Shown: one piece after another, positions 1 through 64,000 of the stretch
How positions within the stretch are numbered: the stretch's first letter is position 1
Layout: each line of letters starts with the position of its first letter
Assembly (NCBI GenBank): GCA_036250195.1
Contig: JAVHZZ010000003.1
Span: 293,233,065 to 293,297,064, forward strand
Length of the DNA stretch: 64,000 bases
Direction: 5' to 3'
DNA from: Mixophyes australis
Lineage: Eukaryota > Chordata > Amphibia > Anura > Limnodynastidae
Notes under the pieces: generated by a model
What the model was told of the DNA's origin: nothing
Database searches by the model: none
The model's input: only the letters and a program-made list of their open reading frames with translations
Made by a program: the position numbers and the translations under genes

Positions 1-548
1 GTTGGTTATATAGATTGCAAAAAGGTCAGTGAGACGTGTAAGAGTATTGTTGATAGAGGTTAGGTTTAAGTCCAAAGTGTTCTCTATATGGGTGAGGCTA
101 CTGTGTAAAGTATGTTCCATACAGGTGAGGGTTGTGGAAATATCTGTGGTGTTGGACTGAATAGTGGTATTAGTCTCCAGAATACTGTGATAGCACCCGT
201 GCAATGATTCCCGTTCACTGACTACTGCTTCCTCAGTCATCTGATGCTCTTCCACATCATGTGCCGCTTCCACCAGCTCATCCTCTGAATTTTCTCCAGC
301 TGTATTAGCCCCTACAATGACAAATTGAAAAACAAAAGTTAATACTGCATTATGTGTTAATATCGTGTTAAGGCAGCTATTGTGAATTATTATTGTATGC
401 ATGATGTGAAACGATACATTGTCAATACAATTTTTTACTTTGCTGTGTGTGGTGATTAAAATATAACTTCTTTACTTCTCACTATATGTAACTGCAAATA
501 TGTTTGAGTGTAGGATTTGCTACTTGAAAGCCAATTAATTTTTCACAG

Positions 549-616
<68 letters not shown>

Positions 617-1171
617 TTGTGTATACCTGGAGCTGTGATAGGCTTGATGACGGATGGGCTACATCCGATGTCAATGCGGCCCACACCTTGCACCATCTCC
701 GCATCCAAACAGGCCAATGCCCTGGTCTCCAATGCAGTTAGTTCTAGTTGGGCCTGGGGTCCACCGCCTGTCCTTTGCCTCCAGTGCTCTGTGAGTTTGT
801 CTTTAAGGTGACACTTAAAGTCTTGCCACCTGTGTGCAAAATAGACACATTAGAAGGATTAAATTATCCCCAAAACCTTGACACATTTTATATAAGAACA
901 AAGAGCTAATTGGTTCATGATTCCATATTTACCTTTTCTGGACCTCATTCACCTTGCGTCTTATTGGAGCCACGGCATTGATCTCATTTGTTATTTCTTC
1001 CCATATTCTTGATTTGGATCCTGCCGAGAGCTGACGCGGAGTGGAGTGGAGCCTATCAACAGGCAATTCCACCAAAATGTCAATTTCAGCATTACTGAAA
1101 TTAGGCTGGCGTTTTTTTTTTGCGGCAATGGACGATGAGCCGGAAGGCTGACTTGCTTCTTGTTCAGACAT
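1..1171 (-). CDS. Harbinger-type Myb/SANT-like DNA-binding protein gene, three exons, 3' end outside window
   Basis: Three exons can be joined on the minus strand: 1171-933, 829-627 and 311 running off the window start. Splice sites are canonical: donor GT at 932-931 and 626-625, acceptor AG at 831-830 and 313-312. Phases match: a split codon restores R-W at the first junction and a glycine at the second. Exon 1 begins MSEQEASQPSGSSS and holds a Myb/SANT-like domain (basic KKKRQPNFSNAEIDILVEL, then IWEEITNEINAV). Exon 2 continues it with RWQDFK and KDKLTEHW. Exon 3 is acidic, then rich in Asn/Thr and hydrophobic heptads, possibly a dimerising coil. Such proteins are the second gene of PIF/Harbinger transposons, where they bind transposon ends and bring the transposase to the nucleus. 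The joined frame has no stop. A domesticated NAIF1-like host gene is the alternative, but the Harbinger terminus at 3934 favours a transposon gene. Confidence 0.68.
551..616. repeat. (TA)n followed by (TG)n microsatellite
   Basis: About 25 TA units run directly into eight TG units. The tract lies in the second intron of the Myb/SANT-like gene, about 10 bases from its splice donor. Confidence 0.95.
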
Positions 1172-1439
1172 CTCTACAAATTCAAATAAAAATAAGTTTA
1201 GTCCATCACTATACCAAAAAGGCGCACACCTAGGCCCATGTAAATTACCACAAATGGAGGGTGGTCCTTTGATGTCAATGTCCTGTGAACCTGCAATGTC
1301 AATGGAAAACTAAAGAAGAAAAAAGAAAGGGCAATTATTCCTATGTCAGGTTGCAGACCTAGGGCCATTATACTTACCAGAAAATCAACCAATCAAAATC
1401 TATTCTTGACAGCAAGAACTTTATCATCCATGCATAAAT

Positions 1440-1658
1440 TGTCAGGGCCGACTATCAAATGCAGTGTAAGTTTTATCGTGGTACCGCTGAGTTCTCTTGC
1501 GCAGGCGCCAGCACGCTAGGCCCTCCCATTGGCTGAAAAGTATATTGACAGGTGAGTCAGCCATCTTACTAAAGGTTCCGCGCATGACGTGCAGACACAC
1601 CGACGTGCACTAAGAACCAATAGTTAAGCAGAATATTAAAGTGTAATTTCCGAGAAAA
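1440..1658. promoter_or_regulatory. Possible divergent promoter between two Myb/SANT-like frames
   Basis: This segment is more GC-rich than its surroundings. It contains a CCAAT-type CCATTGGCTG near 1526, a GCGCAGGCGCC palindrome-like block near 1500 and two ACGTGCA motifs near 1586-1606. It lies between the minus-strand Myb gene and the plus-strand Myb-like exon, so a shared promoter is a reasonable inference. No TATA box or start site is proven. Confidence 0.3.
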
Positions 1659-1902
1659 AATGAGAGCTGCGACATTCTCACTTACTGACCTGCAGGTCCT
1701 TACAGCAACGCTGGACCGTTGTTTTGGACCCGTGATCGGCATGTGAGCAATGAGGACAAACTCGCTGGCTATCAAGCCGTACGCAGGCGTCTGTGTTTGC
1801 AATCGGGAAGGCGCCGCTCCATCGTTCAATTGAAGCGTAGATGGAGCAATCTGCGAAGACGGCAGCCTGACCTCCTCGCAGAATTAAGGGCAGAAATAGA
1901 TG
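1659..1902 (+). pseudogene. Second Myb/SANT-like exon, frameshifted
   Basis: The frame opens at ATG 1659 with an FSLTDLQVL helix and stops near 1742. The domain then continues in another frame from about 1740 with EDKLAGYQAVRRRL and QLKRRWSNLRRRQPDLL, the typical third helix of Harbinger and Kolobok Myb/SANT proteins. A GTAAGT donor follows at 1903. One indel near 1735 therefore breaks the domain. The product would be a DNA-binding accessory protein like that encoded at 1-1171, but on the opposite strand. I am sure of the basic helix pattern and less sure of family and exon limits. Confidence 0.42.
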
Positions 1903-1993
1903 CTCGTAAGTCTGGCCAAAACACAATATAATATGCAAATGGATCAGCACACATAAAATATGGAGACATATTTGCAAACGCCTCCCATTCCCA

Positions 1994-1998
1994 TAATA

Positions 1999-2034
<36 letters not shown>

Positions 2035-2045
2035 TATTATTATAT
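1994..2045. repeat. (ATT)n microsatellite
   Basis: An imperfect ATT trinucleotide array of about 14 units, followed by an AT-rich tail. Confidence 0.9.
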
Positions 2046-2211
2046 ATACTTTTTACTGCTTATTATGGTTATTTTGTTTCAAACGTTAACCATTTCATTT
2101 ATTTTACATGATTGGGATTTACCATTGAAAGTTACCATTAGCTGCATGTTTGTGTATGTTGAAGAAAATAAAAAATTAAAAGTAATATAACACATCATGC
2201 TCTTCAGCAGG

Positions 2212-2421
2212 ACGTCAACGCAGCTCCACCGCCGCAATGAACAAAAGGTGGTTCCACAGAAGGCGGCATGGGTGGCGGAGGAGTCAGCGGTGGAGGAGGA
2301 GTCAGCGGTTGGGGAAGACCTTGCAATTTCACCACTACTCTTCAAGAGCCAGCCTAAAGCACCCTCTCAGCAGCCACAGGTGCTGGTGGAAGAAAGAAAG
2401 TGCAGGGAAATTTTCATATAG
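2212..2421 (+). CDS. Possible downstream exon, acidic or basic depending on frame
   Basis: A polypyrimidine stretch and CAG precede 2212, and two overlapping plus frames remain open to about 2421. One reads as an acidic, Glu/Ser/Ala-rich tail (EESAVEEESAVGEDLAISPLL) with PKAPSQQPQ. The other is Arg/Trp-rich. Only the Arg/Trp-rich frame matches the splice phase of the exon ending at 1902, although the acidic one looks more like protein. This could be the tail of the second Myb-like protein, but the phase conflict and the frameshift upstream leave it unproven. Confidence 0.22.
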   Translation, partial: TSTQLHRRNEQKVVPQKAAWVAEESAVEEESAVGEDLAISPLLFKSQPKAPSQQPQVLVEERKCREIFI

Positions 2422-3294
2422 TTGAGTTTTGACTTTTTTTGCTTTTTACGAGATAGACGTAGGACATGAGAAACAGTTTTCCCTGCCCATTTAGAGTAGA
2501 GGCCAGTCTAAGTTCTCCCAATGGGGAAACTGCCCCCCCCCCCAACTTTTTGTCTTGTGTGCAGCTGGCTGTCTTCAAAATTGCACCCTAGAGGGTGAGA
2601 CTCTGCTTGGCAACATTTGCAAGGAAAAAAATGTAAAAAAACCAACACACAATTATACTATATACTTCTTATTACTACTACATTCAGCAGAATTAAAAAA
2701 AATTGGGCCAATTTTTGGGTAACATCCCATTTCTGCACTATACCGAGTTTGAAAAATGCATACACATATGTACAGGAATCTAGACCTAGCATTTCACCAC
2801 ATGAATGTACTAAGAGTGCATTAATTAAATTGTTGTCTATCCTTTTGGGCAGCAGATGAGGAGTTGATGGGTCCGACCAGACCACACAGCCAGAGGCTGC
2901 TGATAGAGCTTAAAAAACAAGAGAAAAAATATAAAAAATATAAACAAAAAGCAAAAAAAGTAAAAAAAAAAAAAAATATCTAAAAAAAATTTGATAAATT
3001 TTATTAAGTTTTAAAATGTTTGTTACATATTTCATATTGTTTTCGTTTGTACATTAAAAGTGTTTAGTTTAAAATAAAAACTAGTGTGTGATTTGATTTA
3101 CCAATTTTTATTATTATCATTATAAATTTAAGTAACACTGTTGGTTAAAAGGCAATGGAGGAAGAGGCCAAGCACGGTATAATAGGGTCACACCTCGCAT
3201 CCGGTTTATAATGTAAGAATCCAAAAACACATATCAGTTATATCAATTTCACCAAACTTGCACAATTATATGTGCTGTTTTCTTTACCATGTCA
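2422..3294. other. AT-rich stretch without recognisable gene
   Basis: It contains a C9 homopolymer near 2533, poly-A runs near 2930-2990 and a region rich in AATAAA-like words. No open frame here has protein-like composition. It lies within the Harbinger-like segment. Confidence 0.5.
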
Positions 3295-3501
3295 TCAGAG
3301 GACTTCTGCAGTGTAGCAGTTGTGATATTCACCCATAGGCTGAGCTACCATAGAAGCAAGGGATGTAGCTGTTACAGGGCCCACAGCTGGTGGGGGTCTG
3401 CCTCCCCTGTATGCATGTGAATTTATCACCATCAAGGGATGATGATCATGCCCTCTCAATGGTCCATCATTAATGCCAGGCTTAATGGCAAAGTTTGCCA
3501 A
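3295..3501 (-). CDS. Small unrecognised open frame, maybe an exon
   Basis: This 68-codon minus frame has protein-like composition, with Gly/Arg/Pro-rich YRGGRPPPAVGPV and then VAQPMGEYHN, unlike its AT-rich surroundings. It may be the last exon of a Harbinger-encoded protein, but I do not recognise the family and cannot link it to the gene at 1-1171. It lies about 430 bases inside the Harbinger terminus at 3934. Chance openness is the alternative. Confidence 0.25.
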   Translation of the reverse strand: MANFAIKPGINDGPLRGHDHHPLMVINSHAYRGGRPPPAVGPVTATSLASMVAQPMGEYHNCYTAEVL

Positions 3502-3749
3502 TTGTAGAAAATAACAACCAGGGCAATAGGCATGCTGACACTTTGGGATTCACAGAGACTATTGGTGGTATAGGTAAACAAAGTAGCATAACAAGGGGAA
3601 TACATATTTTAATGTTAATTACAACCAGCACTATATAACAAACAAGGGTAGTTGTTAAAACATGAATAAACACTTGAGAGATACACCAATGATGTAACTA
3701 TGGCAAAATGAAAGCGTAGCGTTTGCTTCTGCAAGTAATGCAGAACATA

Positions 3750-3934
3750 CTACTATTTAATGACGTGCACGGCCGTGAACACGTATGATAGGAACAGTTG
3801 CACCAGAAGTCATTAAGCTGCGTTAGGGACAATATGCATCTTGTTGACTTCGGCCATTCGCAAACGACAGATACGTGCATCGGTTCACGTACGTGCACTG
3901 CGCTCATTATGCGGGCCTTAATGACTCAGGCCCC
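3750..3934 (-). mobile_element. Harbinger-type terminal inverted repeat and subterminal region
   Basis: Read on the minus strand from 3934, the end begins GGGGCCTGAGTCATTAAGG, close to the terminus shared by many amphibian PIF/Harbinger elements. It is followed by several ACGTGCAC/ACGTACGTG words typical of subterminal binding sites. TTA follows at 3935-3937, matching the 3-bp target preference of the superfamily. The opposite terminus would lie left of the window, so the element cannot be closed here. Confidence 0.55.
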
Positions 3935-3937
3935 TTA

Positions 3938-6230
3938 TGCTGAAATGGATTGATTTTAAATGTGAAAAGGTAGATAAGACTAACTAAATAGTCTTTTTAA
4001 TTATTAAGTTTTTAAAGTGATCTGCACATAGATGGCGACTAATTGATGCAGGGGGACGGTTGGTAGCCAATGGGACTACAAACATTATTCCTCTGCATTA
4101 TTGAAACACATCTGAAAATCATAGTTCTGTGTTTTGGACTTTCATATATGGTACTAAGCATACAATCCATCAGGTTGTCTAGTCAAAACATTATAAAACT
4201 GAAACATCAAGAACAGTGTGAGACATACAAAAAGGGCAGGTGGCAGGGGAGGGCTGGTAAATTTTAGCCCGGGGGGCAAGAGTCAGCTCAGCAGCCTATT
4301 ATAAAGAAAATAAAATGCAGTGGCCCAGCCCACGGTAGCCCACTATGGGACCGGCCTGTGTGGCAGATACCCCCCCTGCTCCCGTCCAGCCTGCGCCCTT
4401 GCAGGCGGATATATGAGAAAAGTGTGCCTACCATAATCTTTGCGGCAATTTCCCAATTTGATACTGGGACACTCGTGTTCCTAAGAAGAGGCTTCAACGG
4501 CTCATTAATTTCACTGGAGTTTTTAAATATGGCAGAAATTAATTTTCATTTTAAATGCGCAGGTCATTGAAAAGAATGGAACAAGCTCCAATTTGTCAAA
4601 TTAATATGAATCTGTTTTTTTCAATATTATTTCTAAACAGGAAAATTGGTCACCATTTTTTTTAAGATAAAAACAATATATTTTCATTGTGGTGCTGCTT
4701 AAACATATTTGCATTTTTAATCCCTGTAGTATTGTTCAAGCCCTTAGTGAAGTTTTCAGCATAATACTTTATCACTGTATATACTAGTTTAAATCCTGCA
4801 CACCAACAAAATTGTATTGTGTATGTTTTAGAACAAATTATAACTATGATAATTTGATGACCTCAGCTATCTTCATCTTTACCCGTTATATCACATTAAG
4901 CTTTGTGTGCATGTTCAACCCTCTGCAAAGAAAAAATGTAAGGCTCAGCATATGCTAATATGTGTAATTTATTATCTAGAACTTGGAGGAACGATAGTGA
5001 TGTAATGTACCGTGAAAAGAAAGATATGTGTCACCTCAGCAAGTAAGGCCTGATCAAGCCAAACTATAATGAAACAATTAAAATGTGTTTTATGTTTAAA
5101 ATAATACAAAGAGATTTCAATCACAATTCAGAAGAACAGTACTAATTTTGTGAAATAAAAAAATTAAAAAAAATTGTTAAATAAACTATTAAGATGAAAT
5201 AAGATCTTAAAAAAGCAAATGAAATTACAAAACTATAATTATCAAGGTTGTAAATAATGCACATCTGGACTTTAATGTAAAGTTGTTAGCAAAGTACCTA
5301 AATATACTATGCAGTTTTTCAATTCGTTGATGAAATCATCAGTCTTCACAATAATCTTACTTATCTTGACATGTTTTTGCTACTTTGTCATTTTTAGTAA
5401 ATTTCAGCTGAATTTACGTAATTCTACCAGTTTCACTTGAGAGAATATAATTTAAACTGACCATTCAATACATTGAGGGCTTTTCAACATTTAAACTGGT
5501 AAATTTGAGGATCTTCAAATTGTTGCTAAGTATTTAATGTTCAATATGCTTATTTTCATCTACTCATCGCGTGGTCCCTATGCATTAGGACATGACTTAG
5601 ACCCTTTTTACAAGAAATCTGTAAGATTTTTTAAATAAATCCTGCTGATAGCTGTTGTCTTTAACATCAGGCTACCTCACTATACTCCAGGAAGGTCATG
5701 ACATGAGGTTTCTTGGAACAAACCTATTATATCAATAGTTTAGCAATGTGCTATCCTGCTTATCCTGTTACCTAAGCATTCATTCCAAAATATAAGGATT
5801 ACTCACCACCCACATATCTCCAGTAAAGCTCTAGATTACTTTATCCACTGCTATCATTTCTCAGTGATTATCAAAGCAGAAGAAATTTCATGAAGCAAGC
5901 ATTTTCTTGTAACCTTTGCCATATACCAGGTTTGCACATTTATTGTGGTCTGTGAAACAGCCATGATCTTGCAAAATATGTTTCAGTAGGCAACTCTAGG
6001 GAATAGGGAATGCACATATTCCGTACTGTAAAATGCTTGCTGTGAAAAACCTTCATGGTTCAGTAGGCTTTACTCTGTAAATATAATAAAAGCCTAATAT
6101 TGCAATTACATTAACAATTTTTATTCACCTATAAACAAAGTAATAAGAAAATACGAATACCGTTCTGCTACTAAATACCCTCAGTATCAGTCCTTTGAAA
6201 ATTTCAGTTTGTAGATTGTATTTTAAGGAG
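3938..6230. other. Long stretch without genes
   Basis: Mostly AT-rich sequence with no supported coding frame. A GC-richer patch at about 4216-4510 (AGGGCTGGTAAATTTTAGCC, then GCCCAGCCCACGG) looks like part of an interspersed repeat but has no visible terminal repeats. I see no RNA gene or tandem array. Confidence 0.5.
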
Positions 6231-6243
6231 AATGTGCATTGCT

Positions 6244-7180
6244 AGTATATGGTCCCCCCTTTGCAGTGATAACAGCTTCCACTCTTCTTGAAAGACTTTC
6301 CACAAGATGTTGGAGTGTTTTCTGTGGAAATTTGTGCCCATTCATTCTGTAGAGCATTTATGAGGCGAGGCACTGATGTTGGACTAGAAGGCCTGGCTCG
6401 TAAATCTCCATTCCAGTTCATCCCAAATGTTCAATGGGGTTAAGGTCAGGACTCTGTGTGGGCCAGTCAAGTTGTTCCATACCGAACCCATCAAACCATT
6501 TCTTTGTAGTCCTTGCTTTGTGCACTTGGGCACAGCCATGTTGGAATAGAAAAAGTCCCCCAAACTGTTGGCACGAATTTGGAATCATAGAATTGTCCAA
6601 AATGACTTTGTATGATGAAGCATTAAGATTGCCCTGAAAAACAGCCACATACCATTATCCCTCCTCCACAAAACTTCACAGTTGGGATAATGCAGTCAGG
6701 CAGGTAACATTCTCCTGGAATCCTCCAAGCCCATTTAAATGCCAAACAGAAAAGCGTGATTCATCAGTCCACAGAACACGTTTCCACTGCTTCACAGTCC
6801 ATTGTTGGTGTGCTTTACACCATTCCAACCGAAGCTTGGCATTGGTCTTGGTGATGTGAGGCTTATATGCAGCTGCTCGGCTATAGAAACACATTCCATT
6901 AAGCTCCTGCCACACAGTTTTTGTGCTTACATTAAAGCCAGTGGAAGTTCGGAACTCTTCAGCTATGGAATCAGGAGAGCTTTGGCAAATTTTATGCACT
7001 ATGTGCCTTAGCAGTCGTTGACTCTGTGATTTTACGTGGTCTTCCACTTCATGACTGAGTTGCTGTTCTTCCTAAATGCTTCCACTTTCTAATAATATCA
7101 CTTACAGTTGACGGTGGAATATCCAGCAGGGATGAAATTTCATGAACCTTCCTATTGCAAAGGTGGCATTATATCACAGT
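6244..7180 (-). pseudogene. Tc1-type transposase, decayed (copy 1)
   Basis: Minus-strand frames covering 7047-6676 and 6648-6418 give the middle and end of a Tc1 transposase. The helix-turn-helix part (LLRHIVHKICQSSPDSIAEE) is followed by the first catalytic aspartate in [10 protein letters not shown] and by the terminal SPDLNPIEHLG, where the third catalytic residue, Glu, is kept. The middle catalytic NDPKHTA-like motif is missing and the two frames are out of register, so the gene is dead. The enzyme would act in the nucleus, cutting and pasting at TA dinucleotides. Sequence just below 6300 matches the usual conserved 3' part of fish and frog Tc1 elements. Terminal repeats are too eroded to set exact ends. 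Confidence 0.75.
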
Positions 7181-7325
7181 AGCATGCTTGCAAGTTATTG
7201 AGCTTTTTTGTATCACAAATGTTTGCAAATGGAAACTGCATGGCTAGGTGTTTGATTTTATACACCTCAATTCAATATTTAACAGGTATGTTTGGGAAAG
7301 AGTTTCCCAAAGATTGCATTCGGCT

Positions 7326-7797
7326 GTAGGAAATTCCATTATAAAGGCCCCTGGGGTTATTAATCAATAAAGAAGGGAGGGCTCCATTCATCCTCTCATT
7401 TTATGGCTTCCAACACACCAGACACTGTGTTGGCAATCAGGAGTTGCACCTGATGAGGTGCTGTTAAAAAGCTGTTAGACAGGTCTCTCAGTCTCTCACC
7501 ACCTGGGGAACAGGTCAGATGCCTGTTGAGAGACACTGCAAAATATTTTCAGTAAGTGCTGTTATTTTGTGTTTGTGCGTCCCCAGGTCTTTCACTCTAG
7601 AGAGGGTATTACTTGCGTATTGGTTAGAAGCCGGACAGACTAGGATTTTGTTTATGTTTTGTTTATTTTTGATTCTGGTGAAAAATACTAACTAAGGCTA
7701 TTCAAATCAAGGCACTGGACTGGTGTGACATTTGTGGCTGATGCGTATGAAGTGCAGCTGTCTACCCCCCAAGGAGACAGTAACCCGAAACCAATTT
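7326..7797 (+). repeat. Probable solo LTR of the Gmr1-like family
   Basis: The stretch near 7620-7680 (GGTTAGAAGCCGGACAGACT, then AGGATTTTGTTTATG) parallels the LTR at 28204-28662 (AGCTAGAAGCCAGACGGCTA, then AGGATTTTATTTGTG) in the same order. The flanking ACACTGTGTTGGCAATCAGG and GGTGTGACATTTGTGGCTG parts are weaker matches. No target duplication was found and the ends are approximate. Confidence 0.42.
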
Positions 7798-7803
7798 TGC
7801 AAC

Positions 7804-7835
<32 letters not shown>

Positions 7836-9432
7836 CTGTATATACTCGAGTATAAGTCGACCCGAATATAAGCCGAGGCACCTAATTTTACCACCAAAAA
7901 CTGGGAAAACTTATTGACTCGAGTATAAGCCTAGGGTGGGAAATGCAGCAGCTACTGGTAATTTTTTATTTTTTTTGAAAAGCTCACTTCTGTTTAATTA
8001 CTGTAATTTCAGTCAGAGTTTTAAACAATCAGGATAATCACAGTCTTAACAAATGATTTCATAACTTAAACATTTCTATATGGATTCTATGCACATGGAA
8101 ACACAAAATAAAAAGACAAGATGATTTGGAAATCACCTGGCAACTCCAACTAGGTAAAGAAAAAACAGGGCAAAACAGCGCAAATTTAACCACAAAAACC
8201 TAAATAAAAATGATAGGTTAAATCTATGAATTCATTTTTTGAACAAAAATAACAGTACATGACAAGGAACATTTATAAATGATTATAAAATCATTGGGTA
8301 CAAAGTAACAAATAAATCAAAGATAATTTAAGCAATACCCTAGGGTGCTCTTGTGTAATGTAAATTGATGCATCTGCAGATCATTGGGTTTGTAAATTTA
8401 AAAAAAAATAAAAAAAATAAAAATGAAGCTAGCTCCTTTTAGCTCCCTCTATATAGCTGTTTTACCATGGTACTTATTTTCCATTTGTATAGCCCTATTG
8501 GTACTCTCTCTATGTTTTGCGCCATTATCAAGGTTTTGGTTTTTTTTTTACCTTTTTTTTTGTTGTGCATATATAGGTAAAAGGCTTCTCTCTCTCTCTC
8601 TTAGCCAATGTATGAAACCTTTTACTATTCTTTTCAAATGTGTACTGTGACACAGAAACAACAACATAGACCAAAAACAAAAAATGAATATGATAATGGT
8701 AAAGCAAAAATCAATGTAGGGTGCTGTCACCATAACGAGGAACCCACAGGCTCTTTATCTGGGCTAACTTTTGGAGTGTGTAACCAGGGTTAACCAGCAA
8801 ACACACACTGCACCAGATCACATCTTACCAGGCTAACTGCAGCCTATCATTCACCTCCAGTACCATGGAAATGGAAAAATATTTTCACATTTAAGAAAGT
8901 AAAGAATACATAAGTTTATTAAGGCAAAGCACCAAGAAAGCTTTTAAGCAAGGATTAAGTTACACATGTAACATAACACATAGTACAGTACCATTCAGAT
9001 GCGCTGGTAGCCAACCCTGGGGTATCCCTTTTTAAGGCATAATCCTTTGTGACAGAGGTGTCACCCCACAGATCCACAACAACATCCCCAGAGATTCAAG
9101 AAGAAGAATGAAGCTTACTGGTCCTCAAAGTCCTTCACTTTATGCTCTGATTCTTCAATCAGTTCAGCAGCAGCTGTATTCCCTCGTTAGTCCTGACATC
9201 TCTCTCTCTCTCAGCCCCGCAGTGGAACGCATGTGCGTTCCACATACAGGAAGTTCAGCATTTCTGTTACAAATGCAAAACTTCCTGTCAGTGGAACGCA
9301 CATGCGTTCCACTGAGGGGCTGAGAGAGAGAGTTAACAGCTCAGGGACCGGACACCAGGTAAGTTCACCCGTGTATAAGCCGAGGGGCCTTTTTCAGCAT
9401 ACAAAAATATGCTGAAAAACTCGGGTATATAC

Positions 9433-9434
<2 letters not shown>
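7836..9434. mobile_element. Non-autonomous DNA transposon inserted in a (TA)n tract
   Basis: The left end CTGTATATACTCGAG and the inverted right end CCGTATATACCCGAG form terminal inverted repeats of about 15 bp. Both are flanked by TA, and a TA microsatellite continues on both sides (about 7805-7835 and 9435-9464). Subterminal words CCCGAATATAAGCCGAGGC and its inverse near 9370 repeat inside the ends. The interior has no transposase frame, so it would move only with help from an autonomous relative. The family name is uncertain. TA duplication fits the Tc1/mariner/pogo group. Confidence 0.65.
9201..9332. repeat. Long foldback hairpin
   Basis: The arm from 9201 (CT-run, CAGCCCC, AGTGGAACGCATGTGCGTTC, then ACAGGAAG) pairs with CTTCCTGT, AGTGGAACGCACATGCGTTC, GGGGCTG and a GA-run ending near 9332. 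Stems total roughly 50 bp with a loop of about 30 nt. The GTGGAACGCATGTGCGTTCCAC block is itself nearly palindromic. It lies inside the DNA transposon at 7836-9434. Confidence 0.75.
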
Positions 9435-9469
<35 letters not shown>

Positions 9470-9646
9470 AACAGATACAATGGCGCGTAACTCAATACTG
9501 AGAAAAAATATATAGTTTTTTCATACACACTTGCCAATTTTCAGGCGGCTGCCAGTTCCCAATGAACAGATGGTGAATCTGAAGTTAATCTAAGAAGTAA
9601 AACAAATGGGATAGGGCGCCACAATCATGTAGTACTGCTATCAACA
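9435..9646. repeat. TA microsatellite and left half of a repeat split by element 1
   Basis: A TA tract (9437-9464) is followed by sequence that continues after element 1, at 15090 onward. No coding content was seen. Confidence 0.4.
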
Positions 9647-10251
9647 TGTAACAGATTCTGGATACTATATTACTAATCTTGATTAGCACTAGCTTACCTG
9701 AGGTGCGGAGTCTAACGATCTCCCCGGTGTTCACCAAGAACCGCCGCAAGGCGGGGTGGGCTTCGCTGCCAGGAGTCGCAGGTCGCGGTTCCCAGGTTCG
9801 CCTCAAGATGTAGTACAGTGGAGTGGAGCGGTGGTAGCGGAGTCAAACAAGCCGGTTCGGTACACAGGAATGGAGTCAGGCAGAATCAGAAGGCAACTCG
9901 GAGTCAACAAGCCAGGTTCGGTACACGGGTCACAAGAATAGGAGAATGGTCAGCAAGCCGGGTCGGTACACAGGGAAAGGAGAGCCAGGGAAGTCAAACA
10001 GGCAGAGATCAGCACACAGGAAGACACTGGAAACTGGAAGACACTGCAATCCACGAAGAGCAGGAGCCAGGAACAGGTAAGTGTTGCTCTGACACTCAGC
10101 GAGTGTCAGAGTGAGGTTTTTATACTGAAGGGGATTCAAAATCCCCGCCTCTAGGGTTGTGGTCATGTGACCGCCTCCAGGTGCGGTCACATGGTCCTGA
10201 ATGCGGAAGTGCGGCTGGACGGAGCGGCGGGGATCAGGTAAGTCCGTGACA
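9647..10251 (-). repeat. Element 1 LTR, 3' copy
   Basis: 605 bp, bounded by TGTAACAG and CCGTGACA on the plus strand. It includes the TATAAAAA box (minus strand, 10124-10117) and the palindrome around CACTCAGCGAGTG at the predicted start. The inner flank carries a G-rich tract (minus GGCAGGGGGTAC, 10263-10252), which would be the polypurine primer for plus-strand synthesis. Confidence 0.93.
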
Positions 10252-10284
10252 GTACCCCCTGCCATAAAGGTGGACTCTGAACAC

Positions 10285-13200
10285 CTAATAGGGTTTCAAA
10301 GGAAATTTTTTATGGAAGGATTTAAGTAGACGGGGAGCATGTAGATCAATGGCTCTTACCCATGAGTGCTCCTCAGGGCCGTAACCCTTCCAATCTACCA
10401 AGAACTGTATGGCACCTTGAACTTTACGAGAATCTAGGATAGTTTTAATCTCGTATTCGACTTGATCCAGATCCACAGCAGGAGGAGGAGTTCTGGATGA
10501 GGTGGAGAATCTGTTGGTTACCATCGGTTTTAACAAGGAGACATGGAAGACATTGGGTATACGTAAAGAGGGAGGCAGACTCAATCTAAAGGCTACGGGA
10601 TTAATAATCTCAGATATAGCGAATGGGCCAATAAACTTGGGAGCACATTTTTTACTGGGAACCTTTAAACGAATGTTCTGGGTGGATAGCCATACCCTGT
10701 CACCAACTGCAAAACTTGGAGTCATTCTTCTCCTTTTATCGTAGAATTTTTTGGAACGAGTAGTTGCTTTCTTTAAATTTGTCTTGGTTTGTTCCCAAAT
10801 ATCAGAGAAGTTACGAAACAGAGAGTCCACTGCTGGAACTTCAGAAGATGAGACTTGAGAGAAGGTGGGTAGTCTAGGATGGCAGCCATACAGAACAAAA
10901 AAGGGGGAGTTAGAGATGGCCTCATGGAAATGGTTGTTATGGGCGAACTCGGCCCAAGGGAGAAGGTCCACCCAGTTGTCTTGGTTACTAGAGATAAATA
11001 TTCTTAGAAACTTCTCTAATTCTTGGTTGGTTCTCTCAGTAGCCCCATTGGACTGGGGATGATATGCGGAAGAAAAGTCAAGCTTAATCCCGGATTTATT
11101 GCAAAAAGACCGCCAAAATATTGATATGAATTGTGATCCCCTATCGGAGACAATATGTTGAGGACAGCCGTGGAGGCGAAATATTTCTTTAATAAAAATA
11201 TCGGCTAAGGAGGAGGAAGAAGGAAGGCCTTTGAGAGCAATAAAGTGAGCTGTTTTAGAGAAGCGATCTGTGACCACAAGCACTACAGTACAGGATTTGG
11301 AAGGAGGAAGGTCCGTGATAAAATCCATGGAGATCTGTGACCATGGGTAATCAGGAATGGGTAATGGGAGCAAGCATCCATAAGGCTTCTTCCTAGAGGT
11401 CTTGTGTTGAGCACATTTGGAACAAGCAGCAACAAATCTCTTCACATCCTCCAGCAGCTTTGGGACAATAAGTCCCAGGTCTTGCGAATGCCGGCATGCC
11501 CAGAGAAGAGTGAGTGATGAGCCCAGTGAAGGAGCCGGGTGCGTAGATGTGGCAAGATGAATGTTTTGCCCGGAGGACAACCCTTTTTCAGGTGTGTAGC
11601 TGCCAATACTTGACATGGATTTACAATGAATTTATTATCTTCCGAGGATTCCATGTCAGCTGGATCAAAAGAGCGAGATAAGGCGTCTGCCTTCGTATTC
11701 TTAGATCCCAAATGAAAAGTGATGTTGAAATCAAAGCGTGAGAAGAATAAGGACCACCTTGCTTGTCGAGGGTTTAGACATTGAGCAGTGCGTAAGTAAA
11801 GCAAATTCTTATGGTCGGTATATATGGTGATAGGAAATTGCGCTCCTTCTAGTAAATGTCTCCATTCGGAGAGAGCCAACTTGATGGCAAGGAGCTCTTT
11901 GTCGCCAATCCCATAATTCTTCTCAGCAGGTAAAAAGCGACGGGAAAAGAATCCGCAGGGATGAAGTTTTCCAGAAGGACCTCGCTGTGATAGTACGATT
12001 TCTGTGCCAACAGAAGAGGCATCTACCTCCAGGACAAAAGGACGAGAACAATCTGGCTGTTGAAGAATGGGTGCAGATGAAAAAAGAGACTTTAATAATA
12101 TAAAGGCTTGGATAGCCTCAGTGGACCAGATACCAGCATCAGCATATTTGCGGGTCAATGATGTGATGGGAGCTACGAGAGAAGAGTACCCCTTGATAAA
12201 TTGACGATAATAGTTGGAGAATCCTAGGAAGCGTTGAGTGGCCTTAAGGCCCGAAGGTTGGGGCCAGTCAAGTATGGCTTTCAATTTTGTGGGGTCCATC
12301 TGTAGACCGGTGCCCAAAATAATATATCCCAGGAAGGGAATTTGTTTCTGCTCGAAGGTGCATTTCTCCAATTTGCAAAATAGCAGATTTTTTCGGATAC
12401 GAGAGAGGACCTCCAATACATGAGTACGATGAGATGCTAGATCTTGAGAAAAGATGAGAATGTCGTCCAAGTAGATGACTACGGATTGGTACAAGAGGTC
12501 TTGAAACAGCTCACATTCATAAAGCTCTGAAATATGGCTGGGGCATTGCATAGCCCGAAAGGCATGACCAGATATTCAAATTGGCCGTCTCGGGTGTTAA
12601 ACGCCGTCTTCCATTCATCCCCCTTCTAATGCATATAAGGTTATACGCTCCTCTGAGATCAAGTTTAGAAAAGATGGTGGCACCCTTAATCCGGTCAAAT
12701 AATTCAGAAATCAGTGGCAGTGGATACCGATTTTTAACGGTAATGGCATTCAGGCCTCTGTAATCAATGCAAGGGCGGAGGCCCCCATCTTTCTTTTTTA
12801 CGAAGAAGAAGCCAGCCCCAGCTGGGGAGGCAGACTTGCGGATGAAGCCCCTGTTTAGATTTTCTTGGATATACTCCTCCATAGCCTTAGACTCCGGGAG
12901 GGAAAGGGGGTAAACACGGCCCCTGGGAATGGGTTTACCAGGTATCAGATCAATGCCACAGTCCCAGATTCTGTGAGGAGGAAGTCTAGTGGCCTCTTGT
13001 TGACAAAAAACATCAGAGAAAGTTTGGTATGGTTCCGGTAGGAGAGTCACAGGAAATTCTTGGGAACGTCTAGGACTATTCGGAGGAACCACTCTCTGTA
13101 AGCAGCGAGAGAAGCAGGACTGTCCCCAGGACAATATGTAACCAGATTTCCAGTCCAAGGTGGGAGAGTGGACACGCAGCCATGGAAGTCCTAGGATGAC

Positions 13201-13620
13201 TGGGTTGGTAGACCTCTGTATTACTAGAAAAGAAATCTTCTCTCGATGAAGTGCTCCTATCTGAAGCAGAAGGGGAATAGTGCGTACCAGAATGGACCCC
13301 TCAGGAATTCTTCCCCCATCAATGGCCATCAGAGAGATGGGTTGTTCCAAAGCTTGTGTGGGAATAGCGAATTGTTTAACTACAGTGGCAGAAATGAAAT
13401 TTCCTGCGGCTCCGGAATCTAGAAGAGCAGACTGCGGGAAGGTCTTTTGTCCTAACTGGAGGGAAATGGGAATAGACAGGCAATCATTACTATTGGGAAC
13501 TGACTGACACTGAGAAAAGAGGCCTAACGATACAGCTCCAGAACTCGTTAGGCCCTGTCGTTTCCCAAGCGTTTGGGACAAGAACTCAGAAGATGGCCGC
13601 TCTCTCCACAATATAAACAC
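10285..13620 (-). pseudogene. Element 1 pol: protease, reverse transcriptase, RNase H, integrase, chromodomain
   Basis: In translation order: aspartic protease [13 protein letters not shown] (near 13430), reverse transcriptase [20 protein letters not shown] and [11 protein letters not shown], the catalytic YLDDILIFSQD (near 12465), RNase H LEVDAS and TDHKNLLYL, integrase with SMDFITDLP, IVSDRGSQF and HPQSNGATERTNQELE (DDE residues present), and a terminal chromodomain with YEIKTILDSRKV and FLVDWKGYGPEEHSWV. The protein would copy the RNA and insert the DNA, the chromodomain guiding it to marked chromatin. Frames change near 12625 and 12530 (within reverse transcriptase) and near 11460 (within the integrase zinc-binding region, whose C-x-x-C half survives as ACSKCAQH). 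The enzyme is therefore broken, though most motifs are intact. Pol is read in the -1 frame relative to gag. Confidence 0.93.
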
Positions 13621-14471
13621 AACTTGTTCCGAAATCTCCTCTCCCTTTCTTCGGCTGATAGGCGGGTCCTCCCAAGTTGCATGGGCTCTTCAGGAGGAAG
13701 AACAGGGGTTTGGAAGTTGGGGGCCAAGCGAATCATACTACGCCGCGACTGTTCCTTCTCGGAATTACGTTCCTTGAAACGCAAATCAACTTTGACAGAG
13801 AGGGAGATAATGTCGTCCAAAGACGTAGGGAGTTCCTGGGATACCAACTCGTCTTTGATGCGGTCTGAAAGGCCCTGCCAGAATGTAGCTACTAGGGCCT
13901 CATCGTTTCAGCGAAGTTCAGAGGCCATAGTTCTGAAGTGGACCGCATACTGCCCCACAGACTGGTTTCCCTGGCGGAGACGTAGTAAGCCGGAAGCGGC
14001 ATTGGACACCCTTCCTGGCTCATCAAATATTTTCTTGAAGGTGGACAAGAAGAGGTTGAAGTTATGTAGAATGGGGTCACCCCTCTCCCATAAGGGGGAA
14101 GCCCATGCTAAGGCTTGACCGGACAATAACGAAATCACATAGGCCACTTTCGTTTTTTCGGAAGGGAAGTTCCCAGGTAGAAGCTCGAATTGTATGGAGC
14201 ATTGATTTAAGAATCCTCTGCAATATTCAGGGTCTCCATCGAACTTGGGTGGGTTAGGTAACCGTAACTGCGAGGAAGAAGCTGCTGCTGTGGCCTGAGG
14301 AACAGGAGCCACTGCCGGCCCAGGTGATCCACCAGCCACAAGAGTGTTCTGGACATCATCCAACCGAGTGGATAGACTATTGAGGAATTTAAAAAGTTGC
14401 TCTTGGTTAGCTTCTTGCTTATCCATCCTTCCTACTAAATGCTCCAACAGATCTTTAGCTGTGGTATCCAT
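13548..14471 (-). pseudogene. Element 1 gag with one in-frame stop
   Basis: The gene starts at ATG 14471, only 13 nt inside the 5' LTR, and ends at TAA 13550-13548. It encodes a leader with a coil-like start (MDTTAKDLLEHLVGRMDKQE), a retrotransposon capsid region (RLPNPPKFDGDP, GFLNQCSIQFELLP, ALAWASPLWE) and one zinc knuckle [14 protein letters not shown] near the end. The protein forms the particle and binds the RNA. A TGA at 13910-13908 interrupts it in frame, in the place of an expected Trp in related proteins (G-to-A change), and the frame continues unchanged beyond it. The last part overlaps pol. Confidence 0.92.
13560..13566 (-). promoter_or_regulatory. Predicted -1 ribosomal frameshift site GGGAAAC (element 1)
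   Basis: On the minus strand gag codons read TTG GGA AAC GAC, and the pol frame reads CTT GGG AAA CGA. G GGA AAC is a canonical X-XXY-YYZ slippery heptamer, placed 9 nt before the gag stop at 13548 and inside the gag/pol overlap. The same heptamer is used in the sushi-derived mammalian gene PEG10. Confidence 0.85.
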
Positions 14472-14472
14472 G

Positions 14473-14482
14473 GTCAGAGCAA
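14473..14482 (-). promoter_or_regulatory. Self-priming primer-binding site (element 1)
   Basis: Minus-strand TTGCTCTGAC, 2 nt inside the 5' LTR. It is the exact complement of GTCAGAGCAA at the predicted transcript start (14931-14922). Confidence 0.75.
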
Positions 14483-14484
14483 AC

Positions 14485-15089
14485 TGTAACAGATTCTGGA
14501 TACTATATTACTAATCTTGATTAGCACTGGCTTACCTGAGGTGCGGAGTCTAACGATCTCCCCGGTGTTCACCAAGAACCGCCGCAAGGCGGGGTGGGCT
14601 TCGCTGCCAGGAGTTGCAGGTCGCGGTTCCCAGGTTCGCCTCAAGATGTAGTACAGTGGAGTGGAGCGGTGGTAGCGGAGTCAAACAAGCCGGTTCGGTA
14701 CACAGGAATGGAGTCAGGCAGAATCAGAAGGCAACTCGGAGTCAACAAGCCAGGTTCGGTACACGGGTCACAAGAATAGGAGAATGGTCAGCAAGCCGGG
14801 TCGGTACACAGGGAAAGGAGAGCCAGGGAAGTCAAACAGGCAGAGATCAGCACACAGGAAGAAACTGGAAACTGGAAGACACTGCAATCCACGAAGAGCA
14901 GGAGCCAGGAACAGGTAAGTGTTGCTCTGACACTCAGCGAGTGTCAGAGTGAGGTTTTTATACTGAAGGGGATTCAAAATCCCCACCTCTAGGGTTGTGG
15001 TCATGTGACCGCCTCTGGGTGCGGTCACATGGTCCTGAATGCGGAAGTGCGGCTGGACGGAGCGGCGGGGATCAGGTAAGTCCGTGACA
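14485..15089 (-). repeat. Element 1 LTR, 5' copy
   Basis: 605 bp with the same ends as the other copy. It would drive transcription toward lower coordinates. A TATA box TATAAAAA lies at 14962-14955 and the predicted start is G at 14931. Confidence 0.93.
14922..14962 (-). promoter_or_regulatory. Element 1 core promoter and transcript start
   Basis: TATAAAAA at 14962-14955 is followed after a total of 31 nt by GTCAGAGCAA at 14931. That this is the first transcribed base is inferred from its complementarity to the primer site. A near-perfect palindrome (CTCTGACACTC/GAGTGTCAGAG) overlaps the start. Confidence 0.6.
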
Positions 15090-15628
15090 CAACCTTACTA
15101 ATTACACATATAAATAGCAAACTAGAGAAGCGGTTCACATATATCATGAGGATGTGAAAGTGTAGATCTCATTATCAATACAGTAAAGATGTGAACACAT
15201 AGAGCAGATAGTGAACATAGCCTACATGCATATCCCAAGGACACCAATCCTCTTCAATAGTGCAAATGCGTACCAGATAATAAATCTTTATCGCTTATCT
15301 GTTTAGTGTGCTGTTTCTTCATACATCAATTGCTGTTTCTTGAATAAATATCAAAATAGAAACCAGCATAGTGTAATATCTTTGATATCAAAATTGAATG
15401 CACATAGAATCAAATGGTATCGCACTCACATTTAGAAATAAATAAATAGGCTTATCAGTGGTAGTGCTGACAACATGGGGTCTAGCACAAAGCTTTCAAA
15501 CAAAACTGTCAGTCCTGCTCGTGGTACAAGTCCTTAAATAGCATCCTTGTTCCGGCAGTAGAATCCTTTCAATTCCTTAACGCGTTTCGCCTGTCTTTCA
15601 ACCAGACTTCATCAAGGGGTAGTATGTG

Positions 15629-15632
<4 letters not shown>
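15090..15632. repeat. Unclassified interspersed repeat, right half
   Basis: AT-rich sequence with the words AACGCGTTTCGCCTG and GACTTCATCAAGG, which recur in many amphibian repeats. It continues the sequence interrupted by element 1 at 9646. No coding frame. Confidence 0.35.
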
Positions 15633-15665
<33 letters not shown>

Positions 15666-15668
15666 ATA
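15633..15668. repeat. (TA)n microsatellite targeted by Tc1
   Basis: TA repeats run up to the left end of the Tc1 element at 15669 and resume after its right end (28193-28203). Confidence 0.9.
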
Positions 15669-16468
15669 TAGTCACGTCCATAAATATTGGGACATCAACA
15701 CATTTCTAATAATTTGGGCTCTATACACCACAACAATGGATTTGAAATTAAACTAAAAAGATGTGCTTTAACTGCAGACTTTCAGCTTTAATTTGAGGGT
15801 ATTTACATCCAAATCAGGTGAACGGTGTAGGAATTACAACGATTTCTATATGTGCCTCCCACTTTTCAAGGTACCAAAAGTAATGGGACAATCGACTCAA
15901 AAGCTATTTCATGGACATGTGTGGGCTATTCCCTCATTATTTCATCATCAATTAAGCAGGTAAAAGGTCTGGAGTTGATTCTAGGTGTGACATATGCATG
16001 TGGAATCTGTTGCTGTCGACTCTCAATATGAGATCTGTTACAAATCACCAGTCCTCGCTCCAGTGCCACAATCCTCTCTCTCTTCCGGGTCGCGGCGGCA
16101 CTGTCACGTGACAGTCGGGGCTGGGAATTCAAACTTTCAAAACTACTAAAGACCTGCTCTGACGCCTTTGGCAGCGTCAGAGCAATTTCCTATTGTCACG
16201 GGCACTAGGAGTTGCTTACCCGAGTTTCACCAGATGTAACTCTGCTAGAGAGGCGTGGTTATGGCACACACCTCAAAGCAGGCAGGTGAATGATTGGAGC
16301 GACACAACAGCAGGAGAGTAGAGATAGAGATGAGATGAGATGAGGAAGTCAGCGACTTGCAGCTATGGTTAGAGGAAAGTCAGCGACTTGGAGTAGTAAA
16401 CTGGAGGCTGAAGATAATCTAGACACGAGGACTGGACGTGGATAGGTGATGGTAGGTAGAGGAGGAGT

Positions 16469-16738
16469 CAGTGGTCTGCGTACAGCAAGTTGTACCACTG
16501 TAGTGATGGTAGGAATAGTACTGGTGCAGGTAGGTAGCAGGGTAGTCGGTGGTCTGCGTTCAGCAAGTTGTACCACCGCTAAGGTGAGGAGTCTGGTCCA
16601 GGTGTAGGTAGGTAATAGGAGAGTCAGTGGTCTGCGTATAGCAAGTTGTACCACCGCTGTGATAGGAGGACTTGTCCAGGTGCGGGTAGGTAGCAGGGAA
16701 GTCAGTGGTCTGCGTGCAGCAAGTTGTACCACTGCTGT
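16469..16738 (-). repeat. Array of 32-nt hairpin modules in LTR leader
   Basis: Modules at 16469-16500, 16547-16578, 16625-16656 and about 16703-16734 each have a 7-bp stem enclosing a conserved loop that reads ACAACTTGC, then GCAG in the transcript direction. Stems read CAGTGGT/ACCACTG or CGGTGGT/ACCACCG. The third pairs only with one G-U wobble in the RNA. They lie downstream of the predicted start, so they would be in the RNA leader. The 5' LTR repeats them at about 22227-22500. Confidence 0.8.
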
Positions 16739-17220
16739 GAGAAGGAATGAGGACTTGTCCAGGTGCAGAAGAGTGAAGTTGAAAGGCAAACTGTGGCTGT
16801 ATGGAAACAGCGCGAGTAGAGCAATGTCTTGTGAGGCAGAGATGGAAGGCACAATGAATAGTCTGTATGGAGTAGATGCCTTGCAGGGAGGAGAAGCTGG
16901 TCACAGCAGATATGCACAATAACGCTAAGTAGTAGCGTGAGGAGATATCATAGCTTAAGTGAAAGCTTGTCCTAAATGAAGCAATGCAGTAACACAGTCT
17001 ATATGGGTACTTGTACCCTGTGCAGCAAACAACAATGGATACAACTGGTATGCGAGCAATAGGCAATAGTCAATAGTCAGTAGAGCATACCCAGTTGTGT
17101 AGATCCGGAATCAGCTGAGAAGTGAAGCGTTGTAGCGGTATGGGAACCGCCGCTGAGTTGAGCAGGGAGCAGCGTGGAAGCTGAAGCACAAGTAGAGCTG
17201 GAAGCAGTTTGGACACTGTA

Positions 17221-17475
17221 CAAACGAGTAGAGCTGGAAGCAGTTTGGAAACTGCACACAGGAGTAGAGCTGGAAGCAGCTTGGAAACTGCACACAGGAG
17301 TAGAGCTGGAAGCAGTTTGGAAACTGCACACAGGAGTAGAGCTGGAAGCAGTTTGGAAACTGCACACAGGAGTAGAGCTGGAAGCAGTTTGGAAACTGCA
17401 CACAGGAGTAGAGCTGGAAGCAGTTTGGAAACTGCACACAGGAGTAGAGCTGGAAGCAGTTTGGAAACTGCACAC
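17221..17475. repeat. 36-bp tandem repeat, about 7-8 copies (3' LTR)
   Basis: The unit starts GAGTAGAGCTGGAAGCAGTT and ends TGGAAACTGCACACAG. The arms CAGTTT and AAACTG make each unit a small inverted repeat. The 5' LTR has two fewer units. Confidence 0.9.
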
Positions 17476-17699
17476 ACCTATAGAAGTTCACTGGGAGTGA
17501 GACTTCAAGATCAGGCAACTACCTAAGGCTGCAGGTGCCTTAAGTAGGGAGGGGTGATTGATCCATCAATCACATTAGTGGTCAGGTGTAGTTGTTAAAG
17601 GGACCTGCGCATGCCCAGTGCGACAGGATGGCGGACGGCCGTGGTTCCACACAGGTGTGAGCGGGAAAGATGGAGAACCATGTACCAGAGTGGAGGCAC

Positions 17700-20600
17700 T
17701 CACACTCCGGTGAGTGACAGTACCCCCCTTTTAAAGGTGGGCACAGAACACTTGGAACCGGGTTTGCCCGGAAATTTTTGGTAGAATTTTTTAAGCAGGG
17801 CTGGAGCGTTGAGGTCCTCAGCGCGAATCCAGGAGCGTTCTTCTGGACCGAAGCCCTTCCAATGAACGAGGAATCAGAGAGTTCCTCGCGAAATTTTAGC
17901 ATCCAGGATCTAAGAGATCTCAAACTCCTCTTCTTGATGAATCTGTACTGGTTTAGGTACAGAAGAAAGAGCAGAAAAACGATTGATAACAAGAGGTTTG
18001 AGTAGAGAGACATGGAAGGCATTGGAGACCTGGAGGTTCTTTGGTAATAGTAGCTTGAAGCATACCGGATTTATGACTTGAGTGATCTTGTATGGTCCGA
18101 TGAAGCGTGGCGCAAACTTCATGGACGGAACCTTCAAGCGGATGTTTTTTGTAGAAAGCCATACACGGTCTCCAAGCTTGAGTGGTGGAATGGCTCACCT
18201 CTTTTTATCTGCGAAGAATTTGTATCTGGCTGATGCTTTCCTCAGGGATGATCTCACCTGAGTCCAGATGGTTTTAAAGTTTTGACAAAGTCTCTCCACT
18301 GCAGGGACTTGGGTGGGAGGGAGGGCAGGAAACTCTGGGAGAGACGGATGGTGACCGTAAACCACGAAAAAAGGAGTTTTTGTTGAAGACTCATGGTACA
18401 TGTTATTGTGGGCAAACTCAGCCCACGGCAGTAAATCTACCCAATTATCTTGATTGGCTGAGGAAAAGATTCTTATGAAGGTCTCGAGATCTTGATTGAC
18501 ACTTTCGGTCTGGCCGTTTGATTGGGGATGGTAAAACGATGATAGAGACAGTCGGATACCCAAGTTCTTACAAAGAGCTCGCCAGAATCTGGAGACGAAC
18601 TGCACTCCTCTATCGGACACAATCTCGGACGGACAGCCGTGAATTTGAAAAATCTCTTTAATAAAAGGGACAGCCAAGATAGAAGAAGATGGTAATCCGG
18701 TGAGAGGAACGAAGTGAACCATCTTGGAGAATCTATCCACCACTACCCAGATGGTATTACATCTCTTGCTAAGAGGAAGTTCGGTGACAAAGTACATACT
18801 TATGTGGGTCCAAGGTTTGGTAGGGATAGGTAGTGGTTGGAGCAATCCCGCTGGTGTTCTGCGGGAAGACTTAAATTGAGAGCAGATCTCACAAGCGGCC
18901 ACAAATTCTCTGACATCCTTTCTGATAGAAGGCCACCAATAACTCTGGGAAAGTATCTCAAAAGTCTTTCGTTCACCAGAATGTCCAGAGAAGCGTGAAG
19001 AATGGTACCATGACAATATTCTCTTGCGTAGAGATGGCGGAACAAGAGTTCTCCCAAACGGTAGCACATTGGTGGACGAAGTGGCCAAAGTCACACATTT
19101 GGGATCCAGTATAGGATGATCGGAAGAATCCAAGATGTCAGAAGGAGGAGCAAATGCCCGGGATAAAGCATCTGCTTCCCTGTTCTTTGCAGCAGGTTTG
19201 AACGTTATAATGAGTTCGAAGCGAGAAAAGAAAAGTGACCACCTCGCCTGTCGAGGGTTTAGACATTGGGCTGTTTGTAAATAGAGGAGATTTTTGTGGT
19301 CGGTGAAGATGGTTACCGGATAATGAGCCCCCTCCAGTAGATATCTCCACTCCTCCAATGCGACTTTTATTGCCAACAGTTCTCTGTCACCGATGGTGTA
19401 GTTCTTTTTCGCGGGTAGAAGACCCCGGGAGTAGAAGGCACAAGGATGGAATTTCTGTTGCTCAGATCTTTGGGAGAGAATAGCTCCTAGTCCGACATTG
19501 GAGGCGTCCATCTCGAGAAAGAAGGGAAGGTTTACGTCAGGCTGCCGAAGAACAGGGGCGGTAGAAAATGCTTCTTTAAGGCTTTGGAAAGCGTGAAGGG
19601 CCTCGGAGGACCAGTGTTTAGTATTGGCGCCCTTCTTGGTCAGGGCCACAATAGGAGAAGCAATAGATGAGAAGTTCAGGATAAAACGTCTGTAATAATT
19701 CGCAAACCCCAGGAAGCGTTGTATAGCCCTGAGGGTAGTTGGCTGTGGCCAAAGTAGAACGGCATTACCTTTGTCTGGGTCCATCTCCAGACCTACTCCG
19801 GACACGATGTATCCCAAGAATGGAATTTGGGATAATTCGAAGGAGCATTTTTCTAATTTGCTGAATAGGAGGTTCTTCCGCAGTCTGGAGAGAACTTCTG
19901 CCACATGTTGATGGTGGGAGACAAGATCTTGAGAGAAGATTAAAATGTCGTCCAGATAGACTACAACGCACACGTATAATAGGTCCCGGAAGATCTCGTT
20001 CACGAATCCTTGGAAGACAGCTGGGGCATTACACAGTCCAAAGGGCATAACTAGGTATTCGTAATGCCCATCCCTGGTGTTGAATGCTGTCTTCCATTCG
20101 TCGCCTGACTTGATCCGGATTAGGTTGTAAGCGCCACGGAGATGAAGTTTGGTAAAAATCCAAGCACCTTTTATATGATCAAAGAGTTCGGTGATAAGAG
20201 GAATCGGGTACCGATTTTTTACGGTTATGGCATTGAGCCCCCGATAATCAATGCAGGGTCTTAAGGTCCCATCTTTCTTTTTCACGAAAAAGAAGCCAGC
20301 TCCAGCGGGAGAGCTGGAAGGTCGAATGAATCCGCGATGAAGGTTGTCCTTGATATACTCTGACATAGACTGTGTCTCTGGTAGCGAGAGAGGGTATACA
20401 CGGCCCCTAGGAGGGTTTTTGCCAGGTAGTAAATCTATGGGACAATCCCATGCCCGATGAGGTGGCAGGCGTTCAGATTGCGCCTTATCGAACATGTCAG
20501 CGAACGGGGCATACTGTGGAGGAAGGCCCGGAGGACCAGGTGTTATAGATGATCTGTTGATTTTGAGTGGTACCACTCGGGTTAGGCATCTATGATGACA

Positions 20601-21047
20601 ATCCGGGCCCCAGGATGTGACTTGGGGAGTACTTTAATCAACTTGTGGTGAATGAAGCTGAAGCCATGGAAGGCCAAGAACGATGGGACTAGTAGTAGCA
20701 GGAAGGACCAGCAAAGAGATTTTCTCTCGGTGTAAGGCTCCAATTTGAAGGGTCAAAGGAGTCGTACAGTGGGTGATAAGTCCATTAATGATGTGAGAGC
20801 CGTCTATAGCGGTGACCGCTATGGAGGTTTTTAACGGGGCCAATGGTAGGGACCACTGGTTAACAAGAGCACTGGAGATAAAGTTGCCGGCAGCGCCGGA
20901 ATCCAGAAGTGCTTGAGAGATAAAAGATTTGGTGGCTGAGAAGATGGTAACATCAAATGCACACACTTTGGAATCCATAGAAGATGGAGAGGAGTCCAGG
21001 GACCCTAACCTTACCTCTCCAGAACTGGTTAGGGCCTGGCATTTCCC
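17700..21047 (-). pseudogene. Element 2 pol: protease to chromodomain, inactivated by nonsense codons
   Basis: Entered by -1 frameshift near 21047, the frame encodes protease [16 protein letters not shown] (near 20905), reverse transcriptase [31 protein letters not shown] (near 19965), RNase H LEMDASNVGLGAILSQ and TDHKNLLYL, integrase zinc region HSSRFSGHSGERKT with ACEICSQFK, catalytic FVTELPLSK, EIVSDRGVQF and HPQSNGQTESVNQDLE, and a chromodomain [15 protein letters not shown]. It stays in one frame for over 1,000 codons. Stops occur near 20634, at 18195, and twice at the chromodomain start (near 17930 and 17897), and the final stop at 17700 lies just inside the LTR. The long intact 793-codon core from reverse transcriptase through integrase suggests recent inactivation. 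Confidence 0.93.
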
Positions 21048-21957
21048 GACTTCTTAGGACATGAGTTCAGGCTGTGAGTAGGGTCAGCACAATAGATGCA
21101 GAGTCTATTTTGTATTCGTCGATCCCTCTCTCTAGATGTAACTTAGAACGTCCTACCTCCATGGGTTCCACTGGAGGGGGAAGGTGACAAACTTGAGGTG
21201 ATGGGCGAGTGAACCCCTTAGAGGTGCTTGTTTTTTCAGACTCCCTCTCACGGAATCTCATGTCTACCCTATGACATAGGGAAATTAGATCGTCCAAGGA
21301 GGAGGGTAACTCTTGTGTGGTCAGTGCGTCTTTGATCTTATCCGTCAGACCCTGCCAGAAGGCAGCTATCAGGGCCTCGGTGTTCCACTGTAGTTCGGAG
21401 GCGAGTATCCGAAACTGAATGACGTAATGGGCCACAGAGTGTGACCCTTGGCGTAGTCAGAGAATGCTGGAAGCCGCAGAGACAACGCGGCCAGGTTCAT
21501 CGAAAATTTTGCGGAACGTGGAAATGAAGAGTGCACTATCCTCCAATAGGAGGTCATTTCTCTCCCACAGAGGGGAGGCCCTCGCAAGAGCCTGTCCGGA
21601 AAGCAGAGAAATGAGGTAGGCAATCTTGGCACGGTGAGTGGCAAAATGGTGAGGTTGAAGCTCGAAATGGAGAGAGCACTGATTCAAAAAACCTCTACAC
21701 GTCTTGGGATCTCCATCATATTTTGAGGGAGTAGGCAGGTGTAGCGTGGAAGCAGTAGACACCTGGGATGGCACTGGGGAAAGAGAAGGCGCTTGAGGTT
21801 CAACAGTCGCTGAAACAGTTTGTAGAGGAACTCCTCGGGTGGCCAGAGTCTGGAAACACTGGAACAGATGTTGATGCCGAAAATCCTGTTGTTCTACCCG
21901 AGTGATCAGATGCTGCAGCATCTCCTTAGCTGTTGGTTCCAATCCTGGGTCTGTCAT
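21029..21957 (-). pseudogene. Element 2 gag with one stop and one frameshift
   Basis: It starts at ATG 21957, 13 nt inside the 5' LTR, as in element 1. The capsid region shows LHLPTPSKYDGDPKTCRGFL, CSLHFELQPHHFA and SLLSGQALARASPLWE, then SSLDDLISLCHRVDMRFRE. A TGA near 21456 replaces a conserved Arg codon in frame. A one-base shift near 21140 precedes the zinc knuckle CIYCADPTHSLNSC. The gag stop is TAA at 21031-21029. Its role is particle assembly and RNA binding. Domain order and spacing match element 1. Confidence 0.9.
21041..21047 (-). promoter_or_regulatory. Predicted -1 ribosomal frameshift site GGGAAAT (element 2)
   Basis: Gag codons TCG GGA AAT GCC overlap pol codons CGG GAA ATG shifted by one, giving GGG AAA TGC in pol. 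The heptamer lies 9 nt before the gag stop, exactly as in element 1, with only the last base changed. Confidence 0.82.
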
Positions 21958-21958
21958 G

Positions 21959-21968
21959 GCCTGATCTT
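21959..21968 (-). promoter_or_regulatory. Self-priming primer-binding site (element 2)
   Basis: Minus-strand AAGATCAGGC, 2 nt inside the 5' LTR. It is the exact complement of GCCTGATCTT at the predicted transcript start, 23210-23201. Confidence 0.78.
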
Positions 21969-21970
21969 AC

Positions 21971-23413
21971 TGTCACGGGCACTAGGAGTTGCTTACCCGA
22001 GTTTCACCAGATGTAACTCTGCTAGAGAGGCGGGGTTAGGGCACGCACCTCAAAGCAGGCAGATGAATGATTGGAGCGACACAACAGCAGGAGAGTAAAG
22101 ATAGTCTGAGGAAGTCAGCGACTTGCAGCTATGGTTAGAGGAAAGTCAGCGACTTGGAGTAGTAAACTGGAGGCTGAAGATAATGTAGACATGAGGAGTG
22201 GACGTGGATAGGTGATGGTAGGTAGAGGAGGAGTCAGTGGTCTGCGTACAGCAAGTTGTACCACTGTAGTGATGGGAAGAATAGTACTGGTGCAGGTAGG
22301 TAGCAGGGTAGTCGGTGGTCTGCGTTCAGCAAGTTGTACCACCGCTATGGTGAGGAGTCTGGTCCAGGTGTAGGTAGGTAATAGGAGAGTCAGTGGTCTG
22401 CGTATAGCAAGTTGTACCACCGCTGTGATAGGAGGACTTGTCCAGGTGCGGGTAGGTAGCAGGGAAGTCAGTGGTCTGCGTGCAGCAAGTTGTACCACTG
22501 CTGTGAGAAGGAATGAGGACTTGTCCAGGTGCAGAAGAGTGAAGTTGAAAGGCAAACTGTGGCTGTATGGAAACAGCGCGAGTAGAGCAATGTCTTGTGA
22601 GGCAGAGATGGAAGGCACAATGAATAGTCTGTATGGAGTAGATGCCTTGCAGGGAGGAGAAGCTGGTCACAGCAGATATGCACAATAACGCTAAGTAGGA
22701 GCGTGAGAAGATATCATAGCTTGAGTGAAAGCTTGTCCTAAATGAAGCAATGCAGTAACACAGTCTATATGGGTACTTGTACCCTGTGCAGCAAACAACA
22801 ATGGATACAACTGGTATGCGAGCAATAGGCAATAGTCAATAGTCAGTAGAGCATACCCAGTTGTGTAGATCCGGAATCAGCTGAGAAGTGAAGCGTTGTA
22901 GCGGTATGGGAACTGCCGCTGAGTTGAGCAGGGAGCAGCGTGGAAGCTGAAGCACGAGTAGAGCTGGAAGCAGTTTGGACACTGTACACATGAGTAGAGC
23001 TGGAAGCAGCTTGGAAACTGCACACAGGAGTAGAGCTGGAAGCAGTTTGGAAACTGCACACAGGAGTACAGCTGGAAGCAATTTGGAAACTGCACACAGG
23101 AGTAGAGCTGGAAGCAGTTTGGAAACTGCACACAGGAGTAGAGCTGGAAACAGTTTGGAAACTGCACACACCTATAGAAGTTCACTGGGAGTGAGACTTC
23201 AAGATCAGGCAACTACCTAAGGCTGCAGGTGCCTTAAGTAGGGAGGGGTGATTGATCCATCAATCACATTAGTGGTCCAGTGTAGTTGTTAAAGGGACCT
23301 GCGCATGCCCAGTGCGACAGGATGGCGGACGGCCGCGGTTCCACACAGGTGTGAGCGGGAAAGATGGAGAACCACGTACCAGAGTGGAGGCACTCACACT
23401 CCGGTGAGTGACA
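21971..23413 (-). repeat. Element 2 LTR, 5' copy
   Basis: 1443 bp with the same ends and modules as the 3' copy. It contains about six 36-bp units (22955-23170) and four hairpin modules. The promoter faces lower coordinates. Confidence 0.93.
23201..23240 (-). promoter_or_regulatory. Element 2 core promoter and transcript start
   Basis: A TATA-like TACTTAAGG starts at 23240, and the predicted first transcribed base is G at 23210, 31 nt from the start of the box. The same spacing is seen in element 1. Confidence 0.55.
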
Positions 23414-23479
23414 CCTATGTTCCCTAACTTGGTGATTCCTCGTGATTCTCCGTGTACCTGTTCTCCTTGCTGACTGCTC

Positions 23480-23835
23480 AGATTATCTCCACTCTAAGTG
23501 TACCAGACCCAGGCTTGCTGACAAAGTATATATCTTCGCTCCAAGTGTACCAGACCCAGGCTTGCTGACTACGTGTATATCTCCGCTCCAAGTGTACCAG
23601 ACCCAGGCTTGCTGACTACGTGTATATCTCCGCTCCAAGTGTACCAGACCCAGGCTTGCTGACTACGTGTATATCTCCGCTCCAAGTGTACCAGCTCCAG
23701 GCTTGCTGACTACGTATATATCTCCGCTCCAAGTGTACCAGACCCAGGCTTGCTGACTACGTATATATCTCCACTCCAAGTGTACCAGACCCCGGCTTGC
23801 TGACTACGTATATATCTCCACTTCAGTGTACCAGA
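23480..23835. repeat. 47-bp tandem repeat inside solo LTR
   Basis: About seven units beginning GCTCCAAGTGTACCAGACCC and ending ACGTGTATATCTCC, with flanking partial units. It lies in the leader part of the solo LTR that begins at 16036. Confidence 0.9.
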
Positions 23836-24812
23836 CCCAGGCATGTTGTACCACGCATTATCTTAATCCAGTGTACCAGACCTCGGCTATCCTGATACTA
23901 CCATCCAGTTCCAGTGTATCGTGGGCTACCTCCTATCCTTACCTCTAAAGGCAGACCAGTGGACTGCGACCTGCGATCCTCCGCAGCAAAGCCAATCCCG
24001 CCTTGCGGCGGTTCTTGGTGAACACCAGGGGGTTCGTTAGACTCCGCACCACCGACTGGCCAGCGCTGATCTAGAGTAAGGCAAGTACTCCATATTTATA
24101 CTAGAGATGGTCACTGACCCCCGTGTTTTGGTTTTGTTTTCGGTTTTGGATCTGGATTACCGTCATGTTTTGGTTTTGGTTTTGGTTTTGCAAAACCGAC
24201 ATTGCGTGTTTTGGTTTTGGTTTTGGTTTTGTTTGGTTTTGTTTTGCTATTTTTTTGGAAAATCAATGTTTTTGGGCATAAAATAACCAAATTTAGTGCT
24301 CCACCTGTTTCTAGGATAAGTAATGTAATTGTAAAGCTAATAAATTATCCAAAAAACAGTTTAATTCCTGGTAGGTAGGCCTTCATTAATTCTACATACA
24401 AACCAGATTGTCTTCCTCTCCATATATGCATATTGGCAATGCAGTCATCGTCTTTGGGTGTAAATTACACCATACACTTATAGTTAAATATCTAAAGAAA
24501 TGGACAAAGGCAGTTTGGTTTCTGTCTCTATAGCCACCCCCCCCCTCTCCCCCCGCCCTCCACTTGTAGTTGAATAGAAAAAAAGCAGCCTGGATAGACT
24601 GAACAATATAAAATATAAATGGACCAAGGCAGTTTGGTATCTGTCTGCATCGGACTGCCCCCCCCCCCATCCACTTGTATTAAAATAGAAAAGAAGCAGC
24701 CTGCATAGACTGTAGAATTAGAATATTAAAAGAAATGGACAAAGGCAGTTTGGTATCTGTCTGCATCCTAATCATCCACATCATCATTAGCGCCCTCGTC
24801 GCCTACACAAAT

Positions 24813-26138
24813 CTCCCCCTCATCCTCTTCTAATTCCAAAGTGGCATCCTCAATTTGTGTATCACCGGCTACACTCGGGCTGTTCAGGCAGACATCAGCA
24901 GAACTGCTAAAAGGGCCCTTCTTTATGGGTACATTATCAGAATGCTCATGATTAGACATACCACTGTTGGATTGACTCTCCACAGGGATTGGCCTTAGTG
25001 TTTTCTTGCAGCTCGGCTTTCACACATAACAGTAGTTGTGCACCACTTTTGGAATTCAAATTACTTGGTCTTGCAAATTCTATAGACAAGCCTGCTTGTC
25101 TTCCTCTTCATCAATGATTCTTAGCAATTGAGCACTCGTCTTTGGGTGTATATTACACCTAAACCTTATGACTGTAAATTAGTAAAAATACAGTTTAATC
25201 CCTGAGACATCCCACTGTTGGATGGACTCTCCACAGGGATTGGTGTCATTTCTGATTCAGAGCAAACATTATCCTCTAATGCCTTACTGTTATCTTGCAG
25301 CTCGGCTTTGACGCGTAACAGTAGTTGTGCACCACTTGTAGGCTCGGTAACATTTTTGGATCTGCCACTAACAGAGAAAGGCGAAGGCCTCATTTTCCCT
25401 TTGCCACTGCGTGTGTAGAATGGCATGTTGGCAATTTTTTTTTTATCGGCACTTAACTTCTGCTCAGTAACACTTCTCCCCCTCATCCTCTTCTAATTCC
25501 AAAGTGGCATCCTCAATTTGTGTATCACCGGCTACACTCGGGCTGTTCAGGCAGACATCAGCAGAACTGCTAAAAGGGCCCTTCTTTATGGGTACATTAT
25601 CAGAATGCTCACGATTAGACATACCACTGTTGGATTGACTCTCCACAGGGATTGGCCTTAGTGTTTTCTTGCAGCTCGGCTTTCACACATAACAGTAGTT
25701 GTGCACCACTTTTGGAATTCAAATTACTTGGTCTTGCAAATTCTATAGACAAGCCTGCTTGTCTTCCTCTTCATCAATGATTCTTAGCAATTGAGCACTC
25801 GTCTTTGGGTGTATATTACACCTAAACCTTATGACTGTAAATTAGTAAAAATACAGTTTAATCCCTGAGACATCCCACTGTTGGATGGACTCTCCACAGG
25901 GATTGGTGTCATTTCTGATTCAGAGCAAACATTATCCTCTAATGCCTTACTGTTATCTTGCAGCTCGGCTTTGACGCGTAACAGTAGTTGTGCACCACTT
26001 GTAGGCTCGGTAACATTTTTGGATCTGCCACTAACAGAGAAAGGCGAAGGCCTCATTTTCTCTTTGCCACTGCGTGTGTAGAATGGCATGTTGGCAATTT
26101 TTTTTTTATCGGCACTTAACTTCTGCTCTGTAACACTT
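24813..26138. repeat. 663-bp tandem duplication within the hAT
   Basis: 24813-25475 and 25476-26138 are nearly identical, for example at the word CTCCCCCTCATCC at both starts. The junction shares CACTTCT, which suggests duplication by strand slippage or unequal exchange. It duplicates part of the transposase first exon. Confidence 0.92.
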
Positions 26139-26311
26139 CTTTTTCGCTTCAACACAGTAAAAAAAAATTGTTTTGTTTTTTGGACTGATTTTGAAACACT
26201 GTGTAGTTTGACATCACCTTGCCCAGATGACGTACTGGGAACACTAACATCAGGACTGGTGACAGAACCTGGTTGCTCATTCTGCTCATATGTGGACTGC
26301 TTTGAATCCAT
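25829..26311 (-). pseudogene. hAT transposase N-terminal fragment
   Basis: A 160-codon frame starting MDSKQSTYEQNEQPGS. It has a Ser-rich acidic start, a basic patch (KRKRSVTEQKLSADKKK) and the segment ANMPFYTRSGKEKMRPSPF. That segment matches ANMPFTTRSGKERLRPWPV in the complete transposase at 37441-40449. The BED finger and catalytic core are deleted, so no enzyme can be made. A second, truncated copy of this frame at about 25166-25480 comes from the tandem duplication. Confidence 0.8.
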
Positions 26312-28203
26312 TCTCAGCCCAAAGCACTTGTAGTGCTAAAAATTATTTGATAGTTACTGCTGACAGATAGTAATTTTGACAGCCAGAAATATTTATGCAC
26401 AATTATGGTGGACACCCCAAAAGCACTGGGGAGTGCTAAACAATATTTGGTAGATACTGCTGACAGATAGTAATTTTGACAGCCAGAAATATTTAGGCAA
26501 AATAATGGGGGACACCCAAAAAGCACTTTGAGTGCCAAATATTGAAAAAAAAAAAAACTCCTCTATCCTCATCTCTTCTCTAGCGATTTTTGTTAGCACA
26601 ATTGGATTCAGAATATTGTATTCTCTGTCCCTGCTCTAATCAGCCTGTGACTACACCCTGCTCTCTCCCTCTGTCAAATGGCGATGGATTGCTGTAGAGG
26701 CGTGTATTTATAATCTTCAAGTATCGCGAGAACCGAGCCCCGAGATCCGACTACGTCATGATGACGTTCAGCCTCTATTTGTATTCCGGCTCGGTACTCG
26801 GAAACCCAAAGTTCGGGTGGGTTCGGTTCTCGGGGAACCGAGCCCGCCCATCTCTCATTTATACCTACACTCTGCATTGTTGTACACGTTACATAATTGT
26901 TATAAGATCCAAAGAGCTGTCACTATCAGTGAAGCAAGCCATCATTAGGCTGAAAAATCAAAACAAACCCATCAGTGAGATAACAAAAACATTAGGTGTG
27001 GTCAAATCAACTGTTTGGAACATTCTTAAAAAGGAAGAACACACCGGAGAGCTCAGCAATACCAAAAGACCCGGAAGACCACGGAAAACAACTGTGTTGG
27101 ATGACAGAATAATTTTTTCCATGGTGAAGAAAAACCTCTTCACAACAGTTGGCCAAATCAAGAACACTCTCCAGGATGTAGGTGTATATGTGTCAAAGTC
27201 AACAATCAAGAGAAGACTTCACAAGAGTGAATAAAGAGGGTTCACCACAAGATGTAAACCATACGTGAGCCACAAATACAGGAAGACCAGATTAGAGTTT
27301 GGCAAACAACATCTAAAAAAGCCATTACAGTTCTGGAACAACATCCTATGGACAGATGAGACAAAGATCAACTTGTACCAGAGTGATGGGAAGAGAACAG
27401 TATGGAGAAGGAAAGGAACTGCTCATGATCCAAAACATACCACCTCATCACCATGCTTGGTGGTGGTAGTGTCATGGTGTGGGCATGTATGGCTGCCAAT
27501 GGAACTGGTTCCCTTGTATTTATTGATGATGTGACTGCTGATAAAAGCAGCAGGATGAATTCTGAAATGTTTTGGGCTATATTATCTGCTTATATTCAGA
27601 CAAATGCTTCAGAACTCATTGGACGGTGCTTCACAGTGCAGATGGTCAATGACCCGAAGAATACTGCAAAAGCAACCTAAGAGTTTTTAAGGCTAAGAAG
27701 TGGAATGTTATGCAATGGCTTAGTCAATCACCTGACCTGAATCCGATTAAGCATGCATTTTACTTGATGAAGACAAAACTGAAGGGAAAATTCCCAAAGA
27801 ACAAGCATGGAATTGAAAACATTTGCAGTAGAGGCCTGGCAGACCATCACCAGGGATGAAACCCAGCGTCTGGTGATGTCTATACGTTCAAGACTTCAGG
27901 CTGTAATTGACTGCAAAGGGTTTGCAACAAAGTATTAAAAAGTGAAAGATTGATGTAACATGTTTTAGTTTATCCCATTACTTCTGGTCCCTTAAAAAGT
28001 GGGAGGCACATATAGAAACCGTTGTAATTCCTAAACTGTTCACCTGATTTGGATGTAAATTCCCTCAAATTAAAGCTGAAAGTCTGCAGTTAAAGCACAT
28101 CTTGTTAGTTTCATTTTAAATCCATTGTTGTGGTGTATAGAGCTCAAAATATGAGAATTGTGCCGATGTCCCAATATTTATGGACTTGACTGTATATATA
28201 TAT

Positions 28204-28662
28204 TGTGACAGAGTCACTGGAAGGAGCCTAGATACAGAGGTATGTGTCCCAGGCTTCCAGCATTGTATACATAAGGCCCAGTCCGGGTCTTCTGTTCTAT
28301 CAGTCTCTAACAGAGTGATCAAGGGATGCACCTGTGAGGTGCTTGTAATAAGGCAGCTGGGATATGCAGCCAGGGTCTCAGACCTGGGAGAGGTGAGTGC
28401 CTCCCGAGACACTCTGTTGCAGGGTGCAACAGTTAGATGTGGTTTGGCGTGTGTGTGGGACATAAGGTCCTACACATGAGAGAGGGCCTCCATAAATGTA
28501 TTAGCTAGAAGCCAGACGGCTAGGATTTTATTTGTGTTTTGTTCCTGTTTTCAAGCTAGGGAATAAAATGTCAGTGGCTGTAATCCAGAAACTCCTAGAC
28601 TCATGTGTCTTACTGCTGCTGTTCACCCAGGAGATGATACCTATTCCCCTGATTGTGCTACA
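28204..28662 (+). repeat. Gmr1-like element LTR, 5' copy
   Basis: It starts TGTGACA and probably ends GTGCTACA. It contains AATAAA near 28562. The 3' copy diverges after AATGTCAGTGGC, where a CA repeat takes over, so the exact right end rests on the adjoining primer-like sequence. Confidence 0.8.
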
Positions 28663-28664
28663 TA

Positions 28665-28682
28665 TGGTGGAGAATGCGAGCA
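28665..28682 (+). promoter_or_regulatory. Possible tRNA primer-binding site
   Basis: TGGTGGAGAATGCGAGCA begins 2 nt after the LTR end. It starts with TGG, as expected for pairing to a tRNA CCA tail. This contrasts with the self-priming sites of elements 1 and 2. Confidence 0.5.
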
Positions 28683-29637
28683 ACAGATCTGCGCAGATCA
28701 AGAATAGCAGCAGTCTTGGAGATACTTACAGAAGCCAGCTCTGTGTGTGTGCTTGGAAAGTTTAAAGGAACAGACACCGTGGAATTACATGCATGTCTTG
28801 TCATGTGGAGGAAAGCAGCTAAATATTGGATTGTTTATGCACAGCAACAGTGGATCCAGAGAACCACATGGATGTGAGTAATAAACCATACTGTGAAATG
28901 TTGTCTATACAGATTTGCTGCATATATGATTAGTGGAGAACAGTTAAAAGTTGTCTGTGAAAACTGGCCATTTGTGTTGGGAAAACAGAAGTGTAGGCAA
29001 AGACCAGTGAGAGGCAAAGGAATCAAGTGTTTCATGGACTGTGTTTGTTAATTGCTCTAAAGCAGAGACAATACAAATTTGTTTATGAAGTCATGCTCTA
29101 TGTGTAAAGAGATGGATTCGTGCAACTAGTGCATTACAGTTGATGTGGTTTATCCCATTGTCTAAGGGGCTTCCACAAAGAAGCAGCAAGAAGTCTCAGA
29201 AAAATGAGCACATTGTTGGCACAGACAAAAAAATGTTTTCTGCAATGTAAAGACTAAGTTGTATTAATTGATGGAAAGCAGGTCTGTTCATTAAGACTGA
29301 AGAGAAAAACCCCAAGTATTAGTGTGTGTCTGCAAAGCACAAGTTGGGTGTGGTTCTGTGCATAAACAATGAGCAAAGAGAAAAGTTTATTGAGAATCTC
29401 TGTCAGTGCAAAGTAGATGTTTTCTGTGTTGAAACAACAGAAATGTGCAACTGTGTTTGCAAAACCATTGAGTAGAAGTTAAAGGAAAAAAGGAAAAACT
29501 TTTACTCTGCAAAGGAAAAGTTTGTGATATATGCTGGGTGTTGTAGTTCCATAGCTTTTAAGTCAAGTGAGGTGCTCCTTCTATAAAGAAAGTGCTTTGT
29601 TCGCATAAAGATAAAATTGGCTGCTTCTCAAGCTACA
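28683..29637 (+). other. Untranslated leader of the Gmr1-like element
   Basis: No supported coding frame. It lies between the probable primer site and the first ATG at 29638. Confidence 0.45.
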
Positions 29638-30824
29638 ATGGGCAAGAAAAAGCAAAAGCCTACTGTCTCAACCCAAAAAGAGTGCACGCAGGTGTGTCAA
29701 AATGTTGATATGGAAAGAGACAAATATCAGAACTTGGAGTATGTTTGTTTAGCGGTAGATTATGACCCTCATCGTTGTGCTAGGTTACAAGAGGAGGATG
29801 TTTCTGATAAAGACTTACTACAAACTGTTATAGCTCAGCAAACACCCCTTAGGTAACCACTGTTACAAGATGCTTCAGTTATGTCTGATAAAGGCTAAAT
29901 GCACATTTTATTGAACTCTGGGAAAAGGCTGTGATGCAGTGCCCTGGAAAGGAGGACATGCTTAAAGATTTTCTACAAGCTGCTATAGCCCAGCAATCCG
30001 CCATAAATCAACAACAGTTAAAAGTTGAGGAGTGCCTGAGGCAACAAAACCTAGACATAAAAGCCTTGGTACAATCTTCTCTGATACAGCAGGCAGCTTT
30101 TGCAGCTCAGGAGGAAACTAACAGGCTACAGAATATAGCCAATGAAGGGTCCAACAGACTACTTCAAGCCACTGAGGAGACCATTGCTCAACTAAGTCAA
30201 AAATTAGCAGAGTCAGAGCAGAATCACAAGAAGGCTGAGCTGGAGCAGGGCAAGTTACTGGAGGAGAAAAAGATACTAAAGGAGGATATGATGCTTCTCC
30301 AAGCATCCTTCACTTCTTGCCAGGGGCATAAGAAAGATATGAAGGATATGCATTTAAGAATCATACAACTGGAGAAACAGTTGTCAGATGTGTCACAGAA
30401 AGGTGAAGAGGAGGCAAAAAGAGTAAGCTCTCTCCTCTCAGAAATTGCCAGTCTGCGGGAAAACCACATACCGCTGACCATACATCTGCAAGCATCTGCC
30501 GCACTGACCACAGTGTTGGAGAAAACTAAAGCTGAGCTAGCCGTGATCAGGATGCAACTGGAGCGTGAGAAAAAAGACCTGACTAAGATACAGGCAGAGC
30601 TGCAGAGAGAGGTTACTAAGCAAGCAGCCCTGCAAGTTCGGTTGGACAGGGAGATGGCTCTAAAATCAGAGTTGCAGGACTTGAGAGAACAGACTATGTG
30701 ACACGGAAAGAACATGAGGAAAAAGTGTCAGGGCTGCAGAAGTTCAAAGAACAGATAAAGCAAGAGCATATAACGGCACATGACAATTATCAGAGTGACA
30801 AAGTGGATGGTGAAAATGTGGATA
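29638..30824 (+). pseudogene. Gag-position coiled-coil frames, broken
   Basis: A first frame (29638-29856) begins MGKKKQKPTVSTQKE and ends at TAA. After about 75 nt a second (29931-30701) runs for 256 codons as an almost uninterrupted coiled coil rich in Gln, Glu, Lys and Leu: QQLKVEECLRQQNLDIKALV, AQLSQKLAESEQNHKKAELE, MQLEREKKDLTKIQAELQRE. A one-base shift near 30695 continues it as VTRKEHEEKVSGLQKFKEQI. QTVIAQQ and QAAIAQQ near the start of each frame suggest the two frames are one broken gag N-terminus. No zinc finger or capsid fold is visible here. The later part may come from a captured host gene. I cannot name the source of this stretch. Confidence 0.6.
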
Positions 30825-32982
30825 TGTCCCCGGAGCCGGTGCCCGTAAAGAGGGCGAAGATCCCGGCTGTCGCGGTGCCCCTGGAGGGGCTAAAGACTCC
30901 CCTTGTGGCTGAGCCCTACAAGCGGGTGAAGAAAGAAGGTTACTCACCCGTCAAGCGCTCCCGCGGTGAGTATCGCTTCTTTTCCCCAGGTTCTGGCAGT
31001 GGAGGAAGGATGAGCCAATCAGGGCTCATCTTTCCCCGCTGGCCAATCAGCGGCCGGGTACGCGAGCCAATCGCGGCTTGCGCCGGCTGATGACGTCACG
31101 CCGGCAACAATATAAGTCGCCGGGTGGCGCCATTTTGCCAGGAGAGTCGGCGGCGGAGAGAGAAGGACGTCGGGGGACGTCCGGAGCGGAAGAAGAACAG
31201 CGGAAGCCGCCGGCGCAGAGAACGTCGGCGGGGAGCCCTTGTAAGGGCTAAGAGCACCACCGCCAAGCAGCCCTCAACAGCGCCAAACAGGAGAAGAGGC
31301 GCCGCCGGCTGGAGGGTCTGGAAGACCCGGAAAAGAAGGCAGAAGATGGCGTGGCAAGTTGAGTATCCTGCGCGGAGCAGGTAAGTAGCCTCAACGTTAG
31401 GTCGGGCACAAGGCCCCTGGAGCAGTAAATTAGGGGCACAAGGCCCAGGGACTTAGACACTAGGCCCCGATCAAGTAGTGGGCCAGTAGGCCATAAAGTT
31501 GTTAACGGGCACAAGGCCCAATTAGCTAGTTAGGCAGGGGGACTCAGAGCCCCAGGTACAAGGGCACAAGGCCCTTGGGTAGGTAGTGGCCTAGAGGCCA
31601 TAGGAAGGCCACAGGGCCTGAGTAGGGGCTGGTAGCCCGTAGGCTATAAAGGGCACAAGGCGCTAGTAAATAGTCAGGGAGGCCACAGGCCTCAGTAGGC
31701 AGGGGCTAGTGCCCCAGGTAGCAGGGCACAAGGCCCTAGTTAGTGGGCTCAGACCCCTGAGTTAGAGAGGGGGCTGAGGCCCATAAAACAGAGCACAAGG
31801 CTCTGTGAGTAGCTGAGGCGGAGGCCCATCGTGTGAAGGGCAGAAGGCCCTGGTGGTGTGTGGTAGAGGCGTGAGAGCCTTGTGAGTGTATGAGCGGTCC
31901 TGTGTGAGGTGAGCACACGGAGTTAGGAGGTACAGTAGAGCGGAGGCTCCTGTGGGTGCTGTTGCAACTGGCTGGTTGGCTAGCAGCGGTGTGCTCTGGT
32001 GAGTAACGTGCAAAGTACTGTATACTGTATTTATTATGTCTGTGCGGTGAGTATTGTTTGTATTACGGTAATTGTGGGTGTGCTACATAACTGTGTCCAG
32101 GGCAAGATGTCAGGCCCCCATTAAAGGTAGGCTATTGTTCCCTGTGTTTTCCTGTACTAACCTGTGCTGTGGGGACAAGTGTAGTTACCAGCATACACAT
32201 AGTCAGGGAAGAACACACGTAGTTTTCCCGTCCCTTAGGTCCCTGGGGTCGCATTGGTTTCCAGAGGGGGTGACTGAGTGAGTCAGTGGCAGTGCAGCAC
32301 AGCTCAATGCAGTTCCATAGGCGTCCCGTGGTTCAGGTTGAGTGTCCCAGTCCTTAGTTCCGTGCAGGTTCCCTGGCGGTTCCGTTAGCGCACCACACCT
32401 AGGTAGTCATAGTTGTTTGACTTAGTTGCGTTGCCGACCATTAGAGCGTTGTTAGGGTCGGGTCGCTGTTGTAGCCAGTTTAGTTTTGTGGGTGCCCATC
32501 TTAGTCTCACTGAGAGAGCAGAGGGAGGCTGTGTGTTTCTTGTCATCCTCAGGTGTCGGGGAGGTGCAGGAGAACCGGATCTTAAGTGGGAGTGTCCCGG
32601 TGAGTATCACGCTCGATTCCCCTTTCGGTTAGGCCCTCACCGGCAGGTGTGCGAGGTACTTGAGGCGGGACCAGTCCTGGTCTCAAGTGCCTGTAGTCCC
32701 CCGTGCCTTGGCAATAGCAAAGTGAGGAGGCGGCAAGGGAGCTTGGACTGAGAGTGTTCTTGTTCATTGCCGTATTCTGGGACAGCCCTTACCTGGTAGG
32801 CACGGCCGTAATCTTTGTCTCTTTCTTAGAGGGACGCGGTTAGAGGTGACAAGGGTTGCGGCTGCGGATCTGCTGGGATCAAATCGCAGCTGGGATATCG
32901 GAGGCAGACTGGAGGTGACCATCGTTTACAAGGTAAGTTCTTTTGTGTTGCGTCTGTCCTGTTTCCCCGCAGGGGCGTTACA
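30825..32982 (+). repeat. LTR-like block with strong promoter architecture, interrupting the coiled-coil frame
   Basis: It begins TGTCCCCGG and ends GCGTTACA, interrupting the coiled-coil reading frame, with flanks GGATA and AAATA (three of five bases match). Within it are three CCAAT boxes (31015-31070), a TGACGTCA at 31091, a TATAAG box at 31112 and splice-donor-like CAGGTAAGT sites near 31380 and 32932. It also carries many GGGC-ACAAG-GCCC mini-hairpins (31400-31860). This is the layout of a retroviral-type LTR plus leader. An intron of the element's transcript is the alternative, since the left CGGTGAGTA and right CCCCGCAG also look like splice sites. Frames inside are arginine-rich GC artefacts. 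Confidence 0.45.
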
Positions 32983-33535
32983 AAATAACGCAACTTCAAG
33001 CTAAGAAACAGAAGCTTGAAGCAAATATGTTACTGTTGCAACAATCTTACTCCAAATTCGACAAGAAAAGAGAAACGTTGCTCGCGGAAAAGAAGTTTCT
33101 TAAGAAAGATGAGAAAAAAGAGCAAGCACCTGCCGACAAAGAAATAGAGCCGCGTGAAGTGCAAGATGCAGAGCTCAAGGCAGTAGAGGCCCAAGAAGAA
33201 GATGGGAAAGTAGAGTTGCTGGACCATGCAATCTTGTTGCAAGTCATCAAGGAGCAGCCAGTGCAGCAAAAGCGTTTGCTAGACCAGCAGGAGAAGCTCT
33301 TTGCGGTCATCAAAGAACAACACATGGAAATCCACCAGGAGCTGCAAGGTGACAAGCCAGAATGGTATGTTCCGGAGCATGCCAGGAGTAAAGAAGAAAT
33401 TAAGGGAGAAGTAGCAGAAAAAGACCTAGTCCTTAAGAGAGAGCCTGCCCTAGATTTGCAGAAGGAAGAACAGACAAAGGAGGAAGATAAAGTTGCCCTG
33501 CCTGCACCTGAGAAAAAGGCAGTACATGAAAATAC
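32983..33535 (+). pseudogene. Coiled-coil frame, continued, up to the hAT insertion
   Basis: The frame resumes as [20 protein letters not shown], then a Lys/Glu-rich coil ([59 protein letters not shown]). It is cut by the hAT at GAAAATAC (33528-33535) and continues in the same frame at 41443. The region is highly charged, with no globular domain. It would be part of the structural polyprotein at the gag position of this element. Confidence 0.6.
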
Positions 33536-33851
33536 TAGGGATGTGCACCGGCGACTTTTGAGGTCTCGTGTTTTGTGTTTTGGATCCGGATTTTCGTTAT
33601 TTTTGAGGTTCGGATTTGTCTCGCAAAACACTTGACGAAAGGTCTCGGTTCGGATTTAAGGTATTGGATTCGGATTTTTTTTGAAAAAAACATAAAAAGT
33701 TTAAAAATCAAGTTTTTGGGCTTATTTTCACTCCTAGGCTATTATTAACCTCAATAACATTCAATAACAAGCATTTCCACTAATTTACAGTGTATTCTGA
33801 ACACCTCACAATATAGTTATTAGTCCAAAACGTTGCAACAAGGTATCTTTC

Positions 33852-35424
33852 TGGACTGCGTAGAGGAGTGGGTCACCACAATATATTAAAAACCCTGAAC
33901 TTTTATGATTCGCACCAATAATTGTACCTGGACTGCGTAGAGGAGTGGGTCACCACAATATATATTAAAAACCCTGAACTTTTATGAATCGCACCAATAA
34001 ATGTACCTGGACTGCGTAGAGGAGTGGGTCACCACAATATCTTAAAAACCCTGAACTTTTATGATTCGCACCAATAATTGTACCTGGACTGCGTAGAGGA
34101 GTGGGTCACCACAATATCTTAAAAACCCTGAACTTTTATGATTCGCACCAATAATTGTACCTGGACTGCGTAGAGGAGTGGGTCACCACAATATCTTAAA
34201 AACCCTGAACTTTTATGATTCGCACCAATAATTGTACCTGGACTGCGTAGAGGAGTGGGTCACCACAATATCTTAAAAACCCTGAACTTTTATGATTCGC
34301 ACCAATAATTGTACCTGGACTGCGTAGAGGAGTGGGTCACCACAATATCTTAAAAACCCTGAACTTTTATGATTCGCACCAATAATTGTACCTGGACTGC
34401 GTAGAGGAGTGGGTCACCACAATATCTTAAAAACCCTGAACTTTTATGATTCGCACCAATAATTGTACCTGGACTGCGTAGAGGAGTGGGTCACCACAAT
34501 ATCTTAAAAACCCTGAACTTTTATGATTCGCACCAATAATTGTACCTGGACTGCGTAGAGGAGTGGGTCACCACAATATCTTAAAAACCCTGAACTTTTA
34601 TGATTCGCACCAATAATTGTACCTGGACTGCGTAGAGGAGTGGGTCACCACAATATCTTAAAAACCCTGAACTTTTATGATTCGCACCAATAATTGTACC
34701 TGGACTGCGTAGAGGAGTGGGTCACCACAATATCTTAAAAACCCTGAACTTTTATGATTCGCACCAATAATTGTACCTGGACTGCGTAGAGGAGTGGGTC
34801 ACCACAATATCTTAAAAACCCTGAACTTTTATGATTCGCACCAATAATTGTACCTGGACTGCGTAGAGGAGTGGGTCACCACAATATCTTAAAAACCCTG
34901 AACTTTTATGATTCGCACCAATAATTGTACCTGGACTGCGTAGAGGAGTGGGTCACCACAATATCTTAAAAACCCTGAACTTTTATGATTCGCACCAATA
35001 ATTGTACCTGGACTGCGTAGAGGAGTGGGTCACCACAATATCTTAAAAACCCTGAACTTTTATGATTCGCACCAATAATTGTACCTGGACTGCGTAGAGG
35101 AGTGGGTCACCACAATATCTTAAAAACCCTGAACTTTTATGATTCGCACCAATAATTGTACCTGGACTGCGTAGAGGAGTGGGTCACCACAATATCTTAA
35201 AAACCCTGAACTTTTATGATTCGCACCAATAATTGTACCTGGACTGCGTAGAGGAGTGGGTCACCACAATATCTTAAAAACCCTGAACTTTTATGATTCG
35301 CACCAATAATTGTACCTGGACTGCGTAGAGGAGTGGGTCACCACAATATCTTAAAAACCCTGAACTTTTATGATTCGCACCAATAATTGTACCTGGACTG
35401 CGTAGAGGAGTGGGCACTGGGCAC
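33852..35424. repeat. 77-bp minisatellite, 21 units
   Basis: Units begin TGGACTGCGTAGAGGAGTGG at 33852, 33929 and 34008, then every 77 bp from 34085 to 35394. From 34085 on the units look identical by eye. Diverged relatives (GACTGCGTAGTGTGGTGGCC near 35637, GACTGCATAGTGGGGTGGCC near 35736, GACTGCACAGTGGAGTGTCC near 36868) show that the unit arose from older hAT 3' sequence. Confidence 0.95.
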
Positions 35425-35946
35425 CACAATAAAATATATAAAAAACCTTCAACAGATCTGCATTACACTACACATACGGCTGCTCCTCCATCCTCTCCAT
35501 CATATACATGTTGGAGTTTTAGCGTGTGACAACCTCTTGTTTTTGATAATGTCAGTGCATTTTGAATATTTTTCAATTTGCCCCACACCACTGAATGTAC
35601 TTTATCTATGATACGCAATACGCATCTATCTATCTTGACTGCGTAGTGTGGTGGCCCCGGTACACAATTTGGTACCGAGGCCACAATATAATTAAAAAAC
35701 CCTCCACGTGTCTGAATTCCACCAAACAAGTATCTGGACTGCATAGTGGGGTGGCCCCGGTACCCAATTTGATACCGGGGCCACAATACCTCCTCCAAAC
35801 ATGGTACAGACAATTCGTCATTGAGAGACCCCAGACAGACAGGGTCGAAGTGTTATTGTTGACTTTGTAAACCCAAAAAAAGTCCCTGTTGCACATAGTC
35901 GTGCAATGAAGACTGACTTTTTCATTTAAAGGCACGATCTTTAAAG

Positions 35947-36792
35947 TGTCAGAAAGAGAGAGAAGACACAGGAGAGGAGAGTTGTAGCTGGGGACCTGGG
36001 GTGGAAGCTCCCAGGCTCCCCCAGCATTGCCTGGAAGTCTGAGCGTGGTGACTGAGCCAGGGCAAGGAATGTGTGCCCTGGATGAGGGGGAGAACTCCAT
36101 GCCACTATAGTGAACCCAAGAGAGAGGGGGACACTGCACATGGAAGAGGCCCTGGAGTGAGGGCTGCTACAAGAGGCATGGTAGTTGTAGTGTCAGATCC
36201 TGAGGCTGAGAGTACACAGAGTGACGTGTCAGAGCACAGGAGACATTATCCCCGCAGAGGAGGGATGAGCTGCAGTTGAGAGGTACACAGAGTGTGTCAG
36301 AGCTGCATGGAGGAGAGGCTGCCTGCCTATTAGCATCCATGCATGTGCCCCTGCAGAAAGGGTGATCTGCAGTGAGTATGGAGTGCAAGAGACATGTAAA
36401 TTATGTTATTTAACATCTGGATAACATTAAGAACTGTGCAGGAGGAGTGATAAGTTATTTGCAACCATATTCGTATTTCTCATTAATAACTGTGCTGGAG
36501 AGAGTAAGGAGATGTATATATTCTGCAACCATTATGATTATCGTGCTGGAGGAAGAGTGTAAATAAAAGTTCAGTTTGTTATAGAGATGGTCTGGCGCCC
36601 AAATTATTGTGACTTCTATTACACTGCACCAAAGTGACATTACCTGTGTCCCACTAACTACAAAGAAACACCTGCATGTGCAGGGACCCCCTGATCATTT
36701 ACACCCATGCCCATCAGCTAGCCAGGGCTTGAGAAGGAGGTGCACTGTGTACCCTTTGCACCCCACACTACACACAGTGACAGGGGGTTACA
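35947..36792 (+). repeat. Probable solo LTR inside the hAT
   Basis: It starts TGTCAGAAAGAG and ends GGGGTTACA, with flanks TAAAG and TAATG (four of five bases match). AATAAA occurs near 36561. The hAT sequence on either side (GTCGTGCAATGAAGAC; GAGGCCACAATATAATT) aligns with a second copy of itself at 36910-37060 without this block. The family is not recognised. Confidence 0.55.
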
Positions 36793-37440
36793 TAATGAGG
36801 CCACAATATAATTAAAAAATTGGGCATCAACTGTCACCGTTGTTTAATATCTGATACACCTAAATATGGACTGCACAGTGGAGTGTCCCCAGTAGTAAAT
36901 TTGGTGCCGGGGCCACAATACCTCCTCCAACTTCCAAGTGTAGTGTTTATAAAGACACACAGCGTCGAAGTGTTATTATTAGTTGACTTTCTTAACCCTA
37001 AAATTGTCCCTGTTGCAAATATTCGTGCAATGGACAGTTACTTTTCTATTGAAAGACTCGAGCTTTCAAGTGTAGTGTTTATAAAATATAAACAACAATA
37101 CAGTAGTTTTAGAGCACGTCAATACCTCTTGTTTTAAATTATGACACGGCATTTTACTTTTGGTTTAATTTCTTGAATTTTTTTACATTTGGTTTTACTT
37201 TTTGAACATGGCAAACGACTGTTGCTTGGTCATATAATGCAAAAAAAAAATTTCCAAGATGGAATTGTCCTTGGGCACTCACACCCACCCTTATGTTGTT
37301 GTAATAGGACATGCACACTTTAACAAACCAATCATTTCAGCGACAGGGCCTACCAAACAACTTTGGCTGAAATGATTGGTTTGTTTGGGCCCCCACACCA
37401 AAAAAGCTATTCATCTCTCCCTGTACAGACTAAACAGGCT

Positions 37441-40400
37441 CTACTGAGGCAAGATGTCGTCCTCATCCTCAACCTCTGATTCCTCTCCCCCTACAGTGTG
37501 TACTTCCTCCTCATCACACATTATCAATTCGTCCCCGCTGGACTCCACAACCACAGGTCCCTCTGTAGTATCTGGAGGGCAGTGCTGTACTTCATTGAGG
37601 AATTGATTATTCATTTTTATAAACATCATTTTTTCAACGTTGTGAGGAAGCAACCTCCTTCGCCGCTCACTGACCAGGTTCCCCGCTGCACTAAAAACTC
37701 TTTCCGAGTACACACTGGAGGGGGGACAACTCAGGTAAAATAGAGCCAGTTTGTACAGGGGCTTCCAAACTGCCTTTTTTTCCTGCCAGTAACAATATGG
37801 ACTGTCTGACATGTCTACTTGGATGGTGTCAGCAAAGTAATCATCCACAATTTTTTCTATTGTGACAGCATCCAATGCAGCGAGAGTAGACATGTCTGCA
37901 ATGGTTGGCAGGTCCTTCAGTCCGGACCAGATGTTATCAGCATCCCCGCCAGTGCCTCTTTTGGGAAAACTGAGCTTTTTCCTCGCAGCCATAGATGTGG
38001 AAGAAAATGAGGGTGGAGCTGTTGGCATGTCACGGTCCTCTTCAGAGGACAATCTCCTGACCAGCAGGTCTTTGCACCGCTGTAGACTTGTGTCCGCCGG
38101 AAACAGAGACACAACATACGCTTTAAACCGAGGATCGAGCACGGTGGCCAGAATGTATTCCTCTGACTTTAAAAGAGTGACCACCCTCGGATCCTGGCAA
38201 AGCGTACGAAGGGCTACATCCACAAGAGCTACATGCTTGGTGTAATCGCAATGGCTTACCAGCTCCTCCCTCACTTTCTCCAGCTGCTTCTGCAACAGCC
38301 TGATCAGGGGAATGACCTGACTCAAGCTGGCAGTGTCGGAACTGACTTCTCGTGTGGCAAGTTCAAATGGCTGCAGAACCTTGCACAACACGGAAATCAG
38401 TCTCCACTGCGCTTGACTGAGGCGCATCCCCACTCCTTTGCCTATGTCGTAGGTGGCTGTGTAGGCCTGAATGGCCTTTTGCTGCTCCTCCATCCTCTGC
38501 AGCATATAGAGGGTGGAGTTCCAGTGCGTCACAACCTCTTGTTTGAGGTGATGGCAGGGCAGGTTCAAGCTTTTTTGATGTGCCTCTAGTCTGCGGTAGG
38601 CACTGGCTGAATGCTGAAAGTGTCCAGCAATTTTGCGGGCCACCGCAAGCATCTCCTGCACACCCCTGTCACTCTTGAGGTAATGCTGCACCACCAAATT
38701 AATGGTGTGGGCAAAACATGGGACGTGCTGGAAATTGCCCATATTTAATGCCCGCACAATGTTACTGGCATTGTCTGACACCACAAATCCCCATGAGAGT
38801 CTAAGTGGGGTAAGCCACTGGGAGATAATTTCCCTCATTTTCTCTAATATGTTGTCAGCGTTGTGCCTCTTATTAAAGCCTGTAATGCACAATGTTGCCT
38901 GCCTTTGCATGAGCAGCCATTTTGTAGATGCTGCTACTGATGCAGCTGTTGCTGTTGCTGCGGAAGGGGATGCATCTACCCAGTGGGCTGTCACAGTCAT
39001 ATAGTCCTTCGTTTGCCCAGAACCACTTGTCCACATGTCCGTGGTTAAGTGGACAGTGGGTACAACCGCATTTTTAAGAGCACTGAGGACACTTGATCGT
39101 ACTTCTCTGTACATTTTTGGTATCGCCTGCCTAGTGAAGTGGAATCTCGAGGGGATTTGGTACCGGGGACACAATACCTCCATCAACCCTCTAAATCCCA
39201 CTCCACTGATGGCGGACACCGGGCGCACGTCTAACACCAACATTGCAGTTACAGCCGCAGTTATACGCTTTGCAATAGGGTGACTACTATCGTATTTTGT
39301 GGTCATGGCAAACGACTGTTGGACGGTCAATTGTTTTGTGAAAGACTTAGCGGTCTTACGACTTCCCCTCTGGGAAGATGACCGACTAACAGCAGCAACA
39401 GCAGCAGTGGCAGTAGTAGGCGTACCGCTGCAGGATTCCTCGGATGAATCCCGTATTGAGGAGGACTCAGTCTGGCTGCTGACTTGGGCTGCAGGACTGA
39501 ATCTGATGGAGATTGTGGAGGAAGTTGACGAGGAGGGTGTTGCTGGTGTGTATCCAACTGGACCACGGGATTTAGGTGTCCCTGTACCGATGAGGGTCCT
39601 AGCCCCAGTTCCTGAACTAACCACTGAACTATGAAGGTTATTCAGGTGACGTATAAGGGAGGATGTTCCTAGGTGGGCAAGATCCTTACCCCTGCTTATT
39701 TGAGCTTTACATAAGCTACATATTGCCATACATTGGTTGTCTGGATTTGGATAAAAATAACTCCAGACCGAAGAGGTGCATTTTTTGGTCTTCTGACCAG
39801 GCATGACGATGGGCTTTTTCATCCCATGGACATCAGCTGTTTCCCCCCCTGGTGCCTCATTTACAATAACCACATCACCATCCTCATCATCAAGTTCCTC
39901 CACAGCGCCAGCTACATCATCAATAGCCTCCTCCCGAGCCACCTCTTCCCGTACAGTGATGGGAAGGTCAGGCTTGACAACCACCAACACCCTTGGACTC
40001 GCTTTGGGGATTTGTGATAATTTCTCTTTAGAAGGCAGAGTTGTTTGCTGTTTTGTTGCTGACAGCATAACTCTCTTCAATTTTTTGTAGGGGGGGGGAG
40101 GAGGAGGAGGGCTAAGATCCGTGGGTGAAGCTGAACCACTAGTCATGAACACGGGCCAGGGCCTAAGCCGTTCCTTGCCACTCCGTGTCGTAAATGGCAT
40201 ATTGGCAACTTTACGTTTCTCCTCAGATGATTTAAAGTTTCTCTTTTTGCTACTTTTTCTTAACTTGGGCTTTTTGGATTTTACACGCCCGGTACTACGA
40301 GATTGGGCATCGGGCTTGGAAGACGACGTTGATGGCATTTCATCGTCTATGTCATGACTAGTGGCAGCAGCTTCAGCATTAGGAGGAAGTGGGTCTTGAT

Positions 40401-40449
40401 CTTTCCCTACTTTATCCTCCAAATTTTTGGTCTCCATTATATGTAGCAC
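37441..40449 (-). CDS. hAT transposase, full-length, 1002 residues
   Basis: A single open frame from ATG 40449 to the stop at 37441. The N-terminal 220 residues are Ser/Pro-rich with basic stretches (KKPKLRKSSKKRNFK). A BED-type zinc finger follows at about residues 227-273 (SVWSYF, CSLC at 244-247, H268 and H273), which binds transposon ends. The RNase H-like catalytic core shows LTTDMWTSGSGQTKDYMTVT, GFVVSDNASNIVRAL and VPCFAHTINLVVQHYL. The C-terminal hAT dimerisation region is complete (LALFYLSCPPSSVYSERVFS, then AGNLVSERRRRLLPHNVEKM). The enzyme would excise and insert hAT copies with 8-bp duplications. No stop or frameshift is seen, so it may still be functional. It is longer than many hAT transposases because of the disordered N-terminus. 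A start at the second Met (residue 5) is possible. Confidence 0.93.
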   Translation of the reverse strand: MLHIMETKNLEDKVGKDQDPLPPNAEAAATSHDIDDEMPSTSSSKPDAQSRSTGRVKSKKPKLRKSSKKRNFKSSEEKRKVANMPFTTRSGKERLRPWPVFMTSGSASPTDLSPPPPPPPYKKLKRVMLSATKQQTTLPSKEKLSQIPKASPRVLVVVKPDLPITVREEVAREEAIDDVAGAVEELDDEDGDVVIVNEAPGGETADVHGMKKPIVMPGQKTKKCTSSVWSYFYPNPDNQCMAICSLCKAQISRGKDLAHLGTSSLIRHLNNLHSSVVSSGTGARTLIGTGTPKSRGPVGYTPATPSSSTSSTISIRFSPAAQVSSQTESSSIRDSSEESCSGTPTTATAAVAAVSRSSSQRGSRKTAKSFTKQLTVQQSFAMTTKYDSSHPIAKRITAAVTAMLVLDVRPVSAISGVGFRGLMEVLCPRYQIPSRFHFTRQAIPKMYREVRSSVLSALKNAVVPTVHLTTDMWTSGSGQTKDYMTVTAHWVDASPSAATATAASVAASTKWLLMQRQATLCITGFNKRHNADNILEKMREIISQWLTPLRLSWGFVVSDNASNIVRALNMGNFQHVPCFAHTINLVVQHYLKSDRGVQEMLAVARKIAGHFQHSASAYRRLEAHQKSLNLPCHHLKQEVVTHWNSTLYMLQRMEEQQKAIQAYTATYDIGKGVGMRLSQAQWRLISVLCKVLQPFELATREVSSDTASLSQVIPLIRLLQKQLEKVREELVSHCDYTKHVALVDVALRTLCQDPRVVTLLKSEEYILATVLDPRFKAYVVSLFPADTSLQRCKDLLVRRLSSEEDRDMPTAPPSFSSTSMAARKKLSFPKRGTGGDADNIWSGLKDLPTIADMSTLAALDAVTIEKIVDDYFADTIQVDMSDSPYCYWQEKKAVWKPLYKLALFYLSCPPSSVYSERVFSAAGNLVSERRRRLLPHNVEKMMFIKMNNQFLNEVQHCPPDTTEGPVVVESSGDELIMCDEEEVHTVGGEESEVEDEDDILPQ

Positions 40450-40545
40450 AAGATACTGCAGAATGTGTGAACTTGGTAATATTGCAGTACCAATGGACTT
40501 ATACTGCTGGATTGGTTTTGCAAATTTGGTTATAATTATTATATA

Positions 40546-40579
<34 letters not shown>

Positions 40580-41230
40580 CTTTTTTTTTATTTTTAAAAA
40601 ACTTGGGAATAGTGGGGAAATAACTATGCCCTTAGAAGCACAGAGCACAGGACACAGCACCACTGGACTGAACAGGACACGGCACAGGACCCAGCAGCAC
40701 TACGGAACTCAGCAGGACAGAGCACAGGACACAGCACCACTGGACTGATACTGCAGAATGTGTAAACTTTGTAATATTGCAGTACCACTGGACTTTTACT
40801 GCTGAATGTGTGAACTTGGTAATATTGCAGTACCAATGGGCTTATACTGCAGGATTGGTTGTGCAAATTTTGTGGTAATTAAAAAATATTAAAGTAGTTT
40901 TTGGTATTTTTTAAAAAATCTTTTTTTTATTTTTTTAAACACAGGGGAATATTGGGGAAATAACTATGCCCTTAGAAGCACAGAGCACAGGACACAGCAC
41001 CACTGGACTGAACAGGACACAGCACAGGACCCAGCAGCGCCACTGACCTCAGAAGGACAGAGCACAGCACACAGCACCACTGGACTGATACTGCAGAACA
41101 CAGCACAGCACAGCACAGCACAGCACAGCACAGCACAGCACTAAACAGCACAGCACTAAACAGCACAGAACTAAACAGCACAGAACTAAACAGCACAGAG
41201 GACCACCTAACACACCCTCCCTCTACCCTG
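40450..41230. repeat. Duplicated promoter-side region with CAGCA repeats
   Basis: A block beginning AACTATGCCCTTAGAAGCAC occurs at about 40621 and 40961, each copy preceded by long T/A-rich runs. GCACAGAGCACAGGACACAG words recur, and an ACAGC pentanucleotide array spans about 41096-41140, followed by AGCACTAAAC units. Open frames here are translations of the repeats. The region lies upstream of the transposase start. Confidence 0.85.
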
Positions 41231-41434
41231 ATCAATGCCCGAGTGAAGATGGCGGCGACTAGCGGGGAATTTATAGGATCCGAGTATCGCGAGATCCGAC
41301 AACGGGATTATGAGTCAGAGCCTCAGTTTCACTTTTGAATTTGGCGCCAATACCCGGATCTGTCTCGGATCCGACTCGGATCCGCAACGTTCGGGTGGGC
41401 TCGGATTTCATAAATCCGAGTGCGCTCATCCCTA

Positions 41435-42181
41435 GAAAATACTGAATTAGAAAAAGAAAAAGGTCCGGTTGATGCAGTGCATAATCAAGTGTCTGATGTC
41501 ATAAAGACTGATGATGATCAGTTAGCTCAGAAGGTTGAGCCAGAGCAGAATGCAGTTTTGGATATTAGACAAAAGGCAATGGGAACCAAAAAGCAGCCCA
41601 TGCAGGAATTTAACGTACAGAACCCAGCACAGGAAGAGAAGGGAAAGTTGAAAACTGATATTACAATGGTAATTACAGCCCAGAATACAAATAAGGGTCA
41701 AAGTGCGAAAGAGGAAGCAGTAAAACTGAGGAATGAGAAGGAAAATCTACAGAAGGAACTTGATGCCAAAGTCATAGATATACAAGAGAAAATTAAGATC
41801 ATATCTCAGGTTGGAAATGTTGTAAAGCAATATAAAACTCAATATGAAGAATTAAAGGTTCAGCATGATAAGCTGGTTGCCAAAACCCTCCTAGCTCAGA
41901 CAGCACTATCAGAAGAGCGAGCTTCTGAAACAGAAGTACAAGAGTTAAGAAATTCCCATGACCAAGCAGAAATAGAGATATCTGTACTTGCAGACCAACA
42001 AGAGTCAATAAGTGGAAAAGGAAAGGAAGACAAAGGTCAACAGGAGCAAACCTCAAAAATTCTGTCAGAATTGTCCACAGTTCAAAAAGAACTACAGTAC
42101 GCTACTAAATCTATTCAAGACAATGTCAGCAGAATACAAACTGTTAAGGATAAATGGGAGAGGTTTGACTGTGGCTTTTAG
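41435..42181 (+). pseudogene. TPR-like coiled-coil segment carried by the retroelement
   Basis: The frame continues from 33535 after the hAT. It contains KLRNEKENLQKELDAKVIDI, QEKIKIISQVGNVV and KQYKTQYEELKVQHDKLVAK, followed by a variable ALSEERASETEVQELRN and another coil. I recognise IDIQEK, then a Q-V spacer and YKTQYEELK plus DK, as closely matching the coiled-coil rod of nucleoporin TPR, which lines the nuclear basket. Nothing like this belongs to Ty3/Gypsy gag. I infer that the element captured part of a host TPR transcript. The frame ends at TAG 42179-42181. Continuation beyond the stop (PSTSVSGKVKPLNKPG) is in the same frame. The alternative is convergent coiled-coil similarity. Confidence 0.55.
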
Positions 42182-43084
42182 ACACCTTCCACTTCAGTTT
42201 CAGGAAAAGTAAAACCGCTAAATAAACCAGGATTTTCCAAGGTTTTACCGGAGCCTCAAGTTACAAGCACTCAGGAAATTAATAATATGCTTCAAAAGGT
42301 ACAGCAGAATGCGATTACTACTGACTTTTCTCAACAACAGTTAAAGGAGTTGCCAAGTCAGTCATACCAGGAAGCTGAGTTCCTGTCCTTGTCTAGGGTT
42401 CCATCGGAAGTGGTACAGACCAAGTGTGTAGCAACAAAAAAAAGGAAGAATACACCCCGCCAGCCTCTAGTTTGGAAACGGCGATCTCCAGTGGATTCTG
42501 GTAAGACTGTACCAGGGGAAAAGGGTGCCGGGCGGTTGAATGAACTGAAATGTATAGAGATTGTAGGCCCAGAACCTGAAGATTGGCCAGTTATGCCAAG
42601 AAGGTTCCGGCCTCAATAGAGATATGACAGAAATGTAAATACCTGTTTCAGATGTGGTGGCTTAGGCCATATTGCTGCTTATTGTTCTCATACCTTTGAA
42701 TCTGTGCAATGTAATAATGCTTATGTACCTCGTAGAATGTCTTTATATGCCCAGCTAGCCTGTGATGCAGACAAACAGGCTGACAAATTGATGTGTGAAG
42801 TCACCATAGAAGGTAAAAAGATAAAGGCTCTGCTAGATTCTGGCAGTACGATTTCCCTTGTGAAAGCAGAGTTAGTGAGCCCCTTAAAATGTCAAGGGAA
42901 ATGTTGGGGTAACCGGGATACACGGCATTCTGTTACCACGGAAGTTAACATAAAAACACAGTATGGTTTTGGGGTAGTCACTGTCAGTCTAGTGCCTGGT
43001 TTGAAATTTGACGCAATATTGGGGAGAGACTTTTCCCACTTATGGAAGCTATTGGAGACCCACTTGGTTGCAAAAAATAAATAG
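42182..43084 (+). pseudogene. Gmr1-like gag end and protease
   Basis: Frames at 42287-42619 and 42704-43084 give a basic linker (KKRKNTPRQPLVWKRRSP), a conserved EIVGPEPEDWPVMPRRFRP, then a zinc knuckle CFRCGGLGHIAAYC near 42650 and an aspartic protease with KALLDSGSTISLVKAELV and AILGRDFSHLW. The knuckle binds the element RNA and the protease would cut the polyprotein. A TAG at 42617-42619 separates the linker from the knuckle. Confidence 0.8.
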
Positions 43085-43824
43085 ACCAGCCCCGCGTGAT
43101 ATTACTGATACAGTGGTAGCAGGAGTGTTCCCCAAGTCAAATGTGTTCCCTTTGTCCAATGTGCTGAGTAAGTCAGGAAATGACAAGGGCAGCAGTAGAG
43201 TACAGGATTTTGTACCTCCTATTGAAGGGGGAAATATGGTTGAACCTGTTGATTGTGTACCCGGGATTAATGTAAGGAAAAATGTTTTTGCCTTAAAGCA
43301 GTTAAAAGATCCCAACCTGGCAAGGGCCAGAGAAAGTGTGAGAATTATTAATACGAAGCCAATAGAACCTGCTAATAGATTGCCGTACCCCCACATGACG
43401 ATAACCCAGAGGTTATTGTGTCAGTCGTTTAAACGAGGAAAAGACATTTTGGAGCGGTTGGTAGTTCCTAAGCTATATAGAAGAGCAGTGTTGGACTCGG
43501 CTCATGGTTCGACAACTGCCAAGCATCAGGGGATAGGAAAAACCCTAGATAAAGTTTTACAGAAGTTCATCTGGCCAGGGGTTCGAAAAGATGTCTTTGA
43601 TTGATGGTCATCCTGCCCTGAGTGTGAAGGCCAGGTTACCAGACCTCAGTCTAAAAGTCCAATGGCAACTACCCCAGTTTCCCCAATAACCGGTGTTCCT
43701 TTGGGTTGGAAAAGATCTGTACCCAATACCCTTGCACTCAGTTTGCAGCATAAAGCTAAAACGTTTATGGGAAAAATTAGAGGAGCATTTAGGGTTACAA
43801 GTGTTCCACCTGTAGGTTGAAACA
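43085..43824 (+). pseudogene. Integrase N-terminal zinc region, truncated
   Basis: After the protease a frame continues with NVFALKQLKDPNLARARESV, then VVPKLYRRAVLDSAHGSTTA, KHQGIGKTLDKVLQKFIWPG, and after a TGA at 43603 the half motif CPECEGQVTRPQSKSPM. This is the H-H-C-C zinc-binding part of a Ty3/Gypsy integrase. The catalytic D-D-E core is missing: only about 200 nt separate the zinc region from the polypurine tract. The product could not integrate DNA. Confidence 0.75.
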
Positions 43825-43838
43825 AAGGGGAGAGGATA
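43825..43838 (+). promoter_or_regulatory. Polypurine tract of the Gmr1-like element
   Basis: AAAGGGGAGAGGATA directly precedes the 3' LTR at 43839, as expected for the plus-strand primer. This identifies 43839 as a 3' LTR. Confidence 0.7.
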
Positions 43839-44211
43839 TGTGACAGAGTCACTGGAAGGAGCCTAGATACAGAGGTATGTGTCCCAGGCTTCCAGCATTG
43901 TATACATAAGGCCCAGTCCGGGTCTTCTGTTCTATCAGTATCTAACAGACTGATCAAGGGATGCACCTGTGAGGTGCTTGTAATAAGGCAGCTGGGATAT
44001 GCAGCCAGGGTCTCAGACCTGGGAGAGGTGAGTGCCTCCCGAGACACTCTGTTGCAGGGTGCAACAGTTAGATGTGGTTTGGCGTGTGTGTCTGACATAA
44101 GGTCCTACACATGAGAGAGGGCCTCCATAAATGTATTAGCTAGAAGCCAGACGGCTAGGATTTTATTTGTGTTTTGTTCCTGTTTTCAAGCTAGTGAATA
44201 AAATGTCAGTG

Positions 44212-44213
<2 letters not shown>
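43839..44213 (+). repeat. Gmr1-like element LTR, 3' copy, truncated
   Basis: It matches 28204-28578 closely, then ends at a CA microsatellite instead of the last 85 bp of the LTR, so no right-hand target duplication is recoverable. Confidence 0.85.

Positions 44214-44259
<46 letters not shown>
44214..44259. repeat. (CA)n microsatellite
   Basis: About 23 CA units replace the end of the LTR. Confidence 0.95.
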
Positions 44260-44263
<4 letters not shown>

Positions 44264-44687
44264 CACCTGGTCTAATCAATGAAGGAGTCAGCCAGAGCAA
44301 GGCCTGGCTATTGTATTATGTTTATTGCAGTGATAGTTTCATTTTGTTTGCTGAATACACTGCCAAGACTGTTCCTCCATCCTGACAAGTAAAACATCTG
44401 TTTGCACGCTTTTCACAAGTGGTGTCATTGTGGGATGTGCAAAAGACAGCTAGATCATTGCTGTCCCCCAAGCCAACAAATCCAGGGTGGTGAGTTATGC
44501 AAAACCTCCTAACTACAATGTTGTTTGATGCATGCAGAAGGTGTTTCAATCTCTGAACACAAAAGCAAATGCAAAAAAGTTTTTATTGTTGTTGCCTGCA
44601 AGTACTGCAAAAACCTGATTATTTCAAATGTTTGCTTGCAAATGTGTAAATATGTTTATTACAAAATCTTTACTGCAAATGTGTGGA
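44260..44687. other. Unassigned sequence
   Basis: No protein-like frame and no terminal repeats. It is probably leader sequence of the second Gmr1-like remnant that follows. Confidence 0.35.
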
Positions 44688-44695
44688 ATTTATAG

Positions 44696-44985
44696 CATAC
44701 TTGCCAACTCTCCCGCATTGTCCGGGAGACTCCCGCATTTTGCGAGAGTCTCCCGGACGAGTGTGGCAATCTCCCTGATAGGAAGGGGGAAAAATTTAGT
44801 TTAAACGCCGCGATTCACCCGGAATCGCGGCGTTTAGCCCCGCCCCCACTGTAAAATGACGCGATTTGCGTCATTCCGTCACGGGGGCGGGGCCAAAATG
44901 ACGCGATTTCGCAGCCCCGCCCCCTGCACGCCCACGTCCCAGCCGGCATCTCCCGGAAAAAGAAAAAAAAATGTTGGCAAGTATG
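44696..44985. mobile_element. hAT-type MITE, copy A
   Basis: Terminal inverted repeats CATACTTGCCAAC and GTTGGCAAGTATG are flanked by a perfect 8-bp duplication ATTTATAG (44688-44695, 44986-44993). The GC-rich interior holds nested palindromes (AAACGCCGCGATTC/GAATCGCGGCGTTT, and TGACGCGATTTGCGTCA-like). It has no coding capacity. Confidence 0.92.
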
Positions 44986-45059
44986 ATTTATAGATGACTC
45001 AAACTTTAACCACAAAGCAGGTGTATGTTATTGATTGATGGTTGTTTGTTGTGAACTAC

Positions 45060-46080
45060 AAGTGATTTACAGCCTTTCCCACCATCAAGTCTGTTTAACT
45101 TATGCTTAGGTAAGCAAAGTTTCATTTTCCTTCACACCAAAATAGCTATATGGAGGAACTCTTGAGGGCTCTGATGAATGTGACCACTAGGCAGCAGGAA
45201 CAGCAGGGGGCATTACTAGCTGTAGCTGCTACACAACAAGCACAGCAGGCCCAACTGCTACTGGTTGCAGAGGCCCAGATAGAGAATACCAAGCTCTTGC
45301 GCAAAGAGCTAGCACAAGTGAAACAGATGCATGATGTGTCTGAGGTGCCTGTCTTGCAGAAAATGACCACCTCTTAACCTTTGAGAAGGTCGCTACGAGA
45401 TTAAAATGGCTGCCAGGAACCTGGGCGGAGAAGCTGGAGCCATATTTGAGCGGTGAAGCTCAGCATGTTTATGTTGATTTATCTGATGAGCAGGCTGCTG
45501 TCTATCAGGAAATAAAAGCTGAAATCTTGGCCTGGATAGGTGTGACAGGAGCTGGGAGAGCCTAACGCTACCATGACTGGCGCTATCACCCAGGAAAATT
45601 GGTTTGCTCGCAGATGGCTGATCTCTCTAAAGTGATAAAGAGTGGTTGCAGCCAAATACTAATACACCTGACGCATGATGGAGATACTGGCAATTAACCA
45701 TTGGCCGGCAGAATGTGTACCGTATTTCTTTATTAAATAGGATTTGTTGTATAGGACGGGAGTTGTTCAGGGAAGGAAAATTGAACAGCTGTAAATACCC
45801 CAGGTACATGTGCCTTTAATATTAGAAACCGCATACACAAATCTTTGTGGAAGTAATTTAAGAGAGGATAAGACTCAGGAAAGAGTTTTACTATGCTGCT
45901 ATTGAGCAGGAATACATAGGACTGTAAAAAGTAATTGCTTATCCTGCCCAAACTGTAAACATTCCTCTCCAAAACCTGACTACAGGCCCTCATTTTTATA
46001 TAAGAAGAAGAGAGATAGAGCCTGCCAGTTAAATTAAAGTCATGAACAACAAGTTAAACATGTCGCTATTCTAAAAACCT
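45060..46080 (+). pseudogene. Second Gmr1-like remnant: gag capsid and integrase zinc region
   Basis: A frame from 45150 starts MEELLRALMNVTTRQQEQQG, the Gln-rich opening typical of Gmr1-like gag, and reaches VPVLQKMT. After a frameshift the capsid continues as LLTFEKVATRLKWLPGTWAE, KLEPYLSGEAQHVYVDLSDE and QAAVYQEIKAEIL (45377-45540). This is the fold from which vertebrate SCAN domains are thought to derive. Near 45770-46000 a second domain appears, LREDKTQERVLLCCY, then AGIHRTVKSNCLSCPNCKHS, an integrase zinc-binding motif with its C-x-x-C. Protease and everything after the integrase zinc region are lost. Several stops and shifts show it is dead. Confidence 0.72.
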
Positions 46081-46190
46081 GGCATGAGGAGACCCCACTG
46101 AGAGGGCATAGACTAGGACCTAAACTTAAAACTGCAAATGTCCACTTCCATAAAAATGCACCTCTCTTAGTAACTATTTCACTGGGGTTG

Positions 46191-47882
46191 TGTCACTCAC
46201 CGGAGTGTGAGTGCCTCCACTCTGGTACGTGGTTCTCCATCTTTCCCACTTACACCTGTGTTGAACCGCGGCCGTCCGCCATCCTGTCGCACTGTGCATG
46301 CGTAGGTCCCTTTAACAACTACACCTGACCACTAATGTGATTGATGGATCAATCACCTCACCCTACTTAAGGCACCTGCAGCCTTAGGTAGTGGCCTGAT
46401 CTTGGAGTCTCATTCCCAGTGATTCTCTATAGGTGTTCCTGTGAGCTACTCGTGTCTGCAGTTTCCAAGCTGCTTCCAGCTCTACTCGTGTCTGCAGTTT
46501 CCAAGCTGCTTCCAGCTCTACTCATCGGCGGTTCCCATACCCGCTTCAGCATTACTACTCAGCAGATCGTCTGCAGTTTCCAAACTGCTTCCTGCTCTAC
46601 TCACCGGCGGTTCCCATACCCGCTACAGCGTGTCTACTCAGCTGATCGTCTGCAGTTTCCAAGCTGCTTCCTTCTCTACTCACCGGCGGTTCCCATACCC
46701 GCTACAGCGTGTCTACTCAGCTGATCATCTGCAGTTTCCAAGCTGCTTCCTGCTCTACTCACCGGCGGTTCCCATACCCGCTACAGCTTGTCTACTCAGC
46801 TGATCGCTTCTTCAGCTTCCCAGCTGATTCCTGCTCTACTTGGTATGCATAACCACTATTGACTATTATTGTTTACTTGCATACCTATTGAACTATACGT
46901 GACTACTGCACTAAGGTACAGTTACCTATGATAGACTGTCTATGCTACATTGCCTGTTTACCCCGACAAGCTTCTCACTCAGCTGCGGTATGCTCTCATC
47001 ATATTGACTTTGTTGTTACTTGCATATCCGCGCTGACCCGCTTCTCCACGTTGCAGAGCCAGCTACTATATTGACAGACTATTCATTGTACTTACCCACT
47101 TGTGTTGTACAAAACTCCTTTCTACTCGCGCTGTTTCCACACAGCTACAGTTTGCCATTTCCACACCACTCTCCTGCACCTGGACAAGTCCTCCTTCCTC
47201 TTCACAGCAGTGGTACAACTAGCTACATGCAGACCACTGACTTCCCTGCTACCTACCAGCACCTGGACAAGTCCTCCTATCACAGCAGTGGTACAACTTG
47301 CTATACGCAGACCACTGACTCTCCTGTTACCTACCTACACCTGGACATTCCTCACAGCGGTGGTACAACTTGCTATACGCAGACCACCGACTACACCGCT
47401 ACCTACCTGCACCAGTACTACTCTTCCCATCACAGCGGTGGTACAACTTGCTATACGCAGACCACCGACTACACCGCTACCTACCTGCACCAGTACTACT
47501 CTTCCCATCACAGCGGTGGTACAACTTGCTATACGCAGACCACCGACTACCCTACTACCTACCTGCACCAGGACAACCTCATCACTACAGTGGTACAACT
47601 TGCTGTACGCAGACCACTGACTCCTCCACGAGCTACCTTCACCTACTCACGTCCTCTCATCTCGTCTGAAGCTATATCGCTTCTTCTCTACAGTTCCAAG
47701 TCGCTGACCTTCCACCACCAACAGCTGCAAGTCATTGACTTCATAAGACATTCTCTACTTTCCTGCTGTTATCATCATTCCAATCATTCACCTAACTGCC
47801 CTGAGGTCCGTGGTCAACACCGCCCCTCTGTCAGTTATAACATCAGGTGAAACTCTGGTATAAACTCCTAGTGCCCGTGACA
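46191..47882 (+). repeat. Chromoviral solo LTR, element 2 family
   Basis: 1692 bp, ends TGTCACTC and CCCGTGACA, with a perfect GGTTG duplication at 46186-46190 and 47883-47887. The predicted start GGCCTGATCTTGG lies near 46393, after a CTACTTAAGG box. Six hairpin modules lie at about 47206-47620, three with the CGGTGGT/ACCACCG stem. Long open frames across it are chance products of repeat periodicity. Confidence 0.94.
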
Positions 47883-47887
47883 GGTTG

Positions 47888-48530
47888 ATGAAACCAAAGG
47901 GACGGGTGTATGACAAAGAGGGCAGCTTTGCGCTCCCCGCGAAGTACGCTTTTCACAGTGTGTATATATATATATATTTATATAGCACAAATACATGGCA
48001 GTTTAATTAAATATACAAAACCTAGACTAGAGGGCACAGACAGAAGGAGGGGTCTGTCCAGTCCATCTAGTCTGTCAGGGCCCCTGTACAGCTGCACTGA
48101 CTCTACCTCTCTGATGGCAGCACTAAGTGCAAGACCCGTATTGTACAATAGGATAGCCCACTATACCTCCTTATGTGTATTAACGTGAACTGAATTAAAA
48201 CAAAATGGTTTGAACTGACAACACGGTGACATAATAGTCATGGAGAAAGACACCCATCAGCTTCGGTGTCTGACATATTCAAATAGCTGTGGGTCAATAT
48301 CCAGCTCAGTACAGTGAAGACTGTTTAGATGTTTTATATGCGGCGCCTCTAATCTTACATGATTGTTAAGAGCCAGTGGGATGAATCTAGCAGTTTTACT
48401 ACAGCTAGATGGCATCATAGAGGTTTTCACAGAAGCACAATAACATAGATGATCAAACAAAGTGACCCATTGGAGTGAAACTTGCAGAAAATAAATCTCT
48501 ACATAAATGTATCATCCCTAAAATACTAAA
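47888..48530. other. Unassigned sequence with a short (TA)n
   Basis: A short TATATATATATATTTATATA tract near 47963. No terminal repeats or convincing coding frames were seen. Confidence 0.4.
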
Positions 48531-49151
48531 AAAGACTGTTTCTTTGTTGTATGCCAAACAAAAGATAATTCAGTGACATCTTGGATACTTTCAATAAGGA
48601 AAGATTAAATATGGGCTGCGAGCTGAAGCCATTGTGGAATTTGTTTTATAAATTTGTTATTTAAATTAGGGATTAAAGCAAAACTTTTTTTGATAAGAGA
48701 ACAGAGATTAATAAACCAGGAAGACCTGGAAGAGGGAAAGCTCTTCTTCCTGAAGGTACCAAACCAAGTTGCAATAAATATTTATAACTGTAGATTAACT
48801 GTGGGAAATATGTCAGCCAAAATGCTGGGCAATCCAGAAATGGGAGTTTATTTATTTCGACATATTGATGTTGCACTGAATTTTGCTCATCACAAAAATA
48901 GGGTTTTAAACAAATTGATCATTATTAAATTGCTGTGTGGCAAATTTAAGTAAATTAACACAAGTTCTAAATTAAAAGTAGCCCTGACACCAATCCCAAA
49001 TTTTGACAGTCATGTATTGAAAAAGGTACCATTATGGAATGAACCCTGTGATGAGCAGGTTGTAAATTCCTTGATATATGTGTATGAATATGACAGCAAC
49101 TTTAAGCCTGAGAAAACACCAAGACAATGTCTTCCGATTGCTTCAGTATAT

Positions 49152-49466
49152 CATACTTACCTACTTTCTTCAGCTCTCTTCCGGGAGCCAGCCAGTGGAG
49201 GGGGGCGTGAGGGGGCGGGGCGGCCAAAATCGCGTCATTTCGGCCCCGCCCCCTGTGACGACATGACGCAAATTGCGTCATTTGACAGCGGGGGGCGGGG
49301 CTAAACGCCGCGATTCATCGGGAATCGCGGCGTTTGGGATCTAATTCTGCCCACTTCACTAGGAAGTGGGCAGAATTCGGGAGATTGCCACACTCGCCCG
49401 GGAGTCCGGGAGACTCTCGCAAAATGCGGGAGTCTCCCGGACATTCCGGGAGAGTTGGCAAGTATG
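49152..49466. mobile_element. hAT-type MITE, copy B, inside the TEX15-like pseudogene
   Basis: Same family as 44696-44985 but inverted. The ends are CATACTTACCTAC and GTTGGCAAGTATG, with a perfect 8-bp duplication CAGTATAT (49144-49151, 49467-49474). Its insertion interrupts the pseudogene reading frame. Confidence 0.92.
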
Positions 49467-50042
49467 CAGTATATGCAACTTTTGTAGGCCAAAAAAACTG
49501 TTAACATATCAGGACCAGTACACCTCACATCCAAGTCCATTTTTATCAGGAAATGAAATATTTGCAAGCTGTACTGTGGCATAAAGAATAGTGAAAGGCA
49601 AAGATGTCACTAATATCTTTAAAAGTGTTCATTCAACATTGCTGAAAGCTTCCAGAAATGGCTCTGAAAATGAGTCACTGTTCCTCAAATAAATACATTG
49701 CACCAAAACAATTAGAGAATCTAATGTCTAATGTATTGTGATTACATCAAAATCATCAACTCTTAAAAAGGAGTTACCAGGAGCTTTACTATCAGCTGAC
49801 CAGTATCAAACGGGTCATAAGAAACAAAACAGTCTTCTTTGTGAAAATAAGGTGTCTAGTAACAAACAAATGGACCCCAACGAAGAAAGATTTTTGATGA
49901 GTGAAAATAGTATCAATAAAACATCCCTGTACTTCTTTTGAGGAAATGTGTGTTTCTGATGACACTTTCATGTCCAGAGAATAGTGAATGAAGACATTAA
50001 AGAAATATTCATTATGCTTGTCTTTAATTAAAAAGGAGAGAG

Positions 50043-51645
50043 TGTCACTCACCCGACTGTGAGTGCTACTTCTAAGGTAGCTAGGAACCGTGTCCGTCCA
50101 TTATAATGAGGTACTGCGCATGTGCAGTCCCTTCTAACCTTCAGTTCTGTTCCTTTAACTTAATTGGCTGATCAGGCAACACTCCCTATATTAAGCACCT
50201 GTGGTCAATACCACGTTGCCTGATCTTGGAGTCTCATTCCTCATGAGTCTCTGAAGGTGTTCCAGTGCCTCCTCGTGTGTTCAGCTTATGCTGATTCCTG
50301 TTTGCCGTTTGTGGTTTCCAGACCACTTCTACTCCTCGTGTTCCTAGTGACTTCAGCAGCTGATTCCTATCCGCTGCCTCCGTATATCTACAGTTACAGA
50401 TTACTGCTAACTCTCCTGTGGTTCATCGTGACTCCAGCAGCTGATTCCTATCCGCTGCCTCCGTGTGTCTAACAAGTTACAGATCTCTCCAACTCTCCTG
50501 TGTTACATCGCTACTGTTCCAGCTGATTCCTGTTAGCTACTTCAGCGTGTCTACAGAGTCCTGCTCGTCTCAGCGCTCCAGTCTGCATTCTACCTGCCGT
50601 CAGCTGACCCGCTGCCTACTGCTTCTACAGTGTGTCCATTTGTGTCAACTTGCCTGTTAGCATCGAGTCTACGCTCCTCGGCTTCCAGCTCTGCTACATC
50701 GCTTGAGCTCTCCCGTGGTCTTCTGCTGTTCAATTCGATATACTACTGCTTCCTGAGTATTTTGTCGTCCTTGCTAACCTACCTACAGTGCGCTGCACCT
50801 ACCTGCCGCTTCCATTCTGCAAGGACTTCTCATCTCGTCAGTTCCCTGCCGCTCAGGTATCCCTGCAGCTATCTCTAACAGCCTGCTCATCTGAACCACG
50901 GTATGCATACTTCTCATTGACTGTGCTGGTGTATTGCATATTCATTTGGACTGAGTTGTTCTCCTCCGGAGTTTCCATCCTCTGAGACTATTGCTATTAT
51001 TGACTGTGTTTCCTTTTGCTGGACTATTCTAGTGACTTTGTTTATCTGTGCAGTGCTGTTCATTCATTATTATTATTGTGTGCAGTTCAACGTGGGATCA
51101 AGTTCAGTGTACCCGTGTAGACTCTGCATTGCATTTATCTCCTCGTGTCCTTCCTCACATATATATTCAGTGGTACAACTTGCTAGAGGCAGACCACTGA
51201 TTCCTGTTTCCCTGTGTCACCAGTTGCATATATCCTCTCACATAAGCAGTGGTACAACTTGCTACACGCAGACCACTGACTTCCCCGTTACCTTCACCTG
51301 GATTCCATTCCTTCACTACAGACAGCGGTACAACTTGCTATACGCAGACCGCTGACTTCCACCTCCTTATTACTCCTGGACATTCCATCTCACTATAGCA
51401 GTGGTACAACTTGCCGTGCGCAGACCACTGACTACCCTCACGTGTCCTTGTCTATCCAGATCCTCGTGTTCAGTTACCTATTGTTTACCAGTGCTGCTAG
51501 TCATAGACTTTCTGAGCATTCTCTAACCATCTGCTGTTTCCAGTTCCATTATCACCCTGCCACCAGAGTATCATATACCAACTCTACTGCTCTGATAAGA
51601 CCATCAGCGGGTGATACTGGGTAAAGACTCCTAGTGCCCGTGACC
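50043..51645 (+). repeat. Chromoviral solo LTR, divergent subfamily, in the TEX15-like pseudogene
   Basis: It starts TGTCACTCACCC and ends GTGCCCGTGACC (last base mutated), with a perfect GAGAG duplication at 50038-50042 and 51646-51650. A TATATTAAG box is followed by GCCTGATCTTGG near 50218. Four hairpin modules lie at about 51168-51432, one (51323-51354) with the CAGCGGT/ACCGCTG stem. Imperfect tandem units (CAGCTGATTCCTATCCGCTG) occur near 50356-50460. Confidence 0.93.
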
Positions 51646-52170
51646 GAGAGATGCAACGGTTCAATCTTTGAAAAAGTTAAGTAATGAGGAAAAAGCAGGA
51701 CTTTCTAGAAAGTTGTGCACATATGACAAATACTACAGAATGTTTGTAAATCAATTAGAATTTACAAAAGAAGGAAAGCAGGCTAAATGGCTTAATCTCC
51801 TGATAAAAGTCCACCAATTTGTCCTCAAAGTTTTTTCTGTGTCTGTTAGTACGTCATACTGTACTACTTAAGGCAATGAATATGGTCACATTCACAAAAG
51901 TCAATTGATTTCTTTATGGACTGATAACAGACAAGATTAAAGTAGTCAGTAAATCCCTCAAGAAAATAAACAAAAAAAATCAAAGCTCTACAAGGGCAAA
52001 GAATAGTTTAAGAGACAATTACAATGGCAAACCGACATTTCATAAAAACAAGTCTATGGCTAAAAGTGCTGTAGTGACTAGCAAAGCAAAAGTTCTAAAA
52101 ACTGGCCAGAGCTTTGTTACCCATGTTAATTGCAAAACAGATTCTCCTGACATCGGTAAAGGTAAGGTAT

Positions 52171-53965
52171 TGTCACAGGCACTAGGAGTCTTTACCCAGG
52201 GATCACCAGGTGATAGGCTTACCAGAGCAGTATAGGTGGTAATATGGTACTCTGGTAGCAGGGTGATCACGGAACAGGAAATAGCAGATGATGAGATGCT
52301 CAGGAAAGTCTATGACTAGCAGCACTGGTAATATGGAGGTAATAATACACGAGGAACTGTATGGACAAAGGACACGTGAAGGTAGTCAGTGGTCTGCGGT
52401 AGCAAGTTGTACCACTGCTATAGTGAGGAGGAATGTCCAACAGAAACGAGGAGGTGATGAGAGTCAGCGGTCTGCGGATAGCAAGTTGTACCGCTGTCAG
52501 AGTGAAGGAATGGAATCCAAGTGGAGGTATCCGGGGAGTCAGTGGTCTGCGTTAGCAAGTTGTACCACTGCACCACTGCTATGTGAGAGGATACTGGAAC
52601 AGGTGATACAGGAAACAGGAATCAGTGGTCTGCCTCTAGCAAGTTGTACCACTGAATATATATGTGAGGAGGGGCACGGGGAGAGACTGCAACACAGGAT
52701 ATATACGGGCACCTTAAACTCGATCCACAGTAATATGCACAATATATAAATGACTGAACAGCACTGCAATAATAGAAAGTCTCTTGAGGTAATCCGGCAC
52801 AAGATAACACAGTCAATGATGGCAATAGACTCAGCGGATAGCAAACTCCAGAGGAGAACCAACACAGTCCAGCAAGATATGCAATACACCAGCACAGTCA
52901 ATGAGAAGTATGCATACCGTGGTTCAGAAGCAGGCAGTCAGACAGGAGTGCAGAGATACCTGAACGGCAGGAGGCCGGCAGGATGCGAAGTCCCTGGATG
53001 GGTGGAGCAGTGGTCTAGTAGGTGCAGCGCACAGGTAAGTAGACCAGCAGGGAACCAAATACACAGGAATCAGTAGAGCGTGGAACTGGACTCCTGGAGG
53101 ACCCTGGAGAATGGCGATGGTCTAGCAGAGGGGTAAATAGTGAGACACGAATCCAATGCTGACAGGCGGGTAGAGACCAGCGGGAACACAGGAAAGCGTG
53201 GAGAGCGGATCAGCAGTAGATGGACGAGTAGAGCTGAGGAGTAGCAGCAGCAGGTCTCTGCGGACACAAGGAGGTAGCCAATAGCAACCAGCAGGTGCAG
53301 CAACGATGGGACACGGGAGAGCAGAGTTGAGCTGGAACTGTTGATCACGGAGAGTAGCGGATAGCAATAGTAGTGGCAGTCTCGAGGAAACACGGGAGAG
53401 TTGAGATGAGCTGAAGACTGAAGCGCACAGAGGCAGCGGATAGGAATCAGCTAACAGTCACGATGATGCACAGGTGAGTGGATGTGGAGTGAAGACTGTA
53501 GTGCACGGAGGCAGCGGATAGGAATCAGCTAACAGTCACGATGATGCACAGGTGAGTGGATGTGGAGTGAAGACTGTAGTGCACGGAAGCAGCGGACAGG
53601 AATCAGCTAACAGTCACGATGATACACAGGAGCGTAGAAGTGGTATGGGAACCACAGTAGTAGAAGTGGTTTGGAAACCACAGAGGTAGAAGTGGTTTGG
53701 AAACCACAGGAATCAGCAGCGCTGAATACACGAGGAAACACAGGAACACCTTCAGAGACTCATGGGGAATGAGACTCCAAGATCAGGCAAAGTGGTATTG
53801 ACCACAGGTGCTTAATATAGGGAGTGTTGCCTGATCTGCCAATTAAGTTAAAGGAACATACACTGAAGGTTTAGAAAGGGCTGCGCATGCGCAGTCCCTC
53901 AGGATGGAGGACGGCCACGGTTCCTAAATGTCCGGGAAGAAGCACTCACAGTCCGGTGAGTGACA
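52171..53965 (-). repeat. Chromoviral solo LTR, divergent subfamily, in the TEX15-like pseudogene
   Basis: 1795 bp, ends TGTCACAGG and GAGTGACA, with a perfect GGTAT duplication at 52166-52170 and 53966-53970. Minus-strand GCCTGATCTTGG marks the predicted start near 53788. Four hairpin modules span 52388-52655, including CAGCGGT/ACCGCTG at 52465-52496. Tandem units around 53430-53640 (AGGAATCAGCTAACAGTCAC) vary in copy number. Confidence 0.94.
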
Positions 53966-54058
53966 GGTATGTTATGCTAAAATATACCCCATCAGTAGAA
54001 ATTGACCTATAGATGTGTAGAGTCAGAGGACAACTCTGTCAAAAAACATACTGGTCCT

Positions 54059-54300
54059 GATTCTTCATCATCATCATCATCATCATCATCATTTATTTAT
54101 ATAGCGCCTCTAATTCCGCAGCGCTGTACAAAAAACTCACTCACATCAGTCCCTGCCCCATTGAGGCTTAAAGTCTAAATTCCCTAACACACACACACAC
54201 ACACACAGACTAGGGTCAATTTTTGTTAGCAGCTAATTAACCTACCAGTATGTTTTTGGAGTGTGGGAGGAAACCCATGCAAACATGTGGATAACATACA
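54059..54300 (+). repeat. Common vertebrate dispersed repeat with ATC and CA microsatellites
   Basis: (ATC)n is followed by TTTATTTATATAGCGCCTCT, then AATTCCGCAGCGCTGTACA, a (CA)n at 54189-54208, and TTTTTGGAGTGTGGGAGGAA. This string recurs widely in fish and amphibian genomes as an interspersed repeat, possibly a LINE or SINE tail. The exact family is uncertain. Confidence 0.6.
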
Positions 54301-54467
54301 AACTACTCGCCAACACCCTGTTTTTTGCCCTCTAAACAAAGGTGTCAATGAGACTGCCCCTACAAAATTACTAGGACAAGAAAAGAGAAAAGAGTTAAAC
54401 AAAATTGTTTTTTGGGATGCTCCTCTAAAAACAACACCCTTTTTACACTTATGAAGATAAGGGTCTC

Positions 54468-54683
54468 ATGAGAAGAATAAACCTGAGGCACACTCTGTAT
54501 GGAACCAAGTTAAGTGAGTGCAAAGAGATGAAGGAATACATTGATAGGATGTTATCTATTTCACAGCAGCTGTCCGCCGAAGTCCAAGTGAATGATGAAG
54601 AGGTCACCATGGCTATGTTCCAGAACCTGATTTCTGAATTCAATTTCCTTATAGTGGCACTGGAGTTATGTGTTACCAAGTAA
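54468..54683 (+). pseudogene. Ty1/copia-type gag fragment (UBN2-like)
   Basis: A short frame reads LRHTLYGTKLSECKEMKEYI, then DRMLSISQQLSAEVQVNDEE and VTMAMFQNLISEF. This matches the pattern of the copia gag UBN2 region (L-LY-KL-EG-SM-EYI, then a helix pair and a leucine-rich L-SL-EY). No protease or pol follows, so it is an isolated fragment. It is next to decayed sequence at 54301-54450 that I could not assign. Confidence 0.55.
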
Positions 54684-54767
54684 CTAGAAAGGTCATAATT
54701 GTAACAGTTTCAGACCAGATACCTGTGGACACTAAAACTGAAACAGCTTTGCTCACTAAGGACATTG

Positions 54768-54880
54768 GGCCTAATTCAGCAAGGCACGCATTCTAAGCAC
54801 AACCTGAGTTCAGCATCATACGCACATATTTAGGCTTTGTGTGCGCTTAAATTCAGCAAGGCATGAATCTTAAGATATGT
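54768..54880. mobile_element. Harbinger-like terminal fragment
   Basis: TTGGGCCTAATTCAGCAAGG with a second AATTCAGCAAGGCATGA 80 bp later resembles Harbinger MITE ends. The partner end was not found. Confidence 0.38.
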
Positions 54881-55079
54881 GAGCTTTTGTTACTATAACG
54901 GATGCAGCAAGATGCGTCCAATACCTATGTGGATTATAAATTCACAAAAGAAAGCACAGGAGAATGATGAAAAAAATCATGCATTTTTGTTACCTGATAA
55001 TAATAAAGGCATTGTTGGAAAAATATACGTAAAAGTTCACTCCTATGGGAAACAAAAGTAAAAGAATCAAGTCTAAACC

Positions 55080-57445
55080 AATGTAGCTAAATAAAAAGGT
55101 AAGGGAAGAAATGAAAAGGAAAAAGTGTGCAATTAAATTGTTTAAGTCTGAAGGGACTGAGGAGTCTTTCTGTACATACAAGGAATGTAAAAAATTATGC
55201 AAAAAAGAAAATAGATAAAGTTAGCTAAATTTAAAAATGTAAAACAAGTTGCAATAGAAAGTAAGACAAACCCTAAAAAGTTTTTAGGTATATGGAAAAA
55301 GGATAAAAAAGACAATTGAGATGGGTGGATTGATTAATAATAAGGAAAAAGGAGAGGTATTAAACACTTTATTTTCTTCATTATTTACTAGAGAGGAACA
55401 AATGGTAGGAATAATACATAAAAATGGAAATTAATCCATTCCATTAATTAATACTTGTCTGACAAAGGCAGAAGTCCAAAGGCGACTCAATACAATTAAA
55501 ATAAATAAAGCTCCATGTCCAGATGGCATACATCCAAGGGTTCTTATGGAGCTAAACTGAGAAATAGCTAGACCGCTAGATTCAATTTCATCTGGCTCAG
55601 TACTGAGGGATTGGCGAATAGGGAATGAGATTACAACCAGGTAATTATAGACCTGTACACCTGACATCAATAGTGGGGAATCTACTGGAAGATATATTAA
55701 GGGATAGTATTCAGGATTACTTGGTGCACAATAAGATTATTAGTGATAATCAGCATGGATTTGTGAGGGATAGGTCATGTCAAACTAATTAAATTAGTTT
55801 CTACGAGGAAGTTAGTGGGATCTTAGACCATGGTGGTACAATAGATGTGATCTACTTGCATTTTGCAAAGGCCTTTGATACAGTGCCACACAAGAGGTTG
55901 TTTTACAATATAGGGGAATCAGGTCTAGGAAGCAACCTTTGTACTTGACTCAAAGACTGGTTTGAGAATAGGGAGCAGAGAGTTATGACATATGGAACAT
56001 TTTCTAATTGATCAAAAGTCTTAAGTGGTGTACCTCAAGGTTTCGTGCTGGGGCCACTGCTTTTTAATATATTTATTAATGACCTTGATGATGGTTTAGA
56101 GGGCAAAGTTTCCATTTTTGCAGATGACACCAATCTGTGTAAGATAATAAAATCAGAGCAAGATGTAGTTTCTCTGCAGAGGGACTTGAATAAACTGGAG
56201 GATTGGGCAGCAAAATGGAAGATTAAGTCTAACATGGATAAATGTAAGGTGATGCATTTAGGGATCAAAAACAAGCATGCAATTTATAAGTTAAATATGA
56301 CAAATTTAGGGGAATCTAAAATGGAAAAGAATTCTGGAGTGCTCCTAGACAGTAGACTTAACAATAATGCTCAATGTCAAGCAGCAGCTGCAAAGGCCAA
56401 TAAAGTACTTGCATGCATAAAAAGGGGCATAGATGCAAGGGAAGACAGTGTAATTTCACCACTATATAAATCGTTGGTAAGACCTCATCTTGAATATGCG
56501 GTACAGTTCTGGGCACCATTCTATAGAAAATACATTTTAGAATTAAAAACGGTTCAGAGAAGAGTGACAAAATTGATAAGGGCTACTGAGTCATTAAGTT
56601 ATGAAAAAAAGGTTAGCCAGTTTAGGCATGTTTACTTTAGAAAAGAGGCATCTATCTGTAACCAATTTCTCCTCCTCCTCTTTTCTCCCTTCTAAAAATA
56701 TTTGATTTAATTCTTTTCACTCTACTGCTATGGTACTTTGCATTTTTTGGAGATCACCTTGATGATGGGTTGCTTGTTAAAACATTTATTTGGGTCCTGT
56801 GGTTTTGCCCTTATTTGTATTCATATTTGTATTCATATGTAGGGTTTTATATATATCAGCTGAAAACTCATGGATAACGGCAAATTGTGCTGTTATTCAA
56901 AAATATAAAAAGCAAATTTACTCCCCCCCTTCCCCGACCTCAGTGCCCGTCCTGACTTCACATAGCGTAAAGTAAGTATGATCAATATGTACAAATACAT
57001 TAAAGGTCAATACAGAGAACTTTCATGGGAACTTTTTACCCCAAGGACTATACACAGGACATGCGGTCACCCCTTAAGGTTAGAGGAGAAGAAATTTCGC
57101 AATCAGCAAAGGAAGGGGTTCTTTACAGTAAGGGCAGTCAAGATATGGAATTCCCTGCCAGGGAAGGTCGTGATGGCAGATTCATTCGATATGTTTAAGA
57201 AAGGGTTAGACAAATTTTATCAGAAAGGGTAGCCAGGGTTTACGACCGTTAATTAAAATGAAGGACAGTAGTGGATTCAGGGAGAAATAGGACTGAAATA
57301 TTGTGTCAGGAGGGATTTTGCCCAATTGAAACAGATTGGCAGTTGCTTTATCTGGATCGATTTCAAATATAAGAGCGGGATCATAGGAGATCCAAAATAA
57401 GTTGGACTAGTGTATTTTTCCAACCTCAACAACTATGTTACTATG
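55080..57445 (+). pseudogene. Non-LTR retrotransposon (CR1/L2-type LINE), decayed, with 3' end
   Basis: The reverse transcriptase runs in several frames: APCPDGIHPRVLMEL (near 55510), NYRPVHLTSIVGNLLED, HGFVRDRSCQTN, then GVPQGFVLGPLLFNIFINDL (56030-56085) and the catalytic FADDTNLCKII (56120). The thumb and C-terminal part follow up to 56620 (RPHLEYAVQFWAPFYRK). About 340 nt of unrelated sequence interrupts it (56630-56970), then MINMYKYIKGQYREL, AVKIWNSLPGKVVMADSFD and MFKKGLDKFY end the frame at 57232. The 3' tail ends in ACTATGTTACTATG. The enzyme would have reverse-transcribed its own RNA at a target nick. Stops and shifts make it inactive. The 5' part with endonuclease is absent or unrecognisable. 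Confidence 0.85.
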
Positions 57446-58034
57446 TATATATTATTGTAAAAACAGTAAAAAAAAGTGTTTTTTGTTATTTTTTTTCATG
57501 AAACACTTTTATTAGAGTGTTGTTAATGTCTACTGAACATAAAATACATTTTTACAGTTGCTTTTGATTGCAAACACATTTCATAACATGCATACAAGAC
57601 TGTCATCACAACTGATCAGGACTTAGACTCGCCTTTTAGCTGGAGCAAGAGATACAGCAGAAAAACAAGTAACTTTGGCCTATGTAGGGGTTGATTCAGA
57701 CGTGACTGCGTGCACTCGAGTTTGACACTCCCATAGAGTCAATTGTCAATTGACTATGGAAAAATGCCCCTTCCCCACCCAGTTTACTCCTCGAAATTGT
57801 AGACTGTAGTAAGTTTCCTTTGCACTCGCAATCGCACCGAACAGGAGAGCATTCATGGATGTTTCTGCTGTTCTGTACTCGCGTAGAGTAACTGCGTACT
57901 ATATGCTCAAAATCGTCAGATAAACGTAACATAATGCAGAGTGGCATGAAATGTAACTGTGATAAAAAAAAACAAGTCAGTTTTGAATGTGGCAGACACG
58001 GGTCATAAACTAAAAATTTTGAGATCTGACAAAG
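57446..58034. other. Unassigned, possible MITE remnant
   Basis: GGGGTTGATTCAGACGTGAC at 57687 and many ACTCGCG/GCACTCG words resemble subterminal repeats of a DNA element. No matched end was found. Confidence 0.3.
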
Positions 58035-59083
58035 AATAATGGTTATGACAAAATATGATATTATCCAGTGCTGTTTATCATATAAACTTGTGATATCAAA
58101 CCAATAATGTGCATGTGATATACACAAAAAAGTATTTCATATAAGCATGTGATATCAAACCAATTGTGTGTTTGTGATATATTCAAAAAACTATATAAGT
58201 ATACTTATACTCCAATTTGTCTTTTCTCAAACAGTGAAATATAGTAATCATTCATAAAAGCAAATAAAAATAAAATAACATAGCGTGATACTTTCAAGGT
58301 AAGACTTACCTTGAAAAATACCATTGGGTCGCAACGTGTTGGTTAGAGGTGTATCAAGTTGGCAGATAGATGTTCATCCTCTCCTACTTACCATGTGACC
58401 TGGATGCATGATTCTACTTTGTCCGGACCATTTAACGATCTTGTTGTCTGCGATCATTTGTGCATAAGTTTGGTAGGAGTGATTTGGACTCTCTGTCGTT
58501 TTATTGGAATTGGATTCTTATGATGATTGAAAAAATGTTTTATTTTCATGGTTTTATATTGACTAACATCATTTCTCCTAACAAATGGTAATAGTAGAAG
58601 AATTCTTTTAAATATACCTTTTGAGGCTTTGAGGCAAGAATATATCTCATAAGTGGGGATGCTAAAGGGGACTTTTCCATCAAAAAGTGATCCTGATAAA
58701 TATTGAAGACATCTTAATACAATATACATTTATTGATTCTCATTTCTATTTTGAACTGTACTTGCAAGCGTGGAGCATATATTGGCTGAAAGATTAGAAG
58801 AATATTCTTTGAGGAATGGACAGCTTAATAATTTTTATCACATATTATTATAATTGATTGTAATACAGTATCACGCTATGTCATATTTTGTTTTTTTATT
58901 TTCATGAATGTTTACTGTATTTCAACGTGGGAGAGAAGACAAATTGCAGTATATGTATAGTTATATAGTTTTCTGAATATATCACAAACACACAATTGGT
59001 TTGATATCACAAATTTATATGAGAGATTAAACAACACAGGATAATATCCTATTTTGTCCCGTATATCACAACTGGTGTATAGT
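58035..59083. mobile_element. Element with long terminal inverted repeats (about 250 bp)
   Basis: The left arm (58035-58295: GATATTATCC, TGATATCAAACCAAT, AAACTATATAAGTATA, TAACATAGCGTGATAC) is the inverse of the right arm (58870-59083: GTATCACGCTATGTCA, TATACTATAT-type, ATTGGTTTGATATCA, GGATAATATCC). The loop of about 570 bp has no recognised coding frame. The left arm also has an internal direct repeat of ATAA(A/G)C(A/T)TGTGATATCAAACCAAT. The family is unknown. Confidence 0.7.
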
Positions 59084-59292
59084 TGTTTTGATTACATTTA
59101 GCTGCAGTGGATAGTGAAGCGCTGGTGGAGATTTCACATATTTTATTTTAGAAAACTGATAACGGTTGCCAGGCGCCGGAGAGTGTAAAAATGTATTTTA
59201 AATGGAAAGGTGTATGTGTAGGCACTGCAGCGCCAATAAAGAACCGGCGCTAAATGCTAAATGGGTTAACTCCCGGCACCTAGCGCCGGGAG

Positions 59293-60835
59293 TGTAACGA
59301 TGTATAGTTTAAATGTAATAATGTGCAATGTATATGGGTATAAAGTGCTTATGTATGAAATAAATGTAGAGTACTTATCTTGTTCCTCAGTCCAGAGAGG
59401 GCTGCAGAGGCCTCCGCCTCCTGGGGGTCCCAGGAAGATAAGTCCCTAGTTGGAGCTCAAAGATCTACTTCAACTAGTGACAGGGCAGAGACTGCTGTCC
59501 CGGGATCTGGCTGCTCTCCCCTGGTACTATTTTTGGCTAGGGAGCAGAGCCAGACCCCGGAGCAGGGTCCCTGGAATTAACTTAGGGCGGGAGATTTAAA
59601 AGATAAATCTCTTGCCCCAGACAGGGAGGCACCAGGGGAGGTGAGTGGGCTGAGCCCCCCTCTCCCTGGCAACTCATGGACAGGCGGGAAGTATACTCCC
59701 CCCTGCTATTAGCAACAATGTTAAACGGTGTTAAACTCTCTTTGTTGAGTCACGTGCAGGCTGCATGAATCCACCCAGATTGGCTAAAGAGACAGGAGAA
59801 CGTTTTACCTTCTGCTATGACTATTCTCCAGATGTGTATAAAAACACAGAACTGTTTTGTATTAAAAGTTGTTCTTCTTGTTTCATCTGACCTGCATCCT
59901 GGCACCTTCAACCAGGGTGAGCAAATAAACATCACTTGCTTCAAAGACCTGCTTAGAAACTTCTCTATCCCTGTGACCTACAGATTAGACCCAACTCTAA
60001 TCCTGTCACAGATACTGGATTACTACTACTAATCTTGATTAGTACTGTCTTACCTGAGGTGCGGAGTCTAACGATCTCCCCGGTGTTCACCAAGAACCGC
60101 CGCAAGGCGGGGTGGACTTCGCTGCCAGGAGTCACAGGTCGCGGTCCTCAGGTTCGCCCCAAGATGTAGTGCAGCGGAGTGGAGCAGAAGATGCGGAGTC
60201 AGTCAAGCCGAGTCGGTACACAGGAATGGAGGCAGGCAGAATCAGCAGGCAACTCGGAGTCAATCAAGTCAGCGTCGGTACACGGGTCACAAGAATAGAG
60301 GGATGGTAAGCAAGCCGGGTCGGTACACAGGGGTTGGAGAGCCAGGATAGTCTAACAGGCAGAGATCAGCACACAGGAAGACACAGGAGACTGGAAGACA
60401 CAGCAATCCACGAAGCATAGGAGCCAGGAACAGGTAAGTGTTGCTCTGACACTCAGCGAGTGTCAGAGTGAGGTTTTTATACTGACAGGGATTCAAAATC
60501 CCCGCCTCTGGGTTGCGGTCATGTGACCGCCGAACCCGGAAGTGCGGCATCCGGATGGAGCGGCGGGGGGCAGGTAAGTTCGTAACAAATCCATTCCCGT
60601 CTGTTCTGAGATTTGGACCCAGCATTCCAGTACTACCACTCTGCCCACTACCCAGAAGCTCTGGCCAGTGTGATAGGCCAGGGGGGATTCATCCACACCA
60701 ACCTTGATTCATAGGAAGAGGTCAGGAATTCCAGCCTAGGTGAACCAGTAATGGGATACACTAGCAGCGTAAGTTACCTAGAAGAATCCCGGTTCTGGAT
60801 GCCGGTAAGGAGCCCAGTGGTGGCAGCATTTTTTA
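59293..60835 (+). repeat. Possible retroviral-type LTR split by a solo LTR
   Basis: TGTAACGATG at 59293 could be the start. A TATAAAAA box (59836), AATAAA (59926) and the later AGTGGTGGCAGCATTTT (60819), which resembles a primer-site junction, fit an LTR-leader layout. The chromoviral solo LTR 60004-60587 sits inside it at AATCC. No gag or pol follows. Limits are tentative. Confidence 0.38.
60004..60587 (-). repeat. Chromoviral solo LTR, element 1 family
   Basis: 584 bp, starts TGTCACAGATACTGG and ends TTCGTAACA, with a perfect AATCC duplication at 59999-60003 and 60588-60592. It aligns along its length with the element 1 LTR (TTACCTGAGGTGCGGAGTCT; CGCCGCAAGGCGGGGTGG) and keeps TTGCTCTGACACTCAGCGAG at the predicted start. 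Confidence 0.94.
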
Positions 60836-60844
60836 AGCCCCACA

Positions 60845-61429
60845 AGCACCCACAAGCGATCCTGATCCAGGGCTTTCAGCTCTCCAGGACCTCAGTGCAT
60901 TGTTACCTGCAGACCATCTCCTCTCTCTTTGTTTCAGGCCTTCATTCACCTGCATAGCAGTATTACAGTACTCAATGCACCTGCAGATCGTTGCATCCAT
61001 AAGTGATCCTGACCTAGCGCTTCGTAGCTCCACGAGACCTCAGTGCAGCATCCACCTGCAGATCCATTTTCCTTTGTGTGATCTTGTTTATTCCTTACCT
61101 GGGATGCATACATCTTACAGTCATTCTTACCTTGGACTCCTCAGCTCTCCAGGACCCCTGAGCATCGCTCTTCCTCTGGTCATCTCTCTCTCGTGTACCT
61201 TGTACACTTAATCCTACCAGTAACCCTTCAGTCCTGAGCTCTCAGCTCCTGTGTTCTCAGCTGGTCTTGCTGGTTACTCTCTTAAAGGACTGCAACCCGT
61301 GGAAGCCGCAAAGTCCATACCTCCTTGCGGGGGTCCCTGGTAAAAACCTTCCTCTCCGTTAGACTCCACGCCTCTCTGGGGTGTAGTGTCAAATCAAGCA
61401 GATTCCGAGGTCCCTACAGATCATCATGA
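60845..61429 (+). repeat. Chromoviral LTR fragment, third subfamily
   Basis: The block CTTGCGGGGGTCCCTGG, then CCGTTAGACTCCACGCC (61324-61370), matches in order the element 1 LTR block read on the opposite strand, and the fragment ends CATCATGACA. Imperfect repeats of GACCTCAGTGCA and CACCTGCAGATC fill the left part. The left end and target duplication are not resolved. Confidence 0.5.
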
Positions 61430-64000
61430 CACTGATATATGAAACAAATATTTTATTTCTTATATCACTGATCAACATAAATACTATTAGGCTTGAATTG
61501 TATATTTTACGATTCAAGTATAAACTGGGGTAAGATCAGATCTTGTAATAATTTTCAGTTAACAGATGTTCGTGCTAACCTAAACTGAGGCCTTTGAATG
61601 AGGCCTGGTGAGCGGAGCAAGGTGCTGGAACATAATGCTCAAACAAAAGTATTTTAACCTAAGTGGCAGTGCTAATTTACTAATATGAATACACATGCTT
61701 TGAAAAATTTCCATTCGCATGGAAATACTAGTCCCAACGTAGCTGGACACATTGCATTTTTGCTTGGAGCTGGTTTAGAAAGACATAAAGTCCCGTATGC
61801 AATTGACAGCATTAGTAGGAATGAGGTCGTTGGAAATAAGAGATTCAAATTTCATACCTGTTTGGTGTAATAAGTCATTATGAACCACATTAGTGGATTG
61901 TAGCCGCCTTCCTGTAGAACAGGTGGTGAATTTTGGAGCTAGTTTTTTTCAGGCACATAGAAAACGTATCCCTTCAGCAAGTCAAATCGGTGTTAGGGTG
62001 CCTTAATTTTGCTTGCTGCATTATCCCTACAGGTAAAGTTTGTTTGTTTTTTAATTGGAAATTGCAGAAGGTGTCAGCCGGTGTGACTAACTTGTTTTGA
62101 GCTAGAGCCATTTCTTACCCTGCAATTAGGATAATTAGGCATTTAGTTCTGTGTTGCCTTGCACATTGAGTTCTGGGCTCAACATGTGCCCGATATTGCC
62201 CGATATTGGAAATGCTTTGGCTGACGCACTTTCCTGTTTTGAACTGGGTGAAATTCAGGAAACTTGCTGTTTGTGCTAATCTTAATTGAACCCATTGTTG
62301 CGTCACCTGATTGATGCAGTTTGGGGAGTGAAGAGCTACTGATTATAAAGCCTCATTATGTAGCACAGCTTTTTTGCTGGCCTTTTTGGGCCCTTAGATT
62401 TAGCGAGCTGGTATCTAAACTCACCCCGGCTTTTTGGCTTATTGGCTAAGAATGTTAATTTAAGAGATGCATCCCTGATTTGCAAGTTAAACTGATCAAT
62501 AAGAAGATTGCTTTTGAGTATTAATCTCATATGGCTCATAATTAGTGACCGCTAGAGGCGATTGCTACTATGTCGAAGCCAAGTTACTGCTGGTGAAATA
62601 TGCTTTAATATGAGACCAAACTCTTTACATTTTAGAGGACCTGAACCAAAAATACCTTTATTGTAATATTATCTGTGTATAAATAACCTTTAATTAATTT
62701 ATTAAATAATCAAATGTGAATTGGAACTTTTAGAAAGTGTGCACTATTTACAAACATGCAAGTGCATGTGTGATTTATCGGTGCGATTGCGTCATTACAC
62801 GTGGCATACTAAAAGGACGTGCATGGTAAACCTATATTAATTAATTTAGCCGACTTCATCTAATTATTTGACTTCCACAAAGGGGAATGTGCAGAGGGAG
62901 CATATCAGCCATTTAGCGTTTATAACTCTAGCATATCTTTGGAGTTGCATTAGCACACAACTTTGTTTTTTAGCACACAAAGCTTCATTTAAAGTTGGAC
63001 TTAAGTCTGACTCTCATAATACCACTTTGTTTTACTGTGTATGCTTTTCTGGATGGTTTGGGGCCTCCATTGTGTGATCCAGGGTCCCCCAGGTGTGCAT
63101 GACAGACTTGAAGGAATAGAGTAGCACCCATTGTTTCATATATTTGTTTAAAAGCGTAAATAGTTTTTTATCTAAAGCTACTGACCAGCTGGTGCACTGC
63201 TGGGCAGTTAAAATAGCACACCATGATAATAACATTTGCAATTAGCTTTTATCTGTTTAGTTCCGGTCAGTCAATGAAAGGAAGTGCCAAAATTGTTGCT
63301 ATGGTTTAATGCAGATTTGCACTATTCAGCAAAGGTGTTATGTTATTCTTTACACTAAAAACTTAATCCTCATAATTATCCTTAGCAATAGAGGTGCAAT
63401 GGAACTGTACTACCAGCAGTCGATGCAAATAAAAATAAATGTACCCTACTTACATCGATGTAATCCGCTGCCTTTCGCCAATCTAAGTTTCATAACAAGA
63501 TATATAATAAATTGAATAGTTATTAAGTAATAACTATCTATATTTAGTGCGTGCACCTTGTACGCTAGTGTATGGTATCGCAGAACCCTTGTACTTGAAT
63601 AGTTGGTAAAAATTAAGTATAGACAGATTTCCATGGAATGTGCTTATTTCAGTATACAATAGAGCAATGACATGCTGAGGAAAAGTCTGTGTATGCCACA
63701 CATAGTGCTATGGGTCACTTCGCTTTAAAGCGTGGAACTTGACTGAGGACCTGCCTATTTCGCATTCTATAGGTTGTGGTATATCATGGCTAACCATATA
63801 ATTTAGGCAGGAAATACCAGATACCTAACAACCTTTACACCCTCTTTGTTTCTGTGTTTTGCTGTTATGTCACTTAGCTCTTCAGCATTGTCATTTTATG
63901 TTTCTTCTAATTGATCCTGTGCAGCCCGCAGCTCAGTTTTAACTGCCTCCTATTGCTGGATACTACAGTTAAGGAATTTAAATTACAAAATATCACTTGT
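61430..64000. other. No gene recognised
   Basis: AT-rich sequence with only short open frames of no recognisable family. A GTGCGATTGCGTCATTACAC block near 62783 resembles decayed transposon ends. No RNA genes or tandem arrays seen. Confidence 0.5.

What the first reader, a model, noticed from the sequence alone, without database searches (positions are those of the whole stretch)
46191..53965. A 32-nt hairpin module repeated in chromoviral LTRs, with compensatory stem changes
About 22 copies occur in five LTRs (two in element 2 and solo LTRs at 46191, 50043 and 52171). Each is 32 nt with a 7-bp stem around a nearly constant loop (ACAACTTGC, then GCAG). The stem changes on both sides together: CAGTGGT/ACCACTG (for example 16469-16500), CGGTGGT/ACCACCG (16547-16578, 47358-47389) and CAGCGGT/ACCGCTG (51323-51354, 52465-52496). 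Where one side alone has changed in element 2 (16625-16656), the RNA-sense strand still pairs by G-U. Sequence outside the modules differs much more between subfamilies. Modules are spaced about 70-85 nt apart and lie downstream of the predicted start, so they would be in the RNA leader. Paired changes in independent subfamilies indicate selection on RNA structure. The role is unknown: packaging, dimerisation, translation entry and protein binding are all possible.
Basis: partly seen in the sequence, partly recalled or inferred. Interest (0 to 1): 0.9.

Follow-up and report, generated by a model that had tools for sequence, protein, structure and literature searches.

The report
Tandem RNA hairpins in retrotransposon leaders
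A family of retrotransposons carries in each long terminal repeat a row of near-identical 32-base hairpins that lie in the long untranslated start of its RNA, where they probably act as repeated docking sites for a protein, perhaps the element's own coat protein.

Summary
In detail: 22 sense-oriented modules in five LTRs, at the stated places. The strict core occurs at least 80,702 times in the window's 3.1-Gb genome (reversed control 0). The RNA folds as a 7-bp stem, an almost invariant 5-nt bulge (ACAAC), a 4-bp inner stem and a variable loop. Modules are 83-93% alike between LTR families, spacers 54-79%. The element is a self-priming chromovirus: 10 nt just below a TATA-like box match the primer-binding site after the LTR, with one compensated change. 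The 1.1-1.9 kb leader between them avoids AUG on the sense strand (26 of 26 leaders), and holds a conserved 5-codon uORF inside a second hairpin and a third hairpin type. The covariation claim is weaker than first stated: paired changes trace to about three events, two at CpG sites, and elements with unpaired modules have transposed. A maintained leader-RNA hairpin is well supported (about 0.75). Function is inferred: repeated Gag sites for genome selection is my best guess (about 0.35). Folding controls give no support for the array being needed to join self-primer and PBS. New variant of a known kind.

The parts
16194..17719 (-). 3' LTR of element 2 (family II)
   Evidence: TSD ATAGG
21971..23413 (-). 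5' LTR of element 2 (family II)
   Evidence: TSD ATAGG
46191..47882 (+). solo LTR (family II)
   Evidence: TSD GGTTG
50043..51645 (+). solo LTR (family I)
   Evidence: TSD GAGAG
52171..53965 (-). solo LTR (family I)
   Evidence: TSD ATACC
16469..16734 (-). C-hairpin array: 16703-16734, 16625-16656 (pair 2 G-U), 16547-16578 (pair 2 G-C), 16469-16500
22235..22500 (-). C-hairpin array: 22469-22500, 22391-22422 (pair 2 G-U), 22313-22344 (pair 2 G-C), 22235-22266
47208..47619 (+). C-hairpin array: 47208-47239, 47286-47317, 47358-47389, 47436-47467, 47514-47545 (last three pair 2 G-C), 47588-47619
51168..51430 (+). C-hairpin array: 51168-51199, 51247-51278, 51323-51354 (pair 4 C-G), 51399-51430
52387..52654 (-). 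C-hairpin array: 52623-52654, 52540-52570, 52465-52496 (pair 4 C-G), 52387-52417
46363..46372 (+). TATA-like box CTACTTAAGG (in family I CTATATTAAG, e.g. 50186-50195)
   Evidence: role inferred
46394..46403 (+). self-primer GCCTGATCTT, predicted 5' end of the RNA
50218..50227 (+). self-primer GCCTGATCTT
53779..53788 (-). self-primer GCCTGATCTT
23201..23210 (-). self-primer GCCTGATCTT in 5' LTR of element 2
17507..17516 (-). the same site in the 3' LTR of element 2
21958..21968 (-). primer-binding site AAGATCAGGCC, directly before the gag ATG
46458..46746 (+). A hairpins (stem + UUCCAN loop): 46458-46473, 46494-46509, 46573-46588, 46652-46667, 46731-46746
50311..50326 (+). A hairpin with another stem (GTGGT/ACCAC)
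46845..46862 (+). 5-codon uORF whose ATG lies in the 5' arm of B hairpin
46990..47007 (+). second 5-codon uORF in B hairpin
50903..50920 (+). 5-codon uORF in B hairpin
52898..52915 (-). 5-codon uORF in B hairpin
22843..22854 (-). 3-codon uORF at the same site in element 2
17720..21970 (-). internal region of element 2: gag with CCHC knuckle, protease, RT, RNase H, integrase; frames broken

Best explanation
The module is a bulged RNA hairpin ('C') repeated in tandem (1 to 8 copies in the LTR loci read) in the 5' leader of a self-priming chromovirus. Shown from sequence: the elements are Ty3/Gypsy with a self-primer and PBS; the leader between these is 1.1-1.9 kb, avoids AUG on the sense strand in families I and II, and holds three hairpin types; C keeps its stem, bulge ACAAC and inner stem across families while apical loop and spacers drift. 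Inferred: the fixed bulge with the pairs around it is a binding surface, the array gives multivalency, and the partner is most likely the element's own Gag, whose CCHC knuckle would select the full RNA for packaging. C is stable enough to be a signal (about -10 to -12 kcal/mol) yet weak enough for scanning ribosomes, so one leader can serve as message and as packaged genome. Array redundancy would explain why single broken modules are tolerated.
For: RNA level: modules lie 0.7-1.7 kb below the self-primer in sense orientation. In 26 of 26 leaders (of 37 LTR copies examined; one, L015, badly bounded) no shuffle of 200 had as few sense ATG; antisense counts are near expectation. The avoidance runs through the C array: 27 ATG seen, 292 expected below the uORF (25 leaders). 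Structure: folds; bulge positions 94-100% identical in 99 distinct modules, apical loop 48-85%; modules 0.83-0.93, spacers 0.54-0.79 identical between families. Hits changed on both sides of a pair: 100 of the first 100 listed are C-G at pair 4 (14,236 in all), 98 of 100 are G-C at pair 2 (884), the one pair-5 hit is A-T. One-sided at pair 2: G-U 887, A-C 110. Other hairpin type: 12 of 127 distinct contexts fully paired, 2.0 expected. CCHC in gag.
Against: No RNA, binding or packaging data. Paired changes reduce to about three events; pairs 2 and 4 are CpG transitions. At pair 4 one-sided U-G and C-A are near equal (509, 371); by my reading of the first 100 of each list, 7 and 9 sets of same-strand hits lie 2.8-8.6 kb apart, as in two LTRs of one element, so wobble gives no clear advantage there. 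The G-U excess at pair 2 is largely one inherited subfamily. Family III (L023, L024) has a fixed C-C at pair 1, a broken inner stem in some copies and weak AUG avoidance (8 seen, 13 expected; 13 and 11 of 200 shuffles as low). L056 has one module. Leader fold scores are only modestly better than shuffles: z -0.8 to -3.0 sense, -1.5 to +1.1 antisense, 13 leader runs finished (3 and 10) before two time-outs. Pairs 1, 3, 6, 7 were not searched genome-wide for paired changes.
Confidence: 0.4

Rival explanations
1. The hairpins are RNA elements for a host protein or for translation: with the short uORFs they tune scanning, reinitiation or export of a very long leader, rather than packaging.
For: Sense-only AUG avoidance shows the leader is probably scanned; a 5-codon uORF at a fixed site in 23 of 25 leaders, and many 3-codon uORFs at +25 in family I, its ATG in the arm of hairpin B.
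Against: Shunting past the array would not call for AUG avoidance inside it, yet avoidance runs through the array; element 2 has a 3-codon uORF at that site; nothing links C itself to translation.
Confidence: 0.25
2. The hairpin arrays fold the leader so that the 5' self-primer meets the primer-binding site more than 1 kb away.
For: Self-primer and PBS match in the 5' LTRs; unconstrained minimum-energy folds pair 9-10 of 10 primer nucleotides with the PBS in 7 of 10 elements, against 23 of 70 folds with the leader interior shuffled.
Against: With only the C array shuffled the pairing stayed in 26 of 50 folds, so the array itself is not needed; folds of this length are unreliable; element 1 self-primes with a 605-bp LTR in which no C module was found.
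Confidence: 0.1
3. A DNA-level dyad: binding sites for a dimeric DNA-binding protein, or an enhancer, in the LTR.
For: Any perfect hairpin is also a dyad in DNA; LTRs hold regulatory sites.
Against: Asymmetric bulge kept as strictly as the stem; position below the RNA start; G-U state fixed in a subfamily and 887 against 110; two other hairpin types in the same leader. The wobble argument fails at pair 4.
Confidence: 0.1
4. No selection on pairing: tandem duplication, amplification of few master copies, CpG transitions and template-switch correction of imperfect palindromes give the pattern.
For: About three events only; transitions, two at CpG; arrays change copy number; adjacent modules are tandem repeats; one-sided changes are transmitted.
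Against: Does not explain why bulge, inner stem and outer stem stay 83-93% alike while spacers fall to 54-79%, nor the unrelated stems around the UUCCAN loop. A long-lasting G-U and C-C state argues against fast correction.
Confidence: 0.15

Closest known systems
Tf1/Sushi-group chromoviruses, V-clade (Amn-ichi, Amn-ni, Amn-san, Sushi-ichi)
   Same: Ty3/Gypsy domains, chromodomain and Tf2-1-like SH3 domain (element 1), self-priming PBS. PMC6317226 (passages) lists the V-clade and says self-priming is likely common to the group; PMC4131045 (passages) calls Amn-san the most abundant LTR elements in Silurana.
   Different: I saw no long hairpin-array leader described for them in these passages; clade placement by tree was not tested.
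Tf1 and Tj1 self-priming of fission yeasts
   Same: PBS complementary to the 5' end of the mRNA (PMC4600332, passages).
   Different: Here the leader between the two partners is 1.1-1.9 kb. Tf1 details beyond the passages are recalled.
Retroviral leader packaging stem-loops (for example MMTV, PMC8096270, seen as search listing with the start of its abstract only)
   Same: Structured 5' leader of an RNA that is both message and genome.
   Different: Here one 32-nt hairpin is repeated in tandem inside the LTR; Gag binding is untested.
Pararetroviral leaders with short uORFs and ribosome shunting (PMC5902531, passages)
   Same: Long structured leader with very short uORFs.
   Different: No single large stem after the uORF was shown here, and AUG avoidance continues below it, which argues against a bypass.

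Membership tests
Tf1/Sushi-group chromovirus | Ty3/Gypsy order gag-PR-RT-RNaseH-IN | tested here: met
   Pfam hits in five pieces of element 2; the Retrotrans_gag hit is just under its cut-off (23.8 against 24.1), DUF4939 above
Tf1/Sushi-group chromovirus | chromodomain at the integrase C terminus | tested here: met
   element 1: Chromo PF00385 E 3e-10, SH3_Tf2-1 E 1.4e-20; in element 2 a similar piece is visible by eye and was not scanned
Tf1/Sushi-group chromovirus | PBS complementary to the 5' end of its own RNA | tested here: met
   11 of 37 LTR copies have the junction with PBS: 8 exact 10-nt matches of the common form, 1 exact with a paired change (L024), 2 with mismatches (L027, L033); chance of 10 nt anywhere in the LTR 369 of 20,000 shuffles; also element 1. 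RNA 5' end not mapped.
Tf1/Sushi-group chromovirus | placement in the clade by RT/IN tree | not tested
   no tree was built
Retroviral-type packaging signal | conserved structure in the leader of the genomic RNA | tested here: met
   position from predicted start only
Retroviral-type packaging signal | binds Gag/NC and is needed for packaging | not testable with these tools
   Gag has a CCHC knuckle; no binding data
Known Rfam RNA family | match at the gathering score | tested here: not met
   46100-54100: 7 hits up to E 5, all below gathering score and none on a module

The most novel reading that the evidence does not exclude
The whole leader of these elements is a modular string of three hairpin types, each with its own conserved unpaired part (UUCCAN loop, uORF hairpin, ACAAC bulge) and exchangeable stems, and the C array is a multivalent Gag-docking platform that switches one RNA between translation (scanning, tiny uORF) and packaging with self-priming.
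Probability: 0.3. Interest if true: 0.75.

Novelty: new variant of a known kind. Interest (0 to 1): 0.5.

Why it matters
How vertebrate-type chromoviruses pick their RNA for particles is, to my knowledge, not known (recalled, not searched in full). A 32-nt signal present over 80,000 times in one genome, in transcribable LTRs, offers a simple binding and probing test. If a host protein or Gag binds it, the many solo LTRs would also spread that binding site through host transcripts.

Tried and rejected
Collections: strict pattern 0 in viral contigs and 4 single hits in bacterial MAGs, taken as chance. Rfam: nothing. Coding function of the arrays: open frames cross them, but spacings such as 74, 76 and 79 nt are not multiples of three; rejected. 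Ribosome shunting past the array: AUG avoidance continues through it. Array needed for self-priming fold: not supported. Whole-leader folding energies: weak, two scripts timed out. Loops of type A do not help at all 4-mers: no 4-mer with 40 or more occurrences had a stem in over 25% of them; the directed test is. A class of elements with LTRs about 3.7-4.3 kb apart looked non-autonomous; only L037/L038 was examined and it keeps the first 1.45 kb and last 0.37 kb of the internal region in the parts held; not pursued. Literature: eight answered searches; no listed title or abstract start described hairpin arrays in chromovirus LTRs, which is no proof of absence.
Full report
1. The observation. 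The module is far from local: GGTACAACTTGCN{3,8}GCAGACC has 80,702 exact matches in the 3.126-Gb genome, a lower bound, and the reversed control none. IMG/VR has none; four bacterial MAG contigs have one each.

2. The hairpin. Six window modules folded in the sense as RNA give -10.1 to -12.3 kcal/mol; five take the form stem 7 bp, bulge ACAAC, inner stem UUGC/GCAG, 5-nt loop, and one (51168-51199) another inner pairing. In 304 modules from 77 LTR loci (112 distinct; the last 20 loci were chosen partly for one-sided stem changes), 99 distinct ones with a 5-nt loop show bulge positions 94-100% identical, inner stem 95-100%, apical loop 48-85%. Modules of different LTRs are 0.83-0.93 identical, the 40-nt spacers 0.54-0.79, shuffled spacers 0.47-0.59, in ten comparisons.

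3. Paired changes. In the window: pair 2 A-U to G-C (family II) and pair 4 U-A to C-G (family I), with one G-U at pair 2. In fetched arrays these states keep to fixed module positions: pair 4 C-G at module 3 of family I; pair 2 G-C at module 3 (3 to 5 in longer arrays) and G-U at module 2 of family II. Families named I-IV are my own labels. Family III (L023, L024) has pair 5 as A-U in some copies beside G-C in others, a G-U at pair 2, and a fixed C-C at pair 1. So there are about three independent paired changes. Genome-wide, sites changed on both sides are nearly always complementary: 100 of the first 100 listed at pair 4 (14,236), 98 of 100 at pair 2 (884), 1 of 1 at pair 5. Most copies descend from few masters, so these numbers are not events. 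Pairs 2 and 4 are CpG sites in their G-C form. One-sided changes: pair 2 G-U 887 against A-C 110, mainly one inherited subfamily; pair 4 U-G 509 against C-A 371. Same-strand hits 2.8-8.6 kb apart, as in two LTRs of one element, number 7 sets (U-G) and 9 sets (C-A) in the first 100 of each list by my reading, so elements with an unpaired module have transposed. L065 has C-A in four of its eight modules. In the window alignment the structure beats all 500 shuffles on three of five measures, not on the count of pairs changed on both sides (64 of 500) nor on pair types (273 of 500), and a +3 slide nearly equals its covariation score.

4. Where it lies. Directly after the 5' LTR of element 2 comes GTAAGATCAGGCC and the gag ATG. 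AAGATCAGGC is the complement of GCCTGATCTT, which lies about 30 nt below a TATA-like box in the LTR. Of 37 LTR copies examined, 11 show such a junction: 8 exact matches of the common form, one exact match with a paired change (L024, GCCTGTTCTT with AAGAACAGGC), two with mismatches (L027, L033). This is the self-priming arrangement described for Tf1/Sushi elements (passages of PMC6317226 and PMC4600332). Element 1 of the window, with short LTRs without C modules, has it too, and carries Chromo and Tf2-1-like SH3 domains. So the modules are in the leader, 0.7-1.7 kb below the predicted 5' end.

5. The leader. In 26 of 26 leaders bounded by the script (families I and II; L015 badly bounded and dropped later) sense ATG numbers 2-17 against 12.7-37.5 expected, and no shuffle of 200 was as low; on the antisense strand the share of shuffles as low was 0.02 to 0.84. 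In 25 leaders 21 ATG against 189 expected lie between +40 and the uORF, 27 against 292 below it. In two leaders of family III avoidance is weak: 8 against 13. In 23 of 25 leaders a 5-codon uORF begins at TATGC, within the 5' arm of a hairpin in most folds; the two LTRs of element 2 have a 3-codon one there. Family I also has a 3-codon uORF at +25. A third hairpin type has the loop UUCCAN and stems GCAGT/ACTGC, GTGGT/ACCAC, GCTGT/ACAGC, TCAGC/GCTGA: 12 of 127 distinct contexts fully paired, 2.0 expected when partners are dealt anew. Global folding energies are modestly better than shuffles on the sense strand (z -0.8 to -3.0) and not on the antisense (-1.5 to +1.1), for the 13 leader runs that finished.

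6. Mechanism. That the module exists as RNA hairpin under constraint rests on points 2-5 (about 0.75). What it binds is inferred. Gag of both elements has a CCHC knuckle. A tandem hairpin with a strict bulge and free loop looks like a multivalent protein site; Gag is the simplest partner (about 0.35). Translation control or a host protein is the main rival (0.25). Help in self-priming: unconstrained folds join primer and PBS in 7 of 10 elements, in 23 of 70 folds with shuffled interiors and in 26 of 50 with only the C array shuffled, so the array is not needed for it in silico.

7. Known or new. Self-priming chromoviruses and structured leaders are known. I saw no account of a tandem hairpin array or of the conserved tiny uORF in such LTRs in the listings of eight searches and the passages of five papers. 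I call it a new variant of a known kind.

Noticed in passing
window 9647-15089 (-): Element 1: another self-priming chromovirus with 605-bp LTRs 99% identical; its self-primer lies in the 3' arm of an 11-bp hairpin just below TATAAAAA. A solo LTR 86% alike lies at 60003-60587.
   Followed up: partly
window 33851-35414: Tandem array of a 77-bp unit, 20 copies, 99% matches.
   Followed up: no
window 23484-23882: Tandem array of a 47-bp unit, 8.6 copies, starting about 70 bp beyond the 5' LTR of element 2.
   Followed up: no
window 24812-26140: Direct head-to-tail duplication of about 666 bp, 99.55% identical.
   Followed up: no
L050 1517-1546 (-): Next to a normal module lies one that seems to pair in a new register (outer CAGTG/CACTG, 5-nt bulge, inner ACTTG/CAAGT), keeping the same topology (pairing read by eye).
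   Followed up: partly
G000:C1:9472332-9497721 and C1:262880249-262902177: Hits at regular steps of about 6.35 kb and 5.45 kb, as if several copies of an element share LTRs in tandem.
   Followed up: no
G000 lists: Neighbouring LTRs fall in two spacing classes, about 5.9-6.3 kb and 3.7-4.3 kb; the short class may be internally deleted and moved in trans. L037/L038 keep gag start and 3' end.
   Followed up: partly
window 46191-46215, 50043-50066: The LTR begins with an inverted repeat CACTCAC..GTGAGTG.
   Followed up: no
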